Origin: Quercus robur
Lineage: Eukaryota > Streptophyta > Magnoliopsida > Fagales > Fagaceae
Reading direction: 5' to 3'
Length of the DNA stretch: 64,000 nucleotides
Assembly (NCBI RefSeq): GCF_932294415.1
Contig: NC_065535.1
Coordinates: forward strand, 9,295,282 to 9,359,281
The notes below the pieces were generated by a model. It was given only the letters and a program-made list of their open reading frames with translations. It did no database searches and had not been told where the DNA came from. Each line of letters opens with the position of its first letter. Within the stretch, counting starts at the first letter, position 1. Made by a program: the position numbers and the translations under genes. Of this stretch, positions 1 through 64,000 are shown one piece after another.

Positions 1-24
1 AATAAGATTTAAGACATTAGATGA

Positions 25-230
25 GTTTGGGATGAGCTTATTTGCTTCAATTCATTTAGTTTTTAGCTTCTTTTTGATGCTATTCATGGGTCACATTGTA
101 ATTTTTTGTACTATTCATAGGTCTTATTGTACTATTAAGCTAACTTTTAACTTTTTTTTTTTTTTTTTTTTTTACACTTTCAGCAAAAAATTTTCAATTT
201 CAACCAAATAAGTTGTTCCCAAATAGACCT
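25..230. mobile_element. MITE-like remnant with imperfect terminal inverted repeats
   Basis: The left edge (GTTTGGGATGAGCTTATTTG) resembles the reverse complement of the right edge (ATTTGGGAACAACTTATTTG), about 200 bp apart, around an AT-rich body with a long T run at 150-172. This is the look of a short non-autonomous DNA transposon. No clear target duplication was found and the window edge is close, so the left end is uncertain. Confidence 0.4.
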
Positions 231-338
231 TAAGAGGGTGTCTTATTCTGAGATCTTAAAACATGCATATAATAAAGTGCTTTAAAAAACTTTTCGAACA
301 TGCATATGGTTAAAATGCATAATAACACACAAGTTCTT

Positions 339-1056
339 TTTTTTTTTCTTTTTTTTGGAGAAAACGATCATGAACTTTTCATTAAAAAGGCATTAAGCCT
401 CTGTCAAAAAATACAAATTGCAGAGCATTACTATGAATATCCTCCATCCACACTTGTGGTTCATACAAGTTTTTTGCTAATTTTGCAAGCTTATCAGCTA
501 CTTTGTTACCCTTGCGCCTTGTGTGTGAGTAAGATGCTTGTCTCAACTTGGCTAAAAGTGTCCGTGCTTCCTCTATTATGTGCCCAAAAGCTGTCAAACA
601 GGGCTAGTCTGCTTTGAGGTGGTTGATAATAACCTTCGAATCACCTTCCAACACCACGTCTTGGAGTCCTAATTCAAGTGCGAATAAGATGGCCCTTCTG
701 CATGCCAGAGCTTCCAAGTCAGCAACCGTTGGTGGTAGTCTAATGCGTTCTAAAAGGGAGGCGATAACCATGCTGTCTGAATCACGAGCAACCACACCCA
801 AACCCGCCGAGTCCATATCTATGAAAGTTGCTCCATCAAAATTTACTTTGTAGCCTGAATGTGGGGGAGGCCGCCATTGGGTTGAGTGAGAAACCACGTC
901 CTGTTGTGTTGGATAATCTTGCACCGAGTGATACTCTTGCAACCGTTCCACACCATCACTGAAAATTTTGTCTGTTGGCAAGGAAGTGGACCCGACCCTT
1001 TTTGCATTCCTATTGAACCATAGACTCCATCCCATGTAAGCAAACAGTTCAACCAT
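339..1056 (-). mobile_element. LINE 3' fragment encoding an RNase H-like domain
   Basis: On the minus strand this reads as the C-terminal part of a plant LINE ORF2: a linker with LWFNRN, then an RNase H-like fold (VNFDGA, AGLGVVARDS, ADLEALACRRA, VVLEGDSK, and after the break GNKVADKLAKLA). One in-frame TAG near 603 splits it into pieces at 604-1056 and 382-597. A run of A on the minus strand at 339-356 could be the LINE tail. The domain order (D, E, D, then N-x-VAD) matches the plant LINE RNase H family. It lacks endonuclease and reverse transcriptase, so it is a dead 5'-truncated copy. A stand-alone RNase H-like host gene is less likely because of the stop. Confidence 0.7.
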
Positions 1057-1679
1057 GTGTTGGGTTTTTTGTGCAAGGATTCCTTGAAATAAATCTCGGA
1101 AACTTACAAACCTTTCTGATAGGAAATTTCTGCAACATTCAAGTTCCTACCAGATATGCTTCACTATTTGGTAGCCCCACAAAGCGTGTATACTATCTAA
1201 ATGCGAAACTCGCAACACAAAATGCATTAACCATTGCACACCAAGCCCCGGCTACATTATTTTGAAGGTTTAATGCTTGATATGGGTGTACAGTGTAGTT
1301 TATTTCACGGTGACATAAGGAGAAGCTTCAAATTTCATAAGTAAATTGTTCATATTTATATATTACGTGTTATTTTAAAAACACACAAATGAATGATTTT
1401 ATGGATTAAATAATAAATAATATTCATGATGATATTAATTTTGTCATGCATTTATGTATACTACAAGAAATGAATAATATCAACTGAAAAATGATTTTAT
1501 ATTATTGTTACACATGTAATGACATTCACATGGAACTATGAAAGTGAATTCTCCATCTGAATGTTGCTACATTACACACGTAACGGTGACACCAAATATC
1601 AAGCATCATGTACCATGGTGGTATACTTGTATCATTGTTGACTATATATTTTTATTAATAATAATAATTTTATTATTAA
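1057..1679. other. AT-rich intergenic DNA
   Basis: No coding exon or RNA gene was recognised. The stretch is AT-rich and has a short ATAATAATAATTTTATTATTAAT segment next to the Helitron 5' end at 1680. Confidence 0.5.
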
Positions 1680-1710
<31 letters not shown>

Positions 1711-2924
1711 CCGAAGCCTTTGTTGGCACCACAATTTTCCACGTCAGCACAATATTTAAAAAATAAAAAATAAATAAAAATTATAACTCCTCAAAACCCT
1801 AGCAATCTTACTCCTCTCTCAAGTTAAGAAATATAAAGTCACGGTTTCTGCAAACTCTCTCTCTCTCCAAACGTAGGAAGCCCTAAAGCATTCAAGATCT
1901 ACAAAACCCTAGCAACCTTACCCCTCTCTCAAGTTAAGAAATATAAAGTCACGGTTTCTGCAAACTCTCTCTCTCCAGACGTAGGAAGCCCTAAAGCATT
2001 CAAGATCTGCAATACACGGTATAGATTTTAGTTTATAAAGTTCAGTTTTTGTAAGGTTAGTTTTGTTTATATATTAATTAATATATAGTACTTTGTTCAC
2101 CAATGAATACTCATCTATATATATATAAAACCGAAGCCTTTGCTGGCACCATAATTTTCCACTAAAATTCTAACTGCGCTAACATAAAATATTATTATTA
2201 GTATGAATTTTATGGAGTTGCGGTGTTCAAGAATTAAACCAAAATTCTTTTAAATTATCTATAATATTTTGTCCTCTGAAAATTTTATCTCTTTGATTTT
2301 ATTATATTGTGTTTCTTAAGTTATAAAGAGATTTTCTTTGGTTTCTGCAAACTCTCTCTCTCTCCAGATGTAGGAAGCCCTAAACGCACGGTATAGCATT
2401 CAAAATCTACAACTCACGGTATAGATTTTAGCTTATAAAGTTCAGCTTTTGTAAGGTTAGTTTGTTTATATATTTAGTCCTTACGTTTAGGTTTAGGTTT
2501 AGGTTTAGGTTTAGGTTTTAAGAGATTTATATATTACTACTATGTGGCTAAATTTCCCGTGACATCGGTTTTATGTTTTTAACCAAATACATCGGGAAAG
2601 CAAGAGAAGGCGCATAAATATTTAGTCCTTACGTTTAGGTTTAGGTTTAGGTTTAGGTTTTAAGAGATATATATATTACTACTATGTGGCTGAATTTTCC
2701 GTAACATCAGTTTTATGTTTTTTTTTTTTTTTAATTTGTTTTATGTAAGGTTAGTTTGTTTACATCAGTTCTTTATCTCAAAGATAAGACTTTTATTTCT
2801 ACCGCAAGAACTATTTAGGTATGTATCCCTTGCAAGCACACATGAACTTAAATTATCTTTTAATATATGCATGTTTTATTATTTTTTAATAGTTTTCCCG
2901 TGCATCGCACGAGTTAGCGACTAG
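1680..2924 (+). mobile_element. Non-autonomous Helitron, with a second internal 5' end
   Basis: The left end is A|TCTATATATATA followed by AAAACCGAAGCCTTTG. The right end is a GC-rich hairpin (CCGTGC ATC GCACGAG) at 2898-2913, then TTAGCGA and CTAG|T at 2921-2925. TC at the 5' end, a hairpin about 10 bases before CTRR, and insertion between A and T are the Helitron hallmarks. A near-copy of the 5' end (A|TCTATATATATATAAAACCGAAG) recurs at 2114, so a shorter element 2114-2924 is nested in, or was fused to, an older one. The body has a 109-bp tandem duplication (about 1793-2010) with AAACCCTAGC telo-box words, echoed again near 2345. No Rep/helicase ORF is present, so it depends on other copies for movement. 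Confidence 0.75.
2471..2705 (+). repeat. Duplicated block with TTTAGG hexamer runs
   Basis: Two copies of a block starting TATTTAGTCC lie 148 bp apart (2471 and 2619). Each holds about five tandem TTTAGG hexamers (2485-2518 and 2633-2660) followed by TTTTAAGAGAT and ACTACTATGTGGCT. The hexamer differs from the plant telomere heptamer TTTAGGG. Similar runs occur in 5' introns of plant translation genes, so a captured 5' leader is a possible source. Confidence 0.7.
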
Positions 2925-3254
2925 TTTTCTGAATAGTCATAAATTTAATTATACAAAACAAGCTGGGGCTTTCTTTGCATTAAAAGAAAGCCAATGCAAA
3001 GAAAGCCCATATTTTTAGTTTTTTTTTTATGAAATAAGACAAAGCCCATATAAGCAGCAGAGTGGGCTATATATTAACGTATAATACGAAAAATAATTGA
3101 GTAATGTAATGTAGCAAATTTCATTAGAATGAGAAGAGTGAAGCTCAATTGGACACAGCTCGGACTGAGCAACCTTTTTTTTTTTTTTTTTTTGAGAGGG
3201 AATTAGAAAGATATCGGACTGAGCAACCTAACCCAGTACGTACGCTACAAGAAA
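2925..3254. other. Intergenic, presumed dUTPase promoter region
   Basis: Contains a short inverted pair of CTTTCTTTGCAT words (about 2970-3010), a poly-T run at 3175-3193, and the likely 5' leader of the dUTPase gene. No TATA box stands out convincingly. Confidence 0.35.
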
Positions 3255-4140
3255 ATGGCGGGAATGCTTGGCGCCAAAACCCGCGAAACTCCATTTTTGG
3301 TGGCAATCCCTCTATTTAAACCCAACCCATATTCTGCTCGGTCCCTAAAACTCAGCTTTTGCAAATACCCATTTCTCAACCGTTCCTTCTCTACAGTCCT
3401 CACCATGGCTCAGCCAGATCTTCAAAATCACAGCCCCGAAATCAAAGAACCATCGCTGAAGATCCCAAAGCTTGGCCAAAACGGCGTCGCTGCTGAAATC
3501 TCGAAGGACCCCATTTCACTAGTCAGAGTGAAAAAGCTTTCTGAGAAAGCTGTTTTACCTTCCAGAGGCTCTCCTCTCTCTGCTGGCTACGATCTCTCCA
3601 GGTATATATATATATATATATATACACACACATATAATCCACAATATTTTCAAATTTTCTTCATCCAAATAAAGAAAAAAGAAAAAATTGTTTATGGGGG
3701 TTTTTATGATTTGTGCAGTGCAACGGAGACTAAAGTACCAGCAAGAGGAAAAGCACTGGTTCCAACCGATCTGAGCATTGCAATCCCTGAAGGAACTTAC
3801 GCTCGTGTTGGTAAATTCTCACTCTCCTGTGTCTTAAAGGTGTTATTGAGTGTTTTTTTGGAGTTTTAGTGAAATGGGTATTTGTGATTATGTAGCGCCA
3901 AGGTCTGGATTGGCGTGGAAGCACTCGATCGATGTGGGTGCAGGTGTGATCGATGCTGACTACAGGGGTCCAGTTGGGGTTATACTGTTTAACCATTCGG
4001 ATGTTGATTTTGAGGTGAAAGTGGGTGATAGGATTGCACAGTTGATTATTGAGAAGATCTTGACACCTGATGTGATCGAGGTTGAGGATTTGGACGCCAC
4101 GGTTAGAGGCGAGGGTGGGTTCGGGTCTACTGGCGTATGA
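3255..4140 (+). CDS. DUT: Deoxyuridine 5'-triphosphate nucleotidohydrolase (dUTPase)
   Basis: Hydrolyses dUTP to dUMP and pyrophosphate, keeping uracil out of DNA and feeding dTMP synthesis; the enzyme is a homotrimer. Exons are 3255-3601, 3719-3810 and 3896-4140, joined at GT..AG introns to give 227 aa. All five trimeric dUTPase motifs are present: AGYDLSS (spans intron 1), [19 protein letters not shown] with the catalytic Asp, RIAQLIIE, and the C-terminal [10 protein letters not shown] arm. Two starts are possible: Met1, giving a Ser/Arg/Lys-rich leader like an organelle transit peptide, or Met51 at 3405 in a better context (caccATGGC), giving a 177-aa form near the usual cytosolic plant size. 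A TA/CA microsatellite sits directly after the intron 1 donor. Its 3' half is duplicated downstream (9005-9757). Confidence 0.93.
3603..3634 (+). repeat. TA/CA microsatellite at dUTPase intron 1 donor
   Basis: About 11 TA units followed by CA units begin one base into intron 1. The reading frame carries on through it ([11 protein letters not shown]), which is an artefact of the repeat and not coding. Confidence 0.85.
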
Positions 4141-4442
4141 GCGAGCTGCTTTGCTATTAGCAACGGTGCCATTACTCCTGCTTTCGTTTTCTTAGGGATT
4201 AGATTTTGGATCAGTGACTTGTTTGATGTTGTGGTCTGTGAGTAATTATGTCGAACGGTTAGTGAGCAAGTTGTACTGATATTGCTTAATGATATTTTCA
4301 ATGGAATTTAAGAAGCCTTATTCTGTAAATTAGTGTGTTCATTAAGCTTTCTTGTGATGTATACACACAATTCGTGGTATGCTATTGAACAGCAGAGCAC
4401 AGATGAACATAATAAAGTTGAAACATGGGCCATGTGCCTACA
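4141..4442 (+). other. dUTPase 3' flank (presumed 3' UTR)
   Basis: The sequence after the stop matches the flank of the second dUTPase copy almost base for base up to CATGGGCCATGTGCCTACA at about 4440 (compare 9757). Beyond that point the first copy switches to PGI sequence. An AATAAA-like word (AATAAAG) occurs near 4410. Confidence 0.6.
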
Positions 4443-5706
4443 TAATACGGTTTCTCAGTTGTGGAGCAGTAAGTGACTTATAACTTCCTTTATTTTTGCA
4501 AGCATTTCATCTCTTTTGGGTTCTTGGGAACACTTCCGAATATCATGACACATATTTTTTGCAACACTGCAGTAGGCATTACTGATTAGGTAGTACTTTA
4601 TTATGTGTTCTTTTGTTTGAGGAAAATATATGCAGCTTCATGTTTTAGAACAAGAATGGAGTGTAAGAGAGTTCTTCTTTATCATGAATCGAAAACCTCA
4701 CAAGCTCTTGACAGAATATCAAGTAATACTTCTTAAAAAGTAGAATTTTAGTATTCCAATCATTCAAGTCTCAAGTAAATTATCTGCATTTATTTTAAAA
4801 TGTTGACATGATTTTGGTGTTTACTTGAATAAAGTGTTGTCTTATTAAAGGTTCTTAAAGGGAGCCTCAAGCATTGATCAACATTTCTATTCAGCACCAC
4901 ACGAGAAAAATACAGCGGTAAGTGGCCTAATGTCCCAGACTTTTAATCGATTTATAGTCAGGTGTCACCCACTGGGTATATCATAGGATGATAATGGCAA
5001 TTAAGAATCTGGCTAGGCTTCAGATTTCAGAATCAACCAGTGCTTTAATGTATCTCATCAAAGAGGAAAATCTCTTCCATTATAAGCATTGCACTCTTTT
5101 GGGTTAGGCTATTTGTCTGAATCCCTCAACTCCCGAGATGGATCCATTTAGGGGAATGGGGCTTACATTATCCTGATGATCTTCCAGAAGCTAAATTTAA
5201 CATTGCACTAGATAACTGATGACATGTTTTATAACATTGTGTTGGTGCTTCAGGTGCTTTTAGGTTCGTTGAGCATATGGAATGTTTCATTTTTTGGGTA
5301 TCCGGCAAGAGGAGGCACTTAGCGTCTGCTCAAGACTTTATTTTCAGCTGCCGCTTAAGCATATTCTTATGATGTCTGTTTACTACCTGTTCAATAACAC
5401 TGAGACTCTTGGTATTCCTCCAGGCCATATTACCTTATTCCCAAGCCCTGGAGAAGTTTGCCCCACGCATTCAACAGGCATGTATACCACAGCATTCTGT
5501 TTGTAAATTTTTTTTCAAGGATCTGCTTTTTGAATGTTTGCATACCTTCTTCATTTAATAAATTCAGGCTAGCATGGAAAGTAATGGCAAGGGTGTCTCA
5601 ATTGATGTGGTCCTACCTTTTGAGGCTGGTGAAATTGGCTTTGGTGAGCCAGGAACAAATGGTCTGCACAGCTTCTACCAACTAATTCACCAGGTGATCT
5701 AAGTGT

Positions 5707-5905
5707 GCATTTGCGTAGCGGCAGGCGTGCGCATTTTTTTCCTGGGTCTTATGCACTGTTCACAGACCAGCAAGTATGGGAAAACGCGGCAATAACTTTA
5801 AAATTGGGTCCCACAGGCATTATTTATAGTTTAAAAATTATTTTGCTATAATGTTTTTAGCAATAAATTTTCAGTTTTCAGCAATAAACGGTATCCAAAC
5901 AGATC
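5707..5905. mobile_element. hAT-like MITE in the PGI copy
   Basis: An 8-bp direct repeat CTAAGTGT flanks the 199-bp insert (5699-5706 and 5906-5913). The uninterrupted site is seen in the parent PGI intron near 45.38 kb. Ends are imperfect inverted repeats (ATTTGCGTAGCG against GTTTGGATACCG). An 8-bp duplication is the mark of the hAT superfamily. No coding capacity. Confidence 0.8.
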
Positions 5906-6533
5906 CTAAGTGTTCTTTTAAACAATGATCATAAAATTATGTTAATAATTGCATGAATGCTTATTAAAATTTCTATTATCATTTACAATAATTTCTTGAA
6001 TTTTTATATACTGTTTCTCTTATGATGTTATTTTAACTATATAGGGAATGTCATGGGGTCTAATAAATTGAAGTTCTGTTTTTGGGAGATTGTAAATCTT
6101 TTGGTGCTGCTCTGATTCATGCCTTGAGTATTTGAGTTTTACTACTTTATTTAATGAAATTATTTGTTCTAAAATAAATAATAATAATAATAATAAAAGG
6201 GCCGGTACTAAGTGGTAAAATTCAAAGTAACCATCTTTTAACATGTAGTCATGTGTGCAATTGTATGCCTAGTATGTATTTTCTGTCTGACTTTTAACCA
6301 ATAAATCATAATCAATAGAGCTCTAAATCCTGCCATAAGCATGGAAGTGCGCCACTCTTAGTTTTGATGGCACACTCAATTTCCAAGAGTAAATAAAAAC
6401 TTTTTATTTATTGGTCAAGAGTGAATCAAAACTTAGCACCAGTGGAAACATTAATTTCTCAGATGTGTATCCACTTATGCCGAATATGCTTAATGTGTTT
6501 TCAGTTTTCACATGCACAAGAGTGCATGCAGGT

Positions 6534-7263
6534 AGGGGGATGTGTTCTTTCATTGAGTTTTTGTATTCCTCTAACCCAAGGAGTGAGGGAGATGATACTT
6601 TGACTTGGAAGTTTACTAAGACGGGGGTGTTTAATGTTTGCTCTTACTATAAGTTGCTGCCTGGCCCTCTCACTGAGGTTTTTCCTTGGGAGTGTATTTG
6701 GTGTGCAAAGGTGCCTAAACGGGTATCTTTCTTTTTACGGACGGCAGCTAGGGATGGGATACTCACTATTGATAATTTAGTTAAAGAGAGGTCAATCCTT
6801 GGTTAATAGATGTTGTTTATGTTGTTGTGATGGGGAAATTGTGGATCATTTTCTACTCCATTGTAAGCTTTCTCATGCATTATGGAGTGCAATTTTTGAG
6901 GTATTCAGGATCCATTGGGTAATGCCAAAGTCAGTTTGCTCTCTCCTCTTTGCTTGGAGAAACTGGTTTGGAAAACATCTGTCAACCATATGGAATATGG
7001 TTGGACGGAACGTAATATACGCATCTTTGAAGACAATGAGAGACCCTTAGATCTTTTAAAAGCTCTTCTCTTTAGCACTTTGTTTCAGTGGGCGCATGTT
7101 TGGGGTTTTACGAATTGTATTTCCAGTTCAGCATTCGTACACTCAATTAGATTAAGTTTTTGATGTATTTTTTCCTTGATTAGAATGTTCACCATCGTGA
7201 ACTTGTTCAATTTTTGAATAAAAGTTTTATTACCTATCCAAAAAAAATAATAATATAAAATAA
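6534..7263 (+). mobile_element. 5'-truncated LINE (zf-RVT region and 3' end)
   Basis: Flanked by a 15-bp target duplication AGAGTGCATGCAGGT (6519-6533 and 7264-7278). The empty site with one copy of this word is in the parent PGI intron near 44.79 kb. The translated part is the zinc-binding reverse-transcriptase region of plant LINEs (LTWKFTKTGVFNV.SYYKLL, WCAKVPKRVSFFLRTAARDGILTIDNL, RCCLCCCDGEIVDHFLLHC), broken by a stop near 6805 (TAA after ILG). It ends with TTACCTATCC and an A-rich tail. Dead on arrival through 5' truncation. Confidence 0.88.
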
Positions 7264-7622
7264 AGAGTGCATGCAGGTGTTGATTCATTCCAGCATCCAG
7301 ATTTTAGGAGTTGTAGACTTGTAGTGTTTGCCAACCTGTATCTAATTGCCGTGGAATTCTTGTAGTAGTTTAATGTTTACTTGTCATGTATTGGCTATAA
7401 AGCCCTGCTTTATGCTTGCAAATCCAATAATGTCTTTTTTTTTCGGTGATGGAGATGATTGATCGTGACTTCCTGTTGATTCTTAAGTCATCTGTGGAAT
7501 GTACTAGATCTGATTGCAAACGCCAATATGCACAAATCAATTGATGAATTTGAATAGTGAACTTGTACAAAGACAATAAAGATAAATATGAACAAACTTG
7601 TGCAACTATAATTATTTGATAC

Positions 7623-8754
7623 TGTTGTAGTTTTTTGGGATAGGTAGATAATGGGGGAGGTAGTGTTTGAACCAAACATGGGACAAATGTCTTGTTTAGA
7701 AGGGTAGTGGGTTCACTGGCACAAAAGGTAGGTACAAAGGTCTTGTTTAGAAGGGTTAAATTTAAGCTCTCCAAAAATTGGATGAAATCATAATATCTCA
7801 GAAGTGATTGTCATTGCCACTCTGAGCATTTGCATCTCCTGCAGAAGTTTATAATTTCTGTTCAAATTTGCCACTGATGGGTCAGCAAGGCCAAAAAGGT
7901 CCCTTCAGTAAAAGTGAAGATAACTATACATTGTTTCAAAGAATGAAATAAATATGTAATGGATGGACATAACTATGGATTTTTTTTAAAGGTTTTTCAA
8001 TATCGTTTAATATTTTTATTAGTCCTTTTTAAGGATGTGACTACTATCTTGATCAACGTATCCCCACCTTTGTTTTCTTTTTTTGATAAGTAACTTTTAC
8101 ATTCAGATTGTAGTATAAAAATTGAACTTTTTCATATGAAAAGGAACATGTAGTGCTGGGCTTTGAGGGGTTCCTATAAGGGCTATTTTTCCATAGTCAA
8201 GCTTTTTTGGAGTGATAAAGTGCCTCAAAAGGTTGCATTCTTTACATCGACAGCTTTGGATAGAATTTTAAGTTTTTAACAGTAGATAATCTTTGGAAGC
8301 ATTATTTAGTGATCATTGACTGGTGTTGTATGTGCAAGAATAGCAGGGAATCAGTTGATCATCTTTTACTTCATTGCATGGTGGCACAAGATATTTGTTT
8401 CATCTTTACTTTATTTGAATTTTCTTGGATTATGCCAATGACAGTGGCTCAGGTGCTGCTGGTGCGAAGGGAGATTTCATTGTCACAGAAGCTCTAAAGT
8501 TTGGAATGCAGCATGACCGTGTCTTGTGGATGATTTGGGGTAAACAAAATGGTCGAACTTTTGATTACGTTGAACATCCAAACAACAAATCAAACAATGA
8601 TTATTAAGATGTTTGTATAATTGGATGATTGTTTTAGGAATATTCCTTGTTCTTTCTTAGAATTCCTAGATAGCCTAAACTTGACTCTGTAATTTTCTTA
8701 AGGTATCTTGTTCTGTTTCTTTTAATAAAATTATTTTGATATATATAAAAATGT
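7623..8754 (+). mobile_element. Composite insert in the PGI copy, including a second LINE fragment
   Basis: The parent intron runs straight through where this copy holds about 1.1 kb of extra DNA. The right part (about 8160-8750) is a LINE zf-RVT fragment (WCCMCKNSRESVDHLLLHC, IMPMTVAQVLLVRREISL) flanked by TGTAGTGCTGGG and TGTAGTGCCGGG as a probable target duplication. The left part (7623-8150) has GTCTTGTTTAGAAGGGT twice (7688 and 7740) and looks like a further small insertion, possibly SINE-like on the minus strand. Exact joints are less clear than for the 6534 LINE. Confidence 0.6.
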
Positions 8755-9004
8755 AGTGCCGGGTGGTAGTATTTTTACCATGGAATGTGTTTGTCATCTC
8801 TTGAGTTACACATAACTAACTTCAAATTATGATGTCTTATAATCTGTAAGTGTGTTAAATGATTTCCTGGAACTTTCAGGGACGTGTTATTCCTTGTGAT
8901 TTTATTGGTGTTGTGAAGAATCAGCAACCTGTTTACCTGAAAGGTATCTCACACAATCACATTTTTTTGGCTGATGGCTTGTTTGAAGGTTATCTGATTG
9001 TGGG

Positions 9005-9757
9005 TTAAATTGTTTATGGGTTTTTTTTATGATTTGTGCAGTGCAACGGAGACTAAAGTACCAGCGCACTGGTTCCAACCAATCTGAGCATTGCAATCCC
9101 TGAAGGAACTTATGCTCGTGTTGGTAATTTCTCTCTCTCCTTTGTCCTTTTTAAGTGTTAAAGATGTTATTTAGTGTTTTTTGGAGTTTTAGTGAAATGG
9201 GTATTTGTGATTATGTAGTGCCAAGGTCTGGGTTGGCGTGGAAGCTATCGATTGATGTGGGTGCGGGTGTGATCGATGCTGACTACAGGGGTCCAGTTGG
9301 GGTTACACTGTTTAACCATTCGGATGTTGATTTTGAGGTGAAAGTGGGTGATGGATTGCACAGTTGATTATTGAGAAGATCGTGACACCTGATGTGATCG
9401 AGGTTGAGGATTTGGACGCCATGGTTAGAGGCGAGGGTGGGTTCGGGTCTACTGGCGTACGAGCAAGCTGCTTTGCTATTAGCAACGGTGCCATTACTCC
9501 TGCCTTCGTTTTCTTAGGGATTAGATTTAGGATCAGTGACTTGTATATTGTGGTCAGTGAGTAATTATGTCGAATGTTTAGTGAGCAAGTTGTACTGATA
9601 TTGCCTTATGATATTTTCAATGGAATTTAAGAAGCTTTATTCTGTAAATTAGTGTGTTCATTAAGCTTTCTTGTGATATACATGCATTTCGTGGTATTGA
9701 ACAGCAGAGCACAGATGAACATAATAAAGTTGAAACATGGGCCAAGTGCCTACACAA
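9005..9757 (+). pseudogene. Second dUTPase copy, exons 2-3 and 3' flank only
   Basis: Starts in sequence equal to dUTPase intron 1 (ATTGTTTATGGG), then exon 2 (9042-9123), intron 2, exon 3 (9219 to about 9459) and the same 3' flank. There is no exon 1, so motif 1 and any start are missing. Exon 2 has lost about 10 bases (AAGAGGAAAA in the intact copy) and exon 3 has lost 2 bases at GTGATAGGATT, both shifting frame, and the stop codon TGA has become CGA. Remaining substitutions are few, so it is fairly young. It directly follows the PGI segment. Confidence 0.92.
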
Positions 9758-10065
9758 CTGCAGGTTAGGTTCAAACATGAGTTTGTACAGATTAGGTTTT
9801 TCACTCTTTCAAGTGAAACTGTGAGAGTTTATGATTATTTTCTGTCCTGAGTATCCTGAACCAAAATTATTGACCACAATTCAAAGTAGTCTTCAACTAT
9901 TAAAGCTCCCCAAAAGCTTGGCAATGCCATGCCAGTAGCCTAGTACTAGACTGCAATATAATTTACATGGATTTGAGGAAGTTGCTGTAATTTGAAAGAA
10001 ATCTTTAACATATATACACACACAAGCACACAATATGATACTAATCTTTAGACTGAGAGCGGAAA
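9758..10065. other. Intergenic spacer
   Basis: This is the sequence that presumably followed dUTPase before the duplication. No coding exon is recognised. A possible first exon of the FZR-like gene would be expected here or upstream but is not seen. Confidence 0.4.
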
Positions 10066-12893
10066 TGAGGTGTATTCGAGGTTGTTGAGAGCAGAACTTT
10101 TTGGATCTGATTTTGGGTCTTTTTCTAAGGCAGGTTCTGGTCACCTATGAGTCCTAGCAAGAACATGTTGAGGTTCAAGACTGAGAGCTTGGGGCCTAGT
10201 TCTCCTTACTCGCCTTATGATATGATAATGGGTTTTCTTCACAGACTTCCACGCCTCCCAAGCCACCTCGCAAGGTCCCCAAGACTCCCCATAAGGTATG
10301 CATTGTATGCTCTTTCTGGTTCTTTTCTTTTTTGCTTGCAGGAGAAATTTGGTATGGGGCAAAACTAACTTAAAGCACAATTAAATTTAAGGATTTGACT
10401 TATTAGCTAATGCTACCACATGATTGAATTTAATTTGAGAATCTAAGGTACAACAATTAAGGAATTGTAACTAAGTTTTGCCCTTTTCTATCTTTCAATT
10501 TCTATGAAGGAAAAACCAAGTTCAAGCAAATTGTTTGTGTTAGGCTCAGTTAATATTTGAAAAATTCTCAGCATTTTACTTAGCAGCCAAGCTGACAGTT
10601 GTTTCATAGACTAAGATGTAAGAGCAAATGAACTAACTGAATCTCATCTGAGAGAGAGAGAGCAAACTTTGAATGAATTATAAAGAGAATAATGTAGTGA
10701 TATATATAGCAATAAAAAATGTGGTTGATAATTGAAGTTAAATTGTGGCAGGTTCTAATGCTCCATCACTTCAAGATGACTTTTACTTGAACCTAGTGGA
10801 TTGGTCGTCGCAAAATGTCCCTGCAGTTGGATTGGGAACCTGTATTTACCTATGGAGTTCATCAAACAGCAAAGTAAGATTGGTATTACTTTGTTGGGAA
10901 CAAATTGAAGTAGTGTTTGGTATGGGTTGTGTGTAACATTCTATTATGCTATTTTTTTCTCAGGTAACAAAGTTGTGTGATTTGGGACCTAATGATGGGT
11001 GTGTGTTCTGTCCAATGGACCCGAGAGGGTTCATACATTTCCATTGATACAAATCTTGGTCAAGTTCAGGTAGCTAGTCCTCTAAAATTGCATATGATCC
11101 TTTAATTATCACATCTTCTTTGCAGGTTAGTATCTTCAGTTAGTCTCTTATAGAGTTGAAATTTAGCTAGCATTTTGGTCTACTGTTGTAGGTCTTGGAT
11201 GGGACACAGTGCAAGAAAGTCCGAACCATGGGTGGGCATCAAACAAGAACAGGGGTTTAGGCATGGAATTCGTGCACATTGGCCTCCCGGAAGCCAGGGA
11301 TTGCAACATACTTCAACATGATCTTCGGGTTCAAAATGACTTTGTTAGCAAGCTAAATGGCCACAAGTCTGAGGTAAAGCCATTGAAAATTTCCTAATAA
11401 CTCTTTTCATCAACTGAAAGCCCTTAGTCCCACCTACTTGGAGCTTCCTATACATATCTTTTATTGTCATTTAGCTTTATAATCCAACATTATTGATATG
11501 CTATCTTTAACATGGACCACAACTTAATGGGAGAAAACAGAAAGTTATAGGGAAAATGGCAGTAATCTTAACCTTTCCTTAACTTCAATGCCACAGGTAT
11601 GTGGGCTAAAATGGTCCCATGATGACAGGGAACTTGCATCTTGTGGCAATGATAATCGGGTATTCATCACTAACTTTTAGTTGTTTCTTCTTCTTTGGAA
11701 GCTTTGTGTCTAGTCAATAACTTATCTGATTTCTTGCTGGTGAGCCTAGCTATTGGTCTGGAACCAGCATTCTCAGCAACCAGCTTTGAGACTAACAGAG
11801 CACACAGCTGCTGCCAAGACCATTGCTTGGTCACCCCACCAAAGTAGCCTTCTTGCATCTGGCGGTGGAACAGCTGATAGATGTATTCACTTCTGGAACA
11901 CCACAAACTGCCACCAACTGAACAGCATTGACACGGGGAGCCAGGTAGTTCTTTTCAATTCTTTATGCATCAGAATACCAGTTGATTTTCGTAAGGGGGA
12001 AAAAAATTCTGCTGGCCTTTGTAAATGCCCATAGGCAACTTATGATTTCTAATAAGGGCCTAGAGGGGAAGTGAGTGCTACTGCCAATTCAAACAACATA
12101 CGATCTTTTTTTTTTTTTTTTTATTGATGAATAACAACAAATGTTCCTGTCATGTGGAAATTTGTTCTTGAATAAATTCATGTGCTGAAGGAATACTTAA
12201 ATAGAGTTTGCTGCTTAACCTGCAGGTTTGCAATCTTGCATGGAGTAAAAATGTGAATGAATTAGTAAGCACTCATGGGTATTCCCAGAATCAAATTATG
12301 GTGTGGAAGTATCCATCAATGACAAAGGTATTAGCTTTTTAGTCATAACATTTTCATTTCCATCATAATCTGTCAACCTTCGTCTAAAGTAACCTTTGAA
12401 ATTATAGACAACTAGACCTGTCTGTTTTTTTTTTTTTTTTATTATTGAAACTTTGGGATTGATTGATAGGTTGCAACTCTAACGGGACATAGTATGCGAG
12501 TGCTTTACATTGCAATATCACCCGATGGTCAGTTACTTCATCATTTCCTTTAAAGCATTTTTCATAGCATGTGAACTTGATTGGCAGCACAGGAGTAACA
12601 CCAAACATAGATGCAAATATATATTATAATGCACATACAAATTTTTTAATTTGAACTGAACTGCCTCCTGCAGACTATAGTTACTGGTGCAGGTGATGAA
12701 ACCCTCCGGTTTTGGAATCCCTTCCCATCCATGAAAACACCAGTAAGCATGACCATTGCAGACCATATTTGATAATAATCAAACTGCACTTTGCTATCTC
12801 TTTCTAATTCACTTCTCTTGTTTACTACTGTGTTTTCAGACACCAGTGAGAGATACAGATCTTTGGTCTCTTGGGCGAACCCAAATTCGATGA
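10066..12893 (+). pseudogene. FIZZY-RELATED (CCS52/CDH1-type) WD40 gene, decayed
   Basis: The family activates the anaphase-promoting complex by binding substrates through WD40 repeats. Recognisable exon pieces in order: VYSRLLRAELFGSDFG (10070), KNMLRFKTE (10160), PPKPPRKVPKTPHK (10250-10295), LQDDFYLNLVDWSSQN (10770), VTKLCDLGPND (10965), KKVRTMGGHQTRTG (11215), VCGLKWSHDDRELAS (11597), [19 protein letters not shown] to DTGSQ (11750-11943), [20 protein letters not shown] (12226), VATLTGHSMRVLYIAISPDG (12471), QTIVTGAGDETLRFWN (12673) and the C-terminal LWSLGRTQIR with stop at 12893, which carries the IR tail. Introns are kept, so this is a genomic and not a retro copy. Frame breaks are seen near 10140, 10995 and 11250, and no start exon is found. 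The 3' half looks clean. Confidence 0.85.
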
Positions 12894-13544
12894 TATTCTT
12901 TGCACACGTGAATATGTTTTGGCTATGAAGATGGAAAGTAAAGGGCTAGTTTATACTGTATATGAAACTGTAATTTATTTGTAATCAGCTGAGATGTACT
13001 GAGAAATTGGCAATGATGTATTCTATTTTTTTCCCCCCTTCTGCTATATATAGTTTTGAATCTGTAAAGTGTTTCCTTGTTTATAATACTTGGACATCAA
13101 TATAACACTAGATAATTTATACTCTCTCTCTCTCTCTAGCCTAATGTCATTTTATTATTATCTGTGGAATCAAAGCTTTTAGTAATTTCTATATTAGCTT
13201 TTGTATGTGTGATACTCATAGAAGCTAATAGAAGGTTTGAACGACTGCACACAACAAGAAACAATTCTTAAACAGGTCACAATGACTTGTTTATCAATTA
13301 ATGAAATTTCAGTTTCCAACTTGAAAATACAAACACCAGGCTTACTACATCCTAGAGTACACAGTAAGTAAAAGTAAAAAATGAAGCTCATAAAATACAT
13401 TGCAGGTTGCAAAGAATTGAATATTTTCCTACATTGGCAATAGTCATGGCCTCATTGTGTTTTTCCCTGTAAACTATTTTGCCCAACTATTGTTGATTTC
13501 TGGTGGCCTGAGTCTGGCGCAAGAAGCCAATTATATGGAACAAA
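12894..13544. other. Intergenic, 3' flanks of two converging genes
   Basis: Holds the 3' flank of the FZR-like pseudogene and the end of the FtsJ-like gene on the other strand. A (CT)n run lies at about 13122-13137. No gene recognised. Confidence 0.45.
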
Positions 13545-16500
13545 TTATCTTTGTGCTTGCTGCAACCCTTGACATATCAGATAAATCTCTCTGGATGAAG
13601 ATCTTGTGGCTTTTGGCCTCAACCATGATGCTTTTTTAAACAGTGGTTTGCATATCTGGCTGAATTCTGTGAAGGCAAAAGCCAGAAAGAAAAGCAAGAA
13701 TTATATCCAACCTTTCAGCTAGAAAAGAACTAGATAGAGTAGATACTGCATTTATAAAATACAATCCAACCTTTCACATCTTCACTCTCTAAAAGCTTTA
13801 TGACAAGCTGGCCCCGTTAGCAGTACACCCTCATTCTCTAAATCAGAAGCTGAACTGTCCATCTCTTTTTCCTTCTGAACATTATCATCCAGAGAATGTA
13901 ATGTTGCTCTACCAACAGCCAAATCAAGTGCTTGCATTCCCAACTCAACTGATAAAGCTGCATCCCTAGTTGTGATTCCAGAAACCAAGGGACACATATC
14001 CGAGAGAATCACAGAAAACTGTTTCTGCTGCACAGTACGAAAACGAAGTCATATCTGTATCCCTACACTAGTGAAAGAGAGAGACCCCCAACATTCGTGA
14101 TTTCAGACCTATCAGTTTGGTGGGGAGTTTATATAAAATCTTGACCAAGGTTTTGGCTAATAGATTGAAAGTGGTGTTAGATCAACTGATATCTGAATCT
14201 CAGAATAGTTTTGTGGGAGGTAGGTAGATCCTTGATTCAATTCTCATTGCCAATAAGTGTGTTGATAGCATAATGAAGAGTAAGATTCCAGGAGTGATTT
14301 GTAAGTTAGATATTGAGAAAGCTTATGACAATGTGAATTGGGAGGCACTTCTGAAGTTGTTGAAGAAAATGGGCTTTGGGGAGAAATGGTGTAGCTGGAT
14401 TCGAACCTGTATCTCTACAATGCAGTTTTCTATGTTGGTAAATGGGACCCTGGCTGACTTCTTTGGTAGCTCTAGAGGTTTGAGACAAAGGGATCTGTTG
14501 TCTCCCTTTTTATTTTTAGTTATAATGGAGGTGTTTAGTACGATGGTGAAGCGTATGGAGGGGGCAGGTTTACTTAGTGGTTTTAGGGTGGAAGGTAGGA
14601 GGGGCAGAGGGGAAAGTGTTTCACATTTGCTGTTCGCGGATGATACTATATTGTTTTGTGATGCAGAGGTGGAGCAAGTCCTGCATGTTCAATTGCTGTT
14701 ACTTTGTTTTCAGGCTGTGACTGGTTTAAAGGTTAATGGAGTTAAAAGTGAAATGGTTCATATAGGGGAGGTAAATAATGTGCAGGCTTTGGCAGAGATA
14801 TTAGGTTGTAGGGTTGGGGCCTTGCCAATGACTTATCTTGGTATGCCGCTGGGGGCATCCCATAAGTCCCCCTCTATTTGGAATCCTATTTTGGAAAAAG
14901 TCGATCGGAAGCTAGCTAGGTGGAAGAAGTTGTATTTGTCAAAAGGAGGTAGGTTGACATTGCTTAAAAGCACACTATCCAGCCTTCCCACATATTTTTT
15001 ATCTCTATTCACCATCTCTACACATGTGGCAAACAAAATTGAGAAGCTCCAAAGGGATTTCTTGTGGGGAGACCCTAAGACTCATTTATTGGGATGGGAT
15101 AAGGTGTGTCTGCCTATTGCTAATGGTAGCCTAGGTATTAGAAAATTAACCACTTTCAATAAAGCCTTGCTAGGAAAGTGGCTTTGGCGTTTTGGGAAAG
15201 AGGAGAATAGGCTTTGGAGGAGGGTGGTACCTTTGAAATTTGGGGAAGAATTGGGAGGGGGGGGGGGGGGGGTGGACCTCTAAGTTGAGAAGGGGTGCTC
15301 ATGGTTATGGTTTGTGGAGAAGTATCAGGAAAGGCCGGGAAATTTTCAACAAAAATGTCCAGTATAAGGTTGGGGTGGGGGATAGAGTGAAATTTTGAAC
15401 AGGCAAGTGGTGTGGAGATCTCTCTCCAACTGGCTTTTCCAATCTTGTACAATTTTCCTGCAAATAGAGAGGCTTCTATAGAATCATCTTTAATATGTCA
15501 AGGAGCAGGGGATGGGAGAACTTGGGATGTTCGTTTCAATCGAGGTCCTAATGATTGGGAGGCAGATGTGGTGGTTGATTTCTTTCGACTCTTGGCAGCC
15601 TATTTACCTACAGGGACTGATGGTGATCGGTTGAGATGGAGGTTGACAAAAAATGGGGATTTTACTGTCCGCTCATTTTATCTTAAGTTACATGGTTCTT
15701 CTTCCGTTGTTTTTCCATGGAAAGGTATTTGAAAGGTTAAGGCTCCCCGGCGTGTCTCTTTCTTTGTTTGGACAGCATGGGATAGGATCCTCACGGGTGA
15801 TAACTTATGGCTTAGAGGTTTTGATTTTGTTGACTGGTGCATTATGTGTCGTTGCTGTGGTGAGACAGTGGATCATTTGTTGTTAAATTGTAGAAGGGCT
15901 TATTGACTGTGGTGTTTTGTCTATCGGATTTTTGGCATTTCATGGGTCCCCTCATGTACGGTGTCAGACTTTCCTTTTAGTTGGTGGAATTGGTTGGGGA
16001 AGCATTCATCTTACATTTGGAACTTAGTTTCGTTGTGTTTGATGTGGTGTATTTGGAAGGAACGCAATCGGCGAACATTTGAGGATTTGGATAGGTCTAA
16101 GGACCAAATGCTTGCTCTCTTTTCTAGTTCCCTGTTTGACTGGGCTAGGGTTTGGGGACTCATATCTAGTGACTCTCTTCCTCTTTTCCTTAGCTCTCTT
16201 TCTTTGTAATTATTGTTTTTTTTTTTGTTGTAATCATGCTGGTGTTTTTTGCATCTAGCTGTTTTTTTTTTTTTTAATATATTTTTTCTTACCTATCAAA
16301 AAAAAAAAGAGAGAGACCCCCAAATGGTTTGCCTTGAGAGAGACTAAGATCTATCAAGTTAGATTATATACATAAAGATCCCAGTCTATCTAAATCTTAA
16401 GATAAGATGAACACTCATCTCTGAAGTGCTTTTGTTTCAAAGGTTCAAACATAATAAAGCAAACAAGGTTAAGGGCCAATCTGTATTAAAACAAGAAGCA

Positions 16501-18074
16501 GAAAAAAACCTAGCATACATTGTGTCAAGGAATCAACAACTTGTAGGGAATTAACCTGAATTCCCAACCTGTGAGAAACACAAAAAAAATAGAGAAAACA
16601 CACGCAAAAAAAACAATCACACGTACAAGACAATATTTACGTAGTTCGGCAATTTGTCTACGTCCACAAAGTTGCAGGGATTTCACTATTATCAGGAAAA
16701 AACACAAAGTGCAACTACAGTTTCTCCTCTCTCTCAAAAACACGACAACAACAAATCTTAATCACAATATTGCGTCTTTTACATCCTGCGCACAGGATTC
16801 ATGGACTAAGTCTCAGTAAATCTCTCATTAAAAATCATGCAACATTATTCAGATTGGGGTCTGGTCATCAACCGGATTAAACACAACTAGGCTCCATAAA
16901 ACCAACACAACTAGACCACGTTGCAAAGTAATTAAGCTTTCAAATATAGTGAACCCAGGGTGATGAACCGTTGGATTAATTAAGCCATTCTGCTTTGGGT
17001 AAATAAAAATTGAATTTACAAAGAAATCATCTATAGAAAGCTCATCCATTCCATCTTTATCTACTAGCCCTTTGATGGGAAACATAAGGATCCAATAGAT
17101 TATGGAACTAATAAAAACAAGAGCAAATGCAGGGAGGGATGGTTTCAAACAAGGGACATCGAAAAGGTTGAACCAGGAAGCAAGTAATGAACCTAAGTAA
17201 CACCCTCCTCAATAAAGCTAGGACCACAGTTAAGGTTTTACTTCTTTCTTGGCAGTGTGAGAATGGCAAAGGGTGTTATGGACCTCAGATACCCCCAAAA
17301 GAAAATAGCTCAAAAATCAATGAATAATCAGACAATATGTCAAATTAAAATACATTTAGAATGTACCTGAGGAGAGAGAGCCCTAACTTGGTGTTTAGGC
17401 AACTTCATGACATCAGCACAAACAGTTTTAACCCTTGCATCACAGTGACGAGGAGGAACCTTCACCTTCTGTTCTGCATATACCATTATTTCACAAAATC
17501 AAGATCAAAATCACAATCATTTCTTTCAATTTCCTTTACCCATCAGAAACAACTAAAGAATTAATGAATATTGAAGAATAAATAAATAAAAACAAAACCT
17601 TGAGATCAATGCCCACAACAATCCCACCAGTTTTAAGAGGACCCAAACTCTGGCAAGCTACCTACAACAAAAAAATAAAAGGCAGAACAAAACATCATGA
17701 AAAGCAATAAAATAAAAATAAAATAAAAAAATAAAAACAAAAACAAAAAACAAAGACACCCTTTAAAACCCATAAAAAAAAAAAAAAAAAATTGTTTTTC
17801 AAATGGAAAAACCTGAAGCCAAGCACCAGGGGCGCAACCGAGGTCGAGAACTGATGAACCAGACTTTTATCAGCTTGTACTGCTTCTGCATCTGCAAAAG
17901 CTGTTCTTTCCCAAACAGAGAAAGATATCAGATGGGTGTGTGAGTGTAGAAAAAGGAACAGAAAATTTTAAGAGAGAGAGAGAAAGGTAGTAGTACCTTG
18001 AAGGCAGAGAGAGCAACATAGCCAAGGCGTTGAGCTTCTCTGTAGAAGAAATCTGGTGCTCCTGAACCATTCAT
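13545..18074 (-). pseudogene. FtsJ/RlmE-type rRNA 2'-O-methyltransferase gene, frame-broken
   Basis: The family methylates the ribose of a uridine in large-subunit rRNA using SAM. Exons on the minus strand: 18074-17997 (MNGSGAPDFFYREAQRLGY.SAFK), 17900-17813 (LLQMQKQYKLIK, then SSVLDLGCAPGAWLQ, the SAM-binding motif), 17661-17599 (VACQSLGPLKTGGIVVGIDLK), 17468-17367 (VKVPPRHCDARVKTVCADV), about 14032-13770 (FSVILSDMCPLVSGITT) and 13666-13545 (CKPLFKKASWLRPKATRS, REIYLICQGLQ). The K-D-K-E catalytic tetrad can be traced (SAFK, SDMCP, VIKLLE, REIY). Two indels break the frame: one extra A in the AAAA run of exon 2 near 17870, and an indel at GGGGCC in exon 5 near 13813. Both sit in short homopolymers, so an assembly error is possible, but two in one gene favour a pseudogene. 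Intron 4 holds a 2.2-kb LINE. Confidence 0.82.
14092..16308 (+). mobile_element. 5'-truncated LINE in the FtsJ-like gene intron
   Basis: A 15-bp target duplication GAGAGAGACCCCCAA flanks it (14077-14091 and 16309-16323). The element begins inside reverse transcriptase ([21 protein letters not shown]), continues through [24 protein letters not shown] and the catalytic [11 protein letters not shown], and is open for 336 codons at 14273-15283. Further on, in other frames, are the zf-RVT part ([20 protein letters not shown] region, 15412-15890) and a C-terminal piece to 16209. The 3' end is TTCTTACCTATC plus A tail. It lies opposite to the host gene. It has at least a stop near 14227 and several frame breaks, including one after a G run at 15258-15271, so it is inactive. 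Confidence 0.9.
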
Positions 18075-18363
18075 CTCTCTCTTTGACTCTGTGTTTTTTT
18101 CTTCTTTTTTTTTTAATTTCCAAAAACCCCTTTTGAGGTTTAAGGGTTTTGCAGTTTGAGGAATTTTCCATTGCCGGGATTTGACCCCGGGTATCCTAAC
18201 CGGGCTGGACTACAATGGATTAGTTGGTACTGTGACTTAACATCATCAATTAAGAGGCGATGAAAAGTGTTTGTTAAGTCACGTAATTCAACCTTATTAT
18301 AAACAATATGCTTAACTGGTTTTTAATGTCCTTTCATTCTAACTGCCTATAAAATAAAACCCA
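18075..18363. other. Upstream region of the FtsJ-like gene
   Basis: Presumed promoter side of the minus-strand methyltransferase gene. Apart from the tRNA-like remnant at 18167-18219 no feature stands out. Confidence 0.35.
18167..18219 (-). pseudogene. tRNA-Glu-derived remnant lacking the anticodon arm
   Basis: The minus strand gives TCCATTGTAGTCCAG, a D-arm-like GGTTAGGATA, then directly a T-arm-like GGGGTCAAATCCCGG and CAATGGA. Compared with the intact tRNA-Glu at 50591-50661, the anticodon stem and loop are gone (53 against 71 bases). Acceptor ends still pair. It cannot decode. Confidence 0.75.
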
Positions 18364-18615
18364 CACTTGTTTTAATTTGGATTTAGACAAGATAGACCAT
18401 TTCACACTTAATTACAAAACAAAATTCTCAAAAGTAGAAAGATTTATTTTTTATTTTTAGATAAGTAGGAGGAGGTTCTATACCAATTACACTTGTTTTA
18501 ATTTGGATTTAGACAAGATAGACCATTTCACACTTAATTACAAAACAAAATTCTCAAAAGTAGAAAGATTTATTTTTTATTTTTAGATAAGTAGGAGGAG
18601 GTTCTATACCAATTA
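18364..18615 (+). repeat. Tandem duplication, two 126-bp units
   Basis: CACTTGTTTTAATTTGG begins at 18364 and again at 18490, and the units match nearly perfectly up to CCAATTACA. The full-length LINE inserted just 3' of the second unit. Confidence 0.9.
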
Positions 18616-19008
18616 CAACACAAGGAGAATGTAAAAGACTATGGAAATGGATCCACTCTGCTTGCAGTGGTGGCTCTCTCCATAGCCCGTCTATGGTCCT
18701 TCTCCACTGTATGTGGCTTCTTTCCAACCTTCCACACACAATCCACTTGCTTTTCCAAACTTTTCACAAATCATCCTCGTCTTTTACCCAAGCTTTCTTT
18801 AACCTTTCCTCCAACTAATCCCACCTTTTCCTTTTCCCACATCTGGAAAATATCAACCCATAATCCAACCTTTTCTCATCCGACAAACATCAACACAACC
18901 CATTTTCTCAAACAATTTCAAACAGCTATATCACTAAATACCCTCAATCTCCCTTGCTTTCCCCGTTATCTGCGTTTTCATCCCAACATTTTATCTTCCC
19001 ATCCAATC

Positions 19009-20445
19009 ATGGAAACCAATACCAACAAACCAGAACTTAATATAATAACCCACAACCAAAAACATCCCCACTACTCAAATTCATCCCTTTCTCTCCCAGC
19101 AAAACCTGAGGCAGCCAAAGAACTGTCATCTCTCGGTCTAGCTGGTCGTTTAATAGCACGCAAAACCATCAACAGAAACAAAATTCGAGCTATCCTATCT
19201 AAAGCTTGGAAAACAACCAGTGGTGTCTCAGTGAATGATGTGGGAGACAACCTTTTCCTTTTCAGGTTCAATTTTGAAGATGACAGGCAAACCATTCTTG
19301 ATCTTGCCCCTTGGTTTGTTGAAGGATTTCTTCTGGTCCTCAAACCTTGCAATAGCCTCACCCCTATTTGCAACATTGACTTCACTTGGTCACCATTTTG
19401 GGTCCAAGTTCACAACCTCCCTCCTGACCGGATGTACCAAGAAAATGCAGACACCATTGGGAACCAACTGGGTAAGCTTCTGGACTCTGAACTCCCAGTC
19501 AAGGGCAGCCTTTGTTGGAACAAATTCCTTCGCCTCAAAGTCCAGATTGATGTCAATGAACCACTCCTTTGTGGTTTCTATCTAGACTGCCATCCAAAAC
19601 CAGATATGTGGATAGATTTCAAATATGAGAAACTTCAAGATTTTTGTTTTGGATGTGGCAAACTTGGGCATGCCAGAAGCCAGTGTACAGCGCCGATCCA
19701 CCACAAAAGTCATCTGCACCACTTTCATCTTGGCCCCCGCGGATTTGGCCCTTGGATCAAAGCTGGCAACTCCGGCCTCAAGGCCCTCACCTGGCTGGAA
19801 TTTCTGAAAGAGGAGGCTGCTGATTCTAGCCCTCCTTTTTCTGACACAAGCAATACCCAGGTCAGTCCCTTACCCCAAGAAACAAACCAAAACACTCCAC
19901 CTACCTCCCTCAAGTCAAATCCCCAAGCCACCCTTCCCGTAATTTTAGCATCAACTCCTAACACCACCCACCCAAATCCCATATCCCCATCCCCTCATCC
20001 CCATTTCCCGACCACAAAGCTCTTGCCAAATCCCATCACCTCCCACAATCTCTCTGATAACACGTTACAGGCTGAAATATCTGAAAACTCTCACCCTCCT
20101 ACCCCTTTACCTAACATAACCCACCTAGACACTTGTATCCATAAGCCAACAATAACAATGGGCCCTTCTCTTAACCGAACCCAACATCAACTTGAGCCCA
20201 CAAAAAGCCCACAATCTATCCTAGAGTCTCTAATCCCCTCTCTTGGGCCTAACATCCTTGACTCTAATCCATTAGGATCATGGCTCAAAGCTCCTGAAGC
20301 CCAATCTCGTGTCCTCCAATGGATCACTTTTGTCAACCTCAATGATAAACCATCATCACCCATCATCCAGCCCAACTTCTCATGCCCTGACCTCTCTTCC
20401 CTCCAAATTCAAATTCCTATGGATACCTCCACAGCTACCAAATGA
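19009..20445 (+). CDS. LINE ORF1 protein (DUF4283 plus CCHC zinc knuckle)
   Basis: 478 aa from the first in-frame ATG at 19009 (METNTNKPELN); the open frame extends upstream to 18667 but without any ATG, so those codons are probably leader. Residues about 35-120 are the DUF4283 region typical of plant LINE ORF1 (SLGLAGRLIARKTINRNKI, FLFRFNFEDDRQTILDLAPW). A zinc knuckle CFGCGKLGHARSQC lies at about 213-226 (C-x2-C-x4-H-x4-C). The C-terminal half is a Pro/Ser/Thr/Asn-rich low-complexity tail. The family binds the element's RNA to form the ribonucleoprotein. ORF2 follows 253 bp downstream. Confidence 0.85.
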   Translation: METNTNKPELNIITHNQKHPHYSNSSLSLPAKPEAAKELSSLGLAGRLIARKTINRNKIRAILSKAWKTTSGVSVNDVGDNLFLFRFNFEDDRQTILDLAPWFVEGFLLVLKPCNSLTPICNIDFTWSPFWVQVHNLPPDRMYQENADTIGNQLGKLLDSELPVKGSLCWNKFLRLKVQIDVNEPLLCGFYLDCHPKPDMWIDFKYEKLQDFCFGCGKLGHARSQCTAPIHHKSHLHHFHLGPRGFGPWIKAGNSGLKALTWLEFLKEEAADSSPPFSDTSNTQVSPLPQETNQNTPPTSLKSNPQATLPVILASTPNTTHPNPISPSPHPHFPTTKLLPNPITSHNLSDNTLQAEISENSHPPTPLPNITHLDTCIHKPTITMGPSLNRTQHQLEPTKSPQSILESLIPSLGPNILDSNPLGSWLKAPEAQSRVLQWITFVNLNDKPSSPIIQPNFSCPDLSSLQIQIPMDTSTATK

Positions 20446-20698
20446 AAACTCCCTTCATCCCCAGAAAATTCCAGCAACAAAAAGTTGAAGTTAAAACTTC
20501 TACCACCTCCATCCTGCCCTCCTTCACCCGAGCATATCCCCCTCTTCCATCTTGGTTCTTACCCCCAGAATATTAAAGCCAAACCCAAATGGAAGACATT
20601 GGCTAGAACCAAAAACCATTTCCAATCCACCCATTCATTTTCAAATCTGACTTTACCTATGGCTGAGGAGGCGGGCCTACCCATGCCCCCAACCCCCC

Positions 20699-23600
20699 AT
20701 GAAGCTTCTTTCTTGGAATTGTCGTGGCTTTGCCCGGGCTGCGGCAATCCAAAAATTCAAGGGCCCTTTGAGAGATGTCAACCCCGATTGCATCTTTCTT
20801 TCTGAAACAAAAATTCCTAAACGTAAAATTTCTCCTCTTCTTACCCAACTTGGTTTTGTAAACATTGTCTATATCAATCCAATTCGAAAAGCTGGTGGCC
20901 TTTGTTTTGCTTGGAAAAATGGTTTGGATATTGAACCTCTCTACTCCAACAACAACCTTATCAACGTCATCATCTTCTCTGATCCCCCAAACACTCCCTG
21001 GATGCTTTCCCTTGTATATGGTCCCCCATACTCTTCTCTCAAAGCCAACTTTTGGAACAATCTTGAAACCACATTAAACTCTTTTGGTGGAGCTTGGGTG
21101 GGGATTGGTGATTTCAATTGCATCCTCTCCCAGTCAGAAAAACAGGGGGGTCGCCCTTTTGCCTCATCCTCCGATGGCGGTTTCTCTGGCTTCATCACCA
21201 ACAATGGTCTCATCGACCTTGGTTTTCAAGGTAATAAATTCACCTGGTCAGATAAACGTTCTGTTGGTACCATTAAACAGCGTTTAGACAGAGCAATTGC
21301 AAATGACCAGTGGAGGCTTCTTTTCCCGCGTGCCAACCTCCTTCACCATCCCATTATTGCCTCTGATCATGCTCCGATCTTTCTCTGTACCATGGGAGAA
21401 GCCCGAAACACACCTAAACCATTCTGTTTTGAATCAATGTGGACCCGTGACCCCTCCAGTTTTGCTGTTGTCAAATCTGCCTGGTCCAAACAGTTCATTG
21501 GCACTTCAGCCTTTTGCCTTTCCCAAAAAATAAAAGAATCCAAATCCTCCTTGAAAAAATGGAACAAAGATGTCTTCGGCAACATCCACTTTAAAATCAA
21601 GACTCTCACTGCTCAAATAAACACAATCCAAGACCTTCCTCCATCTGCTTCCAACCTTTCCTCAGAAAACTCTCTTTTGTGTGAGCTCAATGAATGCATG
21701 ATTCGTGAAGATATGCATTGGCGTCAAAAATCACGTAATCAATGGCTGACCTCTACTAACCTCAATACCAGATTTTTCCATCTATCCACCATTATCCGAA
21801 GAAGGAAGAATGCAATTGATTTTATAAAAGATGAAAATGGTTCTTGGTTGTCAGGACGCCATCTGGTTAGTGATTGTTTCATCAATTACTATAAAAATCT
21901 TTTCACCTCCCAACATACCAATCCAAGCCACCATATCGATCTCTCAAATATCATTCCTCACTCTATATCCTCTGAAGAAAATGAAGCCTTATGTGCCATC
22001 CCTTCTGATGATGAAATAAAATCTATTGCTTTCAGCTTCGCATCTTCCAAATCCCCTAGTCCCGATGGTATGTCTGCCATTTTTTACAAATCCTATTGGG
22101 GTACTGTTGGCAAAGATGTCATCGCCATGGTTCAATCTTTTTTCGCCAGTGGTCTTATGTTAAAAGAAATGAACCACACATTCATCACTCTTATCCCCAA
22201 GACCCCTAACCCATCCACTGTAAATAACTTCCGCCCAATAAGCCTTTGCAATGTTTCTTACAAAATAATCTCCAAAACCTTAGCCAATCGCCTAAAAATT
22301 CTCCTTCCTAAACTCATCACTCCATGGCAAGCTGCCTCTGTTCCTGGTAGAAACATCCAAGACAACTCAATCATTGCTCATGAAATTTTCCACACCCTTC
22401 ATCAAAAACGCACAGGCACTTCTGGTATGGCAGCCCTAAACCTTGACTTGGAAAAAGCCTTTGACAAGGTCGAATGGCCTTTTTTGCTCTCAATCTTCAA
22501 GCATTTTGGTTTCTCAGACAAATGGATTCAAATGATTAGTCAATGCATCTCTACGCCATCCTTCTCCATCTTAATAAATGGCTCTCCAGCAGGTTTTTTC
22601 ACCTCTAACCGTGGCATCCGTCAAGGTGATCCCATCTCTCCCTTCCTCTTTATTTTGGTTACTGATGTTTTGTCTAGATTGTTTCTTCAGAAAGAGGCTG
22701 ACGGTTCTCTCCAAGGCATCAAAATTGCAAGAAATTGCCCCCCAATCTCGCATCTTATGTTTGTTGATGATCTTGTGGTATTTTCTTGGGCTAACCATGA
22801 TGACCTTGCGACTGTCCAATCTTGCTTAACTCAATTTCAGAATTGGTCTGGGCTTTCCATCAACAAGAGGAAATCGGCAATAACTTTTAGTCGAAATGTT
22901 TCTCCATCATGCAAAATCTCTCTATGCAACCTGATTGGTTTGAACCAACCAACTTCCAAGAATTTCTACCTTGGGCTTCCCACTCATATCCAAAGAGGTC
23001 ACCAAGCTCAGTTCAACACCATTTTGGAAAAAATCAACAGCAGAATTTCTGGTTGGAAAGCAAAGATTTTATCACAAGCTGCCAAAGCTACTCTTATAAA
23101 GTCTGTGCTATCCTCAATACCATCTTATTGGATGTCATCATTTAAGCTTCCAAAGTCTATTTGCAGTAAAATTGATGCCAGACTCAGAGATTTTTTCTGG
23201 GGTTTTACTGATTCCGGTCACCATATCTATCCAAAAGCGTGGGATTCTTTATGCAAACCAAAATCTGCTGGGGGTTTGGGCTTCCGTCGTGCTCATGACA
23301 TCAACAATGCACTAATATCCAAACTTGGGTGGATTATTGCATCTAGTGCAGATAAACCTTGGGCCAACCTCCTCCAATCCAAATACCTTCGTGGTCGTCC
23401 CTTCCTAACCTCTACCCTCCAACAAAACTCATCCTACATTTGGAAAGGCATTCACAAAAGCATTCCTTTGATAAAAAAAGGCTACTGCTACCTCATTGGA
23501 TCAGGTTCTTCGGTGAACATTTGGCATGACCCATGGATTCCCTCACTTCCATCCTTCACCCCAACCCACATAACCTTGCTGCCAGACCAACAATTGGTTT

Positions 23601-24817
23601 CTGAACTAATTGTTCCTGAAACTAGACAGTGGAACCGAGCTCTTCTCCACAACCTCTTCGACCATGATACAGCCTCATCTATTCAACAAATCCACATTCC
23701 TTTCACTCCAGTTGCAGATTCCATTTTTTGGGCAAAATGTCCAAGTGGAAAATTTTTTGTCAAGTCGGCTTACCTTGTTGACCAAAATGCCAGATTTTCA
23801 AATTCTGGTCCCCTTACTGCTGTTGAATGGAAGAGATTATGGTCCATGAAGTTCAATGAACGACTCAAATACCACATTTGGAAAATTGCGTGGGATGTTC
23901 TCCCCACTAGAGAATTTCTTGCTCGAAGAATGGCTGGGTTGGATTCATCCTGTCCCCGGTGTCATCATCATCAAGAATCAATGGTTCATGTTTTGTTTGA
24001 GTGCCCTTTTGCCATTATTGTATGGAGACACACAAGTATCCCCATCAATCTATCTTCCATCCCACCAAAGTCAGCATCTGATTGGATTAAGTCCATCCTA
24101 AATCCTGTGAGTCTCCTTGGTCTCTGCCCATCAGTTGGCCCATCCTTCTCCCTATTAGCTGCAATCACGTGTGACTGCATCTGGTGGAGTAGAAACAAAC
24201 TGATCTTTGATGACTTGTTCGACCCTCCTAATCGGCTGGCTGCTGACATCAATAGATCTTTCAAGTCTCATTCTGATGCTTGGCTATCCATATCCCCCAC
24301 CACTGCCTCTCAATGGCACCCCCCACCAATAGGTTGGATCAAATTCAACTTCGACGCTGCCATTAGACCAAATGCGACCTTCATCTCTGTTGTTGGTCGT
24401 GATCCTAATGGTATGATTATCTCAGTTTGTACAGCAAAGGAACCTTCTCAATCCCCGGTTTGGGGCGAAGCCAAAGCTGCCCTCCTTGCCATGTCCACAG
24501 CAATAAATCTTGGTTACAAGTTTGTGATCTTTGAAGGCGATGCCAAGGTTGTCATTGACTCTATAGTTTGCCCATCTTCTGATCCACCATGGGAAATCTC
24601 TTCCATTATCTCAGACATCCGCAACCTTTTTCCTTACTTTTCAGTTGCAAAATTTTCCTTTTGTTATCGTTCTTGTAATGAGCTTGCTCATCATTTAGCC
24701 CGTTGGGCGTGTATTTCTCTAAATTGGGGACCCCAACCCATCTCTTCCATCCCTCCATGGGTCTTTTGTAAGGAAGTTGATGGACCGGTTCCCCAATTGT
24801 TGTCTTTGCCTTTTTAG
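20699..24817 (+). CDS. LINE ORF2 protein: endonuclease, reverse transcriptase, RNase H
   Basis: 1372 aa with no break. Residues 1-230 are an APE-type endonuclease (MKLLSWNCRGF, LSETKI, GDFNCIL, ASDHAPI). Reverse transcriptase lies at about 440-790: KSPSPDGM, FRPISLCNVSYKI, LDLEKAFDKV, RGIRQGDPISPFLF and the catalytic box HLMFVDDLVVF. The usual box is FADD; here Ala is Val but both Asp remain. A zf-RVT region (about 1005-1095) has SCPRCHHHQESMVHVLFEC. The C-terminal RNase H (about 1215-1345) has KFNFDAAI, GEAKAAL, FEGDAK and CNELAHHLARW, where a His stands near where some relatives have Asp. The protein nicks the target and primes cDNA synthesis from the RNA tail. Start chosen at the first Met, directly at the endonuclease motif. 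Confidence 0.93.
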   Translation: MKLLSWNCRGFARAAAIQKFKGPLRDVNPDCIFLSETKIPKRKISPLLTQLGFVNIVYINPIRKAGGLCFAWKNGLDIEPLYSNNNLINVIIFSDPPNTPWMLSLVYGPPYSSLKANFWNNLETTLNSFGGAWVGIGDFNCILSQSEKQGGRPFASSSDGGFSGFITNNGLIDLGFQGNKFTWSDKRSVGTIKQRLDRAIANDQWRLLFPRANLLHHPIIASDHAPIFLCTMGEARNTPKPFCFESMWTRDPSSFAVVKSAWSKQFIGTSAFCLSQKIKESKSSLKKWNKDVFGNIHFKIKTLTAQINTIQDLPPSASNLSSENSLLCELNECMIREDMHWRQKSRNQWLTSTNLNTRFFHLSTIIRRRKNAIDFIKDENGSWLSGRHLVSDCFINYYKNLFTSQHTNPSHHIDLSNIIPHSISSEENEALCAIPSDDEIKSIAFSFASSKSPSPDGMSAIFYKSYWGTVGKDVIAMVQSFFASGLMLKEMNHTFITLIPKTPNPSTVNNFRPISLCNVSYKIISKTLANRLKILLPKLITPWQAASVPGRNIQDNSIIAHEIFHTLHQKRTGTSGMAALNLDLEKAFDKVEWPFLLSIFKHFGFSDKWIQMISQCISTPSFSILINGSPAGFFTSNRGIRQGDPISPFLFILVTDVLSRLFLQKEADGSLQGIKIARNCPPISHLMFVDDLVVFSWANHDDLATVQSCLTQFQNWSGLSINKRKSAITFSRNVSPSCKISLCNLIGLNQPTSKNFYLGLPTHIQRGHQAQFNTILEKINSRISGWKAKILSQAAKATLIKSVLSSIPSYWMSSFKLPKSICSKIDARLRDFFWGFTDSGHHIYPKAWDSLCKPKSAGGLGFRRAHDINNALISKLGWIIASSADKPWANLLQSKYLRGRPFLTSTLQQNSSYIWKGIHKSIPLIKKGYCYLIGSGSSVNIWHDPWIPSLPSFTPTHITLLPDQQLVSELIVPETRQWNRALLHNLFDHDTASSIQQIHIPFTPVADSIFWAKCPSGKFFVKSAYLVDQNARFSNSGPLTAVEWKRLWSMKFNERLKYHIWKIAWDVLPTREFLARRMAGLDSSCPRCHHHQESMVHVLFECPFAIIVWRHTSIPINLSSIPPKSASDWIKSILNPVSLLGLCPSVGPSFSLLAAITCDCIWWSRNKLIFDDLFDPPNRLAADINRSFKSHSDAWLSISPTTASQWHPPPIGWIKFNFDAAIRPNATFISVVGRDPNGMIISVCTAKEPSQSPVWGEAKAALLAMSTAINLGYKFVIFEGDAKVVIDSIVCPSSDPPWEISSIISDIRNLFPYFSVAKFSFCYRSCNELAHHLARWACISLNWGPQPISSIPPWVFCKEVDGPVPQLLSLPF

Positions 24818-24873
24818 TAATACATCATCTTACTTATCAAAAAAAAAAAAAAAAAAAAAAGACTATGGAAATG

Positions 24874-26597
24874 TGAAAGAGAATTTATTATTGCATTAGT
24901 TGCCTCTTTACAAAAGAATACAACTATATATACATATAGCCAAAGTAGTAGTAGTATGAAAGAAGACAAACTAAAACAAGATAAGAAAGGATTGCACAGT
25001 ACACAACATGAGAAATAAAATAAAATAATTACAAAAACAAGGACTTTGGTGCTCTAGCTATGTATATATAACTTTTACATTTTTGTAATATATATAAGAT
25101 GAGCTGGTAGCATGATTTGTCCATTTACTATTTGCAAAGGTCCATGACGCTTCTCACATATATATCTTATCTCTCCATCTGATTGACAAGGTTGTGATAT
25201 TCTTCTTCTTTTAATAGTGACAAAAAAACAAGGATTTTACCATCATCAATTTGACGCAGTACTAAGATGATTTAATTCAAATCCAAAATACACCAATTAT
25301 GTGGTTCGTGAGTAATGCTAAGAGACAAAATGTTTCATAATTGTATTCAAAACTACTAGTGTGTGATAAGTTGTGATTAGAACATTACTTTCACATAAGT
25401 CTACTACTAACACTAACTATTATTAGTAGCAAACACACCATGTTACCTCAACTGATGAAAAAATTTGTCTGCCTCTAGACAAGTTGCACATTTATAAACA
25501 CAATTATGGGCATTAGTGTTCGGATGATAATATTTTTTGACCGTCTAATTCATTTTTTTGGGGGGTTTTTTTAATGATTATGCATATGATGAATTGGCAT
25601 GGGTTTAAGACAAACTTAGCACAATGGACATTAAATCTAAAGTGACCTAGATTTGATCTATTAGCATGGATGTTTCGTTACAAGGACATTAATTGCTCTG
25701 CAGATTCAGGTTTGGTCAAAGGCACCCTTGCAATGCATATCACAAGTTAAATACTCAGCATATAAAACCCAACATATATCTCCTCCCCAACCCTTTTTGT
25801 TTAATCAATTAGTGGAACAGATGCCCATATTCAGTATCGCCAGCTACACTTTGAGAAATGTTGCTGCACATTCTACATTACATGTTAGAAACATAAAGTA
25901 CAGTGAACACGAAAATTTGGTAAAGAAAGTAGTTCAAAATACAGTCTTCCATTTACACTCAATGTGGGAAGTTTAGTTTACAGGAAACATATTGGTTCAC
26001 ATCTTAATCATTGATCCTTGGGGTTCATTACTTCACCTAAATACGTAAGACTGATATAGCTGCAATTAGGCCAACCTCCTATGTTAAGAGCATAAGTTAT
26101 GCAACAAAGGAGCAGCCTTGAAAGTTCAGTTACTATATACTGTAAACAGCTAGTCTTATCTTGTATACATAGATATCTACGTCAAAAAACCAATTGCCTG
26201 AAAAAGTTTCCATCTATGTTACATTCATTTAAAATGGAATATATTTTTGTCTCTTGAAGCACAGTAACTATTTAAGCATTGATATGCACGTATATCTTTG
26301 CAGTTAAGAATAGGTCTTCCACAGCATGATGATGAGCAGGTGCCCACAAGATCACTCTCCAATTAACCTGCTCCAAACCAGAACGATATAATCATTATTA
26401 AGATCATCTATTACACAAAATGCTAATGACAAGACAACGCTAAGAAAGATAAATTCTAAATTTAACTAGAAAGTTTTTGATACCTTAGCTTTGTGTATAA
26501 GAAATCCAAGGCAAAATCATAGAGAACAAAGGGCAGCAAGTTGAACACGAGCTAGGAGTATTAATGTTGCCTTTGCTGAACAACAATGATCATGCAT
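24874..26597. other. Intergenic region
   Basis: About 1.7 kb without a gene I can support. AT-rich, with several ATATATA runs near 24930-25150. The end nearest 26.3-26.6 kb may hold the 3' UTR of the minus-strand GRAS gene copy. Confidence 0.45.
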
Positions 26598-28443
26598 TTA
26601 ACAATCAGGCCTCCAAAAAGAGAGTACAAAAATATTTCGTCCCTTCCAGCCCTGTAGCAGACACTGGCTATCTTCATCAATAACAAAATCCTTGTGGTTG
26701 CGTGATTTCACCCTGTCCTTTGCACTGTTCATCATCTCCTGATTCAAAGGAAGCTGCCTAAATCCAGCCCTCACATTCTGAAGCAGCCACTGTTTGTATA
26801 TCTCCGGCCTCTCAATCCTCTCTGAGCCCTCACAAGCTATGGCATTCATTGCCTGCGGCCCATATGACTCACTCTCAAGAAGCATCCTCTCCAGATTATC
26901 ACGGGACAAGTAGGTGTCAAGCATTTCAAATAAAGCAGAGAAGTGGAAAAGAGCCTGTCGAAATCTTGAAGTAAAGAAGGGTACACAATGGGCTGCATTT
27001 ACAACGCCCTGTATGAAAACATGTGGATTCATCTTCCTGATCAGGTTCAAGACAACATTTCTTGGACTCTCTACCACCACTGTCTCATTAAGTAGGTATT
27101 TGAGTGAATACATAGAATTCACAACAAGCACCTCATTATTGTCAAGTTTGAGATCTTCAATTTGAATGGTGTCCCACTTTTGTGCTATTCCATTGAACTC
27201 AAATGGAACATTGAAAGTCTCTGCATAGTTTGCCAAGCGACGCCCTGTCTCCTCAACCCTCTGTGCTGGTCGGAAACCTGGTTATGCAAAATCAATCCCA
27301 GTAATCAGAAGCTTAGGAGGTCCACCAGGCCTTGCGGAGAGCAGTTGTATGAGGGAAGGCCATTGAAAACCATAAAGAATACCAAAATCATCAATGTGGA
27401 GTCTTGTTTCGTTCTCAACTAAATTCATAATTGTCTTACTTGAGAAGAAATCAAAAACCTTAAAAAATGGAAATGTAGTATAAAACAGATGGTAAGCTTT
27501 CAGTACATCAGCAGCTGACGTTCGCCTAGTCATAATGACTTTGTAAATCTGAGTACCAGAGCCAGCAATGCGTGCCTGAAGACCATTGGCAAAATAGTGA
27601 GCCATTCTCTGCATCCCATCCCCTACAGGAGAAGCATGCTGTCTGATCTGCTTAAGTCGCTCAGTGGCTGTCCTCTGATCATCTGCTGCACCCCCTTTTA
27701 CCTCCAGTCTTCCTCCGATTGGCCCTTACATTAATTGACCTTTTGGACTGATCATTTGGCTGTACGTTCTTGCTTTTCTCATTCAGCACAGCTTCACAAA
27801 GAACAGAATCATCTTCTTCAGAGTGTAGCAAAACCATATCAAACATTTCCTGACTCACAGTAGATTCAGTAGAAGTTGCTGACTGCTTGCTACTCCTCCC
27901 TTCTTCTAAATTCACATCCTCAGAATGAGGGTCATTTTTTGCCCTCAAACCATCCAGGGAGTACAGATTCCCATCTTTCTTCTCAGCCTTACAAAAGGTA
28001 TTCTTACTTTCCTCCTTCTGCTCTTTGACAAGAAATGCATTACTCTCCCAATCAAAAACAAGACCGTCGCCATTTGGAAGAAACTTACTCGCTTCCTCAA
28101 ACCCTCTCCTAAATTGCAAAATAAACTCACTGTCATAAAATGTTTCAGGAATATTACTAGTGCCTCCAACAAGCTATAAGATGGCTCAGACGTGGACTGA
28201 GGAGCAATATTTGAGGATTCATACTGAACCAAATCACAATCCCAGCCATGAATCACAAAGTTGTAATTGCTAGTACTACAACCAAAGTCACTGTGATTCA
28301 AAGCACAATATTCATCAGAGCTTTCATGGTTTTGATCCACATAATAAGGCTGAACATTATCAGGGGAGGGTGGATACTTCTCTCCAAGAAGCTCATATAA
28401 TGATTTTTCAGCAGCCTCAAGTACTTCAGACCCCTGAAGCATG
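26598..28443 (-). pseudogene. GRAS-family (SCL14/SCL33-like) transcription factor, broken
   Basis: GRAS proteins are plant transcriptional regulators; SCL14-type members act in stress and detoxification responses. On the minus strand: an N-terminal piece (MLQGSEVLEAAEKSLYELLG, SPDNVQPYYVDQN, 28443-28130), a variable acidic region (28119-27679), LHRI (TATERLKQIRQHASPVGDG, FANGLQARIAGSGTQIYK), the VHIID region changed to LHIDDFGILYGFQWPSLIQL, PPKLLITGIDFA, then PFEFNGIAQKWDTI, LVVNSMYSLKYLLNE (PFYRE region) and SAW (FRQLPLN, GWKGRNIFVLSFWRPDC, stop at 26598). Breaks: a frame change near 28125, a deletion of the LHRI start near 27680-27690, and a frame break near 27240-27280. The true N-terminus is missing at the inverted duplication (28309-28636). 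Confidence 0.88.
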
Positions 28444-28636
28444 CAGTTCTCAAGTACATCAACCAGATGCTTATGGAAGAAGATATGGAAGAGAAGGACT
28501 ACATGCTTCAGGGGTCTGAAGTACTTGAGGCTGCTGAAAAATCATTATATGAGCTTCTTGGAGAGAAGTATCCACCCTCCCCTGATAATGTTCAGCCTTA
28601 TTATGTGGATCAAAACCATGAAAGCTCTGATGAATA
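28309..28636. repeat. 135-bp inverted duplication of the GRAS N-terminal region
   Basis: The left arm 28309-28443 is the reverse complement of 28502-28636, with no mismatch that I could find, around a 58-bp spacer. The spacer plus right arm reads on the plus strand as KYINQMLMEEDMEEKDY followed by the same LQGSEVLEAAEKSLYELLG sequence as the minus-strand arm, so it carries the piece missing from the pseudogene. A transcript across it would fold into a long hairpin. Confidence 0.93.
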
Positions 28637-28781
28637 GTATGCTTTACTCGAACTTGACCTGCCTTTTTTTCTCTCTCTCTCTCTCTCTCTCTCATCTCTC
28701 TTTCATTCACAAATCACTCTCACACTCGTATTTGCAAATCAATTTTGTTGTTCTTGCAGGAACCTTGTTTATTATTGCATA

Positions 28782-31700
28782 CTAGTCATAGACCCACGCG
28801 ATGTGTGGGAATATATAATTATTTTCGAATATGGTATAATGCATAGTTTATTCTCTAAAATTTATTGAAAATAATTTGTTCTCCTTAAAAAATGAACTAT
28901 TTTTAAAAGTATTATCCATTTCTGTTCTATTATTTTGGTTTTTTTTTTTTAAATATATTTATTATAGAAACTTGGGGGTGCTTGATTGATATTGTGGGGC
29001 CCAATAATTTGTGACCCTGGCCCACTTTTACATTGGGGCCCAAGGCCCGAGCCGAGGAGATGAATTGCCGAAGACACACAATGAAAGTCCAAGTAGCTTT
29101 GATACATAGCCGAGGATGATTCTGTCCTCGGCATCCCCAAGGCATTTCTAAAAGAAATGACAAGAACGGCATAGGAGCAGTTTTGGGAAAAGCCGAACAC
29201 ATCCGCATCGATAGATAAAGGAGTCTTCGACAGTATGGCGACAAAGGACAAAAGAAAGGCTGTCATTACTGCCATTAAATACTCTGCGTCAAACAGAGCA
29301 ATGTTTTTCAGCTTTTACAACCACCCCCAACCACTCTGGGTATGGGCTGATGGGACAAGGATCAGTTCTGGAAAATTGAACCTACACGTGGACGTTGGGA
29401 GGGGAGTGAAAGCTACTATAAAAGGAAAAATAAGCAGTCCAGGAAAGGGGCTGGAAAAAAATGCCAAGAATCAGAGCCTCCCAGACCGCAACAAGGAGAA
29501 AGACTCCTCAAGCGAACATGGTTTAATTCTGTATGACCACCACGACTAACCATCGTCTGGTGACCAAGACCTAACCTTTCAAACCCACGCTCTACAAATT
29601 ATATTGTTTGGGCCCTCAACGTGCGAACCCAATATCATTTTGAGGTCATTACAAATTGAGTCCTTACAGATACTTTTTTTTTTTTTTTTTTTTTGAAGTG
29701 GTCTATATTGTTCAAACTTTTGTTATATTGTTTTATGTTTTGCTTTTCTTTTGGTACAACTAAATGTTTTTAAGTTTCAAATTAATTATCCAAATTTCTC
29801 ATTCTCTTAAAATTAAAGATTATCATGATAATTAAACTTCATCACAAATATACAATTGATAGTACTCAAATAGTTGATAGGCACATTGAAATACATAGCC
29901 ATGTAGATTGTATTTTGATATAAATTCAAATTCTCACTTTCAAAATATCTAAGAATTAACTCAACTAAAATTATAAGAGGGAGAGAGTGTGCATGTGATG
30001 GGAAACTCAAAAAACACACCAGCTCAACCAAAAGTAGAGAAAAAAAAAAAAAATCATCAATCTAAAGGGGAGAGAGAGAGATCACATTTTTCTTAGCAAT
30101 TGAACCAAAAAAAAAAAATGAAAGTTTCACCTTGATTAAAATTAGTAACTAAACATATTGGAACCAAAGTATATTATAACATAAAATCATCGAACCAAAG
30201 AAGCAATTACTGAACAACAATAAAGCTACCAACAAAGGACTCAAGACTTGTTTTATTTATTTAAAATTTACTTCATTTTCGTAGCAATCAAACAAATAGG
30301 GGTATAGGCTTCTCGTTATTTATTTATTTATTTATTTTTAAAAAAATGTGTATAGGCATGTGAAGTGAAAGAAACCCACCATGCAAGCCTAAAGTGGTTC
30401 AGAATTTCTCTTTGCAAAGTGACATTATGGACAACAATTTGCCACTTCCGAAATTCAAAGAAAGAGTAGGCTTTTTGGTAGAATAGTCAAGACAAAGGAA
30501 TAGATTGTTAAAATCATTAAGACCTAGTTCTAAAATCTAATTGAAGTGATGGGTAATTATGAAGTGATTATTTGGTAGGTTTTAATTTGCATGGTCTAAA
30601 TGGTTGCCAGTTGAGGTTTTGTTATTAATACAGCAGTTGGGAGTCAAAGGTGTTTTAATTATAATTAAGTTGTATCAATCTAATGTTATCTAGTTAGATA
30701 GATTTAGCCAAGAGTATTCACTTGTACATGAACTAATATCAAAATAATGATGGTGAACTCAATTGTTTGTCTTATTGTTTTAAAAACCACAAACAATAAT
30801 TTACTGGATTCATTTGCTGGATTTTGCATTGCTCTTTCTAAGGACATCATTTGTTGCTTGGTTTTTTTAGTCTCTTTTAGCCTTTGTTCCATTTATTGAA
30901 GGTATGCTCTTGTAGTTTACTACTTCTCTCCGAGCTTTCCTAACTTGAAATGTCTCTGGCCACTTAAGAAAACTTCATTGTCAAACTCCCATGTATTTGG
31001 ATCAATGTTCCTAAATCCTACAAGAACCAAATTCCACATTTAGCATTACCAAAATCGGATAAAAATTAAACCCCTAATCATGTTTTGAGATTTTCTATTT
31101 CCTTGTGGCACGCAAACCCATCAAACTTTTAAGGTAGATCTATTATTTTCTATTGGACTGCAAGATCAAATTATTATGTGCTGCACATAGTAAGAAACAG
31201 TATGCTAAACATAGTATTTATGATTGTTGAAGCCAAATAGAAATTGAGAAAGTTCCCATTGAGTTAAAAAATATGAAAGTAGTAGTTGAAGTAAAACTAC
31301 AGCGTATACTCTATTATTGTTTCAAAACTATTAGAGGTAATTACATCGAACTTTATTTTCTTTTCTTCTTTTGTTTACATAGAGTTAAAAAAATATCAAA
31401 TGTAAGAAAACTAAAATGTCAAAGATAAACAAATTGAACAGGTAAAACACAAATATAAAATAAAAATTGTACAACATGAATATAAAGTAAGAAGTTCTTG
31501 TAGAGACTTGTAATTGTTGAAAACCCTTCTCGTAATCAACAAACCAAATCCTAGCCATCCATTGCCATAAAGTGATCACATTGTTAGCAACCCACAAAAA
31601 AAGCATATTAGCCACAAACTTTTTATAGAAATCCAATGGAAAATTTGAAGTCAGGGAAAAAGAAAAAATAAGAAAGGAAAGAACACACCTTAGAGGGACT

Positions 31701-32146
31701 TTTCAAATCTGATGCCACAATTGCAACTTTTGAGGAGGTAGAGAAAGAGCAATTGGAAATTTATAGTGTTAAAAATAACTTAGTTAATTGCAAGAGTGGC
31801 AATTGAAGGGTTTGAACTTTAAAAGAGCCAATCGGTTTTGAAGGGGAAAATGAGGAGTTGAGAATTGGAAGAGGGGGAAAATGAAGAGTTGAGAATTGGA
31901 AGAGGGCTGAATTAATAGTGAGTTGGATTTAATGAGTTAAAAAATGTGTAAGGTTGTTAATAATGAGTTAGATTTAATAAGTTAGAGAATGTGTAAAGTT
32001 GCACTATATATATATATATATATATTAATATTAATATTAATATTGCTTAAAAAAAGAAAAAATAAAAGGTGACATGACTGATGATGTGGCTCAACTAGAG
32101 CGTAGCAACAATAAATGCTACGCTCCAGCTTTTAGATATATATAGA
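28782..32146 (-). mobile_element. Non-autonomous Helitron (minus strand)
   Basis: Read on the minus strand, the 5' end is A|TCTATATATATCTAAAAGC at 32146, followed by a 10-bp stem GAGCGTAGCA/TGCTACGCTC. The 3' end at 28782 is CCCACACATCGCGTGGG, TCTATGA, CTAG|T. These are Helitron ends of the same style as the 1680-2924 element. The 3.4-kb body has no Rep/helicase ORF and is AT-rich, and contains a solo LTR at 28993-29668. That both ends belong to one insertion is inferred from their matching orientation. Confidence 0.68.
28993..29668 (+). mobile_element. Solo LTR of an LTR retroelement
   Basis: A 676-bp block with TGTGGGGCCCAATA at the start and CCTTACA at the end. Its edges resemble the LTR at 59513-60264 (TGTGGGGCACAATA...CCCTACA). 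GATAT precedes it and GATAC follows it, an almost matching 5-bp target duplication. No internal region is present, so it is the product of recombination between two LTRs, a fossil. It lies inside the Helitron and is younger than it. A TATA-like CTATAAAAGG occurs at 29415. Confidence 0.8.
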
Positions 32147-32243
32147 TTTGGATTTACAATAAGTCTGTACTCGAATGGGAAATTGTCATTGGCTTGCGTT
32201 AGAAGGTTAGGTTTAAATTATCTGCTTCAAATTCAATTCATTC

Positions 32244-32280
<37 letters not shown>

Positions 32281-32614
32281 CTAACACAATTACTAAGGTT
32301 GGAGCTTTTGTGCTTAATTCATTAAGAAAAAAAATTAATTTGGTAATTATTTCATAATTTACATTCAAAATGAGAACTTGAGAGTACATTCATTTCATTT
32401 TCACTATCATTGTTTTGAATAGGACTGACTTAATACATTTTTCATATTTATATTGAATTGAGAAGTTGAGGATACATTTTTTACATTAGAAAGAAAATGA
32501 AATTGGAATACTTCATTTTCTCCTATGAAGCTTGGACACTGACATGACACGGCACGAGACACGGCAACAAGATAATTCTTGAAAAGTTAGGACACATAAT
32601 AACTATAGGGATAC
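32147..32614. other. AT-rich spacer between Helitron and LTR element
   Basis: Contains a T run of about 35 (32246-32280) and ACACGGCACGAGACACGGCA near 32549. The similar word content after the LTR element (38170-38230) suggests it was one spacer before the insertion. No gene seen. Confidence 0.45.
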
Positions 32615-33326
32615 TGTAAGGTCACGTTTTGCAACCCAAGCCCAAGATGTATGGGATCTTGGACCAGTGAGCCCGGTACAATAAATTTATAGAGAGTGGG
32701 ACGAAGAGTTAGGTTTTAGTGCATGGGCAACGGCTAACATGGCCTTTATCACGGTGAAGCCAGGATGAACAGGGTTTGTCATTGAGGTTTGGTCCTCGGC
32801 ATAACCCGAGGAGCTTTTTTTGGAGTCTCTTAAGTGATAGGGGTTCTAGCCCCCCTTTTTTGCTTCCCTTCACCCTCTTTTATAATAGTTTCCTTCCTCC
32901 TGAATTGGGTTCCTAGTGCTGATACTTGTCCCATCAGCCTTTCCCCCAAGTTGTTGGAAGTGGTTGTAAAGTGTAGGGAAGCATGGTTATGTCAGGTACA
33001 AAGCCTTGAATGCAATAATGGCAGCGGAGTGGTTGTAAAGGCAAAGAAGCATGGCTATGTCAGGTGCAAGGCACTGAATACAATAGTGACAGCTTTTCCT
33101 TTAGACATTTCTATTTTCCCTGTTGTCCTTTTTTGTTTTAGTACTTTTCCTGTTCCATGGAGTGACCCGGAGTGCCTCTCTCAGTGATAAGCCATTCCCT
33201 TTGTCCTCGGCCATATATGGCCGAGAAAGGCTTCTTCGCATGGCCAAGGAGGGGTTCTTCCTTGGACTGGGCCCTTGACCCAATGTAGATATTGACATGG
33301 GTTTCTCGGTCTTTTACTCCCCATCA
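32615..33326 (-). repeat. LTR (3' copy in element orientation)
   Basis: Pairs with 37282-37992; ends TG..CA on the minus strand. Carries CCTCGGC/CCGAGGA words and a TTTTATAATAG segment. Followed outward by the target duplication GATAC. Confidence 0.85.
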
Positions 33327-33599
33327 TAGCCCCTCGAGATTCTTCTTTTTTCCCCATGGGAGGAAAAGAGGATCTCGATGTGATGATTGCCCTTTCGCGC
33401 CCATTTCGAACTATTCCGGGTTATGAGACATCCTTTTAGTTTATCCAAGCCGCATTCCTACCATTTCGATACACGAGGCGCACTTTTATTAAGGTCTTTT
33501 TACGAGGTGACGCAAATCTAATGGCTAAAGACTGTTTGGAAATTGAGCAGGATTTATCTCGCTTGTAATTCTTTCTTGGATATCTGGACGAATTGATTG

Positions 33600-34239
33600 C
33601 CACCAGGTCTACCTCCTATATAAGACACATAAGGGGGGTCATTCTTCTTTATTCACAGATCCTTGAGTTTTGCGGGAGTTTTAGGCTCTTAACTCTTCAA
33701 ATGTTCCCAAGGGCCCCACCAAAGTAGTGATTGAGATTTAGGGAGTGAAATGATCAAGGATAAGGGTGAGGATGAAGGAATCAAGCCCTCTTCAGAAGCC
33801 GCGGACATCACCGAGATTCAGAATGACACAGTTAAGGCAAAGGAGGTAGAGGCCAAAGATATTTCTCCCCTTCGATTGGACAAGAAAGAAGTCTCTCTTC
33901 CTTCAGCCAAAATCCGAAGCAGGTGTAAGTTGCATCAGATTTTTGGTGCGGCAAAATTTGGATTTCACTCGGCGCCGTATGTCACACATGTGCGGATTTG
34001 GACTTCTCATCGCCGGTATCATCTATACTTGGTTGATTGCTGCTAGAGCAATACTTGCTCAATTGCTGCTAGAGCAAGTATGTGGATTTGACGTTTCTGC
34101 TTCTTCTTCTCTCCCATCGCCGATGCCATCCATACTTGCTCGATTGCTGCTAGAGCAAGATTGTGGATCTGGCGTCTCTGCTTCTTCTTCTCTCCCATCG
34201 ACGGTACCATCTATACTTGCTCGATTGCTGCCAGAATAA
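33600..34239 (+). other. Antisense segment with TATA-like box, short open frame and 84-bp repeats
   Basis: Inside the LTR element but on its opposite strand: CCTATATAAGACACA at 33612, then a 98-codon open frame at 33750-34046 (MIKDKGEDEGIKPSSEAAD...), acidic and Lys-rich at first. From about 34050 a unit of 84 bp with TTGCTGCTAGAGCAAG repeats about 2.5 times to 34239. No family recognised. It may be an antisense leader or chance. Confidence 0.4.
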
Positions 34240-34764
34240 GGTTGAGGATTTATCGCTCCCGTGGACTGCTTTTTATTGTTAGCTTTTGAAATAGGCTTGT
34301 CTAAGCCCTTTTATGTACAATGTACTTCTTCTTTATCTAATAAAAAGATGACTTTATTTTACTTTGCGAACCTTTCCTTTTCTGCACAATTGTTTTATGA
34401 ATGGGCGTATTGGTGCCTTTTCTTTCGAATAGCATTTAGGATTGATGCCGCTGATGGTAAAGAGTTGTCACCCCAAATTTGTCAAAACTGACGAGCACAC
34501 GACCGCTAACTTTAAATACGTTAACTATATAGGACTAACCAGGAAAGCAACCGCGTGCTCTACATTGCGAATAGTGCAACCGCCCAAGGACGTGCCATTT
34601 AAAGTAAACAGTCCAAGGGGATCATCGGGTACTAAGGTTCTTTTCAACGTTTACGATGATGTTTATAACTTTAACTTGCTTTAGGCATCTAGTCCGAGGA
34701 TCGAGGCCTGATTGAATTTAGCTTAAACGCTTAGAAAGTTGACGGTGCGTGTTAGTTTCCACAA

Positions 34765-36965
34765 AACAGGAGATCCGAGAACCATACAAGACCTTGATTC
34801 GTCTTTGAAGTGACTAGTTTTCCCATAAGTTTGAGTCCGAGGACCATGCAAGACCTTGGTTCTGTCTAGCACTTAGATTCTTCTTTGAAGTAACTAGTTC
34901 CTCATAGGTTTGAGTCCGAAGACCATGCAAGACATTGGTTCTTTCTAGCACTTAGATTCTTCTTTGAAGTAACTAGTTTCCCCATAGGTTTGAGTCCGAG
35001 GACCATGCAAGACCTTGGTTCTGTCTAGTACTTAAACTCTCCTTTGAAGTAACTAGTTTCCCCATAGGTTCGAGTCCAAGGACCATGCAAGACCTTGATT
35101 TTGTCTAGCACTTAGATTCTTCTTTGAAGTAACTAGTTTTCCCATAAGTTTAAGTCCGAAGATCATGCAAGACCTTGGTTCTGTCTAGGACTTGAGTTCG
35201 TCTTTGAAGTGACTAGTTTCTCCACAGGTTTGAGTCTGAGGACCATGCAAGACCTTGGTTCTGTCTAGCACTTAGATTCTTCTTTGAAGTAACTAGTTTC
35301 CCCATAGGTTTGAGTTCGAGAACCATGCAAGACCTTGGTTCTGTCTAGTACTTAGACTCTTCTTTGAAGTAACTAGTTTCCCCATAGGTTTGAGTCCGAG
35401 GACCATGCAAGACCTTGGTTCTGTCTAGTACTTAGACTCTTCTTTGAGGTAACTAGTTTCCCTATAGGTTTGAGTCCGAGGACTATGCAAGACCTTGGTT
35501 CTATCTAGGACTTGGGTTCGTCTTTGAAGTGACTAGTTTCCCCATAGGTTTGAGTTCGAGGACCATGCAAAACCTTGGTTCTGTCTAGCACTTAGATTCT
35601 TCTTTAAAGTAATTAGTTTCCCCATAGATTTGAGTCCGAAGATCATGCAAGACCTTGGTTCTGTCTAGCACTTAGATTCGTCTTTGAAGTAACTAGTTTC
35701 CCCATAGGTTTGAGTTCAAGGACCATACAAGACCTTGATTCTGTCTAGCACTTAAATTCTTCTTTGAAGTAACTAGTTTCTCCATAGGTTTGAGTCCGAG
35801 GACCATGCAAGACCTTGGTTCTGTCTAGGACTTGGATTCGTCTTTGAAGTGACTTGTTTCCCCATAGGTTTGAGTCTGAGGACCATGCAAGACCTTGGTT
35901 TTGTCTAGCACTTAGATTCTTCTTTGAAGTAACTAGTTTCCCCATAAGTTTGAGTCTGAGGACCATGCAAGACCTTAGTTCTATCTAGGACTTGGGTTCG
36001 TCTTTGAAGTGACTAGTTTCCCCATAGGTTTGAGTCCGAGGACCATGCAAGACCTTGGTTCTATCTAGCACTTATATTCTTCTTTGAGGTAACTAGTTTC
36101 TCCATAGGTTTAAGTCCGAGGACCATGCAAGACCTTAGTTTTGTCTAGCACTTAGATTCATCTTTGAAGTGACTAGTTTCCCCATAGGTTTGAGTCCGAG
36201 GACCATGCAAGATCTTGGTTCTGTCTAGGACTTAGATTCTTCTTTAAAGTAACTAGTTTCCCCATAGGTTTGAGTCCGTGGACCATGCAAGACATTGGTT
36301 CTGTCTAGGACTTGGATTCGTCTTTGAAGTGACTAGTTTCCCCATAGGTTTAAGTCCAAGGACCATGCAAGACCTTGATTCTGTCTAGTACTTAGATTCT
36401 TCTTTGAAGTAACTAGTTTCCCCATAGGTTTGAGTCCGAGAACCATGCAAGACCTTGGTTCTATCTAGTACTTAGACTCTTCTTTGAAGTAACTAGTTTC
36501 CCCACAGGATTGAGTCTAAGGACCATGCAAGATGTTGGTTCTGTCTAAGACTTGGGTTCGTCTTTGAAGTGACTAGTTTCCCCATAGGTTTGAGTCCGAG
36601 AACCATACAAGACCTTGATTCTGTCTAGCACTTAGATTCTTCTTTGAAGTAACTAGTTTTCCCATAGGTTTGAGTCCGAGGACCATGCAAGACATTAATT
36701 CTGTTTAGCACTTAGACTCTTCTTTGAAGTAACTAATTTGCCCATAGATTTGAGTCCGAGGACCATGTAAGACCTTAGTTCTTTCTAGTACTTAGATTCT
36801 TCTTTGAAGTAACTAGTTTCCCCATAGGTTTGAGTCCGAGAACCATGCAAGACCTTAGTTCTATTTAGTACTTAGACTCTTCTTTGAAGTAACTAGTTTC
36901 CCCATAAATTTGAGTCTGAGGACCATACAAGACCTTGATTCTGTCTAGCACTTAGATTCTTCTTG
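34765..36965 (-). repeat. 80-bp tandem array, about 27 units
   Basis: The word GACCATGCAAGACCTTGG recurs every 80 bp (for example 34841, 34921, 35001, 35081). Units come in two flavours, TCGTCTTTGAAGTGACT and TTCTTCTTTGAAGTAACT; the first recurs at 34801, 35201, 35521, 35841, 36001, 36161, 36321 and 36561, that is at multiples of 80, showing higher-order structure. In element orientation the array starts about 300 bp after the primer-binding-site-like leader. Confidence 0.95.
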
Positions 36966-37281
36966 AGCCGGGCTACTAGACCCGCGAGAACTAGCCCCTT
37001 GACGTATGTACGAAGCATATACTTGACGTCAGAAGCCCTTAGAGCTGCGCCTCATTTAGCAACCCTCTCCGCGTAATCAGTACCTTGAAGAGTAGCTTTG
37101 AGCAAAGGCTGAGTTATGACAATAACTGTGTATTCTTGGAAATGATAGGGAAGCTTCCATGTAGCATGCACCACCGTCAAAATGGTCCTTTCGAGGGACT
37201 TTTGTTGATAGGAGTTTGATCCCACCATGATTAACCGTTGCATTCACTAACGCACAAGCCCTTCCCACAAACGGCGCCAAT

Positions 37282-37992
37282 TGTAGGGTCACGTTTTGTA
37301 GCCCAAGTCCAAGATGTTTGGGATCTTGGACCAGTGAGCCCGATACAATAAATTTGTAGAGAGTGAGACGAAGAGCTAGGTTTTAGTGCATGGGCAACGG
37401 CTAACATGGCCTTTATCACAGTGAAGCCAAGATGAATTGGGTTTGTCATTGAGGGTTGGTCCTCGGCACGGGCCGAGGAGCTTTTTTTGGAGTCTCTTGA
37501 GTGATAGGGGTTCTAGCCCCCCTTTTCTGCTTCCCTTCACCCTCTTTTATAGTAGTTTCTTTTCTCCTGAATTGGGTTCCTAGTGCTGATACTCATCCCA
37601 TCAGTCTTTCTCCCAAGTTGTTGGGAGTGGTTGTAAAGTGTAGAGAAGCATGGCTATGTCAGGTATAAAGCCCTGAATGCAATAATGGTAGCGGAGTGGC
37701 TGTAAAGGCAGAGAAGCATAACTATGTCAGGTGCAAGGCACTGAATGCAATAGTGACAGCTTTTCCCTTAGACATTTCTATTTTCCCCGTTGTCCTTTTT
37801 TGTTTTAGTACTTTTCCTGTTCCATGGAATGACCCGGAGTGCCTCTCTCAGTGATAAGTCGTTCCCTTTGTCCTCGACCATATATGGCCGAAGAGGGGTT
37901 CTTCCCATGGCCGAGGAGGGGTTCTTCCTTGGACTGGGCCCTTGGCCCAATGTAGATATTGACATGGGCTTCTCGGTCTTTTACTCCCCACA
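37282..37992 (-). repeat. LTR (5' copy in element orientation)
   Basis: Pairs with 32615-33326. On the minus strand it starts TGTGGGGAGTAAAAG at 37992 and ends CCCTACA at 37282, directly followed by the ATTGGCGCCG leader. Confidence 0.85.
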
Positions 37993-37997
37993 GATAC

Positions 37998-39707
37998 CAT
38001 AGTTAATTAATTAATTAAAATCATATATATAAATAAATATATATATTTATAGGCTATTTTATGTTCATTTATAGGTTTTCAACATAAATAACAACTAACA
38101 AAATCTTAAAAAAAACATATCTAAAATGAAAGGAATTATTTTCCAATAGATTTTTTTTTTCTCCCAACATAATGTGGACACGCATGTAGAAGTGTCCCTG
38201 GCGCAAACATGCCAAGAGATTTGAAGTATCCATGTTTCTTAGATTTTCTCTATCATTGTTTTTGAAATTTCTTTGGTACCATATTTTAATGTTATATGAA
38301 TTTGAGGGCTAAATTATGTGCCTTGATGCTGTATCATGTAGTGATTTTTTTTATTCTTTTTACCAGCCAGAGACATTTGTGAAAGTTCGCCCACGTTGTG
38401 AAGCTCCTCGACGTGACATGGTGTACCCTATTAACTACACTCATGTAGATATGTGCGGATATCTTGTCTACGGGGAAATCCCATAGCTATTTTGACAGGG
38501 AATCCATGGAGTATGATGTTGTTATTGTTCATTTTAATTAGAAATGACAACACACATTCTCTTTAATTCAGCAGGGAATCCATGGAATGTTCTATGTGGC
38601 TGGAAGCTAACATCCGCCTTCAGACTTAAAAGTATGCTACTTCCAATTTTGACTGACTTGTATACAATTTACATTTATGTATATTTCTATATGTATTGAT
38701 GTATTCAAATACATATGTACACAAAAATCACAATAGAATTAACATGAGTACATGACTGAGGTGGTGGCAGAAGCTTAATGTTGATGGCAGCAAAAACCTA
38801 GTCATGGTCAGAATAACTAACCTTGTAGGTGGCCGCCCCTGCTCCCATTCCAATCTTATGTTACTCAAAATTACACAGGGAAAATGCTCTGTCTGACTCC
38901 ACCAATTTCAGTAATTCCAATATCACCTTAAATTTCTACCAGTTGTATGTTATACTTCTAATCAAAGTGATCAAATTAATTTATTAAAAAATATTCCTTT
39001 TTTATATTCCACATTAATATTGATCATGAATCTTTGAAGCCCAAGTGATCAAGTTGAAGGGATATTAAATCCTTACCCTGAAACATTTTATCTTGAGTAC
39101 AAAGGTCACAATCACATGAATGCTATTATGTCCATTTCCATTGATGCTACAAGAGAGTGGATTGCATTAAGCCTAGATGCTACTCTTATATTTTTATTGC
39201 ATTTTCATTCAGGATACTAGACAAGAGCATGATTGGATATGGGTATCTAGTAGGTTGAAATTGGATATCGGGGAAGTAGTTCAATGTGTAGCATAGAAGC
39301 TTCTGCATGAACTTCCAATCTTAGCTGTCTCTGTGTAAGGCTGATTACATAACTCTGTTGTTCCTCTTCTGGCTTTAAAAAATAAAAGAAAAAAAAAATG
39401 AAGATGAAAATTGCTTTGCCTGTCAGTTTAAATCAACTAGTTAGTAGGGGACAAGATGTATTTATTTTGAACACTGGTTTGGAGATGAAAAGAAAAAGAT
39501 AAAAGGACTTTATCCCTGTTGAGACTTGAGACACTTATAGCACCAGATGATTAACTTTAGTATGATATATCTATTATTTTCAATATCCTATATTAAATGA
39601 TTTTTTTCCCTGAACTTTACACAATATATTTCATGTGCTTAGGCAACAAGATGTCTGTTTCAAGCTGGCTTCAAATGAGGTGTATCAACATATTCTGATG
39701 AATTTAA
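37998..39707. other. Intergenic, with one unrecognised exon-like segment
   Basis: Mostly AT-rich. At 38366-38488 a 40-codon stretch after a CAG acceptor reads PETFVKVRPRCEAPRRDMV, YPINYTHVDMCGYLVYGEIP and a stop, rather protein-like, but I do not recognise it. GGGAATCCATGGA occurs twice nearby (38501 and 38574). Nothing else stands out. Confidence 0.4.
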
Positions 39708-40157
39708 CTACACAACATCGGAACTTACTCTAGCTTCAAATGGTGCACGGCAAATAGGACAAGTGGGTCTTCTCACCAACCAAAGATCGATACACTGGGC
39801 ATGATACACATGGTTGCAAGCAGGAAAGATCCTACAACTTTCCCCTATCAGAAAACCATCTAAGCAAACAGCGCAAGTCGACGTTTCACCTTCATCATAG
39901 TCAAAGTGAAAACAAGGGAGTTTTCCTAACTCCTGGTTGGAAAGACCTGAAGAATTGCCTGCTGTGCCAGAGGGTATGCCATTGATACCTTCTGCTTGAC
40001 CAATGAAATCGACGACTAGGTAGCAGATCACAACATATGTAAAAATAATGGCAGTAATGCCCATAAGAGGAAAAGGAGGGGGAGGGGGAGCAGTAACAGG
40101 AAAATGAGGAAAAGGATGGTCAGGAGAGACCATGGTGTGTGGAGATCCTTTTGACAT
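39708..40157 (-). CDS. RING-H2 finger protein, ATL-like (probable E3 ubiquitin ligase)
   Basis: A 149-aa intronless protein. A Pro-rich start (FPVTAPPPPPFPL) leads to one membrane segment at about residues 32-53 (MGITAIIFTYVVICYLVVDF), then a Gly/Ser linker, a GLSNQELGKLPCF segment like the GLD motif of ATL proteins, and a RING-H2 domain at about 94-136. Zinc ligands are CAVC, then CNH, H, C (ACNHVYHAQC) and CPIC, with the conserved DLWL Trp and the PxC spacing of the ATL group. The family are membrane-anchored E3 ligases that recruit E2 enzymes, often in defence or stress responses. Shorter than many ATLs but complete. Start chosen at the only upstream Met, and no break is seen. Confidence 0.88.
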   Translation of the reverse strand: MSKGSPHTMVSPDHPFPHFPVTAPPPPPFPLMGITAIIFTYVVICYLVVDFIGQAEGINGIPSGTAGNSSGLSNQELGKLPCFHFDYDEGETSTCAVCLDGFLIGESCRIFPACNHVYHAQCIDLWLVRRPTCPICRAPFEARVSSDVV

Positions 40158-41476
40158 AGAGGCAGCCTCAAGTCACCAGCCTATTTCTCTAGGTGCCATT
40201 ACATGAATTCATGAATATATCCTATTTAACATAAAAAGCTTAGCTACCCCCCAATTATAGAGGTTTAAGAGCAAATTAGGAAGATATATGTTTAGGATTT
40301 TTTATTTGGCTTTTTTGGTAAGCTAGATTATGGTTGCTCACATGGACCATTTTTTTGGCTGCCTAATGAATGGTATAATATCATGTGCTACATGATTAGC
40401 AGTTCAACATTAAGTCCGGAAGTAGGTGTTTTACAATGCAAACAAAGCCCCTTGTATAAGAACAATATAATTTAGTTTCTTTGGCCTAAAAATAATCGAT
40501 TGTGCTAGATCATTACTTGGCCAAAAATCCAGACCCTAATTTGACTTATTTAAACGAAACCCTCGTTGTACTTAAAAATCACATGGATTTTCCTTGCAAG
40601 TTAGAAAACCATGCACCTTTATTTTTTTGGTTGACCTATGGATCCACCAAAAGGGGAAAACTGAAAAGACAGTTTAACACATCCTCCTCTAAACTAGCAG
40701 GGTGCCAATTCCAGCTTGTCAATACATATCTGCCGAAGCTTTGTCATGACACCAGTTCCATTCAGAAACCTAGTCAAGCATGAGCATGCCAAACTTGAGT
40801 TGGGTCTAGAAAATGTCAGGTTCTACGATCAGTTTCTACCCATGGTTGTTAACCTTTTATGTCACCTGCACTGACCTGAACCTAGATGGATTACAAACAT
40901 GACTTCCAATCCACAAATAAATGACACTGATGTGCAGCGAAGAAAAGGCAAGTTGCCCACAACAGACCAAATCAGACCAATCTATGCGAATTAATTATAT
41001 CACAACCAGTCTCCACGATCAGCCAATTCAATGAAGGCATTAGTTCAAGCAAATTATTAAGTTATATGATAAATGGGATTCGCAAAATAGTTATATAATA
41101 TCTTAGTTCTTTTAGCTTCCTGTTTTATCGATAAAATTTACAAATATATTCATCACACAACTCAGCTCCCAGAATCTTGAAATCTGAACATGTGGTTTAT
41201 ATAAGCCCGTAGTCACATCTTAATAACTAAAAGTCGAAACTATCCATTTATTGCCCTCTTATTGAAGAAACCAAACCAAGCAGTTTTCATTGCACTTAGA
41301 TGTCAAAAAGGTGCAAAACATAAGCAAAATCGCATGAATAAGTACTGATTATTAGCTTGATATCATGAGCTCATCTGACTTGAAGTTGAGAAAAAGTAAA
41401 AAGATGTATACAACAGCTGATACATAAGGTTGACATCACTCTCCTGACTTGGAAGCCCAAAAGTTTGCAAACACAA
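40158..41476. other. Intergenic between RING-H2 and PGI genes
   Basis: Contains the upstream region of the minus-strand RING-H2 gene and the 3' UTR side of PGI. No exon or RNA gene recognised. Confidence 0.45.
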
Positions 41477-49835
<8,359 letters not shown>

Positions 49836-50240
49836 TTGAAATTGTTATGTCAGAGTACTACTACACAAGCAAATCCTGTTCCAAAATAGTAGAAAATTAT
49901 GTTTAGAAGGATTAACAGAATCTACGGTATAAACTTTCGCAAAAGGAAATTTAATTTATTAATAAAAAGCATTGCAGATAAAAGCGATGAGAAATTCAAA
50001 TTAGAAGGATCGGAAAGGGAAAGTGATTACCGATTTTGATGGTGGCAAAGGAAATAAAAATCCAAAAAAAAGCAATAAGAAGAAGAAGAAAAAGGAGGAA
50101 TTGAAATAGGGAAGTGAGAGAGCGCACTGGTGAGAGTGATACCTGAGGGAGAGAAGCTATGAAAGCGACAGAGAGAGAGAGAGAGAGATTGTGTGTTTGA
50201 TTTTATAGGGTGGGGAGTTGATGGTGAGAGAATAATAAAG
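49836..50240 (-). promoter_or_regulatory. PGI 5' leader and promoter region
   Basis: The first ATG is preceded on the minus strand by a probable 5'-UTR intron: acceptor GGAACAG|GATTTGC near 49876 and a donor CCTCAG|GTATCA near 50143. A (GA/CT)n run at 50166-50187 lies in the upstream leader. The TSS is not identifiable by eye. Confidence 0.45.
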
Positions 50241-50456
50241 TCTGAGGATTAGAACTTAGAAGATCGTGATTCATGAAAGACTTGTGCAGTACTCTAGTAA
50301 AATGACTAATAAATGGAGTTGGCGCGCGTGTGGAAGTTGTGGAACCGTGAATGAAAGAGACCAAACAAACGAAGTTTCCACGTGTGGGCGTGGCGTGATT
50401 CGTGAAGGAGGGGGTATATGTCTTTATGTGATGCGGATTCCAAATTTTGCCTCTTT

Positions 50457-50568
50457 AAAACGTCATCGTTTCGAGAAGCACGCATCAAAATTAAAAAGTT
50501 CGTTTCGTGCATCTCAATAAACGTCATCGTTTCGAGAAGAACCATTAAAACGTCATCGTTTCGAGTGG
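50457..50568. promoter_or_regulatory. Three direct copies of AAACGTCATCGTTTCGAG
   Basis: The word occurs at about 50459, 50520 and 50550, between PGI and the tRNA gene. Each copy is partly palindromic (AAACG..CGTTT) and contains ACGTCA, the core bound by plant bZIP/TGA factors. Role is inferred only; it could also be the relic of a small repeat. Confidence 0.5.
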
Positions 50569-50590
50569 TGTCCGTAAAAATAAAAAATTT

Positions 50591-50661
50591 TCCGTTGCCG
50601 GGAATCGAACCCGGGTCTCCTGGGTGAAAGCCAGATATCCTAACCGCTGGACGACAACGGA
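50591..50661 (-). tRNA. trnE-UUC: tRNA-Glu (anticodon UUC)
   Basis: The minus strand runs from TCCGTTG to CAACGGA, pairing as the acceptor stem. The D region is GTCCAGCGGTTAGGAT, the anticodon stem TCTGG/CCAGG with loop CTTTCAC (anticodon TTC), and the T-arm CCGGGTTCGATTCCCGG holding box B. A T6 run follows at the 3' side (TTTTTTATTTTT), a pol III terminator, and CAACAA plus an AT-rich TATTATAAA lie upstream, as is common for plant tRNA genes. No intron. Nuclear rather than organellar, judging by the context and terminator. Confidence 0.95.
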
Positions 50662-50963
50662 TTTGTTGTTCGTTATCCACAGAATTTATAATATGATACC
50701 TTTTAGTTTCAGACTAAAAGAATAGAAAATTAAAAATTTCGGATGCACCTGAAGGCCAGGCCTTTCTAGTTTCTATTGTCGCCAAAGTAGGGATCAAAGC
50801 TCTAGTACATATAATAAAATCATCCTGAGAGCATTCATAGGGGTTCCTAACAGATTATCTAATAATCATTTTATCAATAACTAGTCACTAACCAATAAAA
50901 TGCACGGAAAATCTATTGATTATGAAGAAAAATCCAATAATGAATGAAGAATTTAAGCTATTA

Positions 50964-51001
<38 letters not shown>

Positions 51002-52069
51002 AACAACAACAACAACAACAATGAATGAAAAGTTTAAGCTATCACCTATGCAATTTTTTTTATGCATTTCAGTTAAACTTTAGACAATAATAATATGGTT
51101 GTTACTTCTACTATTTTTAGGCTGAAATAAGTTTTTTTTTTCTTGAATTGAAATAAAGTTATTTGTTTACCTTTTTTTTTTATGTCGGAATTTATTTATT
51201 GTTATTGTTAAGCTAAAATATTTAAAAATGATTATCTGATTATTTATTTAAAAGAAATATTTTTATAAAATGATGTAATGGCAGTTTTGTGAATAAAAAG
51301 GCATGTGATGGCATTGTAAAGGAAGCACCTTCCTATAAACTTCCTTTCTACCCCTCCCAAGTGTCATAAATGTCATCACATTTTTTTTAAACTCTTTTTA
51401 TTCCTCTTCTTAGACTACATAAGCATCTGCAAATCTATAACACTCCTCCTTTGTCTCATCTTCTTCGCTCAACTTTTTTTTTTTTTAAATCGGTTTTCTT
51501 TTCTAACGTCCACACCATCAAATCCAAAAGAAGCTGCTCAGTGAAAACACATTCTTCATTTAGCTCAAAAATTCATATTCAGTTTGGAATGACGAAATTT
51601 CAGCCGGAACCAATGGAGTTAATACTGTACCGGAGACCATTTCGATTTAACCATGAAAACAATATATTTCGGTATCAGTTAATACCGGTGTACCGTTTCG
51701 ATATTACCATTAATAATAATAATAATAATAATTTTTATTAACATTTAAAACAAATAAATTTAATAGTCTTTAAATAATTATTGGGTCAATCTGTACAATT
51801 ATGTTGCAGTATTGGTCAATACCATAAACATCTTCATTAACTCAATCCCAATCCCTTTTTATTATAAAAAAAAAAAAACTAAAAGCCCAATCCCTTTGTG
51901 TTCAAAAAATAAAAGCCCAATCCTTTTTTCCAATTCATTGTTTTCTATTTTATTTTTCCTCCACCATCTTGTCTAGTAAACTTTATATTTTTGTTTATTT
52001 ACTTACTTTTTATAACTATTTCATGTCTCTTTAATTTCCATCCACACATTTTCAAATTGAATCTTATCT
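50662..52069. other. Intergenic with homopolymer and microsatellite runs
   Basis: Holds an A run of about 32 followed by (CAA)n at 50968-51020, an (AAT)n run near 51713-51733 and a CGGTAT/ACCGGT-rich stretch at 51605-51700 that resembles 53270-53480. No gene supported. Confidence 0.5.
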
Positions 52070-52568
52070 TAGGATCCATTTGGTTGGAGGAGTGGAAAAG
52101 TGAAAGGATGAAAAATTATGGGAGGATGGAAAAGTGGGAGGATAGAAAATATTTGGTTTTCCCTCTTATGTGTTTGGTTGGAGGGGTGGAAACGTGGGAG
52201 GGTGAAAAACTCTTTTGTTTGGTTGGAGAGAAAAAGAGAAGGATGAAAAATGTAATTTATATAAATTGACTATTATACCCTTGTTACATAATATATAAGA
52301 AATAGATTTATTTGTACTCATTAAATAATATAAAATTTACCACATCATACAAATAAATTTATATTATTATAATGTAAAAATTACAATAATGTACATATAA
52401 ATTTAATTGGGCAAAAGATTTTGTAACCAGCAAAAACGTGGTCAGCAAATAATAGAATCAAATGTTCAAAGGACTTCCACTTGTTCAAACGTGGTTAGCA
52501 AACTTTTGTGGGCAACAGTTTCTACACCTGGGCAAATAATCAAATGTTGTTGTGCTGATTAAACAAGA

Positions 52569-52626
<58 letters not shown>

Positions 52627-52938
52627 TAGAGAACCTGGGACGTTGCTGCTGTGTTGTGAGAAGAAAGTGATAAGGATGAGAAAAGGCAAAAGTCAAGTCA
52701 TGAATAAAGTGAGGGGTAGGTGAGAGGGTATTTGTGTAAAATGGATTTCTAAGCACTTTTCCTTCCTCATTTTCCTCCCAATTTGGGAGGATAAAAAAAG
52801 TAGGCCCAGGAGGGAAAACTTTCTCCCTTATTTTCTGTCTCTCTTATTTTCCTTCCTCAACCAAACAATATTGTCTACCCTATTTTCTTCTCCCTATTTT
52901 CCATCCTCCCTGTTTTCACTCCAACCAACACACCCTTA
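52070..52938. mobile_element. Fold-back element with long imperfect inverted ends
   Basis: The left end (GGATCCATTTGGTTGGAGGA, then GGGAGGATGGAAAA) is mirrored at the right end (TTTTCCATCCTCCC, then CTCCAACCAACACACCC). Arms are about 170-190 bp and contain internal repeats of TGTTTGGTTGGAG. The middle includes an A run of about 53 (52570-52623). No coding capacity. The superfamily cannot be named since no clear target duplication was found. Confidence 0.6.
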
Positions 52939-54840
52939 AAATCCACTACACGGTAGCCCACGTTGTCCTTTAGTACTTGTCCCTCACAAATCTGCTTCTC
53001 TCATTCTCTCTCTAGTCTCTCACGCATACTTTTCTCATCAAAAGATTGAAAACTAACCCATAATCACACTTAGATCTATTTCTCTCTTTCCCTCACAGAT
53101 CAATTTCTCTCTCGCAAGTTGCTTCTCCTCACTCAAATGTTTCACCGGCTAGTCCGGCCACCCTGTGCACACTACCACTACCATGCCTCCTTCTCTCTCT
53201 CTCTCTCCAAGTTGTAGAGGAATTACATTCCGAGCCAAAACGCATTTTTCGGCCGAAATGACTGAAATTCGTCAGAAAGGCCGACACAAACCAGAATAGT
53301 CCGGTATTTAAAATGAAACGAAATAAGAGTCTACTGGTATTGGATTGTTCATCAATACGAAAAATTATTGCTATTCCAGCCGGTACGAAACAGTATTGAC
53401 TTCCTTGGCCGGAACGTCAGTACAGACCGAATTTTGGAACGGAATAGAATAGTAGGGTTACTTATACTGGAACAGAACAGTATTTAAAACATTGATCCTG
53501 TATTGTGTTTAAAGAAATTTATGGAATAAGGAGGAATATGACGAAGAGGGAGATGGGATTATTATTATTATTATTTTTTTTTTTTGGAGAAACTTTTGGT
53601 TTGGGTTTGTGCTCATGTTTACTGTTTTGGTTTGGTTTTGAATTGTGTTGCGCTTGTAATATAGAGGAAGATGGGAGAAGAAAGACTTGATCGGGTTTTT
53701 ATAAGGAATGAGGAGTATCGGGGAGAAATAGTTATTAAAATCAAAATTTTTATTTATAATGCTAATGTTTTAAAAATAATGATGATGTGGAAAATTATGA
53801 GAGTTTTAAAAGTTTCGGTTATATATATATATATATATATTAATAAAAAATACGAATAACTTTTGCTTCAAGTTTTATGACCAATTTCTCAAAAAAAAAA
53901 AAAAAATTGAAAAATAGAAAACAGAAACGAAAGACCATGAGACATTATGACATCGAAAAACTTTTAGCTCGCTTTTCCATGCCTTAATCGCTGACAATTA
54001 CAAATGCAAAAGGATGTGAGTTGTTCACTTATTACCCACCGAATGCCACAAAAAGAGGCTGAGGCCCTTGTAGAATTTGGGTTCAAATTCCTGTTCATAA
54101 TGAACATAACATGGTTGAATGAAATTATGGCAAATACCCAATGAACAACCTCGATGCATTGTAATGGTCTTTTAAAAAAAGAAACTTACAATTATGTGAA
54201 GAGAAAGGTATTTGAAGCCGATGTTCTTTTAAAGCTCCAAGACTCTCGTCCCTCCAATAATTAGAGGGATTTTTATTGTCAGCATATTGTGCCACTTCAA
54301 TTCATATAAGATGTCAAAGATAAGATTCTCCAAAAATAAAAAAATAAAAAAGGTCAAAGACAAAACATGAAAGGCAATTCTCACCTAAAAGCGCATCATG
54401 TTTTTACGATTGTAGCTTTTGATGTATGCCTACTCACAAAAAATGGTTCTGAAAGTAATGCATCATCAGTATTTGCTACAGATCTAAAGAGAGCTTCCTC
54501 CTCCTCCTCCTTCTTCTTCTTTTTTAAGAGGGGTCCAGAAGAAAGGAAAAACTAAACATATATTTTGACCATTCAGTCTCAATCTTCATAAGATACACCA
54601 GATTTTTACTTGTATTTAACTTTTCTCATGTTAGAGATATTAGTTGAAGACCTTGAGGTTCAATGTCTATACAACTTTGTACTGCAGGCCGAAATTTGGT
54701 CAAGTTTGAGACTTTAACAATCTAATCTTGGCCAAATCAGTTCAATCTAAACACCTGAAAATTATATAATCTCTATTTCATAATTTAAAAAAAAAAAAAA
54801 GTATAATCTCTATTTCATAAATAAGAATGGACGCACTATT

Positions 54841-54874
<34 letters not shown>

Positions 54875-55213
54875 CTACTATAAACAATTAATAAGAGCTG
54901 CCTTAATTGTGCCTGTATATTTTCTAGATGTTCTTCACTTCACTTCAGATTTCTCCACTATTCATCTGAATGCATGAAGTGTCATCACCTTTTCTAATCC
55001 AGCCTCTGCTAGTAACTTTCATGCTTCTACATGTTCTCAGAAACACTTGTTTGACTAGCGCTGTTGTGTCATGAAAATTGGTTGAGTTGCTGTCAATTAT
55101 CCAAGAACAAAAACACAATCCTGATCACTAAGAACAGAAAAAAAAAAATAAAAAATAAAAAAAAGAGGAAGAAGAAAGAAGACGAAATCTATTCCCACCA
55201 TTCATAGTCCGCT
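52939..55213. other. Intergenic, repeat-rich
   Basis: Contains a degenerate repeat with CCGGTACGAAACAGTATTG (53380) related to 51605-51700, an (ATT)n run at 53562-53575, (TA)n at 53820-53840, a (CTC/TTC)n run at 54498-54521 and (GA)n at 54845-54871. Short open frames here are low complexity. No gene supported. Confidence 0.5.
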
Positions 55214-58200
55214 CTATACTTTCACTGCTGGAAAGTTGCCAATCCTTGTTGCTTGAATGGTCTGGGAATTCACTGTAGTCAATATTTGGGGTACTGACAT
55301 TCCCCCAGAGATAACAATTTCTGCACCTCACATAACAACCAAAGCTGCTTTAGTTATAAATTCATATCTGGAAGAAACTGTCTTAGTTTTATGTTTAAAA
55401 TCATACCAATTCCTTCTCTAACTGAGAGATTGGGTCGTATTATATCATCAGAATTGACGAGAAAAATATCTCCAAGATACAAGTGGTTGGTGGGTACATA
55501 AACACAGCTGAGTTCTTCATCACCCACACTTCTCTGAAGAACAACCGAAGATGTGATAAATCCAAATGCATATTCTCCAATGCGAGGGTGCCTTATGATA
55601 GCTACTTCCTTGAAGGCATTAGAGGTCTGATCTGTAAAGTAATACCACATGAGCATAAGTTACAAAACTCAAAAGCCAAGAGTGCATAAGTTATTGATAT
55701 ATTTACCAGGTGATATTGCGGCACTGATTTGCTTAGAGGCAGCATAGATGTAGCTTACAAGTGGCATTTTCTTGATGAACCATTCCCCGAGAGTAAGAAC
55801 AGAAGCTCCCAACCATGATGACATGAAAACACCAACCAAGAATATGAAAGTGATGGAGGTAACAAATCCAAGACCTGCAGTTTATCCAAATTAGGCACAT
55901 ATTGAAAAGTAAAATAATATTGCAGATGAGGAAAAATCTTGGCTATTTTGGTTGATGCCTGCAAACTCAAAATTTTCTTGGGAATTAGTAATTTGGAGTC
56001 ATAAATCAGCTCACTAAGGATGATTAAGATACGTTCATGAGTCAGAGCCAGATCAATTCCATTAATTTTCCTCCCAAAAAGCCTAGGCACAGATTTTGCT
56101 GAGTAACTTTTGAAGGACTGTTCAGCAACTTAATGTGCTGTGCAGATTCCATGTGAAGGGTTCTACTGTCCCCAGGGACTTTCTTATGAAGAAAACTAAG
56201 GTCCCATGCATACAAAAAATAATGCAGATACTTTTAAAATAAATTAATACGAACTTTCCCTTGATTGATTTTAAGGCCACATGGCATGAAATTTTCAATT
56301 CAATTTACTTGGTCAAGGAAGCACTTGTCTTTAATATGTTGTTTTCCTGTCTGAAGCAAGTGGAACATAGAGTAGGACTATTTTTCAGTTCAACTGGATA
56401 AAGATCGAAGTACATTTTCCTTGCTCAGAAAAATTAACATCAACTTGAAAGTCCATATGCATTTCACGTATATGAACTCAATCAAATGAGATAAAAACAT
56501 GAACGGTAAAAATAAAAATTTCAAGTAGTCCAATCCTCAGAAAACTGCTAAACACAGAACAAGTAAATCCACTTACCAAAAATATTGATCCCCAGATGAT
56601 TATAGATCGGGGAGAAGAAACCATCCACAAAATGAATGAAACCCCAAGTGATGTAGAATGTAATGGCTATTGGAAGAAGAATGACGCTGCAAACAATATG
56701 AGCCTTTTCATGGAACATATTTAAAAGATTCTCAACTATCACATACTTTATAAAAAAATAAATAAATAAATAAAAATAAAGCAGATATAATAGCAATCGC
56801 CAAACAATTCCTTGGTCATCTCTGGAGAAACAAACATCCATTTTCAAATAAATTGTACAAAACTTGATACCCATTACCTACCAAAAAAAACTTGATACCC
56901 ATTAAATAAAATACCTGAACGAACAGTTTTACTTTTGACATGTTGATTTACTTTTCTGAGGGTTATGCATATAAGCAACAGGTTACTCATCTTAACGTCT
57001 TAAGAAATTTCATGCAAGTTGCAGTGGCTTCCAACAAAATAGTCAGTGATAGAGCATTGCAGCATAACTGAGGGTAATTGCACGATAGAAATACAGTGAG
57101 TCAATTCATCTCAGATATCACCACTTAAGTTGTTGGTACTTTTTTGCCATTATATGTGGTTTTAACATGTAAATGTGTTTCTGCTACCTCAAAACCAATG
57201 AACAGGATTATCTCTTCAGTCCCTACTCCCAGAAAGTACCTTTTTTTCTCATCTTGCAGGGTTCATTAAAATCCAGACAGACTACTGCTCCATGTTTAAG
57301 CTCATTTCAAATAATATTCTAGCAATTAAACACTGACCTTCAAATTTAAGTATTAGGAAAGCAATGACTATTTTACAAAAAAGAAAATTCAAAATCAAAA
57401 GCTTTAACTTGCATGTCAAATCGATCACTCATCTAACAAAGAACAAATGACAAGGAAGCGAAGAACCCAATGGAATTGCCCTTTACATGTGAAATATGAA
57501 AAATTTATAGACTTCCCACACAAATTTTTGATTGAAGAAGCTCTTCAAAATATTAAAATAATACACTTTTCAAGTATTACATAACCGTTATGTTAAAACT
57601 TAGAACAGGTCTACAATTTGCCGAAGAACAGCAAACATGGGGTTCTCATGCTAGTGGATTTCTTCAAAGGAATGTTCAGATCTAACAGCTTATTGAGGAA
57701 GTGTGTGTTGCGTTAGTAAATGTTCCCTGTAAAAAAAAGCCACTTTATTGGCTTTAGAAGTTTGATGAGTCATACAACCTTTTTATATTGTATATGCAAC
57801 TCTAAAAGTATCATGAAAACTGGTAGACCATATCTAATAGATAATTCCAAAAAGTTCTTCCAAAAGACCAAATGCCCCAAAGGCTAAATGCCAAAACTAA
57901 TGCAGAAATCACCCAAAACAAAGTGCAAAAGTTAAAAAACAAGGAGATGAAAGAAAGAGGGGTAGTCTTAGTAGGAGTACTAAAAATTACATACAGAAAA
58001 GGGGGCGACATGTTCTGAATAATCAGCCTCAAACAACAAGAACAGTTTAATTGTTAGAAGGCACCAAAATAAGATTAATTTTATGTAACCCTAAAGAGCT
58101 TACCATCCACTCATGAACTTTTTTGAAGCCCAGCTGCGGATGACTTTAGCAAATGCCTACACAAGCAACCAAACAATGACTTTAGAGCATTCCCAATGGC

Positions 58201-58977
58201 TTATGCATAAACCTTAAAAATGCATAATAGGTCATCCAAATGCACAAAAAATCCCTTGCATCGGCTTATTCACTTTGCATCTAAAATTTATAACTTGCTA
58301 CAGCATTTCAATGGCTTATGCAAAATGCCTTTTTTTTTTTTTGGTGCATAAGCCGATGGGAGTGCTCTTATAACCCCATCATTTAAAAATTCCACTGTCT
58401 CAAATCTTTATTTGTTCTTAAAATTTGGCTTTTGAAAGTTTCACCACTGACCCATTACAATATAACCTCAAGAAAACACAGTGCCTACACAAACCAATAT
58501 AGAAACAATAAGAAGAAAAAAAAATCCACAAACAACCCAGAAAACAAACTCTCAAATGAAACATATCTACATAGATTAATTAAACACACAAAAACCACCA
58601 AATCATGATCATCTATCTGCAACAGAGTAATACAGGAAATGATGTTCTTTAATCAAAAGGCTTCCTGCAATACCTATTCATCAAAAAAAAAAAAAAAAAA
58701 TCCTACAATACCTTTCCTGCATACCCATAAGAATCAAACTACCATGTTGATTCTGAACCCTGATTGAAAAAAAGATAGAGAAAAAGAAACTCACCTCTCT
58801 GCCGGAGTGATGATGTGAAGAGGAGATAACAGCAGCAGGAGAAGACGAAGGGGATGAAGATTTGGAGTTGGAGGCTCCATTATCGGCGATGATTCCTACA
58901 CCTCCTCCTCCTCCTCCTCCGGCAACCGGGATCAGCAGCTCTAGATCTCTTTCCCTTTCTCTCGTAGCCCCAGCCAT
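55214..58977 (-). CDS. LCV: COV1-like (CONTINUOUS VASCULAR RING family) membrane protein
   Basis: Six exons, all phases joining, 281 aa: 58977-58795, 58156-58104, 56686-56577, 55874-55707, 55631-55407, 55320-55214. A Gly/Ser-rich soluble start (MAGATRERERDLELLIPVAG, GGGGGGVG) is followed by the DUF502 core: VIRSWASKKFMSGC, two membrane segments (VILLPIAITFYITWGFIHF and LGFVTSITFIFLVGVF), GEWFIKKMPLVSYIYAASKQ, FKEVAIIRHPRIGEYAFGF, VYVPTNHLYLGDIFLVN and IIRPNLSVREG. The family are Golgi/endomembrane proteins that limit vascular differentiation and affect vacuolar sorting in Arabidopsis. Length is near the usual 260-280. The last exon has a family-like SGGMSVPQ, then a variable tail. A GA run lies in the leader. 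Which paralogue (COV1, LCV1-3) it is cannot be settled by eye. Confidence 0.93.
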
Positions 58978-59034
58978 TTTCTTCTTCTTCCCTCCTCCCC
59001 CTCTTGTTCTTCTCAGATTCGTTTTTTTAGGCTA

Positions 59035-59036
<2 letters not shown>

Positions 59037-59065
<29 letters not shown>
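59037..59065 (+). repeat. (CT)n run in the COV-like 5' leader
   Basis: About 14 CT units about 60 bp upstream of the COV-like ATG; on the gene's strand it is (GA)n, common in plant 5' leaders. Confidence 0.85.
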
Positions 59066-59069
<4 letters not shown>

Positions 59070-59270
59070 GCGCTGTGGAATATTGCACGGTTTGCACCAC
59101 CTATGAGGAACGAACAAAGTTGATCAATATGGTTAAGGAACAATAGAGATGCTTGGAAGCTCTTTAACGGAATTTTCAATTTAACCAATCACACGCAGCC
59201 CGGGGTTCACTCGCCCTGTCCTTTCCATGCCAACCGATATTTGGAATTTGCGCGAAAAAAAAAAACGTAT
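59066..59270. other. COV-like promoter region
   Basis: Upstream of the minus-strand COV-like gene. No clear TATA box or other element recognised. Confidence 0.35.
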
Positions 59271-59299
59271 CACTGACAAGTTAATGGAGGTACTCAGGG

Positions 59300-59500
59300 A
59301 TTTTTTTTTTTTTTTTTTTTTTTGAAGAGTCCAGAAATTAGGTTATGAACTATTTTTATAAATATTTTATGAAAAAATAATAATTAATTAATTTTTTAAT
59401 GACTTTTTATAAATATTTTATAAAAAAATAATTAATTAATTTTCTTAACTGCTTTTTATATTTCATAAATATTGTATGAAAAAATATTAATTAATCAATT
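59300..59500 (+). repeat. AT-rich tandem repeats beside the LTR
   Basis: A T run (59301-59324) is followed by about three degenerate units of 57-60 bp with TTTTTATAAATATTTTATGAAAAAATAATTAATTAA words. They end just before the LTR at 59513. Confidence 0.7.
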
Positions 59501-59512
59501 TGAAATTAGTTT

Positions 59513-60264
59513 TGTGGGGCACAATAGTTTGTGGGCTCGGCCCGCTCACTTATGGGGAGTCCACAGACCCCAAACTAAAGGAGGCCAGGGCCCAGACTCA
59601 AAAATAGTAAGCCCGAAGTGGCCCGAAGATACAGCCGAGGACAGCTTAGTCCTCGGCAGACCCAAAGTCTCATTGATGAAAGTGGCATACAAGCAAGCTT
59701 AAAAGATCAGAAAATATCTCGGGGAAATAGTCCTTAATACCCTTCATTGATATGACATTGCACCTGACAGAACCGGATTCTTAGGCTTTATTGACCATCT
59801 CCAACCATTTCGGGATTAGACTAACGGGACAAATATCTGTCCTGAAAAAGTCGACCCTACACGTGGACGAAGGACAACGAACGTAGGCTAGTATAAAAGA
59901 AAACGTAAGGTAACAAAGAAAGGGATCCATCTCACTTCCTGCGGAAAAAGCTCCAGGGATGAGAATGACCGGATAATATATGTAAACCACCACTAAAAAG
60001 TCACCGCCGGATAACCGGAGAAAAACATTAGTGCTCCTCGGACCTAATCCGAGAAGCCCAATCCCACAAGTTATAAAACTGTGGGGCTTGGATATCTAGG
60101 CCGAAACCTTTTCTTATCTGAGTTCCTTAAAATCCGGTTTGGACCAACGCTCTGTGACCAAACGCTAGCCTTTTAAGCCCACTCTCTACAAATTTTATTG
60201 TGAGGGATCCTTTACGTGCGAGCCCAACGTAATCGTTGGGCTGTTTGAGAATCGTGTCCCTACA
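59513..60264 (+). repeat. 5' LTR
   Basis: 752 bp with TG..CA ends. Resembles the solo LTR at 28993-29668 at both edges and in its CCGAGGACAG/TCCTCGGC words. A TATA-like GTATAAAAGAAAA occurs at 59891. Confidence 0.82.
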
Positions 60265-60529
60265 ATTGGCACCGTCTGTGGGAAGGCTTGCGCGTTGGCA
60301 CGGGTGGCGCATGAGTCAGCTCTCTAGCAAGCAAAGATTCACGAGTCTTTCCCATCTCCGGCGACGTGCAGTTGTTGCTCCGTCATAAGCTTCTGCTAGG
60401 GGCTACGCCTTGCACTGCTAACGGCGCGGGTAGCTCTAAGGGCTTCCGGCCTCAAGCCAACTCTCCCCGCCACGGGCAAAGGGCTGACCTGCGAAAAAGC
60501 AAAAAAGTACAAAAAAGTACTCAAATAAG

Positions 60530-61165
60530 TTTTGGACAGAACCAAGGCCTTGTATGGTCTTCGGACCCAAGCCTATGGGGAAACCAAGTACAAACAAGAA
60601 ATCTTACAAGTTTTGGACAGAACCAAGGCCTTGTATGGTCCTCGGACCCAAGCCTATGGGGAAACCAAGTACAAACAAGAAATCTTACAAGTTTTGGACA
60701 GAACCAAGGCCTTATATGGTCCTCGGACCCAAGCCTATGGGGAAACCAAGTACAAACAAAAAATCTTACAAGTTTTGGACAGAACCAAGGCCTTGTATGG
60801 TCCTCGGACCCAAGCCTATGGGGAAACCAAGTACAAACAAGAAATCTTACAAGTTTTGGACAGAACCAAGGCCTTGTATGGTCCTCGGACCCAAGCCTAT
60901 GGGGAAACCAAGTACAAACAAGAAATCTTACAAGTTTTGGACAGAACTAAGGCCTTGTATGGTCCTCGGACCCAAGCCTATGAGGAAACCAACTACAAAA
61001 AAGAAATCTTACAAGTTTTGGATAAAACCAAGGCCTTGTATGGTCCTCGGACCCAAGCCTATGGGGAAACCAAGTACAAATAAGAAATCTTACAAGTTTT
61101 GGACAGAACCAAGGCCTTGTATGGTCCTCGGACTCAAGCCTATGGGAAAACCAAGTACACAAAAG
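60530..61165 (+). repeat. 81-bp tandem array, eight units
   Basis: TTTTGGACAG starts at 60530, 60611, 60692, 60773, 60854, 60935, 61016 and 61097, exactly 81 bp apart. The unit core (CAAGGCCTTGTATGGTCC, CCTATGGGGAAACC) is homologous to the reverse complement of the 80-bp unit at 34765-36965. Because 81 is divisible by three, all three frames stay open for a long way; these frames are a by-product, not genes. The array starts 265 bp after the LTR end. Confidence 0.95.
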
Positions 61166-64000
61166 CATCATCGGAGTTCCCTACTTCCCAATCGATTGCT
61201 CGGATGGATTATTTAGAGATTATCAGCCTTGGACGGTATTCACGCGCTTATCACAGAATATTCAACTGTTATCCCGGTTAGTTTCCTAAGTTTGATTTAC
61301 TATGAATTATCGATATAATGCCTGGTAGTATTGATAAATTGGAGTTAGTTAGATTACGTTTCAAGCTATTTTGCTCTAAATATTCTTGAAGAAACACACA
61401 CATGGGGCACACCCGTTCACAAAGTTGTGCTGTCAAAGGAACAGTATCCAAAACAAGTAAAGAAATTTCCATTTTTACTAAAACAAAGAAATAGTACAAC
61501 GTACAATGAAAAGCTGGAATCAGTTTGTGTCAAAACTCACTACATAACCAAAAAAGAAAGGAAGATACAAGAGAATAAAATAAAGCTGAGAAAGTAGATC
61601 AGAGGAGAGGTTGGCTACAGCTCCAAGACCTTGTTCTTCCTCAATGCTTTCACATGCCCACAACTCAAACAGCAAAAGAGACCCAACTTGAGCCTGACAC
61701 CGCTGAAGGAAAGGTACAGGGAGTTGGAAGTTGAGGGGCTTTCTCTAAATATTTGCCTGCCACAAGGCAAAGGCGCTGATGGCGGAGAATCTTTCTTCTG
61801 ACACACCAAAATTCTGGCATGAACAGAACTTGCTTCGGATTTTGACTAAAAGAGGGAGAGATACCCTTCCCCTTCGGTCGGAATGGAGTATTCTCCTGAG
61901 CTTATGCTTCCTGTGCCCATACCTTACCATGTTGAGTCTCATGAGGACACGGTGCTTCCGCGGCGGAGAGAGTTCTTTCTTCCCAACCCTCGCCTTAAAC
62001 ATGTTATGCTAAGGGAGGATAGCACCAGATATGGGATTTATGATGTGGGAGAAAACTAAAGGATTGGTGCGTATATAAGGCAACTCTCTCTCCCTCCTAT
62101 TTATTTGAAAAGACAAGGTGGTGGCAGTCAACTCACGCGGCGTCCCAAGGAACACTACAGACAAAATGTCTCTGGTCCAACTTCCAACGTCAACTGCAAC
62201 CACAAGAATAAAGGAGCCTCGTAAAGGCGCACCTCGAACACTGGGACATCAGAAAGTGCCGCGTGGCCAGAGATTGCATAAGTACCTCTTAATTCGTGGG
62301 CCTAGTGAATTCGCGGCTCAGGCCCGTTCTGCATAAGGGCCCAGAGACTATGGCCCACGCCGAGGAATAGCCGCTGCCGAGGGCAACCTCTGCTCGGCGC
62401 CTCGCGATATACCTGAAGAAAGGGAGAAATTGAATTCAAAAAGTTTTGGACAGAACCAAGGCATTGCATGGTCCTCGGACTCAAGCCTATGGGGAAACCA
62501 AGTACTCTAAATAAGTTTTGGACAGAACCAAGGCATTGCATGGTCCTCGGACTCAAGCCTATGGGGAAACCAAGTACTCGGACGGGAAAGTTCTCGGCTC
62601 AAATACCGTAAAATGTTAAGGCCAGTGTGTTAAGAAGATGGCGAAACGACCTGATGATCGTCGGCCTAAGGAAACTGTTCATCGGGAGGGTGACATGTCC
62701 TCGGATAACTACTTCTTACACCTTATCAGGCACTTAGTCCCCATCTCGGCTAATTTTAAGGTAAATCTCGTTCCTCACTGGTTGGATCATTATGTCGAAT
62801 AATAATTTTGTTAAAGTTATTGTGGCGTCTTTTTATTAGCGAGTATTTTGGCCTTAGTTGTCATTGATTCAAATGCTATACTATTGTACCGAGCAGTGCT
62901 TGCAAATTTATTAAAACATATAAACAGAACATACGAAATAGAGTAACAATAAATTTTATTAATATGAAAAACTATTACAACGTACAAGGAAGGGCTTAAA
63001 CAAGCCTATACAAAAAATGAACTGCCGAAGCAGTAATAACATCCGTAATACAGATAAGTAAACAGTCAGGTGTCCTTTAAACTCGCCTTCAAAGTCTCTC
63101 TAAAATCTCTGCCTCAGTACTGCTCATATCAGGAGAAAAACCTTATATAGAAAAGATAAAGGAGAAGAAAGAAGAATTGGAACACATGGAAGCACTTCAG
63201 CAAGCTCTTGTCGCTGAGGAGTGCAAAGGAAAAAGAAGATGGAGGACATGAGCAAGAAGGAGGAGAAGAAGAGGGAAGAAATGAAAAGAAAAAGAAAGGA
63301 GCAAAAGAGGGAAAAGGGGAATCAAAGGATGGCGCCAGTGAACAAAGAGAGGAAGAAGTAAGGGCATTTAGTCCCTGCCTCAATCCTAACTCTTAGCACA
63401 CTGGAGCCATATTAGGTATGCTCATGAGAGAGCGGGTGGAGATGATAATGGAGGTTTTCAACTCAGTCACACCGAAAGTGGGATGTGACGAGTCCCTGCT
63501 TCGGATTTTGGCTAAAAGAATGGGAAGGCAAATCTTAAGTCTCCGCCATCCTTGCCCCGACTGAGCCATCTCAAGTTTTGTTAGGACATGGCATTTCTGG
63601 GAGAGGAAGGGTTTATTCATGGCTGACTACTATGGTGGATGTATTATTGGATAGGGAATAACCAGATGAAAGAAGTGAACTCTGAGAAGGGCCTGAGGGA
63701 TTCAGATATGAGAAAATCGCCTTTTGTCTTCTCTCTTTATATAGGGAACGAAGAAAAGGGTATATACCACGTTCAGATCCCCAAGGAAATCTATAAAGAA
63801 GAACGCGCCGTTTCATTCTCCCACGCCATCAGCAACCGTTAGATCTGGGAGGTCTCGTAAATGGGAAGGTATTAAAGGCACGCTTCAGATAACCAAACGG
63901 CATAATGGCAACGTGCGCAAATTGAGGGAAACGTCTTGTAGACCAGCGCATTCCTCGGGGAGGTGAAGAGTCGCCAACATTGATCAAGGGCTGAATTGAA
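61166..64000 (+). other. LTR element interior without recognised coding domains
   Basis: Two loosely similar modules follow each other (about 61480-62090 and 62940-63830): each has a TACAACGTACAA word, later CTTCGGATTTTG then CTAAAAGA, GAGGACACGG or TAGGACATGG, and a TATATAAGG/TATATAGGG box. Two array units of 72-bp spacing lie at 62444-62585. A Lys/Glu-rich frame at 63208-63396 is low complexity. Nothing protein-like recognised. Confidence 0.5.

Follow-up and report, generated by a model that had tools for sequence, protein, structure and literature searches.

A chain of copied patches beside an intact dUTPase gene in Quercus robur and its possible origin by serial template switching

The repetition of part of a dUTPase gene in Quercus robur, with an inverted piece of a PGI gene between the two copies, raises the question of whether a single event produced the arrangement and where that arrangement ends. 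The window analysed here is a stretch of 64,000 nt (GCF_932294415.1, NC_065535.1:9,295,282-9,359,281, forward strand; position 1 is its first letter). A preliminary description had explained the structure by one replication event, in which copying passed from DUT to PGI and back to DUT. Template switching of this kind fits the joints, but the second DUT copy (DUT') does not lead back to the native locus, and the chain continues into DNA of another contig (C37), located on a different chromosome, and into a fold-back of that DNA. We lean towards the reading that DUT/PGI/DUT' forms the left portion of a longer patch chain, produced by one repair or replication accident with serial template switching of the FoSTeS/MMBIR type.

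The patches, their order and orientation, their joints and their donors can be read directly along the window. The chain starts from DUT1 (3255-4140, + strand), which reads as an intact gene by its reading frame; exons 3255-3601, 3719-3809 and 3895-4140 are open across all three, and the Pfam dUTPase domain was matched in pieces. The repeated part of DUT1 (copy W1, 3685-4446, + strand) reaches the end of the left arm at 4446, which is 306 bp past the stop codon. As the preliminary description had proposed for the stretch from DUT intron 1 to the 3' flank, self-BLASTN finds 3685-4445 again in direct orientation at 9007-9757, with 91.2% identity over 773 columns (34 mismatches, 34 gap positions). 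A six-frame Pfam search of the left arm, covering the 10 kb that precede the window with E 0.001 as the limit, gave no match, and no function was seen for the patches beside DUT1.

Between the DUT copies lies the PGI patch (4444-8998, + strand), an inverted copy of 44143-46713 (- strand) inside the PGI gene. The expected alignment was obtained by self-BLASTN as five colinear pieces against the reverse strand of 46713-44143 (89.0-92.8% identity), and the whole-genome search gave the same donor. The patch starts and ends inside the gene, as had been stated, beginning within an exon and ending within an intron. Its length is about 2.5-2.6 kb without the insertions at 5707-5905, at 6534-7262 (+ strand; a LINE-like piece with a zf-RVT match and the repeat AAGAGTGCATGCAGGT on its flanks) and at 7623-8720 (+ strand; a weak zf-RVT match of 27.3 bits, just below the cut-off of 27.5). 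Insertions in the patches are absent from the donors and hence are regarded as later. Conversely, 71 bp present in the PGI parent at 46012-45942 are absent from the copy. The whole-genome search with the PGI segment, in which the best candidates were scored (here 34/34), returned 37 matches: one at the parent, five at the pieces of the window copy, and 31 at one short repeat (32-47 bases each).

The DUT' patch (copy W2; 9007-10048, + strand; about 1.04 kb) begins in DUT intron 1 and reaches 292 bp further than the point of the first cut. Its exons are broken by deletions of 10 bp and 1 bp, and its stop codon is altered. The proposal that this copy runs on into the original downstream DNA holds for those 292 bp only (block E, 9757-10048), after which come 10 bp of filler and the C37 copy. 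DUT' is hence a patch about 1 kb long, bordered by foreign DNA at both ends, and a simple tandem duplication with templated filler, in which the second copy would run into native downstream DNA, does not describe a locus where that DNA ends at 10048. The C37 patch (10059-28450, + strand) is a copy of C37:62187035 down to 62177800 (9.2 kb), broken by later insertions, and carries part of a CDC20/Fizzy-type gene and a GRAS gene. At 28450 the copy reverses onto itself, the fold-back patch (28441-28646, + strand; about 0.2 kb) being C37:62177746-62177951 from the opposite strand. C37 itself has no palindrome or fold-back at the matching place (62177000-62178300 tested). To the right of the fold-back, the stretch from 28647 to about 28982 had no match among the best 40 of 4842 candidates.

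Five joints were found along this order (DUT1, inverted PGI, DUT', C37, C37 fold-back). Four of them could be read to the base, and they contain either microhomology of 3-7 bp or filler of 8-10 bp. Joint 1 (4444-4446) has AAT common to DUT and PGI, or CAAT (4 bp) if base 4443 mutated later, as judged from the PGI parent and two DUT paralogues (A and B, below). Joint 2 (8999-9006) is an 8-bp filler, for which a source was sought and no convincing one found; a few common bases together with a short filler near 9000 had been anticipated. Joint 3 (10049-10058) is a 10-bp filler, and AGACTGAGAGC (10050-10060) occurs again at 10178 in the C37 copy, 128 bp further on, where present-day C37 keeps 10 of the 11 bases. 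The rough chance of such a recurrence is 7e-5 for one 11-mer within 150 nt, a figure uncorrected for the two fillers examined. Joint 4, from the C37 patch to the fold-back (near 28450), has ATGTAGT common to both C37 strands. No element ends or target-site duplications were seen at the joints read.

The paralogues A and B lie on the window's own chromosome, and in both of them DUT continues directly into its downstream DNA. They have neither the second DUT copy nor the PGI piece and supply the unrearranged DUT-to-E sequence, so that the joints become readable to the base; past E they go on into DNA common to both, not into C37. The single-event proposal had predicted that the same locus in related species and other haplotypes would hold either the whole structure or none of it, and these same-genome paralogues, which hold none of it, agree with this. 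A and B are possibly plain pre-insertion copies, but this is not accepted outright because W1 is nearer to them (13/648 differences from A, 11/648 from B) than to W2 (30/636). The all-or-none test is weaker than it first seemed, since recombination of the 750-bp DUT repeats could make a site look empty again, and no clean placement of A and B ahead of the event follows from the divergence data.

From this anatomy we infer replication-based synthesis and a common origin of all the patches. An end broken 306 bp past the DUT1 stop codon would have been extended on successive templates: the other strand of PGI about 40 kb off (about 2.6 kb), a DUT locus from intron 1 to the end of block E (1.04 kb), the C37 region (9.2 kb) and, for the fold-back, the other C37 strand within the same region (0.2 kb). 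Each switch would have relied on microhomology of 3-7 bp or else introduced a filler of 8-10 bp, and the extended end would finally have been joined to the DNA upstream of PGI. A single event is favoured by the patch order and orientation, by the presence of PGI only at parent and copy (the short-repeat matches apart), by the unrearranged DUT-to-E sequence of A and B, by the four joints, by the fold-back missing in C37 and by the repeated joint-3 filler. It is also favoured by the equal divergence of DUT'+E and C37 and by the fact that the DNA following E in A, at C2:9025330-9027400, is not resumed within the window, where it has two short weak matches only. For the whole chain a single event is probable, though short of proof; it is weakened by unequal patch divergence and a younger-looking left arm.

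The patches diverge from their sources by 4.65-6.63%. DUT'+E differs from A at 45/928 positions and the C37 copy from C37 at 415/8917 (4.65%), which are equal (P=0.81); against B the former gives 57/928 (P=0.052 against C37). The PGI copy differs more from its parent (164/2474, 6.63%) than the C37 copy does from C37 (P=1.2e-4), and divergence inside the C37 copy alone ranges from 2.98 to 6.7% (chi-square P=5e-5). This inequality between PGI and C37 would suit two events, namely a DUT-PGI-DUT' duplication formed in place, e.g. by staggered nicks with PGI fill-in, and a later independent cut at 10048 with joining of C37, each half being by itself a known kind of event. Such a history appears unlikely, since chance would have had to place the second cut within 292 bp of the earlier one, the distances of DUT'+E and C37 from their sources are equal, and the joints are all of one style. 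The left arm, at 3.1-3.25% from A (349/10746 changed), is far less diverged than the PGI copy is from its parent (P=3e-13), and by this measure the patches look older than DUT1 and the DNA upstream of it. The divergence is near-uniform, with a variance/mean of 1.3 over 21 windows of 500 columns, among which no gene-conversion patches appeared. Faster patch decay through methylated C was also considered and finds no support in the PGI spectrum (91 transitions, 73 transversions; 250 of the 349 left-arm changes are transitions).

These left-arm values and the private changes at 3795-4442 (W2 25, B 8, A 7, W1 2) would fit a stepwise origin, in which PGI, DUT' and C37 were joined first, and unequal or allelic recombination with an A-like DUT locus afterwards added or exchanged the left arm, which is younger and holds DUT1. 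We consider this distinctly unlikely: a newly joined arm would have put a DUT copy beside another DUT piece by chance, whereas an arm exchanged by homology leaves the first event as one chain; site 4373 weakly unites W1 with W2, and constraint on W1 as a gene shortens its branch. Very unlikely is a loss from A and B of PGI and one DUT copy, with the structure present in the common ancestor and the origin of the chain left aside. The patches do look older than the split of left arm and A, and 750-bp direct repeats favour such deletions. However, A and B contain no clear hybrid DUT (at 4207, 4228 and 4317 A has the W2 state and B the W1 state) and run past E into common DNA instead of C37. Block E differs from B (20/292) by more than the left arm does from A (P=0.0024), but not from A (12/292, P=0.4). 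Scarcely credible is transposon capture (Helitron, Pack-MULE or retrocopy) or assembly error. Reverse-transcriptase-like insertions do lie in and around the patches, but they are absent from the donors and hence later, the patch ends lie within exons and introns and carry microhomology or filler, and the copies retain introns; copies that differ by several per cent are unlike a recent misassembly. Serial template switching is the preferred reading for the patches. That the whole chain, including the left arm of at least 13.7 kb common with A, is one natural germline event with at least five template switches on two chromosomes is an improbable extension. If true, it would have placed the only intact dUTPase gene of the cluster beside PGI, and a small fixed relic would have become the working locus, A and B having decayed.

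The kind of event is already known; the readability here is unusual. Multi-template rearrangements are known mostly from tumours, patients and mutagenised lines, as far as the cited portions of the papers below go. In this old plant case the donors and two unrearranged-looking paralogues remain, so that joints are readable to the base and a single event is testable in relatives. A caution also follows: where there are repeats and neighbouring copies exchange sequence, the events can appear in an order other than the true one. FoSTeS/MMBIR and chromoanasynthesis, in the sections consulted (PMC6371609; PMC7407515; PMC8423247; PMC9911071), likewise involve reordered and reoriented copied segments from more than one chromosome with few-base microhomology or short insertions. 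For example, joints have microhomology of 2-5 bp (PMC7407515), or, in irradiated poplar, microhomology of 1-11 bp and insertions of 1-18 bp (PMC8423247). Serial copied segments are present here too, with the PGI, DUT and C37 donors all kept elsewhere and microhomology or short insertions at four of five joints. The plant cases in those sections are induced or mutant-derived, unlike the old chain of the window, which is apparently settled in a reference genome. Plant chromoanasynthesis proper is defined in the consulted text by at least 10 clustered rearrangements on one chromosome (PMC8423247), compared with five joints in the stretch examined. Repair-mediated duplication by capture of chromosomal DNA similarly copies genomic DNA into a break, with microhomology of 2-9 nt and filler of 1-68 nt (PMC2671141). 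The inserts reported in the part consulted are single, at most 619 bp and closely linked, whereas the patches of the window are several and reach 9.2 kb, with one taken from another contig and one that folds back. Tandem duplications that arise in plants through patch repair of adjacent nicks (PMC7971508, citing Vaughn and Bennetzen 2014 and Schiml 2016) resemble the DUT stretch present twice in direct orientation but differ, as outlined in that source, by the foreign DNA between the copies here and the second copy without native continuation. Gene fragments also serve as filler DNA in plant break repair (PMC3445842), much as a joint here is filled by a gene piece from elsewhere; compared with the cases in the consulted part of that paper, the window has three donors that follow one another, and neither insertion nor excision of a transposon was identified at its joints.

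The window lies at C2:9295282-9359281 of a genome (G000) of 786 Mb in 42 contigs, and negative coordinates denote DNA to its left. The DUT repeat and the inverted PGI repeat of the preliminary description were both borne out when the window was compared with itself, and the parent of the inverted piece (44143-46713, minus strand) does read as PGI, with a frame intact across the copied exons and 7e77 as its closest solved relative. The PGI copy (4444-8998) retains six exons, of which the first is truncated by the joint. Over 394 aligned bases it carries 24 substitutions; the splice donor that follows the third exon is broken, and one codon is lost. The dUTPase gene DUT1 (3255-4140, plus strand; copy W1) is intact, and the second window copy (W2, in patch DUT' at 9007-10048) has exons with 10-base and 1-base deletions and a changed stop codon.

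The second DUT copy had been thought to return to its native locus, which is not so; the patch lies between PGI and a copy of DNA from another contig, C37. The DNA 3' of it is original only in segment E (9757-10048), which is as in two paralogue loci, A and B, and gives way to the C37 copy from 10059. Among the best 40 of 169 candidates from a genome query with 9600-10500, E was matched only by the window itself and by A and B; from 10059 on, the match was with C37. Window 10059-28450 is colinear with C37:62187035 to 62177800, apart from window insertions absent from C37. The copy then reverses at 28450, as 28441-28646 corresponds to the opposite strand of C37:62177746-62177951 (6 of 206 bases differ; 97.1% identity). 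The window has an inverted repeat at 28300-28645; none was found in C37:62177000-62178300. C37 was regarded as the donor, since it has the more complete genes and no fold-back. By our reading of the C37 sequence, the copy starts in exon 1 of a CDC20/Fizzy-type gene. The exons are split, and single C37 frames score 144.9, 108.0 and 51.6 bits against that Pfam family, below its 200-bit cut-off; one C37 frame exceeds the WD40 family's own cut-off. A GRAS gene inside the copy has its domain open in C37 and one stop in the window, where the frame has ten further stops upstream of the domain.

Large insertions in the C37 copy (14094-16306 and 18313-24857) are absent at the corresponding C37 places, and the former overlaps a long reading frame (14228-15280) that we read as reverse-transcriptase-like. 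A second link to C37 is seen at 38591-39671, matched at C37:64.70-64.75 Mb (83-88%). Direct repeats of 709 bp (32615-33323 and 37282-37990; 92.7%) stand on either side of an array of ~80 bp units (34796-36964), and 32615-37990 resembles an LTR element that contains a tandem array. Another array (60505-61165; ~81 bp units, with a further piece at 62436-62577) is ~74% like it, on the opposite strand.

Searching the whole genome with DUT1 gave 41 matches (best 40 of 53 candidates). Besides W1 and W2, there are two close, unrearranged-looking paralogues on the same chromosome, namely A (C2:9024035-9025006; 96% against window 3460-4446) and B (C2:9138988-9139356 and 9141297-9141590; 98%); the remaining matches among those candidates are short or distant, including C39 at 76% and C5 at 56 bases. 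In A and B, DUT continues directly into the DNA found 3' of the second window copy, as far as 10048, and neither locus has a second DUT or PGI adjoining it. Exon 1 of A is disrupted by a ~4.9 kb element, whose terminal repeats are 97.06% identical over 374 columns and which comes with a duplicated GATCC. In B the 5' side is truncated and there is a ~1.9 kb insertion. The likeness of A to B reaches well past the DUT region at a substitution level of 0.4% to 11% by stretch, as if they were patchily homogenised. The likeness of the left arm (the DNA up to the first joint, DUT1 included) to A stops at window -12833 (A 9004913), and farther left the stretches compared are unlike.

Joints 1 and 2 agree with the few shared bases and short filler near 9000 described earlier. 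With A as reference, AAT is common to both sides of joint 1 (4444-4446), extended to CAAT if a later change at base 4443 is assumed, and eight bases at joint 2 (8999-9006) are assignable to neither side. The filler at joint 3 (10049-10058) is part of AGACTGAGAGC, which recurs at 10178 within the C37 copy and of which 10/11 bases are present in today's C37. At the fold-back turn, ATGTAGT is common to both C37 strands and the window has ATGCAGT. Serial patches with inverted and folded-back pieces are the pattern left by serial template switching. We infer one event from the joint style, the occurrence of the joints in a single row, and a divergence that is equal for DUT'+E from A (45/928) and for the C37 copy (415/8917; P=0.81), the latter amounting to 4.65%, with individual pieces at 2.98 to 6.7%.

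Some of the age data count against a single event. The PGI copy differs from its parent at 164/2474 sites (6.63%) and DUT'+E from B at 57/928 (6.14%); the left arm differs from A at 349/10746 (3.25%), or 423/13565 (3.12%) over a longer stretch. PGI divergence is 2.04-fold that of the left arm (P=3e-13). On these figures and the counts below, the patches appear to predate the separation of the left arm from A. Any of three histories would fit: the patches changed faster, A and B lost PGI via the DUT repeats, or the left arm was exchanged at a later time with DUT loci that were unrearranged. W1 and W2 differ at 33/731 sites over 3690-4442; their non-coding divergence (21/405) shows no difference from that of PGI (P=0.32). 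Among the 46 variable sites in 3795-4442, 25 are private to W2, 8 to B, 7 to A and 2 to W1, while three sites join W1 with B against W2 with A and one joins W1 with W2 against A with B. Thirteen changed amino acids were listed in the PGI exons and 12 polarised against 7e77, one being left out (first exon read out of frame); the derived state is the copy's for nine and the parent's for two, the last being ambiguous.

Earlier work has established both serial template switching and filler DNA (PMC6371609, PMC7407515, PMC8423247, PMC9911071, PMC3445842, PMC7971508, PMC2671141). The chain of DUT1, inverted PGI, DUT', C37 copy and C37 fold-back is best read as a well-preserved natural example of this established type of rearrangement.
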